The notes under the pieces: model-generated
What the model saw: the letters and a program-made list of their open reading frames with translations, nothing else
Told to the model about the DNA's origin: nothing
Databases searched by the model: none
Program-made: the position numbers and the translations under genes
Assembly: GCF_001425235.1 (NCBI RefSeq)
Contig: NZ_LMEA01000001.1
Coordinates: 409,855 to 473,854 of the forward strand
Source of the DNA: Devosia sp. Root413D1
GTDB lineage: Bacteria; Pseudomonadota; Alphaproteobacteria; Rhizobiales; Devosiaceae
Reading direction: 5' to 3'
Length of the DNA stretch: 64,000 bases
In this document: positions 1-64,000 of the stretch, one piece after another
How positions within the stretch are numbered: the first letter of the stretch is position 1
How the letters are laid out: each line of letters starts with the position of its first letter

Positions 1-651
1 GAGGAGCTCGGCCTGATCATGCCGATCGGCGAGTGGGTGATCCGCGAGGCCTTTACCGAAGCTGCCAGATGGCCGGCATCGATGCGGATCGCGGTGAACG
101 TCTCGACGGTGCAGTTCGAACGGGGCAGCCTCATCGACGTGCTGAGCAATGCACTGGCCGCAAGCGGCCTGGCGGCGAATCGGGTCGAGGTCGAGATCAC
201 CGAGACGCTGTTCCTCGAGCAGAGCGAGACGAACCTCGATATCCTGCACCAACTGCACGCGCTCGGGCTCAAGGTGGCGCTCGACGATTTCGGCACTGGC
301 TTCTCGGCGCTCAACTACCTGCTGGCGTTTCCCTTCGACAAGATCAAGATCGATGGTTCGTTCGTTCGCGCTCTGGACAACACGGCGGGGGCTCACATCA
401 TCCTGGGGGCGGTCGCGAGCATCGGGCGGCGCATGGGAATTGTGACCACCGCCGAGGGCATCGAGACAGCGGAGCAGCTGAGAAACGTGCGCGCGCTGGA
501 TTACACCGAGGCCCAGGGCTTCCTGATCGCGAGGCCGATGAGCCGGGATGCGGTCCGCCAGCTGCTCGATCTGGCGAGCGATCCCAGGCTCGTGGGACCC
601 ATGGCGGTGGAACCGAAGACCGTCACCGCCACCGGTACTGGCGGGGCGTAG
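1..651 (+). CDS. EAL-domain cyclic-di-GMP phosphodiesterase, C-terminal part
   Basis: The open frame runs in from the left window edge, so the N-terminus and the EAL signature itself are missing; 216 residues are visible. The rest of an EAL domain is readable in order: EITET (about residues 63-69), LDDFGTGFSALNYL (about 94-107), KIDGSF (about 116-121), TTAEGIE (about 149-155) and AQGF (about 171-174). These carry the Glu, Asp-Asp, Lys, Glu and Gln positions used for metal binding and catalysis in active EAL phosphodiesterases, which hydrolyse c-di-GMP to pGpG. It is therefore probably catalytically competent. Whether a GGDEF or sensor domain lies upstream cannot be seen. Confidence 0.9.
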   Translation, partial: EELGLIMPIGEWVIREAFTEAARWPASMRIAVNVSTVQFERGSLIDVLSNALAASGLAANRVEVEITETLFLEQSETNLDILHQLHALGLKVALDDFGTGFSALNYLLAFPFDKIKIDGSFVRALDNTAGAHIILGAVASIGRRMGIVTTAEGIETAEQLRNVRALDYTEAQGFLIARPMSRDAVRQLLDLASDPRLVGPMAVEPKTVTATGTGGA

Positions 652-677
652 TCTCCCCCGGCTGCCAGGCATCCCGT

Positions 678-693
678 GGATTCACGTGGAACA
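678..693. other. parS-like site 1
   Basis: GGATTCACGTGGAACA matches the ParB-binding consensus TGTTTCACGTGAAACA at 13 of 16 positions, with the CACGTG core intact. It lies in the gap between the EAL gene and the ABC exporter. It is one of four similar sequences in the window. Confidence 0.4.
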
Positions 694-769
694 TCCCGCC
701 CGAGTGGACAGCCCGGCTGAACCGGCCTATGCGCTACCCCCTATATTCTGAGTTCTGCGGACAAGTTTC

Positions 770-2509
770 ATGCTGCGCCGGTTCTTTGCCTATTACGCCC
801 CCTACAAGCACCTGTTCTTTCTCGATTTCGGCTGTGCCGTGCTCGCCGGTGTCCTCGAGCTCGGCTTTCCGCTGGCGGTAAAACTGTTCGTCGACGACCT
901 GCTGCCGGGGCAGAACTGGGGGCTGATCGCCGCAACGGCAGCGCTGCTGCTCGGGGTGTTCGCGCTCAACACCGTGCTCTCGGCCATCGTCAACTACTGG
1001 GGGCACGCGCTCGGCATCTCGATCGAGACCGATATGCGCCGGCAGGCTTTCGACCACATCCAGAAGCTGAGCTTTCGCTATTTCGACAACAACAAGACCG
1101 GCCAGCTGATCACCCACGTCACCAAGGATCTCGAAGAGGTGGGGGAGGTGGCCCATCACGGCCCCGAGGACCTGTTCATTGCGGTGATGACTTTCATCGG
1201 CGCGTTCCTTCTGATGTTCACCGTGCACTGGCAACTGGCGCTGCTCACCACCATCATCGTGCCGCTGATGACCTGGCTGGTGAGCCGCTACGGGGCGCGG
1301 ATGACCACCACCTGGCAGCAGCTGTTCCGCCAGGTCGGCGATTTCAACACCCGCGTCCAGGAGAGCGTCGGTGGCATCCGCGTGGTGAAGGCGTTCGCCA
1401 ATGAGGATTATGAGCGCGGGCTGTTCGCCAAGAACAACGAAGGCTATCGCGCCACCAAGCTCAGCGCCTATGCCATCATGACGGCGTCGATTGCGCTGAG
1501 CTATTTCAGCACCCGCTTCGTGCAGCTGGTGGTGATGGTCGCCGGGACCTGGTTCGTCATCGCCGGCGAGCTCAGCTATGGCGGCTTCGTCAGCTTCCTT
1601 CTCCTGGTCAACGTGTTCTTCCGGCCAATCGACAAGATCACCTCGGTGCTCGAGAGCTACCCCAAGGGTATTGCCGGCTTCCGCCGCTTCACCACGCTGA
1701 TCGATACCGAGCCCGACACTGCCGACCGGCCGGGCGCCAGGGCGGTCGAGGGCCTCAAGGGCGATATCGTCTACAAGGATGTGAGCTTTGCCTATTCGGG
1801 CGATCCGGCTTCGAAGGACAAGGTGCTCGATGGGCTGACCCTCACTATCGCGGCCGGTGAGACCGTCGCCTTCGTGGGCCCGTCCGGCGCCGGCAAGACC
1901 ACCATCTGCTCGCTGTTGCCGCGCTTCTATGACGTCACGGCTGGTGGCATCACCGTCGACGGCGTCGATATCCGCGACATGACGCAGGCCTCGCTGCGCA
2001 GCCAGATCGGCATCGTTCAGCAGGACGTCTTCCTGTTCGGCTCGACCATCCGCGAGAACGTCGCCTATGGCCGCCTCGGCGCCAGCGACGACGAAGTAAT
2101 GGATGCGCTCAGTCGCGCCTCGCTCGACGAGTTCGTGCTGTCACTCCCCGATGGGCTCGATACCCCGACCGGCGAACGCGGCGTAAAACTGTCGGGCGGC
2201 CAGAAGCAGCGTCTCGCCATTGCCCGCATCTTTTTGAAAAACCCGCCGATCCTCATCCTTGATGAAGCGACCTCCGCCCTCGATACCGCCACCGAATATG
2301 CCATCCAGCAGGCGCTGGCCGCGCTGTCGGAGGGCCGTACCACCCTGGTGGTGGCGCATCGGCTGGCCACCATCCGCAATGCCGACCGTATCGTGGTGGT
2401 AAGCAGCGAAGGGATCGTCGAACAGGGAACCCATGCCGAGCTGCTCGGCAAGGAGGGTGCCTACGCCCGGCTGCACGGCGCGCAGTTCGGGCAATTGGCC
2501 AATCCGTAA
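770..2509 (+). CDS. ABC exporter, fused permease/ATPase (MsbA-like)
   Basis: A 579-residue half-transporter with an N-terminal six-helix membrane domain (about residues 1-320) and a C-terminal nucleotide-binding domain. The ATPase motifs are complete: Walker A GPSGAGKTT near residue 370, Q-loop IVQQDVF, signature LSGGQKQR near 474, Walker B ILILDEATSALD near 495 and the switch histidine in VVAHRLATI near 529. The length and domain order fit homodimeric type IV exporters of lipids or drugs (MsbA/LmrA group). The substrate cannot be read from sequence. It stands alone, with no partner permease or periplasmic binding protein nearby. Confidence 0.9.
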   Translation: MLRRFFAYYAPYKHLFFLDFGCAVLAGVLELGFPLAVKLFVDDLLPGQNWGLIAATAALLLGVFALNTVLSAIVNYWGHALGISIETDMRRQAFDHIQKLSFRYFDNNKTGQLITHVTKDLEEVGEVAHHGPEDLFIAVMTFIGAFLLMFTVHWQLALLTTIIVPLMTWLVSRYGARMTTTWQQLFRQVGDFNTRVQESVGGIRVVKAFANEDYERGLFAKNNEGYRATKLSAYAIMTASIALSYFSTRFVQLVVMVAGTWFVIAGELSYGGFVSFLLLVNVFFRPIDKITSVLESYPKGIAGFRRFTTLIDTEPDTADRPGARAVEGLKGDIVYKDVSFAYSGDPASKDKVLDGLTLTIAAGETVAFVGPSGAGKTTICSLLPRFYDVTAGGITVDGVDIRDMTQASLRSQIGIVQQDVFLFGSTIRENVAYGRLGASDDEVMDALSRASLDEFVLSLPDGLDTPTGERGVKLSGGQKQRLAIARIFLKNPPILILDEATSALDTATEYAIQQALAALSEGRTTLVVAHRLATIRNADRIVVVSSEGIVEQGTHAELLGKEGAYARLHGAQFGQLANP

Positions 2510-2574
2510 TGGCTACGGTTCATCTCGAAGGTGAGACGGCAACGGGTGGAATCTCTGGCGCCGGTTCGGGCTAA

Positions 2575-2678
2575 CCCCCCTTGATCCCTCCCCCTAAACA
2601 AGGAGGGAGACGACGACCTCGATGCCAGCGCTTTGGTCTCCCTCCCCATGTTTAGGGGGAGGGGACAGGGGTGGGGGT
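2575..2678. repeat. Dispersed hairpin repeat, family B copy 1
   Basis: Two 15-nt arms, CCCTCCCCCTAAACA and TGTTTAGGGGGAGGG, form an inverted repeat. The flanks CCCCCCTTGATCCCTCC and GGGGACAGGGGTGGGGGT recur in other gaps of this window. It lies between the ABC exporter and the convergent aminotransferase gene, so it may also act as a bidirectional transcription end. Confidence 0.75.
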
Positions 2679-2728
2679 CAGCAGTCACCGTGGCCGGTGG
2701 CAATACGCCGACTCGTTGAGCCTCGAGC

Positions 2729-3898
2729 TCAGCGCCCCAGAAAACTCCTCAGCCGGCCAACCCCGTCGCGGAGCTTGTCCGGCTCAACGGCGTGGCACCA
2801 GCGGAGCCACCCGTCACCTTCCACCCCGAACGCGCCGCCCGGCGCGAGGCCGAGCCCCGCTGCCTCGACCAGGCGCTTCGCCAGCCCCAGCGTGTCGGGA
2901 TAGCCTTCGATGCGGAAGAACACATGCATCGCGCCGCCGGCATCGGGGATGACGACGCCGGGGATGCGGTTCAGCTCGGCGACCAGGAGGGTTCGCGTGG
3001 CAGTGAGCTCGGCCCGAAGCTTCGTGACCGTCGGCTCGCCATCGGTCAGCGCAGCCGTCGCGGCGCGCTGCACCGGCTCGAGGATGCACGAGGTGTTGTA
3101 CTCGATGACCTTGGTGAGATCGTTCGACAGCGTCTCTGGCGTTGCCAGCCAACCGACGCGCCAGCCGGTCATCGACCAGGCTTTCGAGAAGCTGTTGACC
3201 GAGATGATCCGGTCGCCGGTCTGATAGCGGCGGAGGAACGACGGAGCCGAGCGGCGCCGCGGGTCATGCACCAGCCGCTCGTAGACATCGTCGCTCAGCA
3301 CCCAGATACCGTGCCTGCGGCAATGCGCCAGCACCGCGTCGACTTCATCTTCCTCGATGGTCCAGCCGGTCGGGTTGTTCGGCGAGTTGATGATGGCGAG
3401 CCGGGTGTCCGGGGTCAGCGCTGCGAGCAGCCGGTCGAGATCGAGCGACCACTTGCCGTTCCTGATTGTCAGCGGTACCCGCACCACCTCGGCACCGAGA
3501 ATCTTGGGGATCTCGACGATATTGGGCCAGAGCGGTGTTACGGCCACCACCCGGTCGCCGGGTGACAGCACCATCTGCGCCGCGATCATCAGCCCCGAGA
3601 CGCCTGACCCCACCGCCGCGATGCGGCCCGGCGCGACGGTCGTGTCGTGCAGCTCGCTGAGGTAGCCGGCGATCGCCTGCCTGAGATATGGCCGGCCGAG
3701 ATTCTGTGAGTAGAACGTCTCGCCCTCGGCCAATGACGCCATCGCCGCCTCACGAATGAAGCGCGGCGTCGGCTGGTCGGACTCGCCGAACCAGAACGGC
3801 AGCACGTCGGTCCGGCCCATCCCGGCATTGGCGACATCGCGGATCAGCGAGGATTGCAGCGACTGGACGTCGGGGCGGGCGGAGACGGAGCTGGTCAT
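2729..3898 (-). CDS. PLP-dependent aminotransferase, class I/II
   Basis: Fold-type I aminotransferase of 389 residues from the ATG at 3898; an upstream ATG at 3952 would add 18 Arg/Ser-rich residues that do not look conserved. The Schiff-base lysine is in SVNSFSKAWSMTGWR, and the NSPNNPTGW and SDDVYERLVHD motifs provide the Asn and Asp/Tyr contacts to the cofactor. The closing residues include a substrate-carboxylate region around GWLRWCHAV. It resembles aspartate/alanine aminotransferase-like enzymes, but the amino donor is not determinable. It converges on the ABC exporter gene. Confidence 0.85.
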   Translation of the reverse strand: MTSSVSARPDVQSLQSSLIRDVANAGMGRTDVLPFWFGESDQPTPRFIREAAMASLAEGETFYSQNLGRPYLRQAIAGYLSELHDTTVAPGRIAAVGSGVSGLMIAAQMVLSPGDRVVAVTPLWPNIVEIPKILGAEVVRVPLTIRNGKWSLDLDRLLAALTPDTRLAIINSPNNPTGWTIEEDEVDAVLAHCRRHGIWVLSDDVYERLVHDPRRRSAPSFLRRYQTGDRIISVNSFSKAWSMTGWRVGWLATPETLSNDLTKVIEYNTSCILEPVQRAATAALTDGEPTVTKLRAELTATRTLLVAELNRIPGVVIPDAGGAMHVFFRIEGYPDTLGLAKRLVEAAGLGLAPGGAFGVEGDGWLRWCHAVEPDKLRDGVGRLRSFLGR

Positions 3899-3990
3899 GC
3901 GGCGAGATATGGCGGATGCGCGGCTGGCCCGCAAGCGTGAGACCGCCCCCACCCAGCGCCGCTAGTTCGCTTCGCTCACAAGCTTTGCTG

Positions 3991-4089
3991 CCCTCCCCAC
4001 AAGGGGGAGGGAGGCGATAGCTGCAGGTTTTGGTTCTTGCGTCTCCCTCCCCCTCGGGGCGACATCTTGTCGTCCCCTTGTGGGGGTGG
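3991..4089. repeat. Dispersed hairpin repeat, family B copy 2
   Basis: CCCTCCCCACAAGGGGGAGGG at the left pairs with CTCCCTCCCCCTCGGGG and TCCCCTTGTGGGGG at the right. An extra small stem, CGACATCTTGTCG, sits in the right half. It fills the gap between hslU and the upstream aminotransferase start and could form the 3' end of the hslVU transcript. Confidence 0.7.
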
Positions 4090-4110
4090 CCCCACGCCCG
4101 GGCGGTGGTG

Positions 4111-5421
4111 CTACAGCACGAACCTGCTGAGGTCGGTGTCGGCTGCCATCTTGCCGATGCGCTCGTCGACATACCCCTTGTCGATGCGGATCGTCTCGCC
4201 CGCCTTGTCAGGCGCATCGAACGAAATGTCTTCGACCAGCCGCTCGAGGATGGTGGCGAGCCGGCGGGCGCCGATATTCTCGACCGTCGAGTTGACCTGC
4301 ACCGCCGCGTCGGCGATCGCCTCGATCGCATCGGGGGTGAAGTCGAGCGTCAGCCCCTCGGTCTTCATCAGCGCCACATACTGCTTGATCAGGCTCGCGT
4401 CGGTATCGTTGAGGATGCCGATCAGGTCCTGCCGGGTCAGCGCCTTGAGCTCGACACGGATCGGCAGGCGGCCCTGCAGTTCGGGCAACAGGTCCGAGGG
4501 CTTGGCCACATGGAAGGCGCCCGAGGCGATGAACAGGATGTGGTCGGTCTTCACCGGGCCGTACTTGGTCGAAACCGTGGTGCCTTCGATCAGCGGCAGC
4601 AGGTCGCGCTGCACGCCTTCGCGGGAAACGCCGCCACCGTAGCCGCCTTCGCGGTTCACGATCTTGTCGATCTCGTCGATGAAGGCGATGCCATGGTTCT
4701 CGACCAGATCCACCGCTTCCTTGTTCAGCTGGTCCTGGTCGAGCAGCTTGTCGGCCTCCTCGGCCAAGAGCGGCTGGTGCGCGTCCTTCACCTTGACCTT
4801 GCGCTTGACGCCGCGGCCGCCAAAGGCCTTGCCCAGCATGTCCTGGATGTTGATCACGCCGATATTGGCGCCCGGCATGCCGGGGATATCGAAGCCGCCG
4901 GAATTGCCGGTCGGCTGCATCTCGATCTCGATTTCCTTGTCGTCGAGCTCGTTGGTGCGAAGCTTCTGGCGGAAGCTGTCGCGGGTCGATGGCGAGGCGG
5001 ACGAGCCGACCAGCGCGTCGAGCACCCGCTCCTCGGCATTGTGATGCGCCTGCGCCTGGACCTCGGCGCGCTTCTTGTCGCGCAGCAGCGAAATGCCTGC
5101 TTCGACCAGGTCGCGGATGATCTGCTCGACGTCGCGGCCGACATAGCCGACTTCGGTGAACTTGGTGGCCTCGACCTTGATGAACGGCGCCTGGGCGAGC
5201 TTCGCCAGCCGCCGGCTGATCTCGGTCTTGCCGACGCCGGTAGGTCCGATCATCAGGATGTTCTTCGGCGTCACCTCGGCGCGCAGGTCATCCGGCAGCT
5301 GTTGCCGGCGCCAGCGGTTGCGCAGCGCCACGGCCACGGCGCGCTTGGCGTCATGCTGGCCGACAATGTAGCGATCGAGCTCGGAGACGATCTCGCGCGG
5401 GGAGAAATTGCTGTCACTCAT
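4111..5421 (-). CDS. hslU: HslU, ATPase subunit of the HslVU protease
   Basis: AAA+ unfoldase of 436 residues, the normal family length. It opens with the typical [16 protein letters not shown] sequence. Walker [10 protein letters not shown] lies near residue 54-62, Walker [11 protein letters not shown] near 248, and the conserved C-terminus RFVL inserts into HslV to activate it. The I-domain between them contains the usual charged stretch. HslU unfolds substrates in the cytoplasm and feeds them to the HslV chamber. It is the last gene of an hslV-GNAT-GNAT-hslU unit and starts 6 nt after the preceding gene. Confidence 0.98.
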
Positions 5422-5427
5422 AATCCG

Positions 5428-5937
5428 TCACTTTCCGCTGCCCTCATCGAGGCGCAGCACCATGAGATAGTCATCGTAGAAGACGCCATCGACCTTGAGG
5501 CCACGCGGGTCTTCGCCATACGTCACAAAGCCGTGCCGCTCGTAGAGCCGGCGGGCCGTGGGGTTGTCCTGCGTCACCGCCAGGTGCAGCTGCAGCACGT
5601 GGTTGCGCGCTTCGGCGATCACCGCCGCGATCACCAGGTCCGCGCCGCCGCGGCCGCGCGAGCCTGGGCTGAGATAGACGCCGATGAGATGTCCGCGGTG
5701 CGCCGAATTGCTATTGGCTTCGCGGTAAAAGCCAGCCGTGCCGACCAGCGCGGCGCCGTCGAACAGCCCGAAGATGAAGCTGCGCTCCAGCCGCCCGGCA
5801 AAGACCTCGATTGGCTGCGTCCCCTCTTCGGCAAGGCTCGAGCCGAACGACGCCGGCGACAGCGTCAGCCCCTCGATGCGGAGCGTCCGATAGGCTTCGG
5901 CATCCGCTGCTGTCAGCCGGCGAGTGGTCCAGCTCAC
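5428..5937 (-). CDS. GNAT-family N-acetyltransferase
   Basis: A 169-residue single-domain acetyltransferase. The acetyl-CoA binding loop is visible in YLSPGSRGRGGADLV, matching the Q/RxxGxG/A pyrophosphate-binding pattern, followed by LAVTQDNPTARRLYERHGF, the usual end of the GNAT fold. The substrate is unknown. Its ATG overlaps the stop of the upstream acetyltransferase by 4 nt, and hslU follows 6 nt downstream, so it is translated as part of the hslVU operon. Confidence 0.85.
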   Translation of the reverse strand: MSWTTRRLTAADAEAYRTLRIEGLTLSPASFGSSLAEEGTQPIEVFAGRLERSFIFGLFDGAALVGTAGFYREANSNSAHRGHLIGVYLSPGSRGRGGADLVIAAVIAEARNHVLQLHLAVTQDNPTARRLYERHGFVTYGEDPRGLKVDGVFYDDYLMVLRLDEGSGK

Positions 5938-6452
5938 GCGACGTCTCCCTCGGCGTTCCGCGCCAGCATCAGCGCCGGGCCATATTCCGAGTGCCGGGTG
6001 TCGAAGCGTTCGAACCCGGCTTTCTCATAGGCCCGGATCGCCGCCGCGTTGGCCGGATCGGGATCGATGATCACCCGGATGGCGCCTTCCTCGAACAGCA
6101 GCTCGACAAATGCCTCGATCAGCCGCGGGCCGTGGCCCTTGCCGATCAGTTCGGCCGGTCCGATGAACTGGTCGATCCCCAAGGTGCCGGTTGGCTGGTC
6201 CTGGTATGGGTGTCCGTCTTCGAGGTGCGGATCGTAGCTCTGGATGTAGCCGATCGGCTTGCCGTTGAGTTCGACGATGAAGGGCTCGACCGAAATGCTG
6301 TCGATATGGCCTTCGATCGACTTCAGGCCTTTGACCGGATCGTCCCACCATCGCGCTACGTGCGGCTCCGTCAGCCAGCCGGCCAGAAGCGGCAAGTCAG
6401 CTCGCGTCACCGGCCGGAAGCCGTAGCGGAAGTGGGCGTCAGACGGTTTCAA
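5934..6452 (-). CDS. GNAT-family acetyltransferase (Acetyltransf_8/AAC(6')-like)
   Basis: A 172-residue acetyltransferase with the N-terminal pattern [16 protein letters not shown], then WWDDP, and the acetyl-CoA loop [13 protein letters not shown], ending in [13 protein letters not shown]. This layout is shared by AAC(6')-type aminoglycoside acetyltransferases and by many siderophore or metabolite acetyltransferases, so drug resistance should not be assumed. Its start lies 14 nt inside the 3' end of hslV, and its own 3' end overlaps the next acetyltransferase by 4 nt. Confidence 0.8.
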
Positions 6453-6999
6453 TCGTTTCGACCGTCACGTTCTCGTTGGTGTAGATGCACACCTCGGCGG
6501 CGATCTTCATCGCCTTGCGGGCGATTTCCTCAGCGTCCATGTCGGTGTTCTCGCTCAGCGCCAGCGCCGCCGAATAGGCGTAGTTGCCGCCCGAGCCGAT
6601 GGCGATGGTCGCGTGGTCTGGGGTGAGCACGTCACCGGTGCCGGTGAGCACCAGGGTGACGTCCTTGTCGGCGACGATCATCATGGCCTCGAGCCGGCGC
6701 AGGTACCGGTCGGTGCGCCAATCCTTGGCCAGCTCGACCGATGCGCGCATCAGCTGGTCGGGATACTGGATCAGCTTGGCCTCGAGCCGCTCGAACAGCG
6801 TGAACGCGTCGGCGGTGGCGCCGGCGAAGCCGCCGATCACCTTGCCGTCGGCGAGGCGCCGCACCTTCTTGGCGGTATGCTTCATCACGGTGTTGCCGAC
6901 CGAGACCTGTCCGTCACCGGCCACCACCACCTTGTTGCCCTTGCGGACGGCGACGATCGTCGTGCCGTGCCAGCCGGGAAACTCGTTGTCCTTCGACAT
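6439..6999 (-). CDS. hslV: HslV, proteolytic subunit of the HslVU protease
   Basis: A 186-residue proteasome beta-like peptidase. The catalytic N-terminal threonine is in the [14 protein letters not shown] segment, so about 11 leader residues must be removed to expose it, as expected for alphaproteobacterial HslV. The VVAGDGQVS motif and the C-terminal region fit the family. It forms the double hexameric chamber capped by HslU. It is the first gene of the operon, transcribed divergently from hisB, with a possible sigma-32 promoter at 7031-7058. Confidence 0.97.
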
Positions 7000-7030
7000 C
7001 TTGGGAAAAACTCCAGAACTGTTGGTCCCT

Positions 7031-7058
7031 ATTTAGGCACGGGGCGGGCGAATGCAAA
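7031..7058 (-). promoter_or_regulatory. Possible sigma-32-type promoter of hslVU
   Basis: Reading the minus strand, TTTG (7055-7058), a 17-nt spacer and CCTAAAT (7031-7037) approximate the alphaproteobacterial heat-shock consensus CTTG-N17/18-CYTATNT, with one mismatch in each half. The position, about 32 nt upstream of the hslV start, is appropriate. The match is weaker than those at dnaK and grpE. Confidence 0.4.
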
Positions 7059-7177
7059 CCGGCCTAGCCGGTCGGGTAGTTTCCGCGATGTTACCGAGGT
7101 CCGTCGCGCCTTCACCGCATCTTCACCGCTCCGGCGCTATCTGCTACAGCCGCCGCGCCACGATAGGGACTGCCGAG

Positions 7178-7765
7178 ATGCGCACCGCCGAGATCGCCCG
7201 CAAGACCAACGAGACCGATATCAAAGTGTCGGTGAACCTCGATGGGTCGGGCAAGCATGACATGCAGACCGGCATCGGCTTTCTCGATCACATGCTGGAT
7301 CAGTTGTCGAAGCACTCGCTGATCGACATGACCGTCGTCGCCAAGGGCGACCTGCACATCGATTTTCACCACACCGCCGAGGATGTCGGCATTGCACTGG
7401 GTGAGGCGATCAAGCAAGCGCTCGGCAACAAGCGAGGCATCCGCCGCTACGCCTCGTCCGATCTGCCGATGGATGGCACGCTCACCCGCGTCGCCCTCGA
7501 CGTCTCGGGTCGGCCGTTCCTCGTCTGGAATGTCGAGTTCACGCGCGACAAGGTGGGCGAGATGGATACCGAACTGTTCCGCGAGTGGTTCCAGGCCTTC
7601 GCCATGAATGCCGGCATTACGCTGCACGTCGAAACCTTCTACGGCGACAACAACCACCATATCGCAGAAAGCGCCTTCAAGGCGCTGGCCCGGGCGCTGC
7701 GCGCGGCGGTGGAGATCGATCCACGTGCCGCCGATGCCATCCCCTCGACCAAGGGCACGCTCTAG
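7178..7765 (+). CDS. hisB: HisB, imidazoleglycerol-phosphate dehydratase
   Basis: Converts imidazole-glycerol phosphate to imidazole-acetol phosphate in histidine synthesis. From the ATG at 7178, which follows an AGGGA sequence, the protein is 195 residues, the usual length for the monofunctional enzyme; the frame stays open upstream but without family similarity. The metal-binding His motifs are [28 protein letters not shown] and [13 protein letters not shown]. It is the first gene of the his cluster, but the rest of the cluster is separated by two minus-strand genes. Confidence 0.97.
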
Positions 7766-8145
7766 CTGTTCGGCCGGCCTTCGTCGTCCATTCCCATCCC
7801 GAGCATCGGCATCACATCCACGGCATGGCACGGGAAGATGCTCATATGCGGGTGCCCCTCGAACATCTGCGCGGCGGCCTCCAGCGACGGCGCCCGAACC
7901 ACGACGAAGGCCGTCAGGTGGTTGACTGATTTGGCGATGCCTTGGTCGGTCACCTGCAGGGTTTTGCCCAGCGGGCTGCCCACATAAACGATCGCATGCT
8001 TGTGCTTTTCGTCCCAGGCCTCGAGTGCCGGCAGGCCGATGGCGTCCCTTTCCCGCCGCTCCTGCTCGGAGAGCGCGTTCCAGGCCTGCCACTTCGGCCC
8101 AGCCTTGTCGCTGTAGAACACCGCGAGATATTTGCCGTCTGCCAT
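7762..8145 (-). CDS. YCII-related small protein
   Basis: A 127-residue protein from the ATG at 8145, which has a strong TGCAGGAGGT ribosome binding site 6 nt upstream; longer upstream frame is rejected for lack of such a signal. The C-terminal half ([14 protein letters not shown]...MPMLGM) resembles the alpha-beta ferredoxin-like fold of YciI-type proteins. No catalytic role can be assigned. Its stop codon shares a CTAG palindrome with the stop of the convergent hisB gene. Confidence 0.75.
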
Positions 8146-8245
8146 CGTCGACCTCCTGCAGCGTCGCCAGTACAGAAAACCAGTCGCTCTGCAGCAACTG
8201 GTCCCGGTGCCACTACAACTTGCAAAGTGCAAGCGGTTGGCAGGC

Positions 8246-8404
8246 TCAACTGAAGCCGTAATTGGCGCCGGCGCTGATGACCGTCAGGGTGAAGATCGCC
8301 ATGACGACGAGCAGCCCGATGGCGAGCCAGCCGATGAAAATGCCCTGGGTCGGTTCGGAACCCATCGTTCCATCGCCATGCGGGTCGTGGGAATCATGCG
8401 TCAT
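8246..8404 (-). CDS. Small single-span membrane protein
   Basis: A 52-residue protein from the ATG at 8404, preceded by GAGGAGAG. Residues 1-20 are hydrophilic and His/Asp-rich (HDSHDPHGDG), and residues about 21-45 form one hydrophobic helix (IFIGWLAIGLLVVMAIF). I do not recognise the family. It lies upstream of and on the same strand as the YCII-related gene, about 100 nt away, and divergently from the DUF2628 gene. Confidence 0.6.
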   Translation of the reverse strand: MTHDSHDPHGDGTMGSEPTQGIFIGWLAIGLLVVMAIFTLTVISAGANYGFS

Positions 8405-8526
8405 AAAGCTCTCCTCAAAGCCGGTTGAACCAACGGCATGGCAGGCGGTCGGTTCCCTCATCTTCCAACCGTGCGGGTTTTGCTCTAAGGCGAACCCGCA
8501 ACCACGCCGATCCAGTGAGGATAACC

Positions 8527-8877
8527 GTGACCCTCTATTCCGTCTACGAGCGCCCGAGCGACGGGCCCACTGCGGTGGCCGATCGCTTCTCCTGGTCCGC
8601 GGCCCTGCTGCCGCCGGTGCATGCGCTCGTCCACGGGCTCTGGCTGCTGCTCGGGATCTGGGTTGCCGGCACGGTCGCGATCACTGGCTTGAGCCTCGTA
8701 ATCGGCGGTGAGGCGGCGTTCTGGCTCTATGTGCTGTTCGCCACCCTGATCGGCTTTGAGGCCGGGAGCTTCCGCCGGGTGAAGACGGCGAAGCGCGGCG
8801 GCCGCTATCGCACCGAGATCGTCGCCGCCGATGAAGACCTGGCATTGGTCGACTACCTGAAGCGGCAGACCCGATGA
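8527..8877 (+). CDS. DUF2628 membrane protein of the his operon
   Basis: A 116-residue protein starting at GTG 8527, supported by AGTGAGGA just upstream and by the family's opening pattern TLYSVYERP. Two hydrophobic segments (about residues 39-61 and 65-80) span the membrane, followed by a basic cytoplasmic tail. DUF2628 proteins are known next to hisH in Rhizobiales, but their function is unknown. Its stop overlaps the hisH start by 4 nt (ATGA), so the two are translationally coupled. Confidence 0.85.
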
Positions 8878-9524
8878 GCACGGTTACCATTATCGATTAC
8901 GGCTCGGGCAATCTCCGCTCGGCCGCCAAAGCCTTCGAGCGCGCTGCGCGGGAAGCGGGGACCGGTGACGACATCCTCGTCACCGACGACGTCGAGACGG
9001 TGCGCCGCGCCGACCGCATCGTCCTGCCGGGCGTCGGCGCCTTTGCCGATTGCCGCGCCGGGCTCGACGCCGTGACCGGCATGGTCGAGGTGCTGGAGGA
9101 GCGGGTGATCAAGGGCGGCGTGCCGTTCCTCGGCATCTGCGTCGGCATGCAGCTGATGGCCACCGAAGGCCGTGAAAAGACCATCACCAAAGGGCTCGGC
9201 TGGATCCCCGGAGCGGTGGTCAGGCTCGAGCCGAAGCGCGACCTCAAGGTCCCGCACATGGGCTGGAACACGCTGACGATCAGGCAGACCCACCCGCTGC
9301 TGGCGGGCATCCCCGATGGGCCCAATGGGCTGCACGCCTATTTCGTCCACTCCTATCACCTGGCGGTGGACCGTCCGGAGACCCTGGTCGCCAGCGCCGA
9401 CTACGGCCAGGAGGTCACCGCCATCGTCGGCCGCGACAATCTGCTGGGCACCCAGTTCCACCCGGAAAAGAGCCAGACCCTCGGGCTGACGCTGATCCGC
9501 AATTTTTTGGGGTGGAAGCCGTGA
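8874..9524 (+). CDS. hisH: HisH, glutaminase subunit of imidazole glycerol phosphate synthase
   Basis: Class I glutamine amidotransferase of 216 residues. It generates ammonia that is channelled to HisF. The nucleophile cysteine is in [10 protein letters not shown] (about residue 89), and the His-Glu pair of the triad is in [12 protein letters not shown] near the C-terminus. The opening sequence [12 protein letters not shown] is characteristic. It overlaps the DUF2628 gene by 4 nt, and a hairpin repeat separates it from hisA. Confidence 0.97.
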
Positions 9525-9529
9525 GCCCG

Positions 9530-9681
9530 AGCGCTTGGCTACCCCTCACCCTAACCCTCTCCCCAAGGGGGAGAGGGGACGATTGGACCGCAGGCCGTGC
9601 AGCTATCGCCCCCTCGCCCCTCCAAGGGTGCGCAATAGCGCACCTGGGGGGAGAGGGCCGGGGTGAGGGGCACCCAAGCGC
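9530..9681. repeat. Dispersed hairpin repeat, family A copy 1
   Basis: The outer arms read GCGCTTGGCTACCCCTCACC and GGTGAGGGGCACCCAAGCGC. Within them are CCCTCTCCCC/GGGGAGAGGG stems and an inner stem GGTGCGCAATAGCGCACC at 9627-9644. It occupies nearly the whole hisH-hisA gap inside the his operon. Confidence 0.8.
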
Positions 9682-9702
9682 CGAAGAGTCGGAGTTCTCC
9701 GC

Positions 9703-10437
9703 ATGATCCTGTTCCCCGCCATCGACCTCAAGGATGGCCAGTGTGTCCGGCTGAAGCTGGGCGACATGCAGCAGGCCACCGTCTTCAATGACGATCCGGC
9801 CGCCCAGGCCAAATCGTTCGAGGACCAGGGGTTCGAGTACCTGCACGTTGTCGATCTCAACGGCGCCTTCGCCGGCCGCAGCGTCAACGGCGATGCCGTG
9901 CAGGCGATCCTCGACCGGGTGAGCTTTCCGGTGCAGCTGGGTGGCGGCATCCGCACCATCGCCCATATCGAGGAGTGGCTCGGCCGGGGGCTGGCCCGTG
10001 TGATCCTCGGCACCGTCGCGGTGCGTGATCCGGCGCTGGTGCGCGAGGCGGCGCGGCTGTTTCCGGGTCGGGTGGCGGTCGGCATCGATGCGCGCGGCGG
10101 CAAGGTGGCGGTGGAGGGCTGGGCGGAAACCTCCGAGCTGACTGCCATCGAACTCGGGAAGCGCTTCGAGGGGGCAGGGGTGGCGGCGATCATCTACACC
10201 GATATCGACCGCGACGGTGTGCTGAAGGGCATCAACTGGCCCTCGACGCTGGAGCTGGCGGAAGCCGTGTCGATCCCGGTGATCGCCTCGGGTGGGCTCG
10301 CCTCAATGGACGACATCCGCACCATGACCGAGCCGCGCTACCAGCTGCTCGAAGGCGCCATCTCCGGCCGCGCGCTCTATGACGGGCGCATTGATTCACG
10401 TGAAGCAATAGCGCTGCTGAAACAGCGAGCTGCCTGA
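9703..10437 (+). CDS. hisA: HisA, ProFAR isomerase
   Basis: A 244-residue TIM barrel that isomerises ProFAR to PRFAR. The first-strand catalytic aspartate is in [15 protein letters not shown], and the second-half aspartate in [14 protein letters not shown]. The phosphate-binding loops QLGGGIRT and ASGGLASM are intact. Its stop codon overlaps the ATG of the following small membrane gene by 1 nt. A parS-like sequence lies within its last 15 codons. Confidence 0.97.
10392..10407. other. parS-like site 2
   Basis: TGATTCACGTGAAGCA matches the ParB-binding consensus TGTTTCACGTGAAACA at 14 of 16 positions. It lies inside the 3' end of hisA. Confidence 0.5.
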
Positions 10438-10661
10438 TGGCTGAGCTCAAGAACAAGCCGATCCTGGTCGAGCGGGTCCGCCTCTGGTGGTATCCGCTGG
10501 CGCTGGTGCCGATCCTGGCGCTGTTCTATGCCGGCTTTACCGGCATCCTGCCCACGCTGTTCGGCCTCGCCGGGCTGTTCGCCTTCATTTTCTGGGTGTT
10601 CTCCTTCGGTTTCGCCATCTATGCGAGGGTGAAGCGCCCACCCTCGGAACCGCGCCAATGA
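10437..10661 (+). CDS. Small two-span membrane protein in the his operon
   Basis: A 74-residue protein with two hydrophobic helices (about residues 17-35 and 38-60) and a basic C-terminus (RVKRPPSEP). It has no recognisable enzyme motif. The ATG shares a base with the hisA stop, and its stop overlaps the hisF ATG by 4 nt, so it is a genuine operon member and translation is probably coupled through it. No function can be assigned. Confidence 0.75.
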
Positions 10662-11464
10662 GCCTGAAAACCCGCATCATCCCCTGCCTCGACGTCAAAG
10701 ACGGCCGCGTTGTCAAAGGCGTGCAGTTCGTCGACCTGATCGATGCCGGCGATCCCGTCGAAGCCGCCATCGCCTATAACGCCGCCGGCGCCGACGAGCT
10801 GACCTTCCTCGACATTGCCGCGAGCCACGAGAACCGCGACACCATTTTCGATGTGGTGGCGCGCACGGCCGAGCACTGCTTCATGCCGGTGACGGTAGGC
10901 GGCGGCATCAGGAAGCTCGAGGATATCCGAAAACTCCTGCTCGCCGGCGCGGACAAGGTGTCGATCAACTCGGCCGCGGTGAACGACCCGGATTTCATCG
11001 CCCGCGCCGCCGACAAGTTCGGCGACCAGTGCATCGTCGTTTCGGTCGATGCGCGGCGGCGGCAGATCCAGGCGCCGGGGCAGCAGAACATGGATGAGTG
11101 GGAAATCTACACCCATGGCGGCCGTAATCCGACCGGGCTCGACGCCGTCGAGTTCGCCGCGAAAATGGTCGAGCGGGGCGCCGGCGAACTGCTGGTCACC
11201 TCGATGGATCGCGACGGCACCAAGTCGGGCTTCGACCTGAAGCTCACCCGCGCCGTTGCCGATGCGGTGCATGTGCCGGTGATTGCTTCCGGCGGCGTCG
11301 GCTCGCTCGGTGATCTGGTCGACGGGGTCAAGGAGGGGCACGCTTCGGCAGTGCTCGCCGCCTCGATCTTCCACTTCGGTACCTACACGGTGGGCGAAGC
11401 CAAGGACTACATGGAGCGTCACGGCATTCCGATGCGGCGCGACAGCAATGCGGGAGAAATTTGA
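10658..11464 (+). CDS. hisF: HisF, cyclase subunit of imidazole glycerol phosphate synthase
   Basis: A 268-residue TIM barrel, starting at ATG 10658 ([16 protein letters not shown]). The catalytic aspartates are in [12 protein letters not shown] and [13 protein letters not shown], and phosphate loops VGGGIRK and ASGGVGS are present. The segment around residues 130-150 ([12 protein letters not shown]) is slightly longer than in E. coli. HisF takes ammonia from HisH to form IGP and AICAR. Its TGA overlaps the hisE ATG by 1 nt. Confidence 0.97.
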
Positions 11465-11790
11465 TGAGCTTCAGCCTCGAAGACCTGGATAAGCGCATCG
11501 CCGCCCGCGCCGGCGCTTCGCCCGATGAGAGCTACACGGCAAAGCTGCTGGCCGGCGGGGTCGAGCGTTGCGCCAAGAAGTTCGGCGAGGAAGCCGCCGA
11601 GATCATCATTGCCTCGGTGACCAAGGACAGGAAGGGCACCGAAGGCGAAGCCTCCGACGTGATCTACCACCTCCTGGTGCTGCTCCGCGCCGCCGGCGTG
11701 CCGCTCGCCGACGTGATGGCGCAGCTCGAGCGCCGCACCGCGCAATCGGGCCTCGAAGAGAAGGCGTCGCGCGGGAAGGTACAGGGCTGA
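11464..11790 (+). CDS. hisE: HisE, phosphoribosyl-ATP pyrophosphatase
   Basis: A 108-residue all-alpha NTP pyrophosphatase. The MazG-like metal-binding signature is visible as [13 protein letters not shown] followed by [13 protein letters not shown]. It hydrolyses PR-ATP to PR-AMP, the second step of histidine synthesis. The ATG at 11464 overlaps the hisF stop; a TTG one codon earlier is possible but unnecessary. There is no HisI domain fused to it, and hisI is not in this window. Confidence 0.96.
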
Positions 11791-12740
11791 TGGGGGTCAA
11801 AAAGCTCGAGCTCGCGCCCTACCACTATTTCAGCAAGGCCGAGTGGAGCGGTTTTCGCGCCGACGAGCCGATGACGCTCGACGCCGATGACGTCAAACGC
11901 CTGCGCGCCCTCACCGATCCGATCTCGTTCACCGAGGCGGAAGAAATCTACCTGCCGCTGAGCCGGCTGATCTCGCTCTATGTCGAGGCGACGCAGGAGC
12001 TGCACCGCGCCTCGACGAAATTCCTCGGCGCCGATGGCCGCAAGGTGCCGTACATCATCGGCGTCGCCGGCTCGGTGGCGGTGGGGAAATCCACCACCTC
12101 GCGCATTCTGAAGGCGTTGCTCAGTCGCTGGCCGAGCTCGCCCAAGGTCGACCTCGTCACCACTGACGGTTTCCTCTATTCGAACCAGCGGCTCGATGCG
12201 CTGCAGCTCGCCGACCGCAAGGGGTTTCCCGAAAGCTACGATCGCGGCGCGCTGATCCGCTTTCTTTCCGACATCAAGTCGGGCAAGCCCGACGTCAAGG
12301 TGCCGGTCTACTCGCACCTCGTCTACGACGTCATCGATGGCGAGTTCATCACCATCGATCGGCCCGACATCCTGATCGTCGAGGGGCTCAACATCCTGCA
12401 GCCGGGCGAGTTGCCGAAATCCGGAAAGCCGATCCTGTTCGCCTCCGACTTCCTCGATTTCTCCATCTTCATCGATGCCGACGAGAACGACCTGACCACC
12501 TGGTTCATGGAACGCTTCCGGCGGCTGCGCGAAACCGCCTTCGCCGACCCCAAGAGCTTCTTTCACCGCTTCACCAAGATGAGCGCGGAGGAAGCCGAGG
12601 CTTTCGGCATGTGGGCGTGGAAGGAAATCAACCTTCCGAACCTGCGCGACAACATCCAGCCAACCCGCAGCCGCGCCGACCTGGTGCTGACCAAGGGCCC
12701 CAGCCACGCGATTGAACGGGTAGCGCTGCGGAAGGTTTAG
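11790..12740 (+). CDS. coaA: CoaA, type I pantothenate kinase
   Basis: A 316-residue P-loop kinase that phosphorylates pantothenate, the first step of coenzyme A synthesis. Start ATG 11790 overlaps the hisE stop by 1 nt. The P-loop GVAGSVAVGKSTTSR lies near residue 90, followed by VDLVTTDGFLYSN and DILIVEGLNILQ. The whole length is colinear with the bacterial CoaA family. It ends the his cluster and is probably co-transcribed with it. Confidence 0.97.
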   Translation: MGVKKLELAPYHYFSKAEWSGFRADEPMTLDADDVKRLRALTDPISFTEAEEIYLPLSRLISLYVEATQELHRASTKFLGADGRKVPYIIGVAGSVAVGKSTTSRILKALLSRWPSSPKVDLVTTDGFLYSNQRLDALQLADRKGFPESYDRGALIRFLSDIKSGKPDVKVPVYSHLVYDVIDGEFITIDRPDILIVEGLNILQPGELPKSGKPILFASDFLDFSIFIDADENDLTTWFMERFRRLRETAFADPKSFFHRFTKMSAEEAEAFGMWAWKEINLPNLRDNIQPTRSRADLVLTKGPSHAIERVALRKV

Positions 12741-12867
12741 TGCGCTTGGCTGCCCCTCACCCCGACCCTCTCCCCAAAGGGGCGAGGGGGCGGTGTGGCA
12801 CAGTCGGTGCAAAGTGCGTCCCCTCGCCCCTCTGGGGAGAGGGCTAGGGTGAGGGGCGCCAAACGCA
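12741..12867. repeat. Dispersed hairpin repeat, family A copy 2
   Basis: Outer arms TGCGCTTGGCTGCCCCTCACC and GGTGAGGGGCGCCAAACGCA enclose CCCTCTCCCCAAAGGGGCGAGGG and its mirror. The central CGGTGTGGCACAGTCGGTGC also recurs in the copy at 20391-20562. It lies between convergent coaA and the PfkB kinase gene. Confidence 0.8.
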
Positions 12868-12877
12868 CCTGCCGGGC

Positions 12878-13879
12878 CTAAATCCCGATGCTCTTCTCAG
12901 CCGCCAGCGCCTGCAAATCCGCCACCGGCCGGGCGCCGATATGCGAGATCACTTCGCTGGCCGCGAGGCACCCCGCCTGCAATGCGGTTCGGAAGTCGCG
13001 CTCCCGTGCGATCGCCAGCAGGAACCCCGAGGCGAACAGGTCGCCGGCGCCGGTAACGTCGACCACTTCTTTCACCGCATAGGCGGGGACGGTGATGATC
13101 TCGCCCTCGTGCACCACCATGGCGCCGTCGGCGCCCATGGTGATCGCCGCGAGTTCCGCGTCTTTGGCGATCGCCTGCACCGCGCCATGCAGGTCGGTCT
13201 GGTACAGCGACTTCAGCTCTTCGACATTGCCGAACACGATATCCATGGTCTTGGAGCGGATCAGGTCGAGGAACTCGTCGCGGTAGCGGTTGACGCAGAA
13301 CGGGTCCGACAGCGTGAACGAGGCGGCGCGCTCGTGCTTGTGGGCGTAATGCGCCGCCATCACGAAGGCCTTCTTGGCCTCGGTCGGATCCCACAGGAAC
13401 CCTTCCATATAGGTGACGGTGGCGCCGCCGATCTCGTCTTCCTTGATATCGGCGGTGGTCAGCTGGTGGCAGGCGCCGAGATAGGTGTTCATCGTCCGCT
13501 CGCCATCCGACGAGAGGAGGATCATCGAGCGGGCGGTGGCCGGGCCATCGCTCAGCCGCGAGACGCCGTAATGCACGCCAATGCGCTTGAGGTCGTCGGC
13601 GAACACGTCGCCGAGCTCGTCGTCCGCCACCTTGCCGACGAACGAGGCCTTGCCGCCGAGCGAGGCGACGCCGGCCGCGGTGTTAGCCGAGCTGCCGCCG
13701 GAGATCTGGCGCTTGTCGGCTGGCATGCGCTCGTAGAGGTAAGCGGAACGCTCGGCATCGACCAGGTGCATGATGCCTTCCGACAATCCCTCGCGTTCGA
13801 GGAAGCCGGGATCGATGGGAGCTATGACGTCGACGATGGCGTTGCCGATGGTGAGAACGTCAAACCGGGCCTCGGCCAT
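12878..13879 (-). CDS. PfkB-family kinase, adenosine-kinase-like
   Basis: A 333-residue ribokinase-fold sugar/nucleoside kinase. PfkB signature 1 appears as GGSSANTAAGVASLGG near residue 61, and the anion-hole/catalytic motif DVTGAGDLFASGFL near residue 272 carries the catalytic base aspartate. The sequence GNAIVDVIAPID at the N-terminus and SDPFCVNRYR in the middle are typical of the bacterial adenosine-kinase-like subgroup. Substrate could be adenosine or another nucleoside. The gene stands alone. Confidence 0.85.
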   Translation of the reverse strand: MAEARFDVLTIGNAIVDVIAPIDPGFLEREGLSEGIMHLVDAERSAYLYERMPADKRQISGGSSANTAAGVASLGGKASFVGKVADDELGDVFADDLKRIGVHYGVSRLSDGPATARSMILLSSDGERTMNTYLGACHQLTTADIKEDEIGGATVTYMEGFLWDPTEAKKAFVMAAHYAHKHERAASFTLSDPFCVNRYRDEFLDLIRSKTMDIVFGNVEELKSLYQTDLHGAVQAIAKDAELAAITMGADGAMVVHEGEIITVPAYAVKEVVDVTGAGDLFASGFLLAIARERDFRTALQAGCLAASEVISHIGARPVADLQALAAEKSIGI

Positions 13880-13957
13880 CGGCGATCCTTCGATGAAAAT
13901 GGGGTAATTGAGCCGCGCCGGAAATAGAGGAGATTGCGCTCGCGCGCAACGCCAACC

Positions 13958-14557
13958 TCAGCCCGGGTGCGGCTTGCCGAAGCGCTGCGCATGCCGGCGG
14001 GTCAGCTTGCGCACCAGCGGCTCGGCATTGGCGGCGGAAACCCCGAGCAACTGCTCGTCGAGCAGCAGCATGGAGAGACCATGCACGAACGCCCAGGCGC
14101 TGATCGCCGCCTCGCCCGGCGCCTCCGGATCTTGCTTCGCCGCCGCCACCGCGAGGCTGGCGTAAGCGGCATCTGCAGCGCGGCGCAGGTCCTTGTCCTC
14201 GAACTTGCCGAGCTCCGAGGAGAACATCAGCTTATAGAGCCGCGGGTAGCGCAGCGCGAATTGCACATAGGCCTCGGCCATGGCGCCGAACTGCTCATCG
14301 ACCGCGACACCCGCTTTGGCCGCCTCGACCGCTTCGAGGAACAGTGCGAACCCGGCGGCCGCGACCGCCTGGATCAGCGCCTGCTTATCGCGGAAATGCC
14401 GGTATGGCGCCGCTGAGGAGACCCCGACCCGCCGCGCCAGCTCGCGCATGCCCAGTGCCTCGGTGCCGCCTTCGAGCAGCAGTTCCAGCGCCGCTTCGAC
14501 CAGCGCACGGCGCAGGTCGCCATGGTGATAGCGGTCGGATGGTTCAGATGTTGACAT
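13958..14557 (-). CDS. TetR-family regulator with WHG-type C-terminal domain
   Basis: A 199-residue repressor. The N-terminal helix-turn-helix is ELARRVGVSSAAPYRHFRDKQALIQAV (about residues 40-66), preceded by the YHHGDLRRALVEAALELL opening seen in TetR members with the WHG C-terminal domain (AWAFVHGLSMLLLDEQL here). It is transcribed divergently from a DUF2214 membrane protein gene. A two-arm inverted repeat overlapping its start codon is a probable operator for autoregulation. Confidence 0.9.
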   Translation of the reverse strand: MSTSEPSDRYHHGDLRRALVEAALELLLEGGTEALGMRELARRVGVSSAAPYRHFRDKQALIQAVAAAGFALFLEAVEAAKAGVAVDEQFGAMAEAYVQFALRYPRLYKLMFSSELGKFEDKDLRRAADAAYASLAVAAAKQDPEAPGEAAISAWAFVHGLSMLLLDEQLLGVSAANAEPLVRKLTRRHAQRFGKPHPG

Positions 14558-14599
14558 TGCTCACATTGAAGATTATCTCGATGCGAACAGTGTTAACAT
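14548..14599. promoter_or_regulatory. Probable TetR operator pair
   Basis: ATGTTGACATTG (14548-14559) and CAGTGTTAACAT (14588-14599) are inverted repeats matching at 10 of 12 positions. Each arm contains the small palindrome TGTTRACA. The left arm covers the tetR start codon and the right arm lies towards the DUF2214 gene, so one regulator could control both transcripts. Confidence 0.5.
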
Positions 14600-14627
14600 G
14601 CTGCCTCGCACCGGTCGAGGCAGCAAA

Positions 14628-14671
14628 GCGAGATCAGGAAAGGTTGTGAGACTTTTCCGGTTAGATCTCGC
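14628..14671. repeat. Short hairpin repeat, family E copy 1
   Basis: GCGAGATC and GATCTCGC form the outer stem, with GGAAAGGT-TGTGAG-ACTTTTCC as the inner stem. The inner stem is shared almost base for base with copies at 24270-24314 and 42159-42202, while the outer stem has changed on both sides together, so pairing is preserved. Confidence 0.7.
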
Positions 14672-14708
14672 GTCCAAACAAGACCCTATCATCCTTCACG
14701 GGAGCGAC

Positions 14709-15161
14709 ATGATGACCGACCTGATCCTTGCCATCGCCCACCACCTTGCGGTGTTCACCCTCGTCGCGATCTTCGCTGCCGAGTTCGCCTTGCTGCGGCC
14801 GGGACTCGAGGGCAAGCGGCTCCGCCAGCTCGCTTCGCTTGATCGCGCCTATGGCGCCACGGCCATGCTGGTCATCGTCGTCGGCATTGTCCGGGTGATC
14901 TTCGGTTCGGCCGGCTGGGAGTATTATGTCGGCAACTGGGTGTTCTGGGCCAAGATGATCGCCTTCCTCGGCGTCGGCCTCGCCTCGATCCAGCCGACGG
15001 TCTCGATCATGCGCTGGCTGAAGGCGGCGATGGCAGATGCTGGGTTCAGCCCGTCGCCGGCCGAGGTCTCGGGGTCACGTCGCTTCCTCTACCTGCAGGC
15101 CGCGCTGCTGGTGTTCATCCCGAGCTTTGCCGCCGCCATGGCGCGGGGCTACGGGGTCTAA
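14709..15161 (+). CDS. DUF2214 family membrane protein
   Basis: A 150-residue integral membrane protein from the ATG at 14709, preceded by GGGAG; a second ATG follows directly. Four hydrophobic segments are visible (about residues 7-28, 48-70, 78-100 and 128-147). The pattern FAAEFALLRPGLEG after the first helix and FWAKMIAFLGVG in the third are typical of DUF2214. Function is unknown. It is divergent from the TetR gene and probably regulated by it. Confidence 0.8.
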   Translation: MMTDLILAIAHHLAVFTLVAIFAAEFALLRPGLEGKRLRQLASLDRAYGATAMLVIVVGIVRVIFGSAGWEYYVGNWVFWAKMIAFLGVGLASIQPTVSIMRWLKAAMADAGFSPSPAEVSGSRRFLYLQAALLVFIPSFAAAMARGYGV

Positions 15162-15194
15162 CCTGAGCTTTGCACTGTCGGATCGGGCTTGCCT

Positions 15195-15875
15195 CTAACT
15201 CCCCTTCGGAGCCGGTGTCTTCGGTTCGAACCGGCACCACTCGCGAATGATGCAGCGCCAGCAATCGGGTTTGCGCGCCTTGCAGATGTAGCGGCCATGC
15301 AGGATCAGCCAGTGGTGCGCGTGCAGCAGGTACTCATCCGGCACGATCTTCAGGAGCCCCAGCTCCACCTTGAGCGGGTTGTCGCCCGGGGCCAGCCCGG
15401 TACGGTTGGCAACGCGGAACAGGTGGGTGTCGACCGCGATGGTCGGTTGCCGGAACGCAATGTTCAGCACCACGTTCGCCGTCTTCCGGCCGACACCGGG
15501 GAGGCTCTCCAGCGCTTCGCGATCCTCAGGCACCTTCGAATCGAACTTTTCGATCAGCTGCTGGCTCAGCGCAAAGACGTTCTTGGCCTTGTTGCGGAAC
15601 AGCCCGATAGTCTTGATCTTGTCTTCGATCTCGGCCGGACCCAGCGCCACCATCTTCTCCGGCGTATCCGCCAGCTGGAACAACAGCTTGGTCGCCTTGT
15701 TGACGCCGGCATCGGTCGCCTGTGCCGAAAGCACCACTGCGACCAGGAGCGTGAAGGGGTTCACGTAGTCGAGCTCGCCCTTCGGTTCGGGCTCGGCTGC
15801 CGCAAAAGCGCCGAAAATGGCTTCGACATCTGCTTTTGGCAGTCGCTTCACTTTTTGCTGCGCCATTTCCGTCAT
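15195..15875 (-). CDS. nth: Endonuclease III (DNA glycosylase/AP lyase)
   Basis: Base-excision repair enzyme that removes oxidised pyrimidines. The helix-hairpin-helix LPGVGRKTANVVL carries the catalytic lysine, and VDTHLFRVANR carries the catalytic aspartate. The 4Fe-4S cluster ligands are at the C-terminus in the canonical spacing C-x6-C-x2-C-x5-C. The start at 15875 (MTEMAQQ) gives 226 residues; 15866 (MAQQ) is equally possible. It is divergent from a DUF2244 gene only 21 nt away, so the two share a promoter region. Confidence 0.95.
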   Translation of the reverse strand: MTEMAQQKVKRLPKADVEAIFGAFAAAEPEPKGELDYVNPFTLLVAVVLSAQATDAGVNKATKLLFQLADTPEKMVALGPAEIEDKIKTIGLFRNKAKNVFALSQQLIEKFDSKVPEDREALESLPGVGRKTANVVLNIAFRQPTIAVDTHLFRVANRTGLAPGDNPLKVELGLLKIVPDEYLLHAHHWLILHGRYICKARKPDCWRCIIREWCRFEPKTPAPKGS

Positions 15876-15896
15876 CCTGATTCTGAGCCTATACTG

Positions 15897-16385
15897 ATGC
15901 CCAAGATGACGACCCAAACGCAAGCGAGGCCGCTATTCGCGGCAAAGCTGACGCCCCATCGATCGCTGGGACGCAAGGGTTTTCGCGTCGTTATCGTCCT
16001 TCTGGCGGTGCTTGCCACCATTCCCGGCATTATCTTCTTTTCGATGGGCGCCTGGCCGATCGTCGGTTTCCTCGGCCTCGATATCGCGTTGATCTGGTGG
16101 GCGATGCGCTCGAGCCAGCGCGACGGCAAGCGCTACGAGGAAGTGACGTTGTGGCCGGACCAGCTCGAAATCAAGCAGGTCGATGGCACGGGCAAGGAAA
16201 CCCTGAGCCGCTTCAACCCCTATTTCGTCAAGCTGGTGGTCGACCGCGACTACAACGAGCGGACCGTCGGGCTGCACCTCAGAACCCGTGACCGCGACGT
16301 CGTGCTCGGCCAGTTCCTCAACCAGGACGAAAAGTCGAGCTTCGCCAAGGCTTTCGGCACCGCGCTGAAACGGGCACGGGTTTAG
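15897..16385 (+). CDS. DUF2244 membrane protein
   Basis: A 162-residue protein with two adjacent transmembrane helices (about residues 29-50 and 54-70) and a soluble C-terminal domain ending in a typical KSSFAKAFGTALKRAR segment. DUF2244 proteins are common in Alphaproteobacteria, often next to nth; their role is unknown. The ATG at 15897 is followed by another at 15906, either of which may be used. Confidence 0.8.
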   Translation: MPKMTTQTQARPLFAAKLTPHRSLGRKGFRVVIVLLAVLATIPGIIFFSMGAWPIVGFLGLDIALIWWAMRSSQRDGKRYEEVTLWPDQLEIKQVDGTGKETLSRFNPYFVKLVVDRDYNERTVGLHLRTRDRDVVLGQFLNQDEKSSFAKAFGTALKRARV

Positions 16386-16427
16386 GTATCCGTCGCATCG
16401 GGCCATAAGCCCTTCCCGCGCACCGGC

Positions 16428-16505
16428 GTCATCCCAGCGAAAGCTGGGACCCAACTGGCAGCCCGCGCAGATGGAGAGTTGGGTCCCTGCTTTCGCAGGG
16501 ATGAC
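16428..16505. repeat. GTCATCCC-type palindromic repeat, family C copy 1
   Basis: A 78-nt element with 29-nt arms: the left arm starts GTCATCCCAGCGAAAGCTGG, and the right arm ends CTTTCGCAGGGATGAC. This repeat type is widespread in intergenic DNA of Alphaproteobacteria. It lies between the DUF2244 gene and the methyltransferase gene. Confidence 0.85.
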
Positions 16506-16600
16506 ATCGAGTGTGTGGAACTTCTGGTGGCTCAAGATGTCGAGCAACGAGCGTCAAAACCGGGTCGCAACGGCGGCTCGGCGCGCCTATGTTCCGCCTC

Positions 16601-17464
16601 ATGAGCAAGCACGAAACCATCATCGCCAACTCGGATTACGAGACCGTCCAGGCCGCCATCGCTTACCTCAGCGAGACGCTGCCCGACGAAACCGATCTGC
16701 CGCGTTTTGCCCGTGCCATCGGGCTGACCGAGCGGCAGCTCACCGACCTGTTCCGCCGCTGGTGCGGGCTGAGCCCGAAAAGCTTCGCACAGGCCGTGGC
16801 GCTCAATCACGCCAAAAAACTCCTCGCCGACCAGCAGAGCGTGCTCGACACCACCTATGAGGTCGGTCTCTCCTCGACCTCGCGGCTGCACGACCTGTTC
16901 GTCACCCATGAGGCCATGCCGCCCGGCGCCTTCCGCGCTCGCGGCGAAGGCCTCGAGATGGTCTGGGGCGCCGCCCCCTCGCCGTTTGGCACCGCGGTGC
17001 TGACCATGACCGAATACGGGCTGAGCGGCATCGGCTTCGCCGACGAGAACATGTCGGTCGAGGAAGCCTTCGAGGATCTCGCCAACCGCTGGCCCAATGC
17101 CAGCTATCGGCGCGACGACAAGGCCGTGGCGCCGGTCGCAGCCCGGGTGTTCGATCCCAACCGCTGGGATCCCGAACAGCCGGTGCGGGTCGTCCTGATC
17201 GGCACCGATTTCGAGGTGCAGGTCTGGGAGACGCTGCTGAAGATCCCGGTGGGCAAGGCCACCACCTACCAGAAGGTCGCCAACCATATCGGCCGCCCGA
17301 CCGCGGCTCGCGCCGTCGGCGGCGCCGTGGGCAAGAACCCGATCAGCTTCGTCGTGCCCTGCCACCGCGTCGTGGGCACCAGCGGCGCGCTCACCGGCTA
17401 CCACTGGGGCGTGCCGCGCAAGCGGGCGATTCTGGGTTGGGAAAGCGGAGTAGTGGGGGCGTAA
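16601..17464 (+). CDS. AraC-type HTH fused to O6-alkylguanine-DNA alkyltransferase (Ada-like)
   Basis: A 287-residue fusion. Residues about 25-100 look like an AraC-family helix-turn-helix (LPRFARAIGLTERQLTDLFRR then EVGLSSTSRLHDLF). The C-terminal half is a methylated-DNA-protein cysteine methyltransferase, with acceptor Cys in FVVPCHRVVG and the RPTAARAVGGAVGKNP Arg-finger region. The zinc-binding N-terminal domain of E. coli Ada, which senses methyl phosphotriesters, is absent. It therefore repairs O6-methylguanine and may regulate DNA-repair genes. An alternative start is 16589. Confidence 0.88.
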   Translation: MSKHETIIANSDYETVQAAIAYLSETLPDETDLPRFARAIGLTERQLTDLFRRWCGLSPKSFAQAVALNHAKKLLADQQSVLDTTYEVGLSSTSRLHDLFVTHEAMPPGAFRARGEGLEMVWGAAPSPFGTAVLTMTEYGLSGIGFADENMSVEEAFEDLANRWPNASYRRDDKAVAPVAARVFDPNRWDPEQPVRVVLIGTDFEVQVWETLLKIPVGKATTYQKVANHIGRPTAARAVGGAVGKNPISFVVPCHRVVGTSGALTGYHWGVPRKRAILGWESGVVGA

Positions 17465-17483
17465 GGCCGGCTGAAACAGCCCC

Positions 17484-17619
17484 GACTCTTCACCTCCCCC
17501 TTTATGGGGGACTTCGAACCGTCCCGCGGGGCAAATCGCTCCAGTGGAGCGATTTGAGGCGAGAAGGCCATGAGAGCTACGCTCGAATGGCGAGGGAGGG
17601 GGCCGTCTCTCTCAGTCAG
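17484..17619. repeat. 136-bp dispersed repeat, family D copy 1
   Basis: This block is present as a near-identical reverse complement at 43368-43502. Both contain the palindrome AAATCGCTCCA(G/C)TGGAGCGATTT and the stretch GGCGAGAAGGCCATGAGAGC. It lies just downstream of the alkyltransferase gene and next to the end of the convergent gpmA gene. Confidence 0.85.
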
Positions 17620-17626
17620 GCGACCT

Positions 17627-18241
17627 TCAGATCGCCACCTTCTCCGCCAGCTTCCCGTCCGCGCCGATCTTGTAAATCACCGGCTCGCCCGTTCCGAGCT
17701 CGCGCTTCAGAATCTGTTCCGGCGTCAGGTTTTCGATCGCCATGACGATTGAGCGCAGCGAGTTGCCGTGCGCGGCGACCAAAACGGTCTTCCCGGCCTT
17801 CAGCAGCGGCACGATCTCGGCGTCGTAATAGGGCAGGGTGCGGGCCGCGGTGTCCTTGAGGCTTTCGCCGCCCGGCGGCGGCACGTCGAACGAGCGCCGC
17901 CAGATCAGCACCTGCTCCTCGCCCCATTTGGCCCGCGCGTCATCCTTGTTGAGGCCGCTGAGATCGCCATAGTCGCGCTCGTTCAAGAGTTTTGAGCGGG
18001 TGATCGTCACCTCGGTGATCTCGAGCTCCTCGAGGATCAGGTCGAGCGTGTGCTGGGCCCGGCGCAGTGCCGAGGTGAAGTAGACGTCGGGCACGTAGCC
18101 GGCCGCCTTCAGCTGCTTGCCGGTGTGGCGCGCTTCGCCGATGCCTTGCTCGGTGAGGTCGGGGTTGCGCCAGCCGGTGAACAGGTTCTTGAGGTTCCAG
18201 TCGCTCTGGCCGTGGCGAACGAGGATCAGCGTCCCGGTCAT
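17627..18241 (-). CDS. gpmA: 2,3-bisphosphoglycerate-dependent phosphoglycerate mutase
   Basis: A 204-residue glycolytic enzyme that interconverts 3- and 2-phosphoglycerate. The phospho-histidine is in [18 protein letters not shown] at the N-terminus. The second histidine is in [10 protein letters not shown], and the acid motif is [13 protein letters not shown]. The start at 18241 is supported by AAGGA upstream and by the family start; the open frame continues to 18400 without similarity. It follows dapB by 13 nt on the same strand and is likely co-transcribed. Confidence 0.95.
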
Positions 18242-18254
18242 CGAATAATCCTTG

Positions 18255-19061
18255 TCAGTTGAAGCCGAGCACGTCGGCCATGGAATAGAGGCCGGGCCGC
18301 TGGTCGCGCACCCAGAGGGCGGCGCGCACCGCGCCGTCGGCGAACAGCGCCCGGTTGTCGGCGATGTGGTTGAGCTCGATGCGCTCCGATGGGCCGGCAA
18401 GGATCACCTTGTGCTCGCCGATGACATTGCCGCCGCGCAGCGCGGCAAAGCCGATGCTGCCCTCTTCGCGCGGCCCGGTGTGGCCGTCGCGGACGCGGAC
18501 CGAGTGGGTCTTCAAATCGAGATTGCGGCCGCGGGCGGCGGCTTCACCCAGCATCAGCGCCGTGCCGGAGGGGGCATCGACCTTCTTGTTGTGGTGCATC
18601 TCGAGGATCTCGATGTCGAAACCCGGCAGCGCCGCGGCCGCCTGCTTCACGAGGCCCAGCAGCAGGTTCACGCCGAGCGAGAAATTGCCCGCCTTGACGA
18701 TCCGGGCCCGGGCAGCCGCCTCGCGGATCGCTGCGTCATCAGCCTCGCTGCACCCGGTGGTGCCGATGATGTGGACCAGCCCGCGCTTTGCGGCCTCCTG
18801 CGCCAGCGCCACCGAATTGGCGGGCGCGGTGAAATCGAGGATCGCCTCGGCGGCGCCGAGGGCAGCCGCGACGTCGTCGGTGATCGAAACACCGAGCGGC
18901 TCGAGGCCCACGAGTTCGCCTGCGTCCTTGCCGATCACCGGCGCCCCAGCGCGGTCGAAGGCGGAGACGACCGTAATCCCTGCCGTCGCGGCGATGGCGC
19001 GGATGTTCGCCGCGCCCATCTTGCCGCCTGCGCCGGCGATGGCGACCTTGAGGTCAAACAT
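18255..19061 (-). CDS. dapB: DapB, 4-hydroxy-tetrahydrodipicolinate reductase
   Basis: A 268-residue NAD(P)H-dependent reductase of the lysine and diaminopimelate pathway. The nucleotide-binding GAGGKMG loop is at residues 10-16. The catalytic and substrate-binding signature [15 protein letters not shown] lies near residue 155. DFTAP and TTG loops contact cofactor and substrate. It sits between pyrF and gpmA in a minus-strand run, 48 nt after pyrF. Confidence 0.97.
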
Positions 19062-19109
19062 GCTTGCTCCTACCGAACCCGTGCGACGCCTATAGCCCAG
19101 CCGGCGCGG

Positions 19110-19808
19110 TCATGCCAGCCGGGTGCCGCCGGCCATCTCGGCGAGGATCGCCTGCGCCGCGCTTGCCGGATCTGCTGCCGCAGTGATCGGCCGCCCGACC
19201 ACCAGATGGCTGGCGCCGGCGGCCAGCGCCTCGGCCGGGCCCGTCACCCGCTTCTGGTCGCCATGTGCGCTGCCAGCCGGGCGGATCCCCGGGGTCACGA
19301 TGGCGAGCTTGGGCCCCACGATGGCGCGCACCATCTGCGCCTCATTGGGCGAGCAGACGATGCCACCGATCCCTGCGTCTTTCGCCTGTTCCGCACGCAG
19401 CGCCACCAGCCCGGCCGCATCCCGGGCATAGCCGGCATCCGTTAAGTCGGCATCGTCCATCGAGGTCAGCACGGTGACGCCGAGCACGGTAAGCCCGGAG
19501 CCCGCGGCGGCTTTTGCCGCGGCGCGCATCGTCTTGGGGTAGGCGTGCACCGTGACCATGGTGGCGCCGGTCCTGGCGATCGCGGCGACGCCCTTTTCGA
19601 CGGTGTTGTCGATATCGAGCATTTTGAGATCGAAGAACACCCGCTTGCCGGCGTTGAGCAGCGCCTTGCCGAGGTTGAGGCCGTCGCCACCATAAAACAG
19701 CTGGTAGCCGATCTTGTAGAAGTCGACCGCATCGCCCAGTTGCGCGATCAAGCGTTCCGCCTCGTCTCGCGTATCGAGATCGAGTGCGACGATCAGGGTG
19801 CCTGCCAT
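19110..19808 (-). CDS. pyrF: PyrF, orotidine 5'-phosphate decarboxylase
   Basis: A 232-residue TIM barrel that forms UMP from OMP. The catalytic Asp-Lys-Asp array is in [14 protein letters not shown] near residue 62. The phosphate-gripper motif is [12 protein letters not shown] near the C-terminus, and [10 protein letters not shown] is the usual mobile loop. The ATG at 19808 has GGAG upstream and a typical LIVALDLD start. It heads the pyrF-dapB-gpmA run. Confidence 0.96.
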
Positions 19809-19933
19809 CAGATGTCTCCGGATTTTCCGGTCAGTGCCATAGCGGAACGAATCGGGCAAGCAGAAATGCCCGCTTGCGCGCGATGCTATGGCGCCATAGC
19901 GTCCGCGCAACACGATGGAATCATAGATCAATC

Positions 19934-20386
19934 ATGCAGCAGCAGGCGCTTTCCGCCATTGTCGCCTGGGTGCGGCTCGAGCGTGCCACCGAGGCCTTCC
20001 ACGCCGACCTGAAGAAGCGCTTCGGCATTACCGGGCTGCAGCTTGCCGTGTTGCGCATCTGCGCCGAACGCCCGCAGCTGCCGCTCGCTGCCTTGCGCAA
20101 GGCGCTGGTTATGCACCCGGCAACGCTCGGCCAATCGATCGACGAACTGCGCCGCATGGATCTGGTGACGGTGAAGACCGACCCGCGCGATCGCCGCGCC
20201 CGGCTGGTCGGGCTGACCGAGGCGGGGATCGAGCTCCTGGCCAAGGCGCCGCTCGCCGGCCCGACCCGGTTGCGCGAGATCGACCACGAGGTGGCGCGGC
20301 TCGATCGGCTGAAGCTGGCGCTCGAGGACGCGGTGGAACTGTTCGGGTTGGGCGAGTGGGCGCCGGGTCGGAAGGATGGGGCGTGA
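19934..20386 (+). CDS. MarR-family transcriptional regulator
   Basis: A 150-residue winged-helix protein. The recognition helix region is LPLAALRKALVMHPATLGQSIDELRRMDLV, and the wing is VKTDPRDRRARLVGLTEAG, whose DPRDRR is the hallmark of MarR proteins. Flanking helices would form the dimer interface. It is divergent from pyrF. No adjacent target is obvious; downstream there is only a hairpin repeat and convergent genes. Confidence 0.88.
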   Translation: MQQQALSAIVAWVRLERATEAFHADLKKRFGITGLQLAVLRICAERPQLPLAALRKALVMHPATLGQSIDELRRMDLVTVKTDPRDRRARLVGLTEAGIELLAKAPLAGPTRLREIDHEVARLDRLKLALEDAVELFGLGEWAPGRKDGA

Positions 20387-20390
20387 CACT

Positions 20391-20562
20391 GCCGGTGCAA
20401 AGTGCGTCCCCTCGCCCCTTTGGGGAGAGGGCCAGGGTGAGGGGCAGCCAAGCACACCGGAACCAACTGCTTCGCGCGGGGTGCTGTTCCGGACATCTGA
20501 GCGCTTGGCGCCCCTCACTCAACCCTCTCCCCAGAGGGGCGAGGGGGCGGTGTGGGACGGCC
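20391..20562. repeat. Dispersed hairpin repeats, family A copy 3 (two half elements)
   Basis: Two half elements appear in the order right half then left half. CCCTCGCCCCTTTGGGGAGAGG...GTGAGGGG at 20409-20444 is followed by GCGCTTGGCGCCCCTCACTC...CCAGAGGGGCGAGGG at 20501-20546. They share GGTGCAAAGTGCGTCCCCTC and GGGGGCGGTGTGG with the copy at 12741-12867. The rearranged order suggests recombination between copies. Confidence 0.7.
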
Positions 20563-20587
20563 GGCGCCCTTGCCCCCATTAGGGGAG

Positions 20588-21196
20588 CTAAAGCCCGTCA
20601 ATCCTCGCCGGCAGATCCTCCATCGCAATCCAGTCGGTCAACAGCTTCCGGTCGCTGAGCCGTACCACGAAGACATTGCCGCCGCCCGGGTTGCCGATGC
20701 GGCGCTGGTCCTCGGAACGGGCGATCGTCAGCCCGCCCAGCTGACACTTCAGCAGCGTCCCCACCGCGCCGTGCCCGGCAAAGCCGATCGGCTTGGTCGC
20801 ATCGTGGCCGGCCAGCACCTCGTCGAAGCCGGCGACCACCCGGCGCTGCGCGTCGCGGGCCGTCTCCCAGCCCTCGGCCGACTCATCGGGGTGGGCGAAC
20901 AACGCGTCCGCCAGCGCCTCGAAGCGTGCCGAAGGAACAAAGCCGGTACTGCGACGGTCGTTCTCGTCGAACTTATCCCCGCTGTCCACAGGCGCGCCGC
21001 AGACTGTCGCGAGAATCGCCGCCAGCTCGAGAGCCTTGGTTTCCGTGCTCGAAACGAGGCGGGTCAGGTTCTCGACCAGTGGGTGGTTCGCAAAACGTTC
21101 TGCTCGTGACCTGCCAAGGCTGGACAGCCCCCAGCGTGGCGTTGCGACGTTGGGGTCGATCACCACTTCGGGGTGGGTGACGTAGAGCGCGTACAC
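20588..21196 (-). CDS. Histidine phosphatase family protein
   Basis: A 202-residue member of the phosphoglycerate-mutase-like superfamily. The N-terminal catalytic motif, normally RHG, reads YVTHPEVVIDP here: the histidine is kept but the preceding arginine is threonine. SSTETKALELAAIL and the second histidine in GFAGHGAVGTLLK are typical. It is probably a phosphomonoesterase or phosphohydrolase of unknown substrate. It starts 1 nt after the stop of the FMN reductase gene and forms an operon with it. Confidence 0.8.
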   Translation of the reverse strand: MYALYVTHPEVVIDPNVATPRWGLSSLGRSRAERFANHPLVENLTRLVSSTETKALELAAILATVCGAPVDSGDKFDENDRRSTGFVPSARFEALADALFAHPDESAEGWETARDAQRRVVAGFDEVLAGHDATKPIGFAGHGAVGTLLKCQLGGLTIARSEDQRRIGNPGGGNVFVVRLSDRKLLTDWIAMEDLPARIDGL

Positions 21197-21197
21197 C

Positions 21198-21773
21198 TCA
21201 GATACCGCCGCGCGAGAAGTGGGTCAGTTCGCGCACCATCTGGCCGACCTTCCACTTGATGTTGCCCTCGTTCGGCGCGCCGTCCTCGTCCAGCACATCG
21301 GGGTAGGGGCCGAGCCCGAGCAGCGTCGGCACCACCAGGGCGCCGATCTTGCTGAGCGAGTCGCGTAGATGCGACAGCGCGAAGATGGTGGCATATTTGC
21401 CGTCGCTCATCCCACCGATGCCGAACACCGCGTGCTTGAACGGGTTGGGCTTCTCGCGGCTGACCCAGGAGATCATGTTGGCGATCAGCGGCGTGATGCC
21501 ACCGTTGTATTCCGGGCTGATGATCAGCACGATGTCGCGGCTACGGAACATCTCCGCCAGGCGCTTGGCTGCCTCGGGCGTCTCGCCGGCATCCTCGATG
21601 TCCTGGTTGAAGATCGGCATCTCGAACTCGCGCAGGTCGAGATCGGTGACAACAACGCCAGCTTCTCGCAGCTTAGCCGACATGTGCCGGCGCAACGGCT
21701 CGTTGATCGAGTCCTTGCGCAGCGAGCCACAGATGGTGATGGCAGTCTTGGGGGGAGGGGTGTCGATGGTCAT
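21198..21773 (-). CDS. NADPH-dependent FMN reductase family protein
   Basis: A 191-residue flavodoxin-fold oxidoreductase. The phosphate-binding loop ICGSLRKDSINEPLRR near the N-terminus and SPEYNGGITPLIANMISWVSR near residue 100 are the FMN-binding signatures of this family. It would reduce FMN, quinones, azo compounds or metals with NAD(P)H; the substrate is undetermined. It is upstream of, and abuts, the histidine phosphatase gene. Confidence 0.88.
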   Translation of the reverse strand: MTIDTPPPKTAITICGSLRKDSINEPLRRHMSAKLREAGVVVTDLDLREFEMPIFNQDIEDAGETPEAAKRLAEMFRSRDIVLIISPEYNGGITPLIANMISWVSREKPNPFKHAVFGIGGMSDGKYATIFALSHLRDSLSKIGALVVPTLLGLGPYPDVLDEDGAPNEGNIKWKVGQMVRELTHFSRGGI

Positions 21774-21859
21774 GCGCTAGAGCTAGCGCATTCCATTTGC
21801 AGTCGAAAGACACCCTGAGGTGAGGCGCGCACGACGGCATGGCCGCGGCGCCTCGCCGC

Positions 21860-22981
21860 CTAGTTCTCAAACAGGCTCTTCAGCTTGGCGAAGAAACCTT
21901 CGGAGGTGGGAGAATTTTCCCGCGTTGATTCGCGTTCGAACTCCTCGAGCAGCTCACGCTGGCGCTTACTGAGGCTCTGCGGCGTCTCGACGTCGAGCTG
22001 CACGTAGAGATCGCCAAAGTCCTTGGAGCGGAGCACCGGCATGCCCTTGCCCTTGAGCCGGACGCGCTGGCCGGGCTGGGTACCGGACGAAACCTTCACC
22101 CGGGCTCGCGCCGCATCGAGCGTCGGCACCTCGAACTCGCCGCCGAGCGCCGCGGTGGTCATGGCGATCGGCACGCGGGCGTAAAGGTCGGCGCCGTCGC
22201 GCTGGAACAGATCGTGCGGCTTGATCGAAATGAAGATGTAGAGGTCGCCCGGCGGTCCACCGCGGAGGCCCGCTTCACCCTCATTGGCGAGCCGGATGCG
22301 GGTGCCGTCCTCGATCCCCTTGGGGATGTCGACGCTGAGCGTCCGGTTCTGCTGCCGGCGGCCCTGGCCACCGCAATCGGTGCAGGGCTGCTCGAGGATC
22401 TGGCCGCGGCCGTTGCAGATCGGGCAGGTCCGCTCGATGGTGAAAAAGCCCTGCGCCGCACGCACCTTGCCCTGGCCATTGCAGTGGCGGCAGGTCGACA
22501 TGCCGGTGCCCGGCTTGGCGCCCGAGCCTTCGCAAGTGTCGCAGGTGGCGAGCGTCGGCACGTCGATATCGACGGTGCGGCCGGCAAACGCCTCTTCGAG
22601 GCTGATTTCGAGATTGTAGCGCAGGTCCGAGCCGCGCAGGCGGGATTGGCCGCCGCGGCCGCGGCCGCCCATGAAGTCGCCGAAAATGTCCTCGAAGATA
22701 TCGGACATCGACGAGGTGAACTCGGGGCCGAACCCAGCCGGCCCACGCCCGCCATTCTCGAACGCGGCATGGCCGAAGCGGTCATAGGCGGCGCGCTTCT
22801 GCGGGTCCTTCAGCGTGTCGTAGGCCTCGCTGATCTCCTTGAACTTGTGTTCGGCCTCGGCATTGCCCGGGTTGCGGTCCGGGTGGAACTGCATCGCAAG
22901 CTTGCGGTAGGCGCCTTTCAGCACCGCTTCGTCGGCGCCCTTGGGCACCCCCAGCACTTCATAAAAATCGCGTTTCGCCAA
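21860..22981 (-). CDS. dnaJ: DnaJ, Hsp40 co-chaperone
   Basis: A 373-residue type I Hsp40. The J-domain contains the essential HPD in [11 protein letters not shown], followed by a Gly/Phe region. Four zinc-finger CxxCxGxG repeats read [24 protein letters not shown] and CTDCGGQG. I place the start at TTG 22981, because DnaJ proteins begin (M)[10 protein letters not shown]; the only in-frame ATG is 11 codons upstream at 23014. It stimulates DnaK ATPase. It is not adjacent to dnaK: two genes intervene on the same strand. Confidence 0.95.
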
Positions 22982-23153
22982 TCGGCCTTGTCCTTGGTTG
23001 CCTGCGCCCCGCATCAGGCATCCGGCCTAGATAAGTACTCTGGTGCCCGACGGCAACACTATCGAGGGTTGCGGGCCGACGTACGTGCCCGGTGTGACTT
23101 TTCCACCAGTCGCCGGGCGCCGACCTCGCGAGGGCGAGCTGTAACGAGAATAG

Positions 23154-24182
23154 CTAGGCGCCGAAGGCCGCTGCGAGGTTCCGGCCGAGCTGGCCCTGCG
23201 CGAACATCGCCTTGTTGACGATGCGGTAGAGCCCGAAGAAACCGTGCGTGACGCCCTCGTAGGTCGTCATGTCGACCCAGACGCCGGAACGCCGCAGCGC
23301 ATCGGCCAAGGCTTCGCCTTCCGAGCGCAGCGGGTCGGCATCGGCGAGAATGATGGTCGCCGGCGGCAGCCCGGCAAGGTCGACCCGGCCGGCAATGTTC
23401 ATCCGCGCATCGTGCGCATCGTCCTTCTTGCGGAACAGTTTGCGCGCCGCCCATTCGAGCGTCGCGGTCGAATAGGGGAAGGTATCGGCGTTTTGGAGGT
23501 GCGAGGGCAGGTCGAACAGCATGGCCGCCATCGGGGTCACGAGGCCCAGGTGGATCGGCAGCGGCTTGTCTTCGGCCCGCGCCCGCAGCGCCACGTTGAC
23601 GGCGAGGTTGCCACCCGAGCCTTCGCCGACAATGGCGGCGCGCTTCGCATCGCCACCCAGTGATTCGGCATGCTCGAGCAGCCAGATCCACGCCGCATAG
23701 GCATCTTCGTGCGCCGCCGGGAAGCGGTGCTCCGGCGCCTGCCGGTAGTGCGCCGAAACCACCACCGCGCCGGTGCGGGCCGCCAGCGCGCGCGGCGTTG
23801 CGTCGTAGTTATCGACGTCGCCGAGCACGAACCCGCCGCCATGCAGGAACAGGACCATCGGCCTCAGGCCGGTGACGATGTCGTTCTGCGGGATGTAGAT
23901 GCGGGCGCGGATCTCGTCCGTCGGCCCCTGGATCAGTCGCATCTCCATGCCCACGCCCATGTCGTCGACCTGATCGCGCAGGATCCGGCGCAACGCCATG
24001 TCGAGCGTGGGCAGCGCCCGCGCCTCGGGCGAACGGCACGCGTCGATGCGCTTGCCGCCCATCGATTGCAGCACGTTGAGGACGTGGCGCATGTCGGCGT
24101 CGAGCCGCTCGACAGGCGCGGAATCTGCTGCATGGAGATCGCCGTTTTCGGCGAACCTCCGCACCTCAACCGATGACATCAA
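23154..24182 (-). CDS. Alpha/beta hydrolase, hormone-sensitive-lipase-type esterase
   Basis: A 342-residue carboxylesterase. The oxyanion-hole motif LFLHGGGFVLGD lies near residue 110. The nucleophile elbow is GEGSGGN, where the family usually has GDSAGG. The acid is in ADADPLRSEG, and the base histidine is in GVTHGFFGL near residue 312. The substrate is probably a short-chain or aryl ester. It stands between the dnaK-side unknown gene and dnaJ on the same strand. Confidence 0.88.
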   Translation of the reverse strand: MMSSVEVRRFAENGDLHAADSAPVERLDADMRHVLNVLQSMGGKRIDACRSPEARALPTLDMALRRILRDQVDDMGVGMEMRLIQGPTDEIRARIYIPQNDIVTGLRPMVLFLHGGGFVLGDVDNYDATPRALAARTGAVVVSAHYRQAPEHRFPAAHEDAYAAWIWLLEHAESLGGDAKRAAIVGEGSGGNLAVNVALRARAEDKPLPIHLGLVTPMAAMLFDLPSHLQNADTFPYSTATLEWAARKLFRKKDDAHDARMNIAGRVDLAGLPPATIILADADPLRSEGEALADALRRSGVWVDMTTYEGVTHGFFGLYRIVNKAMFAQGQLGRNLAAAFGA

Positions 24183-24269
24183 TAGTCCTTTCGAAGTCCG
24201 CCCTCAGCATCCGTTCCCCGGCCCTGGGTTTCGGCTGCTCCCTCAAGGCGTCCCGCTGCTGACGGTTGG

Positions 24270-24314
24270 AGCGCTTTCAGGAAAAGTTGTGAGACTTTTC
24301 CACCTCGAAAGCGC
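24270..24314. repeat. Short hairpin repeat, family E copy 2
   Basis: GCGCTTTC...GAAAGCGC outer stem with GGAAAAGT-TGTGAG-ACTTTTCC inner stem. It lies about 90 nt upstream of the esterase start. The rest of the 299-nt gap holds the terminator at 24410-24434 and a parS-like site at 24449-24464. Confidence 0.75.
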
Positions 24315-24409
24315 GACCAGGTCAGAGACGCCCACTTCAACCCATCCAACATCATTGGCGGATGTGAAGACATTTGGGCGGGGGTGCGGCAGCAATGCGG
24401 AAAAACACC

Positions 24410-24434
24410 GGGCTCCGGAACAATTCCGGAGCCC
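24410..24434 (-). terminator. Rho-independent terminator after the 24482-24934 gene
   Basis: GGGCTCCGGAA-CAA-TTCCGGAGCCC is a perfect 11-bp stem. On the minus strand it is followed by GGTGTTTTTCC. On the plus strand it is followed by TTTGATTT, so it may work both ways. Confidence 0.75.
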
Positions 24435-24448
24435 TTTGATTTCTCGGG

Positions 24449-24464
24449 TGATTCACGTGAAACG
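24449..24464. other. parS-like site 3
   Basis: TGATTCACGTGAAACG matches the ParB-binding consensus TGTTTCACGTGAAACA at 14 of 16 positions. It is intergenic, beside the terminator. Confidence 0.5.
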
Positions 24465-24481
24465 GCAGCGGTGGCCGTGGC

Positions 24482-24934
24482 TTATACGACCTGCTCGCGG
24501 CTGACCCCGAGCGCCGCCAGCTTCGCCGCGGCGCTGGCCACGGCCTCCGCCGGGAATTTGTCGGCGTGGCGCAACACGATCGCTTCGCCGCTGAGCTCGG
24601 CCCGCTTGTGCTCCACCAGGCTGCCGAGGCCTTCGCTGGGGTTGGGATCCATCGCCCAGTCGCCGAGGCAGCGGATCGTGCCGTACTTCTTGTGCTTGGT
24701 GCGGGTACCGGACAGCCGGGTGGTCTTGCCGGTCGCCTCGGTCTTGACCTCTTCGGCGTAACTGACCGCCGTCCAGAACTCGCGCTCCAGCGCGTCGCTG
24801 AAGGGCAAACCGGCGAGTTCGGCGATCCGCATCTGGATCTGAAACGCATAGTCGTGATGCCCGAGCCGGCGGGCGTTGAACAGGAGTTTCCGGAGTTTTT
24901 CCGGTTCGGAGAATTTGCTGAGATCTGGGAACAT
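24482..24934 (-). CDS. Conserved-looking protein of unknown function
   Basis: A 150-residue soluble protein with no signal peptide or membrane segment. The N-terminus (PEKLRKLLFNARRLGHHDYAFQIQMRIAEL) is predicted helical and amphipathic. The middle (TTRLSGTRTKHKKYGTIRCLGDW) is basic. The C-terminus has Ala-rich helices. I do not recognise the family. The gene has its own terminator and lies immediately downstream of dnaK's terminator on the same strand, so it is likely a separate transcript or served by readthrough. Confidence 0.7.
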   Translation of the reverse strand: MFPDLSKFSEPEKLRKLLFNARRLGHHDYAFQIQMRIAELAGLPFSDALEREFWTAVSYAEEVKTEATGKTTRLSGTRTKHKKYGTIRCLGDWAMDPNPSEGLGSLVEHKRAELSGEAIVLRHADKFPAEAVASAAAKLAALGVSREQVV

Positions 24935-24956
24935 CCGTCACTCTAGCACATCGGCA

Positions 24957-24987
24957 AACAAAAAGGCCCGGCATTTGCCGGGCCTTT
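24957..24987 (-). terminator. Rho-independent terminator of dnaK
   Basis: AAAGGCCCGGC-ATTT-GCCGGGCCTTT forms an 11-bp stem. Reading the minus strand it is followed by a T-rich tail (TTTTTGTTTG). It lies about 45 nt after the dnaK stop codon. Confidence 0.85.
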
Positions 24988-25031
24988 CCAATTCTGTTGC
25001 GCGAAGCAATCAGGGCGACGTCTTGTCGGCG

Positions 25032-26939
<1,908 letters not shown>

Positions 26940-27055
26940 TACCTACTGCCTCTTTCCTGGCGAACCCGGATGAAACCCCATCCGGCAGTTCCTGATCCCT
27001 CGCGGGTGTCCGGGTTCCCGTGTTGAAATTGACCCGTCACCGGGCCTTGAGCGCT

Positions 27056-27084
27056 ATATAGGAGGGGGCTTTTGGGGGTGCAAG
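27056..27084 (-). promoter_or_regulatory. Sigma-32-type heat-shock promoter of dnaK
   Basis: On the minus strand, CTTG (27081-27084), an 18-nt C-rich spacer and CCTATAT (27056-27062) match the alphaproteobacterial RpoH consensus CTTG-N17/18-CYTATNT fully. It lies about 117 nt upstream of the dnaK ATG. Confidence 0.75.
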
Positions 27085-27208
27085 CGTAGTCCGGGCACAA
27101 AGTCCCGGCTTTTGGCGGGAACTCACCCTCGCCAGTTCGCTTTGTCGTCCCGGATCTACAGAAACGTCTGGTGGCGGGCGCAGCACCACTGCGCCCGGCC
27201 GAATGCCG

Positions 27209-27541
27209 TCAGGTCGCGTCGCTGAGGGTGTATTCACCCAGCTCGCAGAGGTCGACCGCCGGTTCGATGAACTCGGAATCGTCCTCCAGCATGAACTTCA
27301 TGTCGTAGACGCATTGCTCGCGGCCATCGCCGATGGTGACATCGACGAAGTTGCCGGCCGGCAGGTACTTGTCGGCGAACACGTCCTCCTCCCAGGTTTC
27401 GACATCGGCCGGCGAGGTGAACAGGCTCTTGACCGCATAGGACGAATTGTTGGTCAAGGTGAAGGTCAGGTCTTCGGCCAGTGCGGCGCCCGGCAGCACC
27501 AGCAGCAGGGCAGCAGCGCCACCCAGGATCGACAATTTCAA
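27209..27541 (-). CDS. Small secreted protein of unknown function
   Basis: I place the start at TTG 27541, preceded by GGGGG, because it yields a textbook signal peptide (MKLSILGGAAALLLVLPGAALA then ED) and a 110-residue precursor; an ATG at 27571 would put 10 odd residues before it. The mature part begins DLTFTLTNNSSYAVKSLF and is acidic, with two cysteines (EQCVYDM and VDLCELG) that could form a disulfide. No catalytic motif is visible. It is divergent from the pncA-region genes. Confidence 0.75.
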   Translation of the reverse strand: MKLSILGGAAALLLVLPGAALAEDLTFTLTNNSSYAVKSLFTSPADVETWEEDVFADKYLPAGNFVDVTIGDGREQCVYDMKFMLEDDSEFIEPAVDLCELGEYTLSDAT

Positions 27542-27778
27542 TAGAACCCCCAGAAAATGCGGGGCCGGCATGCTCGGGGGAACTTCCGGTTCGACCCCGC
27601 GATCACCGAAACCCAGGCGCACGGGAAGCGGCGCCTGAGCCTCATTTAGCAATTTAGTCTATTATGTCTCAAAGGCTGGCTATCGCCATGGTTAGAGAAA
27701 TCTCACCAGCCGCCGCCGGGTGCGGCGGGAGCGCCGACGCGGCTTGTCGTTGCAGCCCCGGTTATGGTCTAAGAAGCG

Positions 27779-27820
27779 CTCGTTGCCGCCTCTCGTTGCC
27801 GCCCAACTCTCGTTACCGCC
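27779..27820. repeat. Three short direct repeats upstream of 27836
   Basis: CTCGTTGCCGCC occurs at 27779 and 27792, and CTCGTTACCGCC at 27809, with periods of 13 and 17 nt, ending just before the ribosome binding site AAGGGA of the next gene. The remainder of the 294-nt gap (27542-27835) contains an AT-rich stretch around 27645-27670, the only likely promoter zone. Confidence 0.6.
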
Positions 27821-27835
27821 CAAGGGAACACGACT

Positions 27836-28210
27836 GTGCTGAGGTTCCTTGTCATCGCCCCGCTGCTCGCGGTCCCGCTGCTCCCCGTCGCCGCGCTGGC
27901 GCAGGAAGTGCCGGCCGAGGCGCAGATGGACATGTGGTGCGGCACCGCCTTCGAACTGATGACCCGCGACGCGCCGGCTGATGCCACGCCGGAAAAGCTC
28001 GCCTCCGCCAAGGTCTATGCCGATGGCGGGGCCTTGCTGCTGCAGCGCGCTATCCCGATCTACCTCGAGGCCGGCTACACCGACGACGCGCTGGCCGACT
28101 ACCGGGGCGACCTCGAAGACTCCATCGGTCGCGTCGTCAACGGCACTGGCAGGGCCAGCGATGGCGCCGCCTATTCATTTCAGGATTGTTCGGCCCTCAT
28201 CGGCCAATGA
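27836..28210 (+). CDS. Small secreted WCG-motif protein A
   Basis: A 124-residue precursor from GTG 27836, supported by AAGGGA upstream. The signal peptide covers residues 1-22 and ends ALA before QEVPAE. The mature protein has MWCGTAFELM near its start, an Ala/Leu-rich helical middle with a Tyr/Asp-rich stretch (DDALADYRGDL) and FQDCSALIGQ at the end. The two cysteines may form a disulfide. It resembles the protein at 28884-29237 in motif order. Its function is unknown. Confidence 0.75.
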   Translation: MLRFLVIAPLLAVPLLPVAALAQEVPAEAQMDMWCGTAFELMTRDAPADATPEKLASAKVYADGGALLLQRAIPIYLEAGYTDDALADYRGDLEDSIGRVVNGTGRASDGAAYSFQDCSALIGQ

Positions 28211-28226
28211 GATAGATAAGACCCGC

Positions 28227-28859
28227 ATGGCCCTCACGCCCCGTTCCGACGACCTCTTCCTCGTGGTCGACCTGCAATATGATTTTCTCCCCGGCGGCAA
28301 GCTTGCCGTTGCCGGCGGCGACGAGATCATCATCCCGATCAACCGGCTCGGCCGGCGTTTCGAAAACGTCGCCATGACCCAGGACTGGCATCCGCGCGGC
28401 CACATCTCGTTCGCCTCGAGTCATGCCGGCGCCACCCCGTTCGAGATCATGGAATTGCCCTATGGCCCGCAGGTGCTGTGGCCCGACCACTGCGTCTGGG
28501 ATACGCATGGCGCGGAATTCTCGACCGATATCGAGCTGCCGCACACCCAGCTGGTGATCCGCAAGGGCTACCACGAAGTGGTCGATTCCTATTCCGGCTT
28601 CCAGGAGGCCGACCGCAGGACCAAGACCGGGCTCGAAGGCTACTTGCGCGAGCGAAAATTCAAGCGGTTGTTCATCGCTGGCCTCGCCACCGATTTCTGC
28701 GTCAACTGGACGGCAGTCGATTCGGCCAATGCGGGCTTTGAGACCTACGTGATCGAGGACGCCTGCCGCGCCATCGATACCTCGGGGTCGCTGGCCCAGG
28801 CCTGGGCCGATATGAACGCCGCCGGGGTCAAGCGGATCGTCGCCGGCGATATCGCCTGA
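28227..28859 (+). CDS. pncA: PncA, nicotinamidase
   Basis: A 210-residue cysteine hydrolase of the isochorismatase fold that converts nicotinamide to nicotinate for NAD salvage. The catalytic triad is visible: Asp in VVDLQYDF, Lys in VIRKGYHEVVDSYSGF and Cys in ATDFCVNWTAVDS. The metal ligands are in TQDWHPRGHISFASSH (Asp-x-His and His). The ATG at 28227 follows the stop of the preceding secreted-protein gene by 16 nt, and a second secreted-protein gene follows 24 nt after its stop. Confidence 0.95.
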   Translation: MALTPRSDDLFLVVDLQYDFLPGGKLAVAGGDEIIIPINRLGRRFENVAMTQDWHPRGHISFASSHAGATPFEIMELPYGPQVLWPDHCVWDTHGAEFSTDIELPHTQLVIRKGYHEVVDSYSGFQEADRRTKTGLEGYLRERKFKRLFIAGLATDFCVNWTAVDSANAGFETYVIEDACRAIDTSGSLAQAWADMNAAGVKRIVAGDIA

Positions 28860-28883
28860 GGAAGAGATTGGCCTGAGGACAAC

Positions 28884-29237
28884 ATGCTGCGGGCTGCGCT
28901 TGGGGGATTGCTGATCGGGCTGCTGGCCGTGCCGGCCGCGGCGGGCGAGCCCTCGGCCGCCGCCGACCGGCTGCTCTGGTGCGGCAGCGCCTTCTACTGG
29001 CTCTCCACCGACGCCTATGATTCGGGCAACGACGCCGAAGGCGACGAGTACGGCGCCTGGTCCGACGACCTAGCCGCCCGCGCCGACATGATGCTGGAAG
29101 CCGAAGGCAACGACGACGTGGCGATCACCGCGCTGCGCGACGCCTATGACAGCCGCGTCGTCGATGAGATGGGCAAGCCCGGCGCCAAATACGACGTCAC
29201 GACCTGCCCTGACCTGGTGGTTTCGGCGGCGAACTAG
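28884..29237 (+). CDS. Small secreted WCG-motif protein B
   Basis: A 117-residue precursor with a signal peptide (MLRAALGGLLIGLLAVPAAAG). The mature part starts with a helical segment containing LLWCGSAFYWLS and is strongly acidic. It ends in YDVTTCPDLVVSAAN, so two cysteines are spaced as in the protein at 27836-28210. No catalytic motif is seen. It follows pncA closely and is probably in the same transcript. Confidence 0.75.
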   Translation: MLRAALGGLLIGLLAVPAAAGEPSAAADRLLWCGSAFYWLSTDAYDSGNDAEGDEYGAWSDDLAARADMMLEAEGNDDVAITALRDAYDSRVVDEMGKPGAKYDVTTCPDLVVSAAN

Positions 29238-29302
29238 CTCTGGATCACCCCTTGGGGGGAGAGGTCGGCGCGCAGCGCCGGGTGATGGGGCGCCGCCAGC
29301 GT

Positions 29303-30049
29303 TCACACCATTGCCGAACAGATACAAACCTGCCGATGGCTCGCCGCCGTCAGCGGGGTACGGTCGAAATCGCCGAACCGCTCCACCAGCCGCAATCCAC
29401 CTGCTTCCAGCAGCAGTGGCAGTTCCTGCGGAAAGATCTGCCGCAGCTCCAGCGGGGTGTGGCGAAAATCCCGTCGCTCGGCGGTGGACCAGTACCAGTC
29501 GGCCCGGCTCACCTGGGTGATTGGATCGTAGCTGATGGTTTCCTCGATGCTGACCTCGCCCAGCTGCGGATGCTGGAACACCCCGAGCAGCTCGCGCTGG
29601 CCGGCCGGCAGGCTGAGCAGCCGCGCACTCGGCACAAACACGTCGAACAGCAGCCGGCCGCCGGGCGCCAGGTGCTGGCGGATGGTCGAGCAGGCGCGCG
29701 CGAAGTCGGCGCGGCTGTGCAAATGCATCAGTGAGTTGGCGGCGATGACGATGGCGTCAAAGTGCCGGCCGAGCACGAAGTCCCGCATGTCGAGTTGCAC
29801 GAGATCGGCCGACGCGCCGCGTTCCGCCACGGCGGCCCGCGCTCGTGCCAGCATGGGTTCGGCGAGATCGCCGCCGATCACCAGCGCCCCGCTCGCCGCC
29901 AGCGGCGCGGTGAAGCGGCCAGAGCCGCAGGCGAGCTCCAGCACACGCCGTCCCGGCCCACCCGCCGCCTCGACGTAGAAGCGCTCCATCGCAGCGTCCG
30001 GTGGCGCCACGAGGTCGTAGAGCTCGGCATCGTCGTAGAGGCTGTCCAT
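29303..30049 (-). CDS. Class I SAM-dependent methyltransferase
   Basis: A 248-residue enzyme from ATG 30049, which has a strong ACGGAGGACC ribosome binding site. Motif I, VLELACGSGRFTAPLA, lies near residue 48 and is followed by VIGGDLAEPMLARAR (SAM-binding acidic loop) and LAPGGRLLFDVFVPS (post-III). The fold and length fit ubiquinone/menaquinone-type methyltransferases, but the substrate is unknown. Its 3' end converges on the secreted protein B gene. Confidence 0.85.
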   Translation of the reverse strand: MDSLYDDAELYDLVAPPDAAMERFYVEAAGGPGRRVLELACGSGRFTAPLAASGALVIGGDLAEPMLARARAAVAERGASADLVQLDMRDFVLGRHFDAIVIAANSLMHLHSRADFARACSTIRQHLAPGGRLLFDVFVPSARLLSLPAGQRELLGVFQHPQLGEVSIEETISYDPITQVSRADWYWSTAERRDFRHTPLELRQIFPQELPLLLEAGGLRLVERFGDFDRTPLTAASHRQVCICSAMV

Positions 30050-30112
30050 CGCGGTCCTCCGTCGTCGGGCAAGAAGGTCATCGGGCAAGAAGTCGGGGGG
30101 CAGAAGTCGTGG

Positions 30113-30143
30113 GCAAAGAAAAAGGGCGCCGGAGCGCCCTTTT
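30113..30143 (-). terminator. Rho-independent terminator of grpE
   Basis: AAAGGGCGC-CGGA-GCGCCCTTT stem, followed on the minus strand by TTTTCTTTG. It begins about 23 nt after the grpE stop codon. Confidence 0.85.
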
Positions 30144-30165
30144 CGACATCACCGGCAAGGTGAAA

Positions 30166-30789
30166 TCAGACGCTCTTGTCGATCGTGCCCTCGGCCGGGG
30201 CGCCATTGGCGCCGCCGCCCTTGGCCACACCGACCATGGCCGGACGCAGCACGCGGTCGCCGATGGCGAAGCCGGCCTGCACCACCTGCACCACGGTGCC
30301 TTCCGGGCGCGACGGGTCAGGGACCTCGAACATCGCCTGGTGCTTGTGCGGGTCGAACTTCTGGCCTTCCGCCTCGATTGGCTTGACGCCGTGCTTGGCG
30401 AGCAGCCGCTGCATCTCGCGCTCGGTCATCTCGATGCCCTCGATCAGCGACCGGGTGGTCGCATCGGAGCTGTCGCGCGCCTCGGCTGGCAGCACCATCA
30501 AGGCGCGGGAAAGCGAATCGGTAGCGGTCAGCATGTCGCGGGCAAAGCCGGCGATGGCATAGGACCGGGTGTCGGAGATCTCGCGCTCGGTGCGTTTGCG
30601 CAGGTTTTCCATCTCGGCGATGGTGCGCAGCAACTTGTCGCGCATGTCCTGGTTCTCGGCCTTGAGGGCCTCGATCGGATCGGGCGTCGTTGCCGCGTCG
30701 GCAGTCTTCTCGTCTGGCTTGGTGGCCTGGTTCTCGGTCGCGGTGGGAGCGGCCTTGTCGTCCTCGGGCTTGTTCGTATCGTCGTTCAT
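30166..30789 (-). CDS. grpE: GrpE, nucleotide exchange factor for DnaK
   Basis: A 207-residue co-chaperone. The acidic, low-complexity N-terminus (about residues 1-40) precedes a long coiled-coil region ([20 protein letters not shown]). The C-terminal beta domain carries the signature around [12 protein letters not shown] and [28 protein letters not shown]. It stimulates ADP release from DnaK. It follows hrcA by about 106 nt on the same strand and has its own heat-shock-type promoter in that gap. Confidence 0.97.
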
Positions 30790-30828
30790 TGGGACCTTGG
30801 ATTTTGTCGCTGATCGCGTTTGCCCCGC

Positions 30829-30857
30829 ATATCGGCCAATGAGCGATAAGATTCAAG
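30829..30857 (-). promoter_or_regulatory. Sigma-32-type promoter of grpE
   Basis: On the minus strand CTTG (30854-30857), an 18-nt spacer and CCGATAT (30829-30835) match CTTG-N17/18-CYTATNT with a single mismatch. It lies 40 nt upstream of the grpE ATG, inside the hrcA-grpE gap. Confidence 0.6.
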
Positions 30858-30895
30858 CCTAGGAAAGGTTCCGTGTCCGGCCTCAGCCCCTGCGC

Positions 30896-31981
30896 TCAGC
30901 TCTTTCTGGCCATCATCGCCGAAACAACATTGGCGGTGTAATCGACCACCGGCACGATGCGGGCGTAGTTGAGCCGGGTCGGCCCGATGACGCCGAGCAC
31001 CCCCACCACCTTCTGGTTGGCGTCCTTGTAAGGCGAGAGGATCACCGACGAACCCGAGAGCGAGAACAGCTTGTTCTCCGAGCCGATGAAGATCTTCACC
31101 CCTTGCGCCGTCTCGGTATCGCCGAGCAGCTCGATCAGCCCGTCGCGGCTCTCGAGCTCGTCAAACAGTTGCCGCACCCGGCTCAGCTCTTCCGACGCCA
31201 TGGTGTCGTTGATGAGGTTGGCCCGGCCGCGCACGATCACCGTCGGCGGCGAGGCGCTGCCTGAGCCGGAAAGCGTCGCGAGCCCCGCATCCACCAGCTT
31301 GTGCGTCAGTTCGTCGAGCTCATGCACGGTGGCTTCGCGCTGCGTCTGCAGGGCCTTCCGCGTCTCGTTCAAGGTCTTCCCCACCGCAAAATGCGCCAGG
31401 TAGTTCGAGGCCTGCGTCAAGGCGCTCGCCGTCAGTCCCGGCGGCAGCGGCAGCACGCGGTTCTCGACCGAGCCATCCTCGCCCACCAGCACCACCATGG
31501 CGCGCTCGGCATCGAGCCGGATGAACTCGATATGCTTCAGCACCAGGTCGGATTTCTGCGCGATCACCACCCCTGCGCCATGGCTGAGCCCGCTGAGCAG
31601 CTGGCTCGCCTCGGTCAGCAGGTCCTCGATCTGGCCGTGCACCGCCGGCCCCTGGATCTGCTTGGCGATTGCCGCCTTTTCGTCCTCATTCACCGCGCCC
31701 ACTTCCAGCATGGCGTCGACGAAGAAGCGCAGCCCCTGCTGCGTCGGCAGCCGGCCGGCCGAGGTATGAGGCGAGGCGATCAGCCCCAGATCCTCGAGAT
31801 CGGCCATCACATTACGCACCGACGCGGGGCTTAAGCCCACGCTCAGCATGCGCGCCAGGTCGCGCGACGCCACCGGCGTGCCGGTGTCGAGATAGCGCTC
31901 CACCAGCTTGCGAAAGATGTCCTGGCTGCGGGCGTTGAGCACCGCGAGCACGTCTTCGGGGGCTTTTGTGCGATCGGCCAT
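30896..31981 (-). CDS. hrcA: HrcA, heat-shock repressor
   Basis: A 361-residue repressor with an N-terminal winged helix-turn-helix (SRDLARMLSVGLSPASVRNVMADLEDLGLI) and the characteristic SPHTSAGRLPTQQGLRFFVD segment. The GAF-like C-terminal domain ends with a YARIVPVVDYTA region. It normally represses groESL through CIRCE elements; I see no CIRCE in this window. The ATG at 31981 has GGTGA upstream and is preferred over 31990. It is divergent from rph. Confidence 0.96.
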   Translation of the reverse strand: MADRTKAPEDVLAVLNARSQDIFRKLVERYLDTGTPVASRDLARMLSVGLSPASVRNVMADLEDLGLIASPHTSAGRLPTQQGLRFFVDAMLEVGAVNEDEKAAIAKQIQGPAVHGQIEDLLTEASQLLSGLSHGAGVVIAQKSDLVLKHIEFIRLDAERAMVVLVGEDGSVENRVLPLPPGLTASALTQASNYLAHFAVGKTLNETRKALQTQREATVHELDELTHKLVDAGLATLSGSGSASPPTVIVRGRANLINDTMASEELSRVRQLFDELESRDGLIELLGDTETAQGVKIFIGSENKLFSLSGSSVILSPYKDANQKVVGVLGVIGPTRLNYARIVPVVDYTANVVSAMMARKS

Positions 31982-32096
31982 GTTCACCATTTAGGCGGAA
32001 AGGCTTGTGCCGCCAAGCTAGCGCTGCTTGTTCGAGGGGGCGGTCAGGGTTAAGAGGCGGTTAACAGCTTTTTCCAAGAACGAGTGATTTGACCAT

Positions 32097-32810
32097 ATGC
32101 GGCCCTCCGGACGCCAGCCAGACCAGATGCGGGCCGTAACGCTCGAACGCAATGTCGCTCCCAAGGCCGAAGGCAGCTGCCTCGTCAGCTTCGGTTCGAC
32201 CAAGGTGTTCGTCACCGCTTCGGTCGAAACCACGCTCCCCTCCTGGCGCCGCAGCTCCGGCATGGGCTGGGTCACCGCCGAGTACGGCATGCTGCCGCGC
32301 GCCACCGGCTCGCGCACCAAGCGCGAAGCCGCGCAGGGCAAGCAATCCGGCCGCACCCAGGAAATCCAGCGCCTGATCGGCCGCTCGCTCCGCGCTGTGG
32401 TCGACATGCAGGCGCTGGGCGAGAACCAGATCACTCTCGATTGCGACGTGCTGGAGGCCGATGGCGGCACCCGCACCGCCTCGATCACCGGCGCCTATGT
32501 GGCGCTGGCCGATGCCATCAAGTGGCTCGAAGCCCGTGGCCTCACCAAGGGCCCGGTGCTGCGCGACTCGGTCGCTGCCATTTCCTGCGGCATCTACCGC
32601 GGCACCCCGGTGCTCGATCTCGATTATCTCGAGGATGTCGAGGCGCACACCGATGCCAATTTCGTCATGACCGGCACCGGCAAGTTCGTCGAAATCCAGG
32701 GCACCGCCGAACAGGTACCGTTCAGCCGCGATGAGCTCGACAGCCTGATGCGGCTGGCCGAGCAGGGGATCGGCGAGCTCACCACCATGCAGCAGGCGGC
32801 ATTGGCATGA
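32097..32810 (+). CDS. rph: RNase PH
   Basis: A 237-residue phosphorolytic exoribonuclease that trims tRNA 3' ends. The opening [17 protein letters not shown] is diagnostic, followed by [29 protein letters not shown] and the phosphate/catalytic region [19 protein letters not shown]. It starts a plus-strand run rph-rdgB-hemW, divergent from hrcA, a well-known order in Alphaproteobacteria. Confidence 0.97.
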
Positions 32811-32868
32811 CCCCGAAAAGCGGCAACGGTTTTCGGACAAAGGTCATGCCACAAGGAAAGACCGCATA

Positions 32869-33537
32869 ATGGCAGACAAGCTCACATTGCGGCGCGGCGA
32901 CCGGCTGGTGCTGGCGACCCACAATGCGGGCAAGCTCGCCGAGTTCAAGGAACTCCTGGCGCCGTTCGGGCTCGACCTGGTTTCGGCCGGTGAGCTCGGC
33001 CTGCCCGAGCCGGAAGAGACCGGCACCACCTTCATCGAGAACGCCCGGATCAAGGCGCATGCCGCCGCGGCCGCTGCCAACACTATCGCGCTGGCCGACG
33101 ATTCCGGCCTGTCGGTCGATGCCATTGGCGGCCAGCCCGGCGTCTACACCGCCAACTGGGCCGGCTCCTCGGCGCATGGCGGGCGCGACTACATGGTCGG
33201 CATGCGCCGCGTCGAAGATGCGCTGCAGGCCGTCGGCGCCACCACGCCAGGTGAGCGCCGCGGCGCTTTCAACGCTACGCTCTGCCTCGCCCACCCCGAT
33301 GGGCGTGAGGTGATCTACGTCGGCAAGGCCGAGGGCACGCTGGTCTGGCCGCCGCGCGGCGACAAGGGCTTTGGCTTCGATCCGGTGTTCATGCCCGACG
33401 GCTACGACATCACCTTCGGCGAGATGCCGTCCGAGGCCAAGCACTCCTGGGCCCCGGGCAAGGTCGGTCTGTCGCATCGGGCCCGCGCCTTCGCCAGCTT
33501 CGTCGACGATGCACTGGGAGGTGGCGTTGAGCACTGA
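32869..33537 (+). CDS. rdgB: Non-canonical purine NTP pyrophosphatase (RdgB/HAM1)
   Basis: A 222-residue enzyme that hydrolyses ITP, dITP and XTP to monophosphates. Substrate loop LATHNAGKLAEFKELL lies at the N-terminus, the metal-binding region ALADDSGLSVDAIGGQPGVYTA near the middle, and GFGFDPVFMP and WAPGKVGLSHRARA near the C-terminus. Its last 11 nt overlap the proposed hemW start. Confidence 0.97.
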   Translation: MADKLTLRRGDRLVLATHNAGKLAEFKELLAPFGLDLVSAGELGLPEPEETGTTFIENARIKAHAAAAAANTIALADDSGLSVDAIGGQPGVYTANWAGSSAHGGRDYMVGMRRVEDALQAVGATTPGERRGAFNATLCLAHPDGREVIYVGKAEGTLVWPPRGDKGFGFDPVFMPDGYDITFGEMPSEAKHSWAPGKVGLSHRARAFASFVDDALGGGVEH

Positions 33538-34717
33538 AACGTTCGGCCACAACTCCGTCGATCCGCGCTCCAACGGCCTGTTCGGGGTCTATGTCCATTG
33601 GCCGTTCTGCGCCGCCAAGTGCCCCTACTGCGATTTCAACTCGCATGTGCACCGTGGCGAGTTCGATGAGCAGACCTATGTCGAATCCTACGCTGCCGAG
33701 CTGGCGCACTTCGCCAAGCAGACGCCGGGCCGCACCGTGCAGTCGATCTTTTTCGGCGGCGGCACGCCCTCACTGATGGATCCGCGCTCGGTCGAGGGCA
33801 TCATCGATGCCATCGCCCGGCACTGGGTGATAGATCCGCGGGCGGAAATCACCCTCGAGGCCAATCCGACCTCGGTCGAGGCCGAGCGCTTCCGCGGCTA
33901 CCGGTCAGCCGGCGTCAACCGCGTCTCGCTCGGCGTGCAGTCGCTGCGCGAGGGCCCGCTGGCCGAACTCGGCCGCCGGCACTCGGTCGATGAAGCCATC
34001 GCCGCGGTGCGCCTGGCGCAGTCGATCTTCCCGCGCTCGAGCTTTGATCTGATCTATTCCCGCCCGCGCCAGACGCTGGACGAATGGCAGGACGAGCTGA
34101 CCGAGGCGCTGTGGCTGGCCGAAGCCGGGCACGTCTCGCTCTACCAGCTCACCATCGAGATGGGCACGCGCTACTACGACCTGTTCCGCGCCGGCAAGCT
34201 GAAGATGCCGGATGAGGACCTGAGCGCCGACTTCTACGAGATGACGCAGGAGCTGACCCAGCAGGCGGGTCTGCCGGCCTATGAAATCTCCAACCACGCC
34301 CGCCCTGGCCAGGAGAGCCGCCACAACCTGATCTACTGGCGCTACGGCGAATATGTCGGCGTCGGCCCCGGTGCGCATGGGCGGCTGCTGATCAACAACC
34401 AGCGCCACGCCACGGCGACCGAGAAGATGCCGTTCGACTGGCAGAAGCGCGTGCAGGCGCGCGGCCACGGCATGGTCACCGACGACATCCTGACCTGGGA
34501 AGAAGAAGGCGACGAACTGCTGGTCATGGGGCTGCGGCTGCGCGAAGGCATCGACCCGCGCCGCTTCCACAAGATCTCCGGTCGCGCCATTTCCGAACGC
34601 CAGATCAACGAGCTGCGCTCGATCGGCTTCGTCGAGACCCTGCCCAACGGTTTTATCCGGGTCACCGACAAGGGCTGGCCAGTGCTCGATGCGGTGGTCG
34701 CGGATCTCGCGGCCTGA
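33527..34717 (+). CDS. hemW: HemW, radical SAM heme chaperone
   Basis: A 396-residue radical SAM protein related to oxygen-independent coproporphyrinogen oxidase. The iron-sulfur motif is HWPFCAAKCPYCDFNSH (CxxxCxxC). SAM-binding FFGGGTPSLM and the HemN-like VSLGVQSL follow. I place the start at TTG 33527, because a perfect GGGAGGTG lies 5 nt upstream; this overlaps rdgB by 11 nt. Its context after rph-rdgB and the single N-terminal cysteine motif favour HemW (heme trafficking) over HemN. Confidence 0.93.
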   Translation: MSTETFGHNSVDPRSNGLFGVYVHWPFCAAKCPYCDFNSHVHRGEFDEQTYVESYAAELAHFAKQTPGRTVQSIFFGGGTPSLMDPRSVEGIIDAIARHWVIDPRAEITLEANPTSVEAERFRGYRSAGVNRVSLGVQSLREGPLAELGRRHSVDEAIAAVRLAQSIFPRSSFDLIYSRPRQTLDEWQDELTEALWLAEAGHVSLYQLTIEMGTRYYDLFRAGKLKMPDEDLSADFYEMTQELTQQAGLPAYEISNHARPGQESRHNLIYWRYGEYVGVGPGAHGRLLINNQRHATATEKMPFDWQKRVQARGHGMVTDDILTWEEEGDELLVMGLRLREGIDPRRFHKISGRAISERQINELRSIGFVETLPNGFIRVTDKGWPVLDAVVADLAA

Positions 34718-34788
34718 GGCAGCTTGGGCACTACTTGCCCGCCCCCCCCGCTCTGATAGCCTGCCGGCCTAACTGAGGCGGGGGTAAC

Positions 34789-35751
34789 GTGTCGTCCTGG
34801 TTCGACAGACTAGCAGAGCGGATACTGGCTTTGGCTGGTGTGCCGAGTGCGGAAATACCGGATCGGATAGCACCGCCACCGGAATATTCACCTCCCACGC
34901 CTCGCCCCACCGATTTTGCCTACAAGATCTTTACCACAGGGTTCGACGAGACGGTCTCGAGCGGCGAGCTCGCCGCCAGGCTTGGCCCCCTTTCGCCAGC
35001 AGACATTGACGTGATGCGGACGCGTCTCGTTGAGTTTCGCGGCGATCCGGAGGCGTGGTGGGCCGCGGCCCAGTCACAGGTCAGTTCCATCGCGGCGAAG
35101 CTTGACGCCGCCAATGAGCAATCAGACACGGTCGTCACCGTACTTGTCGATCATTCGGGGTCGATGCGTCACGATGGTATCCTCTCTGCCGTTTCCATCC
35201 TGGAGCTCACCGAGCTCCTGCTTGGCAAGTTGGGCATTCATTTGGAGGTGCTTGGCTTCACCACAACCTCCTGGAAGGGCGGTCGTTCTCGGGAGCTGTG
35301 GCTTGAGCGGGGCCGGCCACCGTCGCCGGGGCGGCTGTGCGATCTGTTGCACATTGTCTATCGGCCGGCTTCTAGCGTGGAGCCCGGCCCGGCTTCGGAC
35401 CGTTATTTAGCGATGTTGCGGCAACGGCTGCTGCGCGAGAATGTCGACGGGGAGGCTCTGCTGTGGGCGGCGGCGCGCCTGCGCACCGTGCCGGCCCGGC
35501 GGCGGATTCTGCTGGTGTTGTCCGACGGCGCGCCCGGTGACGATTCGACCATCTCTCAGAATGGCGTCCAGTTTCTGGACCTTCAGGAGGTGGTTGAAGC
35601 GCTCCAGCACGCCGGCGACATCCACCTTTGCGCCATCGGCATCGGCCACGACGTGGCGCCCTATTATCCCAATGCGGTGCTGGCTGCGACGCGTGCCGAC
35701 ATCGGCCGTGCTGTCAGTGCGACGTTCGAGCAGGCGTTGCGACCCGCCTAA
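34789..35751 (+). CDS. CobT-like von Willebrand factor A domain protein (orphan)
   Basis: A 320-residue protein from GTG 34789. Residues about 115-320 closely follow the C-terminal VWA half of cobaltochelatase subunit CobT: VVTVLVDHSGSMR has the MIDAS residues (Asp121, Ser123, Ser125), followed by LGFTTTSWKGGRSRELWL, ENVDGEALLWAA, LVLSDGAPGDDST and IGIGHDVAPYY. The long CobT N-terminal region is replaced by about 110 unrelated residues. No CobS-type AAA+ ATPase, cobN or cobalamin gene is nearby. Codon use includes rarer triplets such as TTA and CTT. Function may be a metallochelatase-like adaptor. Confidence 0.75.
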   Translation: MSSWFDRLAERILALAGVPSAEIPDRIAPPPEYSPPTPRPTDFAYKIFTTGFDETVSSGELAARLGPLSPADIDVMRTRLVEFRGDPEAWWAAAQSQVSSIAAKLDAANEQSDTVVTVLVDHSGSMRHDGILSAVSILELTELLLGKLGIHLEVLGFTTTSWKGGRSRELWLERGRPPSPGRLCDLLHIVYRPASSVEPGPASDRYLAMLRQRLLRENVDGEALLWAAARLRTVPARRRILLVLSDGAPGDDSTISQNGVQFLDLQEVVEALQHAGDIHLCAIGIGHDVAPYYPNAVLAATRADIGRAVSATFEQALRPA

Positions 35752-36725
35752 GCCCGAAGCCGCGTCACTGTCGGCGCCGGCTGTTCGGCATGGAACAGCG
35801 TACTGACCGATTCGCCGCTGTTGATCCGGCGCATCGCTTCGGCCAGCGCGGGGGCGATCGACAGCACGGTCAGCTTGGGGTGGCGGCGCACCGCGGCGAT
35901 TGCCAGGGTGTCGGTGCAGACGATCTCCAGCACATCGGGCTCTGCCGCCAGCCGCCCGATCGCATCGTTGGCGAAGATGCCGTGCGTGCAGGCGATGCGC
36001 ACCGATCGTGCGCCATGCTGCCGCAAATGCCGCAGCAGTTCGACCATCGAGCCGCCGCTGGCGATCTCGTCGTCGAGGACAATCACGTCGCGCCCCTCGA
36101 CCTCGCCGATGATCGCGGTGATCCGCACTTCGCTGTCGCTGATCCGCTCCTTGGCGCCCGCCGCCACCGGCACGCCGAGCCGCTTGGCGAAGGCCGCGGC
36201 GTTCTTGGCGTTGCCGAGGTCCGGCGACACCACCACCGCATTGCCCATATCGTAGCGCTGGAAATATTCGGCCAGCTCGCCCAGCGCGTGCAGGTGATCG
36301 ACCGGCACGCTGAAAAACCCGTGCACTTGCGGCGAGTGCAGCGTCATGGTCAGCACCCGGTTGGCCCCGGCGGTCTGCAAGAGGTCGGCGACCATGCGGC
36401 CGCCGATCGAGATGCGCGGCGCATCCTTCTTGTCGGAGCGCGCATAGGCATAATGCGGGATTACCGCGGTGATGCGGGCCGCCGAGGCGCCACGCGCCGC
36501 GTCGAGCATCAGCAGCAGTTCGACCAGGTGATCCTGTACCGGCGCGCTCAGCGTCTGGATCAGGAACACGTCCTGCTCACGGCAATTGGCTTGCAGCTGC
36601 ACTTCGATGCAGTCATTGGAGAAGCGCTTCACCCGCGTCGGCAGCAGCGGCACACCGAGCTCGGCGCAGATCTGTGCCGCGAGGTCGGGATGAGAGCTAC
36701 CACTGAAAATGGCAATCTGGCTCAT
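35748..36725 (-). CDS. Divergent ribose-phosphate pyrophosphokinase paralogue
   Basis: A 325-residue PRPP synthetase homologue. The PRPP-binding loop reads VIVLDDEIASGGSM and the ribose-5-phosphate/ATP region IPHYAYARSDKKDAPR. The segment usually VVSPDxGGVxRA is VVSPDLGNAKNAAAFAKRL, and the flexible catalytic loop is AKERISDSE; the lysine is kept, but the surroundings differ from housekeeping Prs. It is probably active but specialised. It is divergent from adenine deaminase and convergent with the CobT-like gene, sharing bases at their stop codons. Confidence 0.8.
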   Translation of the reverse strand: MSQIAIFSGSSHPDLAAQICAELGVPLLPTRVKRFSNDCIEVQLQANCREQDVFLIQTLSAPVQDHLVELLLMLDAARGASAARITAVIPHYAYARSDKKDAPRISIGGRMVADLLQTAGANRVLTMTLHSPQVHGFFSVPVDHLHALGELAEYFQRYDMGNAVVVSPDLGNAKNAAAFAKRLGVPVAAGAKERISDSEVRITAIIGEVEGRDVIVLDDEIASGGSMVELLRHLRQHGARSVRIACTHGIFANDAIGRLAAEPDVLEIVCTDTLAIAAVRRHPKLTVLSIAPALAEAMRRINSGESVSTLFHAEQPAPTVTRLRA

Positions 36726-36908
36726 CGCGGCTTGTCCTCGCTGGATGGGGTCGAGGCCGGCAGCTTATGGCAAAATGTACTGCCGCGAGCAAGCGTCGAC
36801 GCTGGACAGAGATTGCTCACCGCTTTGCTGCACGTCCCTCATTGCGGCGCATTGCGCTCGCTCTCGTAAACCGCTTTACTAACGCGGTTGCGCCACCGGA
36901 ATCCGCCT

Positions 36909-38768
36909 ATGCACCTGCCCGACGACCTGATCCTCAACGCCGAGGACGAAGTTTCCATTCGCCAGCATCTGACGCTGGTGGCGCTGGCCAAACGCCCGGC
37001 GGATCTGGTGATCGAGGTCGGCAGGCTGCTCTCGGTGCATTCGCGGCACTGGCTCGAGGACCAGGAGATTGTCGTCTCCGGTCGCCGTATCGCCTTTGTC
37101 GGCCCGCGCGGCAGCTACAAGGGCGAGGTGCAGGCGCGGGTGAGCTACCCCGAGCTCAGCGCCGTACCGGGCTTCGGCGAGGTGCATAAGCACATCGAAT
37201 CGACCCACATCACCCCGGAGTTCGAGGCGGCCCTGGTGCTGCCGCGCGGCAATACCTGGACCTGCGAGGCGAGCCATGAGTTCGCCAATGTCAACGGCGG
37301 CAAGAACCAGGAGTTCTGGCAGAAATCCCGCCTTGCCGGCTCGCCGCTGAAGATCTTCATCCAGCCCGGCTCGGCCGTGCCGCCCAGCGCCTGGGAGGAG
37401 TCGGGCGGCTATTATGGCTACGAGGAGCAGCGCGAGTTCCTCGCCCATGACATGGGCACCGTCAGCCTCGACGAGGTGATGGATTGGCCCTCGGTGTGGA
37501 ACCCCGAAAACCCCGGCTATATCCGCATGTGGGGGATGATCGGCGCCACCATGGAGATGCGCGGCGTGGTCGAGGGGCACGGCTCCGGACTGATCGATCC
37601 GCACGATCTCTCGGCTTTCGCCGCCGCCGGCATCTCGTCGGACCATGAGGTGTGGGCGCTGGAGGAAGCCTGGGAGCGGCTGAGCCACGGCATCTTCACC
37701 GAGCTCCGTCCGTTCTCCTATGACGTCATACTTCCAGGGCTGATCGAACGGCTCACCGATTGGTCGAACATCGCTTTCACCACCGACGACCGCTCGGCCT
37801 CCGAAACGCTGGAGAAAGGCGCCGCCGACTACAACGTGCGGCACGCCATCGAGTATGGCCTCGCCCCCGAGATCGCCATCCAGTGCGCCACCATCAACCC
37901 GGCGCGGCACATGCGCATCGACCAGTGGGTCGGCTCGATCTCGCCGGGACGTTATGCCGACATAGTATTGCTCGACGACGTCAAGACACTGTCGATCCGC
38001 CACGTTTACGCCGACGGCCAGCTGGTCTCCGAGGGCAAACAGTTCCTCGGCCCGCTGGCCGCGATCGACTGGCCGGACTGGGCGAGGAAGACCATGAACA
38101 TCGGGCGCGTCCTCGACGCCGAGGATTTCGCCATCCAGGCCGAGCCGGGCCGCCACACCATGCAGGCGGCTATCCTCAGGCCATTCCACTGGAACGAGGA
38201 TTTCCTGGTCGAGGCGCTGCCGGTGGTCGATGGGCTGGTGCAGCGCGACACCGAGCGGCTGATCACCAAATGGGCGCTGGTCGACCGCTATCGCGGCGAT
38301 GGCGCGGTGGCGAAGATGTTCTGGACCGGCTGCGGTCCGGCCGATCCCGACACCGCGCTTGCCTCCTCGGTGGCGCATGACAGCCACAATGTCTGGTGCA
38401 TCGGCTCCTCCGACGCGGCGATGGCCAAGGCGGTGAACCGGCTGCAGGAGATCGATGGCGGCTGGGTGCTGGTGCACAAGGGCGAGGTGGTCGCCGAGAT
38501 GCGCTTCGAAATCGGCGGGCTGATGACGGCGCGTTCGGCCGAAGCCTTCGACATCGATATGCAGGCCTTTTACCGCGCGGCAGAGCAGGTCGAGTGGATG
38601 TACAAGCCTTCGGCGCTCAACCTCTGGAAGCCCGGTTTCCCGGAGTTCCTGAAATTCGCGACGCTCACCTGCTCGCCCTGGCGCTGGGTGCTGGTGGCGC
38701 CGAGCGAACTGGCGCCCGAGGGCTTCGTCAACGTGCAGACCGGCGAGCAGCACAAGGTGGTCTGGTGA
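36909..38768 (+). CDS. Adenine deaminase
   Basis: A 619-residue amidohydrolase from ATG 36909. The metal-binding region VPGFGEVHKHIESTHITPEF corresponds to the family's PGFIDxHxHIESS, and GNTWTCEASHEFANVNG to the usual DPHEIANV. FTTDDRSASETL matches the conserved TDD loop. The C-terminal third (SVAHDSHNVWCIGSSDAAMAKAVNRL) is also typical of Ade enzymes. It converts adenine to hypoxanthine. It overlaps the next gene by 4 nt (GTGA) and starts divergently from the PRPP synthetase paralogue. Confidence 0.88.
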   Translation: MHLPDDLILNAEDEVSIRQHLTLVALAKRPADLVIEVGRLLSVHSRHWLEDQEIVVSGRRIAFVGPRGSYKGEVQARVSYPELSAVPGFGEVHKHIESTHITPEFEAALVLPRGNTWTCEASHEFANVNGGKNQEFWQKSRLAGSPLKIFIQPGSAVPPSAWEESGGYYGYEEQREFLAHDMGTVSLDEVMDWPSVWNPENPGYIRMWGMIGATMEMRGVVEGHGSGLIDPHDLSAFAAAGISSDHEVWALEEAWERLSHGIFTELRPFSYDVILPGLIERLTDWSNIAFTTDDRSASETLEKGAADYNVRHAIEYGLAPEIAIQCATINPARHMRIDQWVGSISPGRYADIVLLDDVKTLSIRHVYADGQLVSEGKQFLGPLAAIDWPDWARKTMNIGRVLDAEDFAIQAEPGRHTMQAAILRPFHWNEDFLVEALPVVDGLVQRDTERLITKWALVDRYRGDGAVAKMFWTGCGPADPDTALASSVAHDSHNVWCIGSSDAAMAKAVNRLQEIDGGWVLVHKGEVVAEMRFEIGGLMTARSAEAFDIDMQAFYRAAEQVEWMYKPSALNLWKPGFPEFLKFATLTCSPWRWVLVAPSELAPEGFVNVQTGEQHKVVW

Positions 38769-40138
38769 GCGGGCTGCGTGGGCGCAGCGTCCGCGGCAGC
38801 TTCGTCCATGCACCGGTGCGCGGCGAGCTCGAGGTGCTGCGCGATGCGGTGATTGCGGTTGCCGGCGACGGCACCATCACCAGCATCGGTCGGGCCGCCG
38901 ACGGTGTGCCGGAGGGAACCATCGAACTGCCGGCCGGACAGCTGGTGCTGCCGGGTTTTGTCGATCTCCACATCCACGCGCCGCAATATCCGCAGCTCGG
39001 CATGGCGCTCGACGTGCCGCTGGAAGTCTGGCTGGGCAAATACACCTTCCCGCTCGAGGCGCAATACGCCGACCTCGAGTTCGCTCGCGAGCGGTACGAA
39101 ACGCTGGTCGCCGATCTCCTCGCCTCGGGCACGACCACAGCGCTCTATTTCGCCACCGTGCACCGCGAGGCCACGGAGCTGTTGGCGCAGATCTGTCTCG
39201 AGCAGGGGCAGCGGGCGCTGGTCGGCAAGGTGGTGATGGATGATCCGGCGAGTTGCCCGGACTATGACCGCGATGCCTCGGCCGAGGCCGCGGTCGCCGA
39301 TACCCGTGCGGTCATCGACCATATCCGGGCGCTGCCGGACAATGACCGGGTGCTGCCGGTGATCACGCCGCGCTTCATTCCGTCCTGCACCGACGCAGCC
39401 CTCTCCGGCCTCGGCAAGCTGGCGGCGGAGTGCGATTGCCACGTGCAGACCCATTGTTCGGAGAGCGACTGGGCGCATGGCTATGCGCTCGATCGCTACG
39501 GCAAGACCGACACCGCAGCGCTCGACGGCTTCGGGCTGCTGGGCCGCAAGACTGTGCTGGCCCATTCGGTGTTTCTGACCGACGACGATATGGCGACGGT
39601 CCGCGCCGCTGGGGCCGGCGTGGCGCATTGCGCCCTCTCCAACATGTATTTCGGCAACGCCGTCTTCCCGCTGCGTCGGGCGCTGGAAAAGGGCCTCCAT
39701 GTCGGGCTCGGCACCGATATTTCCGGTGGGCCCTCCGGCTCGATGCTGGAGGCCTGTCGCGCCACCGCCCAGGCTTCCCGCCTGCTCGAGGACGGGGTCG
39801 ACGCGAGGGATTCACGTGAAACGCGCGGCGTCCCCAACTCGCGCATCGACATGCTCACCGCCTTCCACCTCGCCACAGCGGGCGGTGGTGAAGCGCTCGA
39901 CCTGCCCGTCGGACTGTTCCGCCCTGGCTATCACTTCGATGCTCTGCTGGTGGCCCCCGCGGCAGAGGCCGGCACCATCCGGCTGTTCGGGGCGGACCCG
40001 GCTGAACGGCTTGAGCAAATCCTCTACACTGCGAGCCGACCGAACATCGCCGCGACTTTTGTCGGCGGCGACCTGGTCAGCGGAGTTGACCTCGGGGTCA
40101 GCGGGGCTGCCCCGCAAGCCGGCCATTCCAGTCACTGA
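38765..40138 (+). CDS. guaD: Guanine deaminase
   Basis: A 457-residue zinc amidohydrolase starting at GTG 38765, which overlaps the adenine deaminase stop. The metal ligands are in FVDLHIHAPQYPQ, THCSESDW and LAHSVFL, and the catalytic aspartate is in GLGTDISGGPSGSML. The HAPQYPQLG segment is characteristic of guanine deaminase, which produces xanthine. A parS-like sequence lies within the gene at 39808-39823. Confidence 0.92.
   Translation: MSGLRGRSVRGSFVHAPVRGELEVLRDAVIAVAGDGTITSIGRAADGVPEGTIELPAGQLVLPGFVDLHIHAPQYPQLGMALDVPLEVWLGKYTFPLEAQYADLEFARERYETLVADLLASGTTTALYFATVHREATELLAQICLEQGQRALVGKVVMDDPASCPDYDRDASAEAAVADTRAVIDHIRALPDNDRVLPVITPRFIPSCTDAALSGLGKLAAECDCHVQTHCSESDWAHGYALDRYGKTDTAALDGFGLLGRKTVLAHSVFLTDDDMATVRAAGAGVAHCALSNMYFGNAVFPLRRALEKGLHVGLGTDISGGPSGSMLEACRATAQASRLLEDGVDARDSRETRGVPNSRIDMLTAFHLATAGGGEALDLPVGLFRPGYHFDALLVAPAAEAGTIRLFGADPAERLEQILYTASRPNIAATFVGGDLVSGVDLGVSGAAPQAGHSSH
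39808..39823. other. parS-like site 4
   Basis: GGATTCACGTGAAACG matches the ParB-binding consensus TGTTTCACGTGAAACA at 13 of 16 positions. It lies inside guaD. Confidence 0.4.
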
Positions 40139-40158
40139 CGCCATCTGAACGAGCCATC

Positions 40159-40728
40159 ATGCCCAAATCCGTCTATCTCGCCGGCCCGGAAGTCTTTCTG
40201 CCCAACGCCCGCGAAATCCTCGACCTGAAGATCGCGCTGACCCGCGAGGCGGGGCTGGTGCCGGTGTCGCCGGGCGACCTGGAATTCCCGCCCACCAACA
40301 GCAAGTGGGAGCTGGGCCTCGCGATCAGCGCCATCGACGAAAAGCTGATGCACTCGGCCGATGCGATCATCGCCAACCTGACGCCGTTCCGCGGCATCGC
40401 GGCGGACACCGGGACCTGCTTCGAGCTCGGCTTCATGTGCGCCCAGGGTAAGCCCGCCTTCGCCTATACCAACGTCAAGGCCGACCATGGCATCCGCACC
40501 CGCGACCACTTCAACGGCGAGTGGTACGCCGATGCCGAGGGCAAGCCGCGCGGCCCCGATCACATCCTGATCGAGGATCTCGGCTTCATCGACAACCTGA
40601 TGCTGCATGGCGGCGTGGTGAACCGCGGCGGCGCCGTGGTGGTGGGCGACGCGCCGGTCGGGCAGGAACTGACCGATATGACGGCGTTCAAGCGCGTGCT
40701 GGCGCTGGCGGTGGAGATGCTGGGGTAA
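40159..40728 (+). CDS. Nucleoside 2-deoxyribosyltransferase
   Basis: A 189-residue enzyme of the NDT family, which transfers or hydrolyses 2'-deoxyribose or related sugars on nucleosides and nucleotides. Substrate loop VYLAGPEVFLP opens the protein. The catalytic and substrate region is SADAIIANLTPFRGIAADTGTCFELGFMCAQG, where Asp-x-Gly-Thr and Glu at ELG are the family's nucleophile area. It closes the purine-salvage run and lies 20 nt after guaD. Confidence 0.88.
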   Translation: MPKSVYLAGPEVFLPNAREILDLKIALTREAGLVPVSPGDLEFPPTNSKWELGLAISAIDEKLMHSADAIIANLTPFRGIAADTGTCFELGFMCAQGKPAFAYTNVKADHGIRTRDHFNGEWYADAEGKPRGPDHILIEDLGFIDNLMLHGGVVNRGGAVVVGDAPVGQELTDMTAFKRVLALAVEMLG

Positions 40729-40750
40729 CACAACGCGCTGAGCGTGTGGC

Positions 40751-40857
40751 CACCCCCACCCTTGATCCCTCCCCACAAGGGGGAGGGAGACGTCTGAACC
40801 GTGAGCATGCAGCTACCGCCTCCCTCCCCCTTGTGGGGAGGGACTGAGGGTGGGGGT
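40751..40857. repeat. Dispersed hairpin repeat, family B copy 3
   Basis: CACCCCCACCCTTGATCCCTCC and GGAGGGACTGAGGGTGGGGGT form outer arms, with CCCCACAAGGGGGAGGGAGACG and CCTCCCTCCCCCTTGTGGGG inside. It separates the convergent nucleoside deoxyribosyltransferase and fabB genes. Confidence 0.8.
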
Positions 40858-40887
40858 GCCACAGCCGCGATGTTGGCAGGTTAGAGC

Positions 40888-42114
40888 TTACGCCGCGTCC
40901 GGATGCTGGAACACCAGCGTGGCGTTCGTCCCGCCGAAGCCAAAGCTGTTGCTGAGCGCGATGCCGATATCGACGTTGTCGCGGCGCTGCCTCAGGATCG
41001 GCATGTCCGAGAATACCGGGTCGAGTTCCTCGATATTGGCGCTTTCGCACAGGAACTTCTCGCGCATCATCAGGATGCAGTAGATCGATTCCTGCACGCC
41101 CGTGGCGCCGAGCGAGTGGCCGGTGAGCGATTTGGTGGCCGAGATTGGCGGGCAGCTCTCGCCATTGCCGAACACCGTGCGGATCGCTTCCATTTCCTTC
41201 AGATCGCCAACCGGCGTCGAGGTGGCGTGCGGGTTGATGTAGTCGACCTTGCCCTTCACCGTCGACAGCGCCTGCCGCATGCAGCGGATGGCGCCTTCGC
41301 CCGACGGGGCAACCATGTCGTAGCCATCCGAGGTCGCGCCATAGCCGACCAGTTCGGCGAGGATGGTGGCGCCGCGCGCCTTGGCGTGCTCGTATTCTTC
41401 GAGCACCAGCACGCCCGCGCCGCCGGCGATGACGAAGCCGTCGCGCTTTGCATCATAGGCGCGCGACGCCTTCTCGGGCGTGGCGTTGAAGTCGGTGGAC
41501 ATGGCGCCCATGGCGTCGAACAGGTTGCTGAGCGACCAGTCGAGATCCTCGTGGCCACCGGCGAACACGATGTCCTGCTTGCCCCACTGGATCTGTTCGT
41601 AGCCGGCGCCGATGCAGTGCTTCGAGGTCGCGCAGGCCGAGGTGATCGAGTAGTTGACGCCCTGGATCCCGAACGGCGTCGCCAGCGTCGCCGAAGCGGT
41701 CGAGCTCATCGCCTTGGGCACGGCCAGCGGCCCGATGCGCTTGGGGCCGCGTTCGCGGGTGATGTCTGCCGCTTCGATCAGCGTGGGGGTGGAGGGGCCG
41801 CCCGAGCCCATGATGATGCCGGTGCGCGGGTTCTTGATGTCTTTTTCCTCGAGCCCGGAATTGGCGATCGCCTCTTGCATGGCGATGTAATTCCACGCCG
41901 CGCCCTTGCCCATGAAGCGGGTGGTGCGGCGGTCGAGCACCGCGAACGGATCGAGCTTGGGCGCGCCATGCACCTGGCAGCGGAAGTTGTACTTGGCGTA
42001 GTCCTCGGCGAAAACAATGCCGGACTTGGCCTCCTTGAGGCTCACGATCACTTCATCGAGATTGTTTCCGATAGAGGAGACGATCCCCATGCCGGTGACG
42101 ACAACGCGCCTCAT
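40888..42114 (-). CDS. fabB: FabB, beta-ketoacyl-ACP synthase I
   Basis: A 408-residue condensing enzyme. The active-site cysteine is in [10 protein letters not shown] near residue 162, and the two catalytic histidines are in [14 protein letters not shown] and [11 protein letters not shown]. The N-terminus [15 protein letters not shown] is typical. It elongates unsaturated acyl-ACP made by FabA. It lies downstream of fabA on the same strand with a family E hairpin between them; fabI, which often follows in rhizobia, is absent here. Confidence 0.95.
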
Positions 42115-42158
42115 ATTGCCTCCTCTATGGCCGCGGCTCAGGTCCGGCGGCGGGCGTC

Positions 42159-42202
42159 GCGCTTTCAGGAAAAGTTGTGCGACTTTTCCGCTTCGAAAGC
42201 GC
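42159..42202. repeat. Short hairpin repeat, family E copy 3
   Basis: GCGCTTTC...GAAAGCGC outer stem around GGAAAAGT-TGTGCG-ACTTTTCC. It lies in the 104-nt fabA-fabB gap, where it could be folded in the polycistronic RNA. Confidence 0.75.
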
Positions 42203-42218
42203 GCAAATCAAGAAACCA

Positions 42219-42722
42219 TTAGGTGAACAGGCCTACGCGCAGGCCGGACATCTCGTAGATGATCTGGCCGTCGGCCTTCACCCAGCCGTCGGCGATGCCG
42301 AGCACGAGCTTGGACTTCATCACCCGCTTCAGGTCGATGCCATACTCGACGATTTTGACGTCATTAGTGATCTGGCCGGAAAATTTCACCTCGCCGCAGC
42401 CGAGTGCCCGACCCTTGCCGGGCGAGCCGTCCCAGCACAGGTAAAAGCCCAGCATCTGCCAGACGGCGTCGACGCCGAGGCAGCCGGGCATCACCGGGTC
42501 ACCGATGAAGTGGCACTGGAAGAACCACAGGCTGGGGTCCACGTCGAGTTCGGCGCGCACCAGGCCCTTGCCATACGCGCCACCTTCGCGGCTGATCTCG
42601 GTGATGCGGTTGAACATCAGCATCGGCGGGGCGGGCAACTGGGCATAGCCCTTGCCAAACAGCTCCCCCGTTCCGCTGCGGATCAGGTCGTCATACCCGT
42701 AGGCGTTCTTCCGATCCGTCAT
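42219..42722 (-). CDS. fabA: FabA, 3-hydroxydecanoyl-ACP dehydratase/isomerase
   Basis: A 167-residue hot-dog-fold enzyme that introduces the double bond of anaerobic unsaturated fatty acid synthesis. The catalytic histidine is in [20 protein letters not shown], which also carries the catalytic aspartate. The C-terminus ends in a family-typical RVGLF. It is the first gene of a fabA-fabB unit and is divergent from irr, an arrangement conserved in Rhizobiales. Confidence 0.96.
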
Positions 42723-42911
42723 CGGCCGGCTTTCTCCGTCGGTCAGTTGAGACCGTTACTAGAGAGCGGGGGGCGGGGGGTCAAGCGCGCCCAAGGAAGT
42801 GCGCGCCGCGACCCACCGTCGCGAGCGCCGGCCGCGACCGACCGCCGCTTGTGCAGAAGAGGCGCGAAAGTTATAAGCTCCAGGCTGATACGCCTCGTTG
42901 CCAAGGACCAG

Positions 42912-43358
42912 ATGACCGACCGCAGCCTCACCGCAAGGACCGTTCCGTCTCGCCGACCGTGCTTGACGGCAGTGTTGCGCATGGCGGGCCTGCGGCCGAC
43001 ACGTCAGCGTGTGGCCCTCGCCGAGCTGCTGTTCGCCGGCGCGCATCGCCATGTCAGCGCCGAGCAGCTGCATGCCGAAGCCGCCTCGGCACGGGTCAAC
43101 GTCTCGCTCGCCACCATCTACAACAGCCTGCACCAGTTCCGCGAAGCGGGCCTGCTGCGCGAAGTGGCGGTGGATGCGTCGCGCTCCTACTTCGACACCG
43201 ACACCTCGGACCATCACCACTTCTACCTCGAGGACGAGCAGCGGGTGATCGATATCCCGGCCTCGTCCATCGTCATCCAGAACCTGCCCGAGCCGCCCCG
43301 CGGCATGGACATCACCCATGTCGACGTGGTGGTCCGGGTGCGGAAGGTTCGGAGCTAA
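42912..43358 (+). CDS. irr: Irr, heme-responsive iron regulator of the Fur family
   Basis: A 148-residue Fur-superfamily regulator from ATG 42912. The winged helix includes LRPTRQRVALAELLFAGAHRHVSAEQLHAEA and VSLATIYNSLHQFREAGLLREV. The metal/heme site SDHHHFYLEDE has the three-histidine stretch typical of Irr, not a Fur-type cysteine set. Irr controls heme and iron genes in Rhizobiales and is degraded on heme binding. The position opposite fabA-fabB supports the Irr assignment. Confidence 0.92.
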   Translation: MTDRSLTARTVPSRRPCLTAVLRMAGLRPTRQRVALAELLFAGAHRHVSAEQLHAEAASARVNVSLATIYNSLHQFREAGLLREVAVDASRSYFDTDTSDHHHFYLEDEQRVIDIPASSIVIQNLPEPPRGMDITHVDVVVRVRKVRS

Positions 43359-43367
43359 CGCTCTATT

Positions 43368-43502
43368 CTGACTGACAGAGACGGCCCCCTCCCTCGCCAT
43401 TCGAGCATAGCTCTCATGGCCTTCTCGCCTCAAATCGCTCCACTGGAGCGATTTGCCCTACGGGACGGCTCGAAGTCCCCCATGAAGGGGGAGGTGAAGA
43501 GT
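43368..43502. repeat. 135-bp dispersed repeat, family D copy 2
   Basis: A near-identical reverse complement of 17484-17619, with the same central palindrome AAATCGCTCCACTGGAGCGATTT. It fills most of the gap after irr. A partial third copy of its edge (GGGAGGGGGCCGTCTGCTTC) follows around 43569-43595. Confidence 0.85.
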
Positions 43503-43616
43503 TGAGCTTGCGTCCTCGATTGTGCCAAGTGAACCGGCGGGGCACCTCCCCCCTTGTGGGTGAGGATGGGAGGGGGCCGTCTGCTTCAGTCAGCCTGTAC
43601 CCGGCCCCGGTGCCCC

Positions 43617-44210
43617 TCAGTCGAAGGCTTCGTCCTTGTAGACCCCCCACAGGTCGCCCTGGTGTACCCAGCCGTCAAAGCTTTGCGGGCTGCCGTTTAC
43701 CGGATGCGCGGTGGCGATCACCTTGCACCACTTGCCGTCGCATTCCTTGATGTCGACGCGGAAGCTCGGGGTCAGCCAGGCGCGGACGCCGGCCTGGTCA
43801 TTGGGGTCGCGGCGCAGCGCCACCGGCTCGGCGGCGGCGGGGGCGACGAGGCCGGCGCGTTTGCCCTGCAAGAGGTTCTGGTGCAGCCAGCCTTCGGAAC
43901 CGTCGGCATCGCGGATTTTGCGCCAGGTGTCGAACTCCTGGATGATCTCGACCGGCGTGCCGGCTTTCACATAGACCCAGGCGACGCCGTATTTGGTGCC
44001 CGGTCCGACCCGCACGTTGATCGGGTTGGAGCGGGTGGTGACGAAGCGCGGCAGCGGCAAGCCGCTCGGCCCTTCGGCGGCCGTCGCCAGCGCCGGCATA
44101 ACGGGGCCGGCCGCGGTGATCGCGGTGAGGAGTGCGGCGCGCAGAATCGTCTTGATCTGCCGCCCGTGGGAGCGCCTCGTGAGGAGCATGGAGCTGACTT
44201 TGCCGAACAT
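43617..44210 (-). CDS. Secreted SH3-domain protein
   Basis: A protein of about 197 residues from the ATG at 44210 (MFGKVSSML); 44249 and 44189 are alternatives. A signal peptide is visible around LRAALLTAITAAGPVMPALATAAE. Two bacterial SH3-like repeats follow: NPINVRVGPGTKYGVAWVYVKAGTPVEI with SEGWLHQNLL, and a second ending SFDGWVHQGDLWGVYKDEAFD. Such proteins often bind peptidoglycan or act in the envelope. It is divergent from the 2-hydroxyacid dehydrogenase gene. Confidence 0.82.
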   Translation of the reverse strand: MFGKVSSMLLTRRSHGRQIKTILRAALLTAITAAGPVMPALATAAEGPSGLPLPRFVTTRSNPINVRVGPGTKYGVAWVYVKAGTPVEIIQEFDTWRKIRDADGSEGWLHQNLLQGKRAGLVAPAAAEPVALRRDPNDQAGVRAWLTPSFRVDIKECDGKWCKVIATAHPVNGSPQSFDGWVHQGDLWGVYKDEAFD

Positions 44211-44280
44211 GACTTTGCAGGGGTGTGCTTTTTTTCTACACTTATGCAAAAGACCTTAATGGTCGCTGAAAGCGCTTCAT

Positions 44281-45297
44281 TTGACCCTCAGCCGACCCAA
44301 GATTTTCGTGACGCGACGCCTGCCCGAACAGATCGAGGCGCGCATGGCGACGCTGTTCGAGGTGACTTCGAAACCGGTCGATGGCGTGTTGAGCGCCGAT
44401 GCCATTATCGAGGGCGTTCAGGGCAAGGATGTGCTGGTCTCTTCGATCAACGATCCGATCGATGCGGCGCTGATCGCCCGGCTGCCACCGGAGTTGAAGC
44501 TGATCGCCCAGTTCGGCAACGGTTTCGACAATATCGACATCGAAGCGGCCTATGCGGCCGGGCTCACCGTCACCAACACTCCGTCGGTGTTGACCGAGGA
44601 TACCGCCGACATGGCGGTGATGCTGATGCTGGCGTTGCCGCGCCGGCTGGTCGAAGGCGCCCAGGTGCTGCCCGCCACCGGCGAGTGGCCGGGCTGGTCG
44701 CCGACCTGGATGCTCGGCCGCCGGCTGCGCGGCAAGGCGCTCGGCATTGTCGGCATGGGGCGGATCGGCACCGCCGTCGCCAACCGGGCCCGCAGCTTTG
44801 GCCTCAACATCCATTATTTCTCCCGCCACCGCCGACCGCCACAGGTCGAGGAAGCGCTGGGCGCCACCTATTGGGCTGAGCTCGACGAGATGGTCGGCGA
44901 GGTCGATATCGTCTCCCTGCACACCCCGCTCAGCCGGTCGACCCACCACATCCTCAGCGCCGAACGGCTGAGGCGGATGCGGCAGGATGCCTTCGTGGTC
45001 AACGTGTCGCGGCCCGAACTGGTCGACGAGGCGGCGCTGATCGCCGAGATCGAGAGCGGGCACCTCTCGGGTGCCGCGCTCGACGTGTTCGAGAGCCGCA
45101 ACGGCATCGATCCGCGGCTGCTGCAGCTGGCGCGCGACAACCGCGTCGTGCTCACCGCCCACATGGCCTCGGCCACGCTCGAAGCGCGGCTCGAGATGGG
45201 CGAGACGGTGATCGTCAACATCCGCGCCTTCATCGACGGCGCCCAGCCCCCGCACCGGGTGCTGCCGGAGGGGCGGGGCAAGCTGGCGCGGGGGTGA
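44281..45297 (+). CDS. D-2-hydroxyacid dehydrogenase
   Basis: A 338-residue NAD(P)-dependent oxidoreductase. The Rossmann motif GIVGMGRIGTAVANRAR lies near residue 158. The catalytic set is Arg in VNVSRPELVDE, Glu in DVFESRNGI and His in LTAHMASATLEAR. The subgroup includes glyoxylate, hydroxypyruvate and formate-type dehydrogenases; the substrate is uncertain. The frame opens at TTG 44281 without a clear ribosome binding site, so the exact start is unsure. Confidence 0.88.
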   Translation: MTLSRPKIFVTRRLPEQIEARMATLFEVTSKPVDGVLSADAIIEGVQGKDVLVSSINDPIDAALIARLPPELKLIAQFGNGFDNIDIEAAYAAGLTVTNTPSVLTEDTADMAVMLMLALPRRLVEGAQVLPATGEWPGWSPTWMLGRRLRGKALGIVGMGRIGTAVANRARSFGLNIHYFSRHRRPPQVEEALGATYWAELDEMVGEVDIVSLHTPLSRSTHHILSAERLRRMRQDAFVVNVSRPELVDEAALIAEIESGHLSGAALDVFESRNGIDPRLLQLARDNRVVLTAHMASATLEARLEMGETVIVNIRAFIDGAQPPHRVLPEGRGKLARG

Positions 45298-45328
45298 TGG
45301 TAAGTCGGGCCGCGAGAAGGCACCCAAA

Positions 45329-46570
45329 CTACTGCTGTTGCGCTTGGCCCAGCTCCCGCAACCGCCCCTCGAGAAATCGCTGCTCCGCCGCCTGGTGCGT
45401 CAGTTCCAGTGCTGCCACATACGCTGCCCGGGCCTCCTCCGTCCGGCCCAACCGGCGCAGCAGGTCGGCGCGGGCGGCGTGCAGGTAGCGGAACTCGGTG
45501 AGCGCGCCAGCCTGGCGAATGGTCTCGATTTCGCTCAACCCCGCTTCCGGCCCGTCCCGCATGGCGATAGCGACGGCGCGGTTGAGCATGACGATCGGCG
45601 AGGCATCGGCGCGCAGCAGCAGGTCGTAGAGCTTGACGATCTCGCCCCAGTTGGTCGCTTCGGGCGAGGCGGCGATGGCATGCTGGGCGGCAATTGCCGC
45701 CTCGATGCCGTAGGCGGTGAGCTCGGGGCGCGCCATCAGCCGGTTGACCAGGGCAATGCCCTCGGCGATCTCGGCCCGGTCCCAGAGCCGCCGGTCCTGG
45801 TCGGCGATCAGCACCAGGTCGCCGGCTGCATCGGTGCGGGCGTCGCGCCGCGAGTGCTGCAGGAGCATCAGCGCCAGCAACCCCTCGACCTCGGCGTCCG
45901 GGTTGGGCAGGAGCGCAATCAGCAGCCGCCCGAGCCGGATCGCCTCGGCGCAGAGGTCGGCCCGCAGCAGGTTGTCGCCATGGCTGGCGGCGTAGCCTTC
46001 GTTGAAGATCAGGTAGACGGTGCGCAACACCGCATCGAGCCGCTCGGCCAGATCCTGAGGTTCGGGCACCTCATAGGGCAGCTCGAGTTCGCGGATGCGG
46101 TTCTTGGCCCTGACGATGCGCTGGGCGATGGCGGTCGGCTTGGCGAGGAACGCCGCAGCGATCTCCTCGGTCATGAGCCCGCAGGTCTCGCGCAGCGTCA
46201 TGGCGATGCGCGCGTCGGCGGGCACCTGCGGGTGGCAACAGACGAAGATCAGCCGCAGCTGATCATCGGCGATGGATTCGGCTTCGGGCGGCATTTGCGC
46301 CTCCTCTTCGAGCGCCAGTTCGGCGGCGACCACGTCGAACCGGGCCTTGCGGCGCAGCCGGTCGATCGCCTTGAAGCGGCCGGCCGAAACCAGCCAGGCG
46401 CGCGGGTTGGCCGGCATGCCGTCGCGCGGCCATTGCTCGGCGGCAGCGAGGAAGGCGTCGTTGAGCGCTTCCTCGGCGCGGTCGAAATCCCTGAGCAGCC
46501 GGATCAGCGTCGCCAGCACCCGGCGCGATTCGGTGCGCCATACCGCCTCGATGTCGATTGGCCGGGTCAT
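45329..46570 (-). CDS. ECF sigma factor with C-terminal helical extension (ECF42-like)
   Basis: A 413-residue RNA polymerase sigma factor from ATG 46570. Region 2 is near the N-terminus (LIRLLRDFDRAEEALNDAFLAAAEQWP, then RAWLVSAGRFKAIDRLRRKA). Region 4 is LRETCGLMTEEIAAAFLAKPTAIAQRIVRAKNRIREL. The remaining 230 residues are helical repeats typical of ECF42 (DUF6596 type). ECF42 factors are known to associate with DGPF/YciI proteins, and two such genes lie at 49442-49816 and 53859-54287. No anti-sigma factor is visible, as expected for this group. Confidence 0.88.
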   Translation of the reverse strand: MTRPIDIEAVWRTESRRVLATLIRLLRDFDRAEEALNDAFLAAAEQWPRDGMPANPRAWLVSAGRFKAIDRLRRKARFDVVAAELALEEEAQMPPEAESIADDQLRLIFVCCHPQVPADARIAMTLRETCGLMTEEIAAAFLAKPTAIAQRIVRAKNRIRELELPYEVPEPQDLAERLDAVLRTVYLIFNEGYAASHGDNLLRADLCAEAIRLGRLLIALLPNPDAEVEGLLALMLLQHSRRDARTDAAGDLVLIADQDRRLWDRAEIAEGIALVNRLMARPELTAYGIEAAIAAQHAIAASPEATNWGEIVKLYDLLLRADASPIVMLNRAVAIAMRDGPEAGLSEIETIRQAGALTEFRYLHAARADLLRRLGRTEEARAAYVAALELTHQAAEQRFLEGRLRELGQAQQQ

Positions 46571-46822
46571 GAGGTACGCACCCACACGCTGACTAGACGA
46601 AAGTCTGATGCAGCTGCGCCGCCAGCCGGCGTCGGCTTTAGCGTGGCTAAAACCCTTGGCAACCCGGGCCTTTCAGCAAATTCGTGCCAAAGCTTAGGCG
46701 ATCTATAGATTGAATTGTCGCGAGTAATCACGTTGCCAGCCTCATATGCTCAAGCTTAGCCTCGAAGTGACGGCCTGACCGAATGGGAAGCGGAAGGAAA
46801 CGTCGTCCTTCGGAGGAATATC

Positions 46823-48409
46823 ATGACTGAATTCAAGTCTGGAATGAGCCGGCGCGACCTGCTGGCGATGATCGGTACTGTGGCCGGCAGTGTCGCGATG
46901 TACAACGCCATGACGACGCTCGGCTTCGCCCAGGCCTCGACGTATGACGGCCCGGTGAAGCTGGAAGGCGACCCCAAGGGCGCTTCGGTGCTGATCCTGG
47001 GCGCCGGTCTTGCCGGCATGACCGCGGCGCTCGAGCTGCGTGCCGTCGGCTACAAGGTTCAGGTGCTGGAGTATCGCGAGAAGGCCGGCGGCCGCTGCTG
47101 GACGCTGCGCGGCGGCGACAAATATGTCGAGCTGGGTGGCTTCGAGCAGGAGGTGAAGTTCGCCGAAGGCAACTACATCAACCCAGGCCCGTGGCGCATC
47201 CCGCACCACCACTATGGCGTGCTCGACTATTGCAAGCGCTTCGGCGTCAAGCTCGAGCCCTTCATCCAGACCAATTTCAACGCCTACCTGCACCGCACCG
47301 ACGCCTTCGAGGGCAAGCCCGTCCGCTTCCGCGAGGCGCTGACCGACTATCGCGGCCATGTCTCGGAACTGCTCGCCAAGGTGGTCAACCAGAACGCCCT
47401 CGACGAAACGGTCAGCGCCGATGATGCCAAGCTGCTGCTCGAGTCGCTGAAGACCTGGGGCGTGCTCGATGAGAACTATGCCTACGTGAAGAGCAACGAC
47501 ACCTCGGAGTTCCGCGGCTGGGCCAAGGAGCCGGGCGGCGGCGTCGATGGCGCGCCGGTGCCATCCGAGCCGATGACGCTTTCCGACGTGCTGCAGTCGC
47601 GTGTCTGGCAGCACCTTGTCGACGGCGACAGCATCGAGCACCAGTCGACCATCTTCCAGCCGGTCGGCGGCATGGACATGATCGCCAAGGGCTTCGAGAA
47701 GGAAGTCGGCGATCTCATCACCTACAACGCCAAGGTCACCAAGATCGACCAGTCGGACACCGGCGTGACGGTGACCTATGTCGACAGCCAGAGCGGCGAA
47801 GGCACCGAGACGGCGAGCGCCGACTACTGCATCTGCACCATCCCGTTCTCCATCCTCGGCCAGATCGAGCATAACCTGTCGGGCGAGATGACCGCGGTCA
47901 TCGACTCGATGTCCTATGCCGGTTCGGTGAAGTTCGGCCTCGAGTTCAAGCGCCGCTTCTGGGAGCAGGACGAGCGCATCTATGGCGGTATCACCTACAC
48001 CAACCTGCCGATCTCGCTGATCTCCTACCCCTCGACCAACTATTTCAGCGATGGTCCGGGCGTGCTGCTGGGCGGCTATTCGTGGGGCGCCACGGCCTAC
48101 CAGTTCAACGCCATGTCGCCCGAGGATCGGGTGAAGAAGGCCGTCGAATATGGGGCGCAGATCCATCCGCAATACACCGCGGAGTTTTCCAACGGCGTGG
48201 CCGTCACCTGGCACCGGGTGCCGTGGGTGCTGGGCTGCTTCGGCATCTGGGCCGACAAAGAGAACCAGTATGCCACCGCCGCGGCAATGGATGGCCGCAC
48301 CCTGATGGCGGGCGAGCACATCTCCTACCTGCCGGCCTGGCAGGAAGGCGCCATCCTCTCCGCCATCGATGCGATCAAGCGCCTGCATGCGCATGTGACC
48401 GCCGCCTGA
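46823..48409 (+). CDS. Tat-exported flavin amine oxidase/dehydrogenase
   Basis: A 528-residue flavin-containing monoamine-oxidase-family protein. A twin-arginine signal, SRRDLLAM at residues 9-16, followed by a hydrophobic stretch, predicts export in folded form with FAD. FAD-binding motifs are VLILGAGLAGMTAALEL (about 56-72) and YREKAGGRCWTLRGG; the C-terminal FAD-contact region is MAGEHISYLPAWQEGAILS. An ideal GGAGGAA precedes the ATG. The substrate amine is unknown. It begins an operon with a cytochrome c and a secreted RidA protein, which suggests a dehydrogenase passing electrons to cytochrome rather than oxygen. Confidence 0.9.
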   Translation: MTEFKSGMSRRDLLAMIGTVAGSVAMYNAMTTLGFAQASTYDGPVKLEGDPKGASVLILGAGLAGMTAALELRAVGYKVQVLEYREKAGGRCWTLRGGDKYVELGGFEQEVKFAEGNYINPGPWRIPHHHYGVLDYCKRFGVKLEPFIQTNFNAYLHRTDAFEGKPVRFREALTDYRGHVSELLAKVVNQNALDETVSADDAKLLLESLKTWGVLDENYAYVKSNDTSEFRGWAKEPGGGVDGAPVPSEPMTLSDVLQSRVWQHLVDGDSIEHQSTIFQPVGGMDMIAKGFEKEVGDLITYNAKVTKIDQSDTGVTVTYVDSQSGEGTETASADYCICTIPFSILGQIEHNLSGEMTAVIDSMSYAGSVKFGLEFKRRFWEQDERIYGGITYTNLPISLISYPSTNYFSDGPGVLLGGYSWGATAYQFNAMSPEDRVKKAVEYGAQIHPQYTAEFSNGVAVTWHRVPWVLGCFGIWADKENQYATAAAMDGRTLMAGEHISYLPAWQEGAILSAIDAIKRLHAHVTAA

Positions 48410-48434
48410 CCGCCGTTTCAGAAAGGACTTTGAC

Positions 48435-48827
48435 ATGACAAAGCTCACGATTGCCGCGGCGGCGGCCCTCTCCCTGTTCTTGACGGCACCGGCCATGGCG
48501 CAGGACGCGGCCATGTTCGCCTCGCCCAGCAAGCTGACCCAGACCGGCGGCGAGAACATCTACAAGGCAATCTGCGCCGGCTGCCACATGCCTGAGGGGC
48601 AGGGCGCGGTGGGCGCCGGCAAGTACCCGGCGCTCGCCAATAACGCCAACCTCGAATCTGCCGGCTACCCGATCTACCTGATCATCCACGGCCAGAAGGC
48701 GATGCCGGCGCTCGGCTCCGTGCTCGACGACCAGCAGATCGCCGATGTCGTCGCCTATATCCGCACCAGTTTCGGCAATGACTTCGCCGAGCCGGTGACG
48801 GTCGAGGAAGTGACCGACGCGCGCTAA
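48435..48827 (+). CDS. Periplasmic class I cytochrome c
   Basis: A 130-residue c-type cytochrome with a signal peptide cleaved after AMA (about residue 22). The heme attachment motif is ICAGCHMPEGQG near residue 48, and the distal methionine ligand is in KAMPALGSVL. A single heme site and YIRTSFGN near the C-terminus fit a small soluble class I cytochrome. It follows the amine oxidase gene by 25 nt and is its likely electron acceptor. Confidence 0.9.
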   Translation: MTKLTIAAAAALSLFLTAPAMAQDAAMFASPSKLTQTGGENIYKAICAGCHMPEGQGAVGAGKYPALANNANLESAGYPIYLIIHGQKAMPALGSVLDDQQIADVVAYIRTSFGNDFAEPVTVEEVTDAR

Positions 48828-48843
48828 GCGCGCGGTGACCCCG

Positions 48844-48866
48844 CCGTCCGGGCTCTGTCCGGACGG
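48844..48866 (+). other. Hairpin between cytochrome c and RidA genes
   Basis: CCGTCCGG and CCGGACGG form an 8-bp perfect stem around a 7-nt loop. No T tract follows, so it is more likely an RNA-processing or stability element than a terminator. Confidence 0.4.
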
Positions 48867-48911
48867 TGCGTCCCTTTGGGACCTGTATCTCCATCTATTG
48901 GGAAGACCAGC

Positions 48912-49412
48912 ATGACCAGACTCCTCAGCACCAAGACATTTGCCCTGGCCCTCGGCCTCGCCATCCTCGTAGCCGGCCCGGTGCTGGCGGAGGATGTGAT
49001 CCGCCACACCAACCCCAACTCCAATTTCCCGATCGCCCGCGCCGTCGAAATTCCGGCTGGCAAGACCACCATCTATCTGAGCGGCGCCGTTCCGAGCGTC
49101 GTTGACGAGAGCGCCGATCGGGCCACCCCTGCCGCCTATGGCGACATGGAGACCCAGACCACCAGCGTGCTGCAATCGATCGAGAAGACCCTGGCCGATC
49201 TCGGTCTCGGGCTCGGCGATGTGGTCAAGATGCAGGCCTATCTCGTGGCTCCGGACGGCAAGCTCGATTTCGAGGGTTTCATGAAGGGCTACACCAAGTT
49301 CTTCGGCACCGAGGCGCAGCCCAACCTGCCGGCCCGCTCGGTGATGACCGTCGCCGGCCTTGTCAGCCCTGGCTGGCTGGTCGAGATCGAAGTCACTGCC
49401 GTCCGGCCGTAA
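48912..49412 (+). CDS. Secreted RidA/YjgF-family imine deaminase
   Basis: A 166-residue precursor from ATG 48912 with a signal peptide (FALALGLAILVAGPVLAEDV). RidA proteins hydrolyse reactive enamines and imines released by flavin or PLP enzymes. The family is normally cytoplasmic, so the signal peptide is unusual. AVEIPAGKTTIYLSGAVPS, LGLGLGDVVKMQAYLVAPD and ARSVMTVAGLVSPGWLVEIE follow the RidA fold, with the conserved substrate Arg in the ARSVMTV segment. It is third in the amine oxidase operon. Confidence 0.88.
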   Translation: MTRLLSTKTFALALGLAILVAGPVLAEDVIRHTNPNSNFPIARAVEIPAGKTTIYLSGAVPSVVDESADRATPAAYGDMETQTTSVLQSIEKTLADLGLGLGDVVKMQAYLVAPDGKLDFEGFMKGYTKFFGTEAQPNLPARSVMTVAGLVSPGWLVEIEVTAVRP

Positions 49413-49441
49413 CGCCGATTCGAACTGCAGGGCGCGGCTGC

Positions 49442-49816
49442 TCATCTGGCCGCGTCCTGGTGTTTCGGCACCTGGTAGATCGGTCGTACCTCGATGGTGC
49501 CGTGCTGGGCCAGCGGAACGCCGCCGGCAATGCGGATCGCGTCGTTGAGGTCGCGCGCCTCGATCAGGATGAAGCCACCCAGCTGTTCCTTGGTCTCGAG
49601 AAACGGCCCGTCGGTCGCCGAGATCCTGCCGTCCCGCACCCGCACCAGCACTGCGCTCTCGGGCGCCTGCAGCGCCTGCGCCCGGATCAGGTTGCCGCTG
49701 GCTTCGAGCTCGCGGTCATAGCCGGTCGAGGCGATGTCGAGCTCGCGCTTTTCGGCTTCGCTCATCCGGCGGAACACTTCCTTGTCGTCGAAATGGACGA
49801 GGCAGACATAAAGCAT
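49442..49816 (-). CDS. DGPF/YciI-family protein (ECF42-associated type) 1
   Basis: A 124-residue YCII-fold protein with the diagnostic ATDGPFLETKEQLGGF near residue 66 and the typical ending GTIEVRPIYQVPKHQD. The role of DGPF proteins is unknown; they are known neighbours and targets of ECF42 sigma factors. A TGTCGA sequence with a CGAT 17 nt later lies upstream (49865-49891), consistent with ECF42-type control. It converges on the RidA gene. Confidence 0.85.
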   Translation of the reverse strand: MLYVCLVHFDDKEVFRRMSEAEKRELDIASTGYDRELEASGNLIRAQALQAPESAVLVRVRDGRISATDGPFLETKEQLGGFILIEARDLNDAIRIAGGVPLAQHGTIEVRPIYQVPKHQDAAR

Positions 49817-49864
49817 GGTGGTTCTCCGCTTGCGATGGTGCGCTGGCTTGGGGGTCGTGAGCTA

Positions 49865-49891
49865 ATCGAACGCCGCCGCCGGGTTTCGACA
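49865..49891 (-). promoter_or_regulatory. Possible ECF42-type promoter
   Basis: On the minus strand TGTCGA (49886-49891) and CGAT (49865-49868) are separated by 17 nt, about 50 nt upstream of the DGPF gene start. This resembles the TGTCGA / CG(A/T)C pattern I recall for ECF42 targets. Both elements are short and could be chance. Confidence 0.35.
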
Positions 49892-50018
49892 TGGATTCAT
49901 GCGAATCGAGCCAGATTCCTGCGGGACTGTCGAACGGGTGGGGCGCGGACGCATTTTAGCGATTTGCTTGCCTCCGTCTTCACCACACCGTTTCATCGCC
50001 CGCTAAGCGCTTCTCCCG

Positions 50019-51830
50019 ATGGCCGAACGCAGCAATGCCGATCTTTGCCATTATGCCCCCAATCGAGGAGCCTGGGGGCTTTCCAATCCGATGTTCGCCG
50101 GCCTCACCGCTGTGACTGAGCCCAAGCCGCTGCCGGTGCGGGCTCGTTCGCGCCTGCTGTCGCTCGCCACCGTTGCGCTGGTGGTCACGCTGGTGGTGAC
50201 GGCGATCGCTGGGTTCATGCATGTCGGTGGCCAGCAGCGCGCCATGACCGAGCTCAGGGGCGAGGCCGACCAGTTGCGCGCCATGTCCCAGGCCGTGGCC
50301 GACGCCGATGCCGACATCATGCATTTCCTCACCGGGGAAGCGGGTGCGCTGCGCACCTACCTGTCCCAGGTCGAGCGCTTGAGCAGCGCCGATGCTGCGA
50401 TCTTCGATGTGGTAAGCCCGATCGCGGCCTCGCCATCGGCCGAACCACAGCGCCTGCGCGAACTTGTCGCCGGGCTGGTCAACAACTGGAACGAAGCGAT
50501 CGACCTCGCGACTTCCGGCAACCGGCAAGCCGGGCTCGACCTGCTGGCGAGCCGCCGTACCGGCGAGACCGTAACGGCCATCGGTGCTGGCGTCGGCCGG
50601 GTGCTCGGCGATACTGACCTCAGGGTACGCACGCACGATATCCGTATCCAGGCCGGTACCATGCTGGTGCTGGTGATGCAGCTGGGAGCGGGCCTGCTCG
50701 CCATCCTCGGCCTGCTCTATGCTTTCCGGTCTTCGGCCACCGAGGCCGATGGCCGCGCCGCGGCGGTGGAGGCGGCCGACAGGGCGCGCCAGCAGGTGGG
50801 GCGGTTGTTCGAGATGGCGGACGTGCTGCAGAGCGCTTCGGACCATGCCGACGCCAATGCCGTGCTGAAGGCGACGGCGATGGAGCTGGTGCCCGGCTTC
50901 TCGGGGGCGCTCTATGTGTTCAACAATTCCCGCGACCGGTTGGTGCTCTCGACCACCTGGGCGCGTTCGGAGAACGACGCGCTGCCCGAAACCATCAACC
51001 CCACCGCCTGCTGGGCGGTGAAGCGCGGCAAGCCGCACCTCAACCGCGCCGATTCCGCCAAGCTGTGCTGCAGCCACCATGTCGGCAACGAGACCTCGCT
51101 CGAAATCCCGATGATCGCGCGGGGCGAAATCGTCGGGCTGCTGCAGCTGTTCGCTTCCGGCGTCAGCGCCGAGCAGCGGCTGGAACACATCACCGCGCTG
51201 GGTTCGGCCCTGGCCGATGGCATGAGTCTGGCGCTCGCCAACATGGCATTGCGCGAAAAGCTCCGGAACCAGGCGCTGCGCGACCCGCTGACCGGGCTCT
51301 ACAACCGCCGCTACATGGAAGATTGCCTGCAGCGCTTCGTCCGGCTGGCCGAGCGCGAGAACCGTGAGATTTCGCTGATCATGGTCGATCTCGATCACTT
51401 CAAGCGGCTCAACGACGAGCATGGCCACAGCTTTGGCGACCAGGTGCTGCGCGATGCCGCGCTGACGCTGACCGGCTCGCTGCGCGAGACCGATATCGTT
51501 TGCCGTTTCGGCGGCGAGGAACTGGTGGTGATCCTGCCCGATTGCCCGCTGGAGCGGGCCGCCGACAAGGCGGAACTGCTGCGGCTCAGGATCGAGGAGC
51601 TGAGCAACACGCACGGCACCGATATCTCGGCCTCGTTCGGCGTCGCCTCGGTGCCGCATACCTCGCAGAGCGTCACCGACCTGCTGCAGGCCGCCGACCA
51701 GGCGCTCTACAAGGCCAAGCAGAGTGGACGCAATCAGGTGGCCAAAGCGCCGCTGCGCCCGTACCGGCCGGACCGCATGGGCGACGAGTTGGCCGCGCTG
51801 GAGGAATTTTCGCGGGCGGCGGCGGAGTAG
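50019..51830 (+). CDS. Membrane GAF-GGDEF diguanylate cyclase
   Basis: A 603-residue receptor. Two membrane helices (about residues 46-68 and 208-235) enclose a helical periplasmic domain, then comes a GAF-like domain (about 255-405) and a C-terminal GGDEF domain. The active-site motif reads GGEEL, and the RETD inhibitory site for c-di-GMP lies five residues before it, so it should be an active, feedback-inhibited cyclase. DPLTGLYNRRYM marks the start of the GGDEF domain. ATG 50019 is taken; 50091 is an alternative start. Confidence 0.9.
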   Translation: MAERSNADLCHYAPNRGAWGLSNPMFAGLTAVTEPKPLPVRARSRLLSLATVALVVTLVVTAIAGFMHVGGQQRAMTELRGEADQLRAMSQAVADADADIMHFLTGEAGALRTYLSQVERLSSADAAIFDVVSPIAASPSAEPQRLRELVAGLVNNWNEAIDLATSGNRQAGLDLLASRRTGETVTAIGAGVGRVLGDTDLRVRTHDIRIQAGTMLVLVMQLGAGLLAILGLLYAFRSSATEADGRAAAVEAADRARQQVGRLFEMADVLQSASDHADANAVLKATAMELVPGFSGALYVFNNSRDRLVLSTTWARSENDALPETINPTACWAVKRGKPHLNRADSAKLCCSHHVGNETSLEIPMIARGEIVGLLQLFASGVSAEQRLEHITALGSALADGMSLALANMALREKLRNQALRDPLTGLYNRRYMEDCLQRFVRLAERENREISLIMVDLDHFKRLNDEHGHSFGDQVLRDAALTLTGSLRETDIVCRFGGEELVVILPDCPLERAADKAELLRLRIEELSNTHGTDISASFGVASVPHTSQSVTDLLQAADQALYKAKQSGRNQVAKAPLRPYRPDRMGDELAALEEFSRAAAE

Positions 51831-51865
51831 CTCGGGCTCGTGCCGCTACCGCCGGTGGCTGTGGA

Positions 51866-51968
51866 CCTCCACCCTTAATCCCTCCCCGCAAGGGGGAGGG
51901 AGACGCAGACTGCGAGGCCAGTGTTTTGGTCACCCTCCCCCTTGCGGGGAGGGGACAGGGGTGGGGGG
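51866..51968. repeat. Dispersed hairpin repeat, family B copy 4
   Basis: CCTCCACCCTTAATCCCTCC and GGAGGGGACAGGGGTGGGGGG arms with CCCCGCAAGGGGGAGGG and CCCTCCCCCTTGCGGGG inside. It lies between the convergent GGDEF gene and the small secreted protein gene. Confidence 0.8.
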
Positions 51969-51997
51969 CAGCCGGCAGCGGCTAGGTCCGCCGCGCT

Positions 51998-52282
51998 CTA
52001 AGGCAAATAGCTCGGCTTGGTCCGCATCAGCTCGGTTTGCAGCTGCTGCTGCAGCATTTTCTGCTGCTGCAGGTCGCGCTGCAGTTTGGAGAGCGTTGCA
52101 TCAATCTCGCTCCGGATGGCGCGATCCCGGGCCGATTGCGCCAGCTCGTTCTGCAGGCACAGCGTGCGTTGCAAGTCGTTGCCCTGGTAGCCGTCCTTGG
52201 CGACGTCGGGCACCGGAGGGCAATAGGCTAGCGCCCCCGAGCTGAGGGCAATAACCGCGACGGTGGCGAGCAAAATCCGCAT
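51998..52282 (-). CDS. Small secreted coiled-coil protein
   Basis: A 94-residue precursor from ATG 52282 (MRILLATVAVIALSSGALA signal peptide); ATG 52303 would add seven residues. The mature protein has two cysteines (YCPPVPD and RTLCLQNEL) and a long Gln-rich amphipathic helix (LSKLQRDLQQQKMLQQQLQT), probably a coiled coil. I do not recognise the family. It ends 36 nt before a downstream hairpin repeat. Confidence 0.7.
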   Translation of the reverse strand: MRILLATVAVIALSSGALAYCPPVPDVAKDGYQGNDLQRTLCLQNELAQSARDRAIRSEIDATLSKLQRDLQQQKMLQQQLQTELMRTKPSYLP

Positions 52283-52318
52283 AGCCGGAATCTGGGCATT
52301 CACGTCCCCCGGATCAAG

Positions 52319-53383
52319 TCACGATCGCGCGCTTGGGCCTGCGGTACTGTTTCGCACCAGCAGCTCGAGCGGCAGGCTTTCGCGGTGCACCCCGCCATCG
52401 TGCTCGAGGATGGTCTTGACCGCCCGGCGGCCGATTTCGGCGATCGGCTGCACCACGGTGGTGAGCGGCGGGTTGACGGTGGCGGCTTCCGGCACGCCGT
52501 CGAAACCGACGATCGAGATGTCCTCGGGGACGCTGAGGCCGCGCTCGGCGAGGATCTCGAGCGCGAACATGGCGACACGATCCGACATCGCCAGAATGGC
52601 GGTGGGGCGCTCGCCGGCCGTGAGGATGTAGTCGAGCCCGCGCCTGACGCTCTCGGCGGTGCTGCGGGTTTCGTAGATCGGGATGGTCTCGCGGTCGATG
52701 CCGTAGAGCGCCAACTCCTCGAAATAGCCATAGGCGCGGTCGCGCGAGGTGGAGTAGGTGGCGGCGGCGATTGCGGCGCTGCCGACCGGCCCCTCGTGCG
52801 CGTCGTCGAGCTCGAGCCCGAGAATGCCGAAGCGGCGGTGGCCGAGCTGCGCCAGATGCCGGGCGGCCATCTGCGCCCCGGCATAGTCATCGACGCCGAT
52901 GGCCGAGATGGTGTCATCGGGTTTGCCGAGCGCCAGCGCCACGAAGGGCAGCTGCCGCTCACGCGTCAGCTCCACCAGCTTTTCGCCATTCTCGATGCAG
53001 AGCAGCACGAATCCGTCGACCAGCGCGCTCTGGATATTCCAGGCCAGCCGCTCGCTGTTGCGGGCCGACACCAGCGCCAGGCCGGCGCCGCGCGCATCGC
53101 AGGCCTCCGAGATGCCTTGCATCAGGACGCGGGCAAACGGATCTTCGAAGAAGTAGGAAAGCGGCTCCGCGGTGGCGACGCCGATGGCGTTGGATTTGCC
53201 GGCGCGCAGCAGCCGGCCGCGCGGATCGGGTCCGGCATAGCCGAGGTCGCGGGCCGTCTGGTGCACCCGCTCGCGCACCTCCGGTCGCACCAGGTCCGGC
53301 CGGCTGAACACGTTCGACGCTGTGCCCTGCGACACCCCCGCCGCCTTTGCCACATCGCTCAAGCGCACCAGATCGCGTGCCAT
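52319..53383 (-). CDS. LacI-family transcriptional regulator
   Basis: A 354-residue repressor from ATG 53383. The DNA-binding headpiece reads VRLSDVAKAAGVSQGTASNVFSRP, where the usual VSxxTVSRVLN pattern is altered to GTASNVF. The periplasmic-binding-protein-like core includes ILGLELDDAHEGPVGSAA and TAILAMSDRVAMFALEILAERGLSVPEDISIVGFDG. The effector is probably a sugar or nucleoside. Three matching 14-nt operators lie 101-195 nt upstream of its start, towards a divergent small gene. Confidence 0.93.
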   Translation of the reverse strand: MARDLVRLSDVAKAAGVSQGTASNVFSRPDLVRPEVRERVHQTARDLGYAGPDPRGRLLRAGKSNAIGVATAEPLSYFFEDPFARVLMQGISEACDARGAGLALVSARNSERLAWNIQSALVDGFVLLCIENGEKLVELTRERQLPFVALALGKPDDTISAIGVDDYAGAQMAARHLAQLGHRRFGILGLELDDAHEGPVGSAAIAAATYSTSRDRAYGYFEELALYGIDRETIPIYETRSTAESVRRGLDYILTAGERPTAILAMSDRVAMFALEILAERGLSVPEDISIVGFDGVPEAATVNPPLTTVVQPIAEIGRRAVKTILEHDGGVHRESLPLELLVRNSTAGPSARS

Positions 53384-53483
53384 CCGAACCTTTCCAGTTT
53401 TTGCGGCTCGTCTGCCGCCCCGAGGACAATCGTCCCGATTGCCTGAGGGCATCCTAGCCAACTCCCAGTCATATAGCACGCTT

Positions 53484-53578
53484 TTGTATCGGTTCAAATT
53501 CCGCTTGACTCTCAGGCATCGAAGCGTATGCTTGAACCGATTCAAGCGGTCATGCGTTGATCAATTGAATCGGTTCAA
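53484..53578. promoter_or_regulatory. Three LacI-family operators
   Basis: TTGTATCGGTTCAA (53484-53497), TTGAACCGATTCAA (53532-53545) and TTGAATCGGTTCAA (53565-53578) share the palindromic pattern TTGAAYCGRTTCAA with the central CG typical of LacI operators. Centres are 48 and 33 nt apart. They lie between the lacI-type gene and the divergent gene at 53597, so looping repression of both is plausible. Confidence 0.8.
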
Positions 53579-53596
53579 GTCGAAAGGAGACTTGTG

Positions 53597-53854
53597 ATGA
53601 TCCCCGCTAGCTATCTCTACAAGGACGCCTACAAGCAGCACTGGGGCGAAGATTTCGCCCGCCGGACCGGCGAAGCGCCATGGGAGGCGCATCCGGACGC
53701 CGGGCTGTGGGAAAAGCCTTCTCTATGGCGCGCGATAGGCGGCTTCATCGGCCGCCTGTTCGCCTCGAGCCGCGCGGCAGCCGCGGATGAAACTGAAGCT
53801 CCGGGGCGTCATTGCCCCGAAGCCACCGATCGCCGTCTGGCCCTGTCGCGGTGA
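53597..53854 (+). CDS. Small protein under LacI-type operators
   Basis: An 85-residue protein from ATG 53597, with AAAGGAGA 6 nt upstream; a GTG one codon earlier is possible. The sequence starts MIPASYLYKDAYKQHWGEDF, has an amphipathic central helix (LWRAIGGFIGRLFASSRA) and a polar tail. I do not recognise the family and no enzyme motif is visible. The three operators immediately upstream and the strong ribosome binding site argue that it is expressed. Confidence 0.65.
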   Translation: MIPASYLYKDAYKQHWGEDFARRTGEAPWEAHPDAGLWEKPSLWRAIGGFIGRLFASSRAAAADETEAPGRHCPEATDRRLALSR

Positions 53855-53858
53855 CGCT

Positions 53859-54287
53859 CTAGCGCTGCTCCGGCCACTGGCCGCTGTCGCGCAGCGCCTT
53901 CTCGCGATCCAGCGCTTCGGCCGAGACCTCGTCATAGGCATAGGCGAAGTCTTCGACCTCGGAAACGCGGCGGACTTCCACCTCCTCGCCTTCGTTCCAC
54001 ATCGGGATCTTCTTCACCCAGCCGATCGCCTCGTCGAGCGAGTCTGCCTTGACGATCCAGAAGCCGCCGACCAGCTCCTTGGCCTCGGTGAACGGGCCGT
54101 CCTTCACCACCAGCTTGCCGCCCTGCATCGCCACTTTCGCGCCGGTCTTGGATGGCTGCAGGCCCTCGCCTCCCAGCAAGACGCCGGCCTCGATCATTTC
54201 CTGGTTGAGCTTGCCCATCGCGGCCAGCATTTCCGAGCTTGGCGGCGGCGCCGGTTCAGTGGTCTTGACGATGATCATGTAGCGCAT
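53859..54287 (-). CDS. DGPF/YciI-family protein (ECF42-associated type) 2
   Basis: A 142-residue YCII-fold protein from ATG 54287, preceded by GAGGAGA. The start MRYMIIVKTTEP and the motif VKDGPFTEAKELVGGFWIVKA are typical of DGPF proteins. The C-terminus carries an extra acidic segment (EVEDFAYAYDE). Function is unknown. It converges on the small protein at 53597, with 4 nt between stops, and is 7.3 kb from the sigma factor gene. Confidence 0.85.
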   Translation of the reverse strand: MRYMIIVKTTEPAPPPSSEMLAAMGKLNQEMIEAGVLLGGEGLQPSKTGAKVAMQGGKLVVKDGPFTEAKELVGGFWIVKADSLDEAIGWVKKIPMWNEGEEVEVRRVSEVEDFAYAYDEVSAEALDREKALRDSGQWPEQR

Positions 54288-54330
54288 GGCGGGTCTCCTC
54301 GTTTGGTGGCCTTTCGAGCAGAGCTTGGCC

Positions 54331-54361
54331 CAAAACAAAAGGCCCGGTCAAACCGGGCCTT
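54331..54361 (-). terminator. Rho-independent terminator after 54386-54586
   Basis: AAGGCCCGGT and ACCGGGCCTT form a 10-bp stem. On the minus strand it is followed by TTGTTTTGGG. It separates the 66-residue gene from the DGPF gene downstream. Confidence 0.8.
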
Positions 54362-54385
54362 CTCCTCGACGGTGGCAAAATCGGG

Positions 54386-54586
54386 TCAGGCGACAGCGGG
54401 AACCACCATGCCATCCTGCAGCGCCATCAGGCGCTGTTCCATCCGCTCGGCGACGGCGCCTTCGTAGCGGCCGTTGCGGAAGCCGGTGATGATGCTGACG
54501 ATCTCGCGGCGACGGGCTTCGTAATGCGCCAGCGGCTCGTCGTAGAAGCGCTCGACCTTGATGGCGGGCCAGATTTCGTCGGACAT
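54386..54586 (-). CDS. Small protein of unknown function
   Basis: A 66-residue soluble, largely helical protein (MSDEIWPAIKVERFYDEP start, HYEARRREIVSIITGF and RMEQRLMALQDGM). AGGAA lies upstream of the ATG, and a clear terminator follows. No motif is recognised. Confidence 0.6.
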   Translation of the reverse strand: MSDEIWPAIKVERFYDEPLAHYEARRREIVSIITGFRNGRYEGAVAERMEQRLMALQDGMVVPAVA

Positions 54587-54678
54587 CGAACGTTCCTCGT
54601 CGCTTCGAAAAGCAGCGAGGAGGCTAAGCCCGTGAAATTAGACAGGGTTGAGCGCTTGGTTAGAATTTGGAGAGATAG

Positions 54679-55350
54679 CTAACTTGGCATCATGTAGCCG
54701 ACGCCACGCACCGTCTGGATCAGCGACGGTGTGCCCTCGGTATCGATCTTGGCCCTGAGATAGCGGACATAGACGTCGACGATCTTGGTGCCCGGATCGT
54801 AGCCATATTCCCAGACGCTGTTCAGCAGCCGTTGCCGGCTGACCACCTTGTCCGGGTTGCTCATCAGGTAGCGCAGCAGGTCGAACTCGCGCACCGTAAG
54901 GCTGATCGGCTCGCCGTCGCGGCTGACGCGGCGCGACTGCGGGTCGAGCGTCAGCGGCCCGATGGCGAGCTGGCTCTCATGGTCGATCTCGCTGCGGCGA
55001 CGGCGCAGGGCGACGAGACGGGCCAGCAGTTCGTCGAAGGCGAAGGGCTTGGTCAGATAGTCGTCGGCCCCGCCCTTCAGCCCTTCGATCTTGTCCTGGA
55101 GGCTGTCCTTGGCGGTGAGCATCAGGATCATTGCCGGCCGGCGCTCTTCGCGCAGCAATCGGGTGATCTCCAGCCCATCGACATAGGGCAGCATGCGATC
55201 GAGGATGATCAGCTCGAAATCGTCCTGCCGGGCCCGCTCCAGCCCGTCGCGGCCATCATTCTCAACGCTGACCTGATAGCCCTCGGCCGCCAGCCCGCGC
55301 TCGAGGAACGAGGCGATGCGCCGATCGTCCTCGACCACCAGAACCTTCAT
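54679..55350 (-). CDS. OmpR/PhoB-family response regulator
   Basis: A 223-residue regulator. The receiver domain has the acidic pair VVEDDRR, the phosphoacceptor Asp in LIILDRMLPYVDGLE and the conserved Lys in DYLTKPFAFDEL. The winged-helix effector domain spans about residues 125-220 (LTVREFDLLRYLMSNPDKVVSRQRLL, then VRYLRAKIDTEG...TVRGVGYMM). Its start overlaps the sensor kinase stop by 4 nt. Target genes are unknown. Confidence 0.95.
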   Translation of the reverse strand: MKVLVVEDDRRIASFLERGLAAEGYQVSVENDGRDGLERARQDDFELIILDRMLPYVDGLEITRLLREERRPAMILMLTAKDSLQDKIEGLKGGADDYLTKPFAFDELLARLVALRRRRSEIDHESQLAIGPLTLDPQSRRVSRDGEPISLTVREFDLLRYLMSNPDKVVSRQRLLNSVWEYGYDPGTKIVDVYVRYLRAKIDTEGTPSLIQTVRGVGYMMPS

Positions 55351-56780
55351 CGTGCCCCTCCTTTCGCCAGCGGCAATTCGACTGTGAGCACCGCGCCGCC
55401 ATCAGCGCCATTGTCGAGCCGGATGCTGCCGCCGTGACGCTCGACGATATCCTTGGCGATGGCGAGGCCGATCCCCAGCCCCTGGGTCTCGAGGTCGCCC
55501 TCGCCGCGTCCGCGATAGAACCGCTCGAACACCCGCGGCCGGTCCTCATCGCTGACGCCTGGCCCCTGGTCGGCAATCGCAACCGTTGCCGTCGCAGCAC
55601 CGCGGCTGCTGCTGATGGCAATACGGCTGCCCGGCGGCGAGTGCTTGACTGCATTGTCGAGCCCGATCATCAGCGCCTGCTTCAGCCGGCGGAAATCCGC
55701 ATCGACATGTGCGCCGTTGTCGCTGAGCTCAGTGATGACGCTGACCTCGCGCGGCTCGGCCAGCACCTGCGCCTCTTCGGCGGCCGCGCCGACGATCTCG
55801 TCGAGCCGGATATCGGTGGGCAGGTGCTGCTGGCTTTCGGCATCGGTGCGGGCGAAGGCGATGAGATCGTCGAGCAGCCCCGACATATCGACCGACTGGC
55901 TGCGGATGCGCTCGAGCGACTGGCGGAGGTCATTGGTCTCCGGCTGGCCGCGCAGCGCCACGTCGGCCTCGCCGCGCAGCACCGTGAGCGGGGTGCGCAG
56001 CTCATGGCTGACATCGGCAAGAAACTGCGTGCGCCTGACATCGACGGCACGCAGCCGCGCATTGGCGTCGCGCAGCTCGCTGGTCCGCGTCTCGATCTCA
56101 GCCTCGAGCCGCTCGCCGGAGCGACGGACTGCGCGGTAGAGCAGCACGCCCAGGAGACTCAGCACCGCCAGTGACAGCAGCGCCAGGATCCCGGCGACGA
56201 CGAGGATGGTGCCCTGTGTCTGCTGCACCTGCTTCAGTTCTGCCGCCACTTCGTTGCGCTCTTCGGCCAGCGCCCGGTCGATCAGCGGCTGCAGCTCGTT
56301 GGCGAGGCGGAAGGCGACGTCGCGACCATAGAGCTGGGTGGCCTCGTCCGCCTTGCCGTCGCGCGCCGCCGCCAGCGCCCGCGTCGCCGAGGCATCGATG
56401 GCGTGGTAAAGCTCGATCATCCGCCTGACGTCCTCGAGCTGCTCGAGCTCGGGTACCACTTCGGCGATGCCGCCCAGCGTCGTCAGCTCGTCGCGGGTGG
56501 CGCGGCTGAGCCGGGCGAAGGTGCGTTCCATATCGATGCGCGCCGTCTGTACCGCCGGCATCTCGGCGCGGCCGAGCAGCAGCACGCTCGCCACCTGCCT
56601 GGCATAGGCATTGGCGCGACCGTCGAGCTCGGCGATCACCTCGAAGCGCCGGTGCACCGCATCGATCCGCTGCACGAAATGATCGGCGAGCCACAGCCCA
56701 TAGGCCATCACCCCGGTCATCGCGACGATCGACACGAGGCTTGCCAGCGCCAGTCCCACAATGCGCCAGCGCACCGTCAC
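55347..56780 (-). CDS. Sensor histidine kinase
   Basis: A 477-residue kinase starting at GTG 56780, with GGAGG 9 nt upstream; the frame opens further upstream into a hairpin repeat, so longer starts are rejected. TM helices at about 6-28 and 191-216 flank a mostly helical periplasmic sensor of about 160 residues. The H box FLADVSHELRTPLT has the phosphorylated His260. N box LDNAVKHS, and G boxes DQGPGVSDED and GLGIGLAIAKDI complete the ATPase. It is upstream of and overlaps its response regulator gene. Confidence 0.93.
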   Translation of the reverse strand: MTVRWRIVGLALASLVSIVAMTGVMAYGLWLADHFVQRIDAVHRRFEVIAELDGRANAYARQVASVLLLGRAEMPAVQTARIDMERTFARLSRATRDELTTLGGIAEVVPELEQLEDVRRMIELYHAIDASATRALAAARDGKADEATQLYGRDVAFRLANELQPLIDRALAEERNEVAAELKQVQQTQGTILVVAGILALLSLAVLSLLGVLLYRAVRRSGERLEAEIETRTSELRDANARLRAVDVRRTQFLADVSHELRTPLTVLRGEADVALRGQPETNDLRQSLERIRSQSVDMSGLLDDLIAFARTDAESQQHLPTDIRLDEIVGAAAEEAQVLAEPREVSVITELSDNGAHVDADFRRLKQALMIGLDNAVKHSPPGSRIAISSSRGAATATVAIADQGPGVSDEDRPRVFERFYRGRGEGDLETQGLGIGLAIAKDIVERHGGSIRLDNGADGGAVLTVELPLAKGGAR

Positions 56781-56897
56781 CCGATCATGCCTCCAATAGC
56801 AGTGCGCTATGTCTAGTGTGCGGGGGGCGCTGATGAAAGGGCGCGGCCGCAATGCTGCGCATTGGTCGCGGGGGGATGGGCGATGTGCCGGCAGTGC

Positions 56898-56996
56898 TCC
56901 CCTCCCCCTTGAGGGGAGGGGTTGGGGGTGGGGGTCCATCGGTGATCACCGCACCACCCCCTCCCTCATTACCTCCCCTCAAGGGGGAGGGAGGCG
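56898..56996. repeat. Dispersed hairpin repeat, family B copy 5
   Basis: CTCCCCTTGAGGGGAGGGG...GGTGGGGGT and CCACCCCCTCCCTCATTACC...CCCCTCAAGGGGGAGGGAGG, here with the halves in reversed order. It lies in the 270-nt gap between the sensor kinase start and the aldo/keto reductase 3' end. Confidence 0.75.
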
Positions 56997-57050
56997 ATCG
57001 CTTCATCGCCCCGGGTAGAGGGGCGGAGCCTTGGCCCCGCCCGTCAGATC

Positions 57051-58040
57051 TCAGAACCGCCGCGGTGCTTCCGGCGCGTTGCCCATGATCGCTTCGATCC
57101 TGGCCAGCACGTCCGGCGTCATCTTCGACTTCGAGTCGAGCGCCTTCAGGTTGTCCTTGAGCTGGCTGAGTTTCGAGGCGCCGAGGATCACCGTCGAGAC
57201 GTTCGGGTTGGCGTTGCACCAGAGCAGCGCCAGGTGGTGGATGGGAAGGCCCACCTCGTCGGCGAGCTTGGCCAGCTGTTTCACCTTCGCCAGTTCGTCG
57301 CGGCCCTTGTCGCTGTCGAGCCGCGCCTTCAGCCACTCGTAGCCGGGGAGGTTCATGCGGCTGTCGGCGGGGATGCCGTCATTATACTTGCCGGTCAAAA
57401 TGCCCGAGGCGAGCGGCGACCAGATCGTCGTCCCGAGCCCGAACAGGCTGTAGAGCGGCAGGAACTCGGCTTCGACCTTTTCGCGGCGGAACAGGTTGTA
57501 TTCCGGCTGTTCCATCGTCGGCGGCGTCAGGTGCTCCTGGCGGGCCACGGCGTAGGCTTCGGTGAGCTGCTGCGCCGACCATTCCGAGGTGCCCCAGTAC
57601 AGCACCTTGCCCTGGGTGATGAGGTTGTGCATCGCCCGCACCGTCTCTTCGATCGGCGTATCGATATCCGGGCGATGGCAGAAATAGAGGTCGAGATAGT
57701 CGACCTGCAGGCGCTTCAGCGCGGCATGGGCGGCGTCAGTGACGTGCTTGGCCGAAAGCCCTTTCTGCGTCGGCTTCGCGCCGCCCCAGAACACTTTCGA
57801 CGACACCGCATAGCTGTCGCGGCTCCAGTTCAGCGCTTTCAGCGCCTCGCCCATGACGATCTCGGCATTGCCCTGCTCGTAGCCTTCGGCATTATCGAAA
57901 AAGTTGATGCCGTTGTCGTAGGCGTAACCCATGATCGAAGCTGCGGCGTCTTCGCCGACCTGCTTGCCAAAGGTCACCCAGGCGCCAAAAGAAAATTCAC
58001 TGACCCGCAGGCCAGCCTTGCCGAGGCGGCGGTATTCCAT
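57051..58040 (-). CDS. Aldo/keto reductase (Kv-beta-type subfamily)
   Basis: A 329-residue NADPH-dependent TIM-barrel reductase. The catalytic tetrad is Asp and Tyr in NFFDNAEGYEQG, Lys in AVSSKVFWGG and His in LYFCHRPDIDTP. Cofactor-binding segments SSTVILGAS-like (VSTVILGASKLSQL) and WSPLASGILTGKY are typical of the voltage-gated potassium-channel beta-like group. The substrate is unknown. Confidence 0.93.
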   Translation of the reverse strand: MEYRRLGKAGLRVSEFSFGAWVTFGKQVGEDAAASIMGYAYDNGINFFDNAEGYEQGNAEIVMGEALKALNWSRDSYAVSSKVFWGGAKPTQKGLSAKHVTDAAHAALKRLQVDYLDLYFCHRPDIDTPIEETVRAMHNLITQGKVLYWGTSEWSAQQLTEAYAVARQEHLTPPTMEQPEYNLFRREKVEAEFLPLYSLFGLGTTIWSPLASGILTGKYNDGIPADSRMNLPGYEWLKARLDSDKGRDELAKVKQLAKLADEVGLPIHHLALLWCNANPNVSTVILGASKLSQLKDNLKALDSKSKMTPDVLARIEAIMGNAPEAPRRF

Positions 58041-58177
58041 GTGTCGATGTCCGTGGTTGGGGAGTCGGGGAAGGAGGCCGGCAAACTATCGTCGGTTGGC
58101 GATGGATACAACCGGGGCATGACAGTTTATTGATAATCGGCGTCGCGCCACAACCAACCCCTGCCGTTCCCACCTGG

Positions 58178-58373
58178 GTCATCCCCGCGAACGCGGGGAC
58201 CTCCGTTTGCGATCGTGCAACGGCCAAGAAAACAGAGGTTCCCGCTTTCGCGGGAATGACCCGGTGGGTGGGGCACGACCCCAACTTAGCGCGTATGCGC
58301 GAAGGCGGGGACCCAGCGCGATCCCTCAACCTCCACCTGCATCCCACCAGGTTCCCGCCTTCGCAGGAATGAC
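58178..58373. repeat. GTCATCCC-type palindromic repeats, family C copies 2 and 3
   Basis: Copy 2 (58178-58260) has arms GTCATCCCCGCGAACGCGGG and CCCGCTTTCGCGGGAATGAC. A degenerate copy 3 (58289-58373) pairs GCGCGAAGGCGGGGACC with GGTTCCCGCCTTCGCAGG and ends GAATGAC. They occupy most of the 425-nt gap 58041-58465; the rest is a promoter/operator zone at 58409-58452. Confidence 0.8.
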
Positions 58374-58408
58374 ACCCAGTTGGGATCTGCGATGCCATCA
58401 CTAAAGCG

Positions 58409-58452
58409 TTGACTTAAGCATTGTGCTCGATTACTTAAGTCATACCTTAAGT
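58409..58452 (+). promoter_or_regulatory. CTTAAG-repeat operator region of the MFS exporter
   Basis: The 6-nt palindrome CTTAAG occurs at 58413-58418, 58434-58439 and 58446-58451, with centres 21 and 12 nt apart. A -35-like TTGACT (58409-58414) overlaps the first site. The spacing on one face of the helix and the location just before the gene suggest binding by a dimeric repressor of MarR or TetR type, not encoded nearby. Confidence 0.55.
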
Positions 58453-58465
58453 GAAAGGAGCCGCC

Positions 58466-60040
58466 ATGTCAGCCCCGAACTCCCGCGCCACGGCCCGCGA
58501 ATGGACCGGTCTTGCCGTCCTCGCCCTGCCGACGCTGCTGATTTCCATCGACGTCTCGGTCATTCTGCTCGCCCTCCCCAGGATCAGCGAAACGCTCGGC
58601 GCCGACAGCGCCCAGCAGCTCTGGATCATGGATATCTACGGCTTCCTGCTCGCCGGCTTCCTCATCACCATGGGCACCATCGGCGATCGCATCGGGCGGC
58701 GGAAGCTCTTGATGATCGGCGGCGCCGCCTTCGCCGCCGCTTCGGTGCTGGCCGCCTTCTCCACCTCGGCGACGATGCTGATTGCGGCGCGCGGCCTGCT
58801 CGGTATTGCCGGCGCGACGCTCTCGCCCTCGATCCTGGCGCTCATCACCAACATGTTCCACGACGAACGGCAGCGCGGCTTCGCCATCTCGATCTGGCTC
58901 ACCTGCTTCATGGGCGGCATGCTGCTCGGCCCGCTGGTCGGCGGCGTCATGCTCGAGCATTTCTGGTGGGGCGCTCCGTTCCTGCTCGGCGTGCCGGTGA
59001 TGCTGCTGCTGCTCGTCACCGCCCCGGCGCTCTTGCCCGAATACAAGGCGCCGCAGGCCGGCCGGCTCGACCTGGTGAGCGTGGTGCTGTCGCTCGGCGC
59101 CATCCTGCCCATGGTCTATGGGTTGAAGGAACTGGCCAAGGGCGATGTGTCGCTTGCCCCGTTCGGCGCCATGGCTTTCGGGCTGCTGCTGGCCATCGTC
59201 TTTATCCGTCGCCAGGTGACGCTGGCCCATCCGCTGGTCGATCTGAAGCTGTTCAGGAACGGCGCCTTCACTGCGGTGATCGGGGCGATGTTCCTGATCA
59301 CCGTCACCGGCGCCATCATGGTGCTGACGGCGCAGTATTTTCAGCTCGTTGCCGGTCTTACCCCGCTTTGGGCCGGGCTCTGCGGCCTGCCGGCGATCCT
59401 GTTGATGATCGTCGCCTTCATGCTGGCGCCCAGGCTGGCGCAGACCATTCGCCCCGGCCTGCTCATCGCCTCCGGCATGGGCGTCGCCATTATCGGCCTG
59501 CTGATCGTGGTGTTCCTCATCCAGAGTTACGGCGTGCCCGCGGTGATCGTCGGCTTCGCCCTGTTCAATTTGGGCTGCGCGCCGATGGTGACGCTCGGCA
59601 CCGGCATCATGATGGGCTTTGTCGCGCCGGAACGGGCCGGTGCGGCCGCCGCCCTGCAGGAGACCTCGTCCGAGTTCGGCTTCTCGCTCGGCATCGCCGC
59701 GCTCGGCAGCCTCGGCACCCTGGTCTATCGCAGCCTGCTGAGCGGCAACCTGCCGGCCGGGCTGACCGAGGCGCAGACGCATCTCGCCACCGAAACGCTG
59801 GCCGGCGCGGCTGGTGTCGCTGCCAGCCTCCCCGACGGCGCGCCGTTGCTCGCCGCCGCCAGTGCTGCCTTCACCGCGGCGCTGCAGCTGGTGGCGACGG
59901 TGGAGGCCGGCGTGCTGCTGCTGATCGCCATTGTCGCCCTTACCGCTTTGCGCGGTGTCAAACCCCTGGGCGCCGGAGCCGGCGCCCACCCCACTCCGCC
60001 TGAGGCGGATAGCAAAGACCGTCTGGCTGCTGCCCAGTGA
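58466..60040 (+). CDS. MFS multidrug exporter, DHA2 (14-span) family
   Basis: A 524-residue transporter from ATG 58466, with AAAGGAG 5 nt upstream. About 14 hydrophobic spans are visible. The opening LALPTLLISIDVSVILLALPRI and the loop GDRIGRRKLLMIGGAAF correspond to DHA2 motifs D1 and A, and GPLVGGVMLEHFWWGAPFL to motif C. This group includes QacA/SmvA-like exporters of cationic drugs and biocides. The CTTAAG operators upstream suggest inducible expression. Confidence 0.9.
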   Translation: MSAPNSRATAREWTGLAVLALPTLLISIDVSVILLALPRISETLGADSAQQLWIMDIYGFLLAGFLITMGTIGDRIGRRKLLMIGGAAFAAASVLAAFSTSATMLIAARGLLGIAGATLSPSILALITNMFHDERQRGFAISIWLTCFMGGMLLGPLVGGVMLEHFWWGAPFLLGVPVMLLLLVTAPALLPEYKAPQAGRLDLVSVVLSLGAILPMVYGLKELAKGDVSLAPFGAMAFGLLLAIVFIRRQVTLAHPLVDLKLFRNGAFTAVIGAMFLITVTGAIMVLTAQYFQLVAGLTPLWAGLCGLPAILLMIVAFMLAPRLAQTIRPGLLIASGMGVAIIGLLIVVFLIQSYGVPAVIVGFALFNLGCAPMVTLGTGIMMGFVAPERAGAAAALQETSSEFGFSLGIAALGSLGTLVYRSLLSGNLPAGLTEAQTHLATETLAGAAGVAASLPDGAPLLAAASAAFTAALQLVATVEAGVLLLIAIVALTALRGVKPLGAGAGAHPTPPEADSKDRLAAAQ

Positions 60041-60163
60041 CGGTCCGGCCGGCGGTGGGACAAGCGCTGGGTACGTGAACCCCGCCGCCGGCTATCTCAC
60101 GCTACGATGGGCTGCCTTGTTCGGGCCGCCCATTACCGCCAAGCTGGGCCAAAGGAGTTCAGC

Positions 60164-61135
60164 ATGCGGTTCATCATCTACGGCGTCGGCGCCATCGGCG
60201 GCACCTTCGCGGCGTCCCTCGCCAGCGCCGGCCACGATGTGGTCGGCATCGCCCGCGGCGATATGCTGGCGGCAATCCGGAACAATGGCGGGCTGCTGTT
60301 CCGCACCACCACGACTGCGCAGCTGGTGAACTTCCCGGTGGTCGGCGCGCCTGGCGAGCTCGAATTCCGGCCTGACGACGTCATCTTCCTCACCATGAAG
60401 GGGCAGCACACCGCTCCTGCGCTCGAGGAATTGCGGGCCGCCGGCGTCAGTACCCAGGCGGTGGTCTGCGCCCAGAACGGCGTCAACAACGAACGGCTGG
60501 CGCTGCGGTTGTTTCCCAATGTCTACGCCATGACGGTGATGCTGCCGGCCGATTACGTGACGCCGGGCGAAGTGATCTGCTACGGCACGCCCAAGCGTGG
60601 GCTCATCGACCTCGGCCGCTATCCTCATGGGCTCGACGACAACGTCGCGGCGATCGCCACTGCCTTCGACAGCGCCGGCTTTGCTGCCTTTCCGCTCGAG
60701 CAGGTGATGCGCTCCAAATACGGCAAGCTGCGCGACAATCTCGGCAATGTGGTCGAGGCGGCGCTCGGCCACGGGAGCCGCTCCGGCCCGCTGCTGGATG
60801 CGATCCAGGCCGAGGCCGAAGCGGTCTATGCCGCCGCCGGCATCGACTGGGTGGCGGTCGGCAATGCCGATCCGCGCCGCAAGGGCCTGATGGAAATGGG
60901 CGCCGTCGCCGGCGTCACCCGCACCGGCGGCTCCTCGATCCAGAGCCTCAAACGCGGCGCCGGCACCATCGAAACCGATTACCTCAATGGCGAGATCGTG
61001 TTGCTCGGCCGGTTGTACGGGGTGCCGACCCCGCTCAACGCCGGGCTGGTCACGATCGGCCACGAGCTGGTGGCGAAGGGGGCCAAGCCGGGCAGCATGA
61101 GCGAGGCGGAGCTGCGGGCGCGGTTGGGGCTTTAG
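60164..61135 (+). CDS. Ketopantoate-reductase-like (PanE/ApbA family) oxidoreductase
   Basis: A 323-residue NADPH-dependent reductase from ATG 60164, with AAAGGAG upstream. The N-terminal Rossmann motif YGVGAIGGTFAASLASAGH, the MKGQHT loop and the AQNGVNNE segment are typical. The C-terminal domain has GTIETDYLNGEIVLLGR, which carries conserved substrate-binding residues. Several paralogues usually exist, so it may not be the pathway's ketopantoate reductase. Confidence 0.85.
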   Translation: MRFIIYGVGAIGGTFAASLASAGHDVVGIARGDMLAAIRNNGGLLFRTTTTAQLVNFPVVGAPGELEFRPDDVIFLTMKGQHTAPALEELRAAGVSTQAVVCAQNGVNNERLALRLFPNVYAMTVMLPADYVTPGEVICYGTPKRGLIDLGRYPHGLDDNVAAIATAFDSAGFAAFPLEQVMRSKYGKLRDNLGNVVEAALGHGSRSGPLLDAIQAEAEAVYAAAGIDWVAVGNADPRRKGLMEMGAVAGVTRTGGSSIQSLKRGAGTIETDYLNGEIVLLGRLYGVPTPLNAGLVTIGHELVAKGAKPGSMSEAELRARLGL

Positions 61136-61178
61136 TCACGATTGGAGCTTTGGGCGCCTCAAACTCGATCTATCGCTT

Positions 61179-61320
61179 CCCTCCCCTCAAGGGGCAGGGC
61201 TATCGCATATGGGGCACTGACAGTAGTTGGGTGGCCTTCTCCCACAAGGGGAGAAGGCACTCACACAACGGCCGGTGGCTTTCCATATGCGATAGCCATG
61301 CCTCAAGGGCGAGGGGAGGG
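61179..61320. repeat. Long composite hairpin, family B copy 6
   Basis: Arms CCCTCCCCTCAAGGGGCAGG-GCTATCGCATATGG (61179-61212) and CCATATGCGATAGC-CATGCC...GAGGGGAGGG (61283-61320) enclose an inner stem CCTTCTCCC-ACAAG-GGGAGAAGG (61235-61257). It lies between the PanE-like gene and the convergent dehydrogenase gene. Confidence 0.75.
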
Positions 61321-61342
61321 CGCGGCCGGTGGTCGAGTCCCC

Positions 61343-62470
61343 CTAGAACAACACCACGCTGCGGATGCTTTCGCCGTGGTGCATCAGCTCGAACCCCTGG
61401 TTGATGTCCTCGAGCCTGAGCGTGTGGGTGATCATCGGGTCGATCTCGAGCTTGCCGCTCATGTACCAGTCGACGATTTTCGGCACGTCGGTACGCCCCC
61501 TCGCCCCGCCGAAGGCGGTACCCATCCAGGTGCGGCCGGTGACCAGCTGGAACGGACGGGTGGAGATCTCCTGGCCGGCGCCGGCCACCCCGATCACCAC
61601 CGATTTGCCCCAGCCGCGGTGGCTCGCTTCCAGCGCCTGCCGCATCACCGTGGTGTTGCCGGTGCAATCGAAGGTGTAGTCGGCGCCGCCGATCTGGTCG
61701 GCTCCGCGCTTGGTGAGGTTGACCAGGTGCGGGACGATGTCGCCCTCGATTTCCTTGGGGTTGACGAAGTGCGTCATGCCGAAGCGCTCGCCCCAGGCGC
61801 GCTTGTCGTTATTGATGTCGACGCCGATGATCATGTCGGCGCCGGCAAGCTTCAGCCCCTGCACCACGTTGAGCCCGATACCGCCCAGCCCGAACACCAC
61901 GGCGGTGGCGCCGGCCTCGACCTTGGCGGTATTGAGCACCGCGCCGACCCCGGTGGTGACGCCGCAGCCGATATAGAACACCTTGTCGAACGGTGCCCTG
62001 GGATCGATCTTCGCCAGCGCGATCTCGGGCAGCACGGTGTGGTTCGAAAAAGTCGAGCAGCCCATATAGTGGTAGATGGTCTCGCCCTTGTAGGAAAAGC
62101 GCGAGGTGCCGTCCGGCATCAGCCCCTTGCCCTGGGTGGCGCGGATCGCCGTGCAGAGGTTGGTCTTGCGGCTCAGACAGCTCGGGCACTCCCGGCATTC
62201 GGGCGTATAGAGCGGGATCACGTGGTCGCCCGGCTTGAGGCTGGTGACCCCGGCGCCGACCTCCAGCACCACGCCGGCCCCCTCATGGCCGAGGATCGAG
62301 GGGAACAACCCCTCGGGATCGGCGCCCGACAACGTGAACGCATCGGTGTGGCAGATGCCGGTGGCCTTGATCTCGACCAGCACTTCGCCGGCCTTGGGGC
62401 CCTCGAGATCGAGCTCGACGATTTCGAGCGGCTTGCCTGCCGCGAATGCCACTGCCGCCCGTGTCTTCAT
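61343..62470 (-). CDS. frmA: S-(hydroxymethyl)glutathione dehydrogenase / class III alcohol dehydrogenase
   Basis: A 375-residue zinc dehydrogenase that oxidises the glutathione adduct of formaldehyde. The start at 62470 (MKTRAAV) has GGAGCAGGA upstream. Catalytic zinc ligands are in [12 protein letters not shown] and LGHEGAGVV, plus the cysteine in [12 protein letters not shown]. The structural zinc set is [15 protein letters not shown]. The [12 protein letters not shown] Rossmann loop binds NAD. No S-formylglutathione hydrolase is adjacent. Confidence 0.95.
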
Positions 62471-62545
62471 CAGTCCTGCTCCAGCTCGAATCCTGTTGCG
62501 CACCATAGCCGCTCGAGGCGGCAAGCACAGTCCGGACGCATCACC

Positions 62546-62574
62546 TTGCGTCGGAGGGCCATCGGCGCTATATG
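62546..62574 (+). promoter_or_regulatory. Predicted promoter of the rimP-nusA operon
   Basis: TTGCGT (62546-62551), a 17-nt spacer and TATATG (62569-62574) form a reasonable housekeeping promoter. Transcription would start near 62581. Confidence 0.45.
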
Positions 62575-62602
62575 AGCGCCAACAACATCTCTGGCTCTAA
62601 GC

Positions 62603-62643
62603 GAGAGTGGGGTGCCGACCGGGCCCCCGCTCTTTTTGTTTTC
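62603..62643 (+). terminator. Terminator-like hairpin in the rimP leader
   Basis: GAGTGGGG (62605-62612) pairs with CCCCGCTC (62625-62632), with one G-U wobble, and is followed by TTTTTGTTTT. It lies downstream of the predicted promoter and 20 nt before the rimP ATG, where it would act as an attenuator. Confidence 0.55.
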
Positions 62644-62663
62644 TTGGGACCCATCGCAACAGC

Positions 62664-63338
62664 ATGACCTTCGATCTCACCGAAAAGCGCTACATCAAGG
62701 AGACCGGCCTCGAGCAGCGGATCGCCCGCATCGTCGAGCCGGTCGCCAATGATCTCGGCTACAGCCTCGTGCGTGTGAAGATGACGCAGGAGAACGGCCT
62801 GACGCTGCAGATCATGGCCGAAGACGGTAATGGCCGCTTTGCCATCACCGACTGCGAGCGGCTGAGCAAGGACGTCTCGCCGGTGCTCGACGTCGAGGAT
62901 CCGATCGACCGCGAGTATCACCTCGAAGTGTCGTCGCCCGGCATCGACCGGCCGCTGGTCCGCGCCCGCGATTTTGCCGCCTATATCGGCCACGAGGCCA
63001 AGGTCGAACTATCCGACCTGCTCGATGGCCGCCGCCGCTTCCGCGGGCTGATCAAGGCGGTCGATGGCGACCATGTCGTCATCACCCTGCCGGACGTCCC
63101 CAAGGGCACCGATCCGGATTTTCGGCTGCCGCTGACCATGCTGGCTGAAGCCAAGCTGGTGATGACCGACAAGCTGATGAACATGGCGCAGGTCGACCAG
63201 GCAGAATTCCCCATCGACGACGATGAAGACATCGAGACCGTCGAACTCTCGGACGATCCGGAGGCCGATACGGCCGAGGACGCCGACCAGTCAAAATCTG
63301 TATCTGAAAAAGACGCTTCCACTGAGGAGACAAACTAA
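62664..63338 (+). CDS. rimP: RimP, ribosome maturation factor for the 30S subunit
   Basis: A 224-residue protein from ATG 62664. The N-terminal domain contains YSLVRVKMTQENGLTLQIM and the DCERLSKDVSPVLDVEDPI segment; the signature YHLEVSSPGIDRPLVRARDF follows. The C-terminal Sm-like domain covers RFRGLIKAVDGDHVVITL. A highly acidic tail of about 45 residues (DDDEDIETVELSDDPEADT) is longer than in many homologues. It is immediately followed by nusA. Confidence 0.95.
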   Translation: MTFDLTEKRYIKETGLEQRIARIVEPVANDLGYSLVRVKMTQENGLTLQIMAEDGNGRFAITDCERLSKDVSPVLDVEDPIDREYHLEVSSPGIDRPLVRARDFAAYIGHEAKVELSDLLDGRRRFRGLIKAVDGDHVVITLPDVPKGTDPDFRLPLTMLAEAKLVMTDKLMNMAQVDQAEFPIDDDEDIETVELSDDPEADTAEDADQSKSVSEKDASTEETN

Positions 63339-64000
63339 ATGGCCGTTAGCGCGAACCGCCTGGAGCTGCTCCAGATCGCTGATGCCGTCGCCCGCGAGAA
63401 GTCGATCGATCGCATGATCGTCATCGAGTCGATGCAGGACGCGATCGAAAAGGCGGCCAAGACCCGCTACGGCGCCGAGACCAATGTCCGCGCCGAGATC
63501 AACCCCAAGACCGGCGAGCTGCGCCTGTGGCGGCTGCTCGAAGTGGTCGAGGCGGTGGAAGAGCCCGGGCGTCAGGTCGAGCTCAAATACGCCAAGACCA
63601 AGAACGATGCCGCCAAGCTCGGCGACTTCCTCACCGAGCCGCTGCCGCCGATCGAGTTCGGCCGCATCGCCGCCCAGTCGGCCAAGCAAGTGATCGTGCA
63701 GAAGGTGCGCGATGCCGAGCGTGACCGCATGTACGAAGAGTACATCAACCGCGTCGGCGAGATCGTCAACGGCACGGTCAAGCGCGTCGAGTACGGCAAT
63801 GTCATCGTCGATCTCGGCCGTGGCGAAGCCATCATCCGCCGCGACGAACTGATCCCGCGCGAGCTCTATCGCTACGGCGACCGCGTCCGCGCCTATATCT
63901 ATGATGTGCGCCGCGAGCAGCGTGGCCCGCAGATTTTCCTCTCCCGCACCCATCCGCAGTTCATGGCGAAGCTGTTCATGCAGGAAGTGCCGGAGATCTA
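63339..64000 (+). CDS. nusA: NusA transcription factor, N-terminal part
   Basis: The gene runs off the right edge; 220 residues are visible. The start follows the rimP stop directly, with GAGGAGA about 8 nt upstream. The N-terminal RNA-polymerase-binding domain (about residues 1-125) includes ELLQIADAVAREKSIDR and FGRIAAQSAKQVIVQKVRDAERDRMYEEY. The S1 domain follows (GEIVNGTVKRVEYGNVIVDLGRGEA), and the KH region would begin around SRTHPQFMAKLF. NusA controls pausing, termination and antitermination. Confidence 0.97.
   Translation, partial: MAVSANRLELLQIADAVAREKSIDRMIVIESMQDAIEKAAKTRYGAETNVRAEINPKTGELRLWRLLEVVEAVEEPGRQVELKYAKTKNDAAKLGDFLTEPLPPIEFGRIAAQSAKQVIVQKVRDAERDRMYEEYINRVGEIVNGTVKRVEYGNVIVDLGRGEAIIRRDELIPRELYRYGDRVRAYIYDVRREQRGPQIFLSRTHPQFMAKLFMQEVPEI

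Follow-up and report, generated by a model that had tools for sequence, protein, structure and literature searches.

A conserved flavoenzyme-cytochrome c-Rid gene trio of Devosia as a probable periplasmic L-amino acid:cytochrome c oxidoreductase with an accompanying imine deaminase

Introduction

Why should a flavin amine oxidoreductase, a cytochrome c and a Rid protein, each with a leader-like N-terminus, be encoded side by side? The question is raised by three consecutive plus-strand genes of the soil bacterium Devosia sp. Root413D1, located in a 64,000-nucleotide stretch of contig NZ_LMEA01000001.1 (hereafter the window). The original prediction saw in them an extracytoplasmic amine-catabolic unit that avoids hydrogen peroxide, with NicA2 as a known precedent and an exported RidA as its striking feature. 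The most economical reading is that the cytochrome c serves as electron acceptor and that the Rid protein hydrolyses the imine, and we consider it probable that the trio constitutes a periplasmic oxidoreductase that passes electrons from L-amino acids to cytochrome c and is served by an imine deaminase of its own.

Results

Open reading frames, Pfam assignments and the SRRDLLAM (flavoenzyme residues 9-16) and CAGCH motifs confirm the predicted gene order and the leader-like N-termini (Table 1). Only 25 bases separate the flavoenzyme gene from the cytochrome gene and 84 bases the cytochrome gene from the Rid gene, which is compatible with co-transcription; no promoter-like and no terminator-like sites were found in 46500-49700, where shuffled sequences yield means of 0.5 and 1.4, respectively. 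The length of the Rid protein is counted from the ATG at 48912, the open reading frame list giving a longer version from a TTG at 48876. A Pfam scan of the 12 flanking ORFs (38396-54338, one of them without a match) returned no amine-pathway or transporter family. Elsewhere, the host genome carries tatC, ccmE and three PF00115 (COX1) genes.

Table 1. Positions of the three genes and of their signal regions and key residues in the window.
Feature	Position	Strand	Basis
Tat-signal flavin amine/amino-acid oxidoreductase, LAAO type, 528 aa	46823..48409	+	ORF list; PF01593; 2jae match
Twin-arginine signal region, residues 1-39 (SRRDLLAMIG, AQAS), predicted	46823..46939	+	sequence; R/K-R pair
R125, equivalent of the carboxylate-binding Arg of LAAO (snake Arg90)	47195..47197	+	alignment to solved LAAOs
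K370, lysine expected near flavin N5	47930..47932	+	alignment
Y419, counterpart of snake LAAO Tyr372, the second residue that binds substrate	48077..48079	+	alignment
Monoheme class I cytochrome c, Sec-type leader, 130 aa	48435..48827	+	ORF list; PF13442/PF00034
Heme-binding CAGCH, cytochrome residues 47-51	48573..48587	+	sequence
Exported Rid (Rid3-type), putative imine deaminase, 166 aa	48912..49412	+	ORF list; PF01042; PSPTO3006, PFL1385 matches
Sec-type leader of Rid, about residues 1-26, predicted	48912..48989	+	crude leader rule passed
R142, in place of the needed Arg105 of RidA	49335..49337	+	alignment

The flavoenzyme belongs to PF01593 (E 2.3e-57), and its top solved match, among the 60 of 99 matches listed, is the L-amino acid oxidase (LAAO) of Rhodococcus opacus (2jae; E 2.1e-88, residues 49-525), to which 174 of 467 aligned positions are identical. 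R125 is invariant in all 112 rows of the core clade and all 26 outer rows; the Y419 column holds Y in 107 and F in 5 of the core rows and Y in 26/26 outer rows; and K370 is retained in 138/138 flavoenzyme rows, as is the twin-arginine pair in the form R/K-R. R. opacus LAAO has the same residue at R125, Y419, K370 and W506, and we take R125 to correspond to its Arg84 and Y419 to its Tyr371. In snake LAAO, Arg90 and Tyr372 are described as substrate-binding, with Arg90 contacting the carboxylate (accessible part of PMC7052187), and the role of the lysine near N5 follows PMC12224317. A PF01593 protein with equivalents of both substrate-binding residues is, judged by sequence, a putative member of the L-amino acid oxidase family. 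Because the closest solved relatives are LAAOs and the carboxylate-binding Arg is invariant, L-amino acids are the likely substrates, rather than amines in general. NicA2 as the closest kind has to be given up on the same two observations, and it is named in none of the 60 of 99 solved matches listed, some of which are called just 'Amine oxidase'.

Position 473, which presumably corresponds to R. opacus Trp426, was considered as a possible sign that an enzyme uses cytochrome. Trp is generally missing there in the core clade and in the three rows with diheme cytochromes. Five outer rows with monoheme cytochromes retain it, so loss of this Trp does not separate the two states, and the candidate was rejected.

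The cytochrome c (PF13442, E 4.7e-14; PF00034, E 5.5e-11) has a hydrophobic N-terminus, MTKLTIAAAAALSLFLTAPAMA, and both the CxxCH motif and a candidate axial Met, M90, are found in 91/91 aligned cytochromes. Likewise hydrophobic is the N-terminus of the Rid protein, MTRLLSTKTFALALGLAILVAGPVLA, a PF01042 member (E 2e-17) whose top solved matches are PSPTO3006 (E 1.6e-31) and PFL1385 (E 1.3e-30). R142 is conserved in 66/66 aligned Rid proteins and, via the PARS motif, presumably corresponds to Arg105 of RidA. RidA requires Arg-105, and PSPTO3006 and PFL1385 have been assigned to Rid3, whose proteins deaminate imino acids produced by L-amino acid oxidase in vitro, iminoarginine included (PMC5619798). 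With PFL_1385/PSPTO_3006 as its nearest relatives and the needed Arg kept, the protein appears to be of the Rid3 type, as judged from best matches without a subfamily model, and is a putative imine deaminase.

Sec leaders were judged by a crude rule covering n-region, h-region and cleavage site. Both leaders in the window pass it, as do 66 of 91 cytochromes, most misses reading as start-codon choices or neutral n-regions, and 58 of the 66 Rid genes that lie beside a flavoenzyme-cytochrome pair. Among the other Rid paralogues of the same genome (14 in total, two of which lack a locus and were left out), 11 of the 12 examined fail the rule by reading. Together with the R/K-R pair, these results bear out the predicted export signals, within the crudeness of the rule.

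The predicted adjacency is likewise borne out in relatives. A tree was built leaving out L176, which is short, and both L043 and L123, which nearly duplicate the gene of the window. In its core clade a cytochrome c gene adjoins the flavoenzyme gene in 112/112 rows and a Rid gene lies near it in 76/112; none is seen close by in the other 36. For the rows outside a set of 93, gene content covers only about 1.5 kb of flank. Since 36 core rows have no Rid nearby, Rid is not obligatory at the locus. Nearby CxxCH-bearing frames in L142 and L143 were scored as no cytochrome; on reading, they do not resemble cytochromes. Among the best 80 of at least 594 confirmed loci, a set that leans towards close relatives because only the best were kept, a cytochrome c gene lies downstream in 80/80, once fused to Rid, and a Rid gene in 60/80. 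An even sampling of 398 genomes across the phylum, which included the host's own, gave 31 matches, one of them without a locus. Its 17 core-type genes each adjoin a cytochrome c gene (17/17), and a Rid gene lies nearby in 11/17. Such conservation shows that the adjacency of the trio is not due to chance. As a control, 28 loci of distant FAD proteins in relatives (L003-L030), 21 with a flavoenzyme match, gave no cytochrome or Rid match at E 1e-5; this control is weak because the flanks are short (about 3 kb each in those printed) and the probes were single sequences. Testing cytochrome against Rid by independent pairs on the tree yielded two usable pairs and no power.

Several relatives are instructive in their layout. 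In L063, leader, cytochrome, linker and Rid form one natural exported fusion, whose Rid part lacks a separate leader. In Dinoroseobacter and Roseinatronobacter, the flavoenzyme-cytochrome pair adjoins cytochrome c oxidase genes. Xanthomonas trios (L085, L096, L109) carry flavoenzymes 60-61% identical to that of the window, and several outer members combine a twin-arginine start with Rid and have no cytochrome seen nearby. Carriers include Sulfitobacter, Halomonas and Deinococcus, not plant-associated bacteria alone.

Plasmids were surveyed as well, with 12 loci opened among 30 listed of 88 plasmid records. Rid matches on plasmids occur in 26 records, of which six loci were opened (L153-L155, L157-L159); L156, from Metabacillus, was no random pick, having been chosen because Rid and enzyme matches had already been seen side by side. 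Rid is present in L155, L157 and L158, with no flavoenzyme or cytochrome of the family within about 4 kb. L153 holds cytochrome and Rid next to IS genes and lacks the flavoenzyme, and L154 has matches to flavoenzyme, cytochrome and Rid spread over several pieces. In L159, from Proteus mirabilis, a FAD protein of the DAO family that has a twin-arginine start is followed by a leader-bearing Rid relative. This neighbour, which we take to be the Proteus L-amino acid deaminase, differs from the window enzyme in being a PF01266 flavoprotein, and that stretch shows no cytochrome of the window's family.

Discussion

How might the three proteins work together? From what is known of the family, the Tat-exported LAAO-type flavoenzyme would bind an L-amino acid via R125 and Y419, and a hydride would pass to FAD, leaving a 2-imino acid. 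By analogy with NicA2/CycN and the tested pairs of flavin amine oxidoreductase (FAO) and cytochrome c (CytC), the reduced flavin would deliver single electrons to the adjacent cytochrome c, and this in turn to a heme-copper oxidase. The exported Rid3-type protein, if it behaves as two Rid3 relatives do in vitro, would accelerate hydrolysis of the imino acid in the periplasm to 2-oxo acid and ammonium. On balance the cell would draw nitrogen, 2-oxo acids and electrons for respiration from extracytoplasmic amino acids while forming little H2O2.

This proposal is favoured by the match to R. opacus LAAO, the conserved Arg and Tyr equivalents, the co-conservation of cytochrome and Rid, the L063 fusion, the oxidase-adjacent pairs, the Proteus Rid pair and the tatC, ccmE and COX1 genes of the host. 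From the literature it draws on FAOs that prefer CytC (PMC12224317), deamination by Rid3 proteins (PMC5619798) and the loss of auxin in lao and ccm mutants (accessible part of PMC5053998). Against it stand that R. opacus LAAO is termed an oxidase, that the N5 lysine is retained, that Rid is missing nearby in 36/112 core rows and occurs elsewhere without the pair (L155, L157, L158), that a B. anthina enzyme reacts with O2 and clade 1 pairs perform modestly (PMC12224317), and that the export rule is crude. What stands of the original prediction is a co-conserved exported trio, with cytochrome c as the likely acceptor and Rid as the likely imine hydrolase; its amine substrates give way to probable L-amino acids.

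It is conceivable, if unlikely, that the trio is a module for converting Trp to indolepyruvate, and hence for auxin, rather than for general amino-acid catabolism, a scenario compatible in mechanism and different in purpose. Indeed, according to the accessible part of PMC5053998, Gluconacetobacter diazotrophicus with lao disrupted forms no auxin and almost no indolepyruvate from Trp. The host genome, for its part, has no indolepyruvate decarboxylase above the cut-off (best 67 of 946 bits), which is not decisive, as no suitable one was found in G. diazotrophicus either (same part of PMC5053998). Carriage by Sulfitobacter, Halomonas and Deinococcus also argues against a purpose in auxin formation. 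We know of no auxin link for the host of the window.

Less probable still is a periplasmic LAAO that uses O2 in vivo, with the cytochrome either handling peroxide or carrying electrons generically, and the imine hydrolysed by Rid. L-amino acid oxidases are the closest solved relatives among the 60 of 99 matches listed, the N5 lysine is kept in all 138 rows, and several outer members pair a twin-arginine start with Rid and no visible cytochrome, while most tested Tat-FAOs without CytC are O2-reactive (PMC12224317). The cytochrome nonetheless adjoins in 112/112 core rows, it is of the small class I kind that is paired with tested dehydrogenases, cytochrome oxidase genes adjoin the pair in two relatives (Dinoroseobacter and Roseinatronobacter), and auxin is lost in ccm mutants of G. 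diazotrophicus, which make 5% of IAA (work cited in the accessible part of PMC5053998). Avoidance of hydrogen peroxide is all the same a prediction, given both the universal presence of K370 and the statement that O2 reactivity is not predictable from sequence alone (PMC12224317). A NicA2-like dehydrogenase for polyamines, aromatic or heterocyclic amines would share the export logic of NicA2-CycN, a Tat flavoenzyme with a Sec cytochrome c (PMC12224317), yet is very improbable given the LAAO-type sequence, the invariant carboxylate-binding Arg and the flanking ORFs of 38396-54338 devoid of amine-pathway or transporter families (12, one without a match).

Beyond the L-amino acid:cytochrome c oxidoreductase itself, we would put somewhat less than even weight on a broader reading, in which the family adds another lineage to the flavin dehydrogenases that use cytochrome c, this one resting on the LAAO scaffold, cytochrome and Rid3 act as one electron-and-imine partner, and the whole supports periplasmic amino-acid respiration. 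On that reading the L063 fusion suggests that cytochrome and Rid sit together on the enzyme, the imine being hydrolysed while the flavin is reoxidised; and, taken with the Proteus pair, leader-bearing Rid3 proteins would normally serve respiratory amino-acid dehydrogenases by deaminating imines in the periplasm. Should the mechanism of the oxidoreductase hold, many Proteobacteria and some Deinococcus could carry out peroxide-free respiration of amino acids outside the cytoplasm, releasing ammonium and 2-oxo acids there, among them the auxin precursor from Trp. A whole branch whose members now bear the name 'flavin monoamine oxidase family protein' or L-amino acid oxidase would become dehydrogenases, and the Rid3 subfamily would gain a defined periplasmic job. 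The cytochrome-Rid fusion offers a direct way to test the coupling.

Comparison with known systems

A 2025 study showed that other flavin amine oxidoreductases whose genes neighbour one for cytochrome c are dehydrogenases (PMC12224317): most tested members of clades 2-3 prefer CytC over O2, a B. anthina candidate has good reactivity with O2 too, and pairs of clade 1 react only modestly with their own cytochrome. Like NicA2/Pnao-CycN and other FAO-CytC pairs, the window has a Tat-signal flavin amine oxidoreductase, by motif, beside a class I cytochrome c with a Sec leader, by the crude rule, and direct flavin-to-heme electron transfer would be expected in both. That set was collected by BLAST from NicA2, whereas the window enzyme is of the LAAO type, and the main text of PMC12224317 nowhere uses RidA, Rid or 'amino acid oxidase'. 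R. opacus LAAO (2jae) is described as an oxidase, in contrast to the core clade of the window, which pairs with cytochrome c.

On the Rid side, PFL_1385/PSPTO_3006 (9bkc, 9bka) are the best solved matches, with the place of the needed Arg kept, and PFL1385 has a likewise leader-like start in the alignment. The partner enzymes in the Rid3 assays were snake LAAO, DauA and cysteine desulfhydrase, and the words 'periplasm' and 'signal' are absent from the main text (PMC5619798). In the literature we found no test of cytochrome use, Rid location or kinetics for the flavoenzyme-cytochrome-Rid family of the window. Chlamydomonas LAO1 with LAO2/RidA also combines an extracellular L-amino acid oxidase with a RidA protein (accessible part of PMC10805672; cited in PMC5053998), unlike the window in being algal and H2O2-producing, with no cytochrome c seen in the unit in that part of the source. 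Because such an extracellular pairing has been described, an exported Rid is less surprising than first supposed.

The nearest precedent is lao-cccA-ridA of G. diazotrophicus PAL5 (GDI2456-2454), reported in 2016 (accessible part of PMC5053998, as for all that follows on it). It has the same three gene types, adjacent and in the same order and direction; its LAAO carries a Tat signal, measures 533 aa against 528 in the window and is 34% identical to R. opacus LAAO; and the same roles for cytochrome and Rid were already proposed there. Transcripts of all three cluster genes were lower in the mutant measured, and Xanthomonas is named as sharing the organisation. Host and sequence differ, GDI2456 being likened to the window enzyme by length and by identity to R. 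opacus LAAO, and we found no statement in that part of the report that the G. diazotrophicus RidA is exported. The trio of the window is not new in kind: it is a conserved relative of the lao-cccA-ridA arrangement.

Results

The original prediction of three consecutive plus-strand genes is borne out, as reading frames and Pfam matches agree on a flavoenzyme, a cytochrome c and a Rid protein (see table), while no NCBIfam model among those listed (25 of 42 for the flavoenzyme, all for the cytochrome and the Rid protein) reached its cut-off. Since the adjacent genes lie on the opposite strand and the ten further flanking ORFs scanned on both sides are of other types (amidohydrolase, deoxyribosyltransferase, ketoacyl synthase, FabA-like, SH3, 2-hydroxyacid dehydrogenase, GGDEF, LacI and YCII, plus one without a match), the trio stands as a unit of its own, separate from its surroundings. 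DUF6596 ECF sigma factor and YCII genes are commonly found together; here the trio separates them.

The trio and neighbouring genes in the window
Feature	Coordinates	Strand	Pfam match	Remark
Flavoenzyme	46823-48409	+	PF01593	528 aa
Cytochrome c	48435-48827	+	PF13442/PF00034	130 aa
Rid protein	48912-49412	+	PF01042	166 aa, ATG start
ECF-type sigma factor with DUF6596	45329-46585	-		immediate neighbour of trio
YCII-domain protein	49442-49816	-		immediate neighbour of trio
Second YCII gene	53859-54338	-		Pfam scan of flanks

The best solved match of the flavoenzyme is the L-amino acid oxidase (LAAO) of R. opacus (2jae, E 2.1e-88, residues 49-525); LAAOs of the vertebrate type come next. Arg84, Tyr371 and Trp467, which we take to be active-site residues of the R. 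opacus enzyme, align, with an offset of one, to R125, Y419 and W506 of the window flavoenzyme. R125, also aligned with the arginine of the vertebrate-type LAAO, is conserved in 112/112 rows of the core clade (the tree clade that holds the window gene) and in the 26/26 outer rows of more distant relatives; K370 and W506 are each present in all 138, and Y419 is tyrosine in 107 of the 112 core rows (phenylalanine in five) and in 26/26 outer rows. Snake LAAO binds the carboxyl group of its substrate through Arg90 and the ligand through Tyr372, according to the accessible text of PMC7052187. Because the equivalent of this carboxylate-holding arginine is invariant, the substrate is most likely an alpha-amino acid, of the L form by homology, and the amines originally proposed are disfavoured, an LAAO also being the best solved match. 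C472 (48236-48238), beside the position that presumably corresponds to R. opacus Trp426, is conserved in at least 97% of 93 rows and in three further rows with a diheme cytochrome. The Tat leader region (46823-46945) is unusually well conserved across the family, M30, G34, S39 and Y41 being invariant in a 12-row alignment, which would seem more than a simply cleaved leader needs; residues 39 and 41 may lie past the cleavage point.

The best solved matches of the Rid protein, PSPTO3006 and PFL1385, are assigned to Rid3 and deaminate imino acids from L-amino acid oxidase, as well as iminoarginine (PMC5619798, accessible text). R142, in the place of RidA's needed arginine, is conserved in 66/66 aligned sequences. 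A crude rule predicts Sec-type leaders in 58 of these 66, in keeping with a probable export of the Rid protein; eight fail it, one being a fusion and seven failing on n-region charge, one of which bears a lipoprotein-like cysteine. The host genome holds 15 PF01042 genes; of the 12 Rid paralogues read, and judged by that reading, 11 fail the rule and one passes. The latter (L188, contig C9, 533986-534327) is a second Rid-family gene with a leader-like N-terminus.

Among the best 80 of 594 confirmed genome-contig loci, the cytochrome lies downstream on the same strand in all 80, as a separate frame in 79 and fused to Rid in one, and Rid lies downstream in 60. Of 12 plasmid loci, 11 have the cytochrome downstream and the one from Deinococcus has it upstream; five have Rid downstream. 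Evenly drawn phylum and class samples, each including the host genome, contain the flavoenzyme family (threshold E 1e-40) in 27/398 and 20/385 genomes, respectively; the cytochrome adjoins 17/17 core-type genes in the former (window gene included) and 4/4 newly seen in the latter, with Rid close to 11/17 and 1/4. A 139-row tree contains a core clade of 112 rows (SH-aLRT 100), which are non-independent because 92 of them represent the window gene or loci retrieved through similarity to it. Co-conservation extends to the cytochrome in every core row, but to Rid in only 76 of the 112. The 26 outer rows, whose branching order is unsure because the tree is quick and the branches there are long, divide into five with a monoheme and three with a diheme cytochrome, all eight with Rid, and 18 with no cytochrome seen nearby, seven of these with Rid. 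In the diheme loci (L141, L144, L145) a c4-like protein of ~200 aa replaces the monoheme type beside the distant enzyme and Rid.

In an uncultured Sulfitobacter (L063, 7569-8540, +), a single reading frame encodes a leader, a cytochrome c, a linker and Rid, the only frame among 93 sequences to give both matches. A frame error joining two genes is an unlikely origin, since no second leader precedes the Rid part. As c-type cytochromes mature outside the cytoplasm, this Rid domain should be exported. Plasmids of Dinoroseobacter and Roseinatronobacter carry the flavin amine oxidoreductase (FAO)-cytochrome pair beside cytochrome c oxidase subunit genes (L039, 297-7030; L042, 448-7029). On the Metabacillus plasmid pBY2G20 (L156, 3977-7240), the genes after that for a twin-arginine LAAO-type enzyme are Rid, tatA and tatC; this Bacillota plasmid combines export genes with a form of the unit that has no cytochrome. 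In Proteus mirabilis (L159, 2470-4429), a 474-residue DAO-family FAD frame (start SRRKLLLG), which we take to be probably the Proteus L-amino acid deaminase, directly precedes a leader-bearing Rid relative. That deaminase feeds electrons into the respiratory chain, and the pair would add an exported amino-acid dehydrogenase of a second, unrelated kind to those with such a Rid partner. Three plasmid loci with a Rid relative have neither the flavoenzyme nor the cytochrome of the window's family, which counts against a fixed link of Rid to these.

The flavoenzyme gene is accessory in Devosia, since only 1 of 18 congeneric genomes gives a full-length match. A 99% identical flavoenzyme occurs on a contig of Devosia insulae DS-56 and in one congeneric genome, and another collection adds D. 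submarina (83%) and D. geojensis (65%). The window and D. submarina genes fall into a 12-row group otherwise mainly of Paracoccus, Falsigemmobacter and Halomonas, apart from the D. geojensis and Mesorhizobium genes, which suggests horizontal transfer. The host genome encodes tatC, ccmE and three PF00115 genes.

Discussion

The most likely route is that a periplasmic L-amino acid is oxidized to yield reduced flavin and a 2-imino acid, whereupon the cytochrome would carry the flavin's electrons to a terminal oxidase and Rid would hydrolyse the imine. Direct flavin-to-cytochrome transfer may be expected by analogy with the Tat-FAOs with an adjacent CytC in PMC12224317, most of which, according to the accessible text, are oxidized much more rapidly by the neighbouring CytC than by O2, although B. 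anthina and clade 1 provide exceptions; its authors state that sequence does not allow O2 reactivity to be predicted.

In a literature search mostly of journals open without subscription, we found no measured cytochrome c use by this LAAO-type family, no bacterial periplasmic Rid shown and no cytochrome-Rid fusion described. Our analysis adds the carboxylate-arginine argument favouring amino acids over amines, the identification of the third partner as a leader-bearing Rid3-type protein, the constant cytochrome partner throughout one clade and the fusion protein.

The trio is real and widely conserved and belongs to an already known type of system. In the accessible text of PMC5053998, the lao-cccA-ridA cluster of G. 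diazotrophicus places a Tat-signal LAAO with RidA and a cytochrome c; IAA was abolished by either of two Tn5 insertions in lao, with ~2-4% of indolic compounds left, transcripts of lao, cccA and ridA were lower in the one mutant measured, and ccm mutants with 5% IAA are cited, the proposal being that the LAAO is assisted by cytochrome c and RidA. Genes for RidA, and sometimes Rid3, cluster with amine oxidases (PMC4433059, accessible text), and a parallel is pointed out in PMC10805672 for the extracellular LAO1 of Chlamydomonas with LAO2/RidA.
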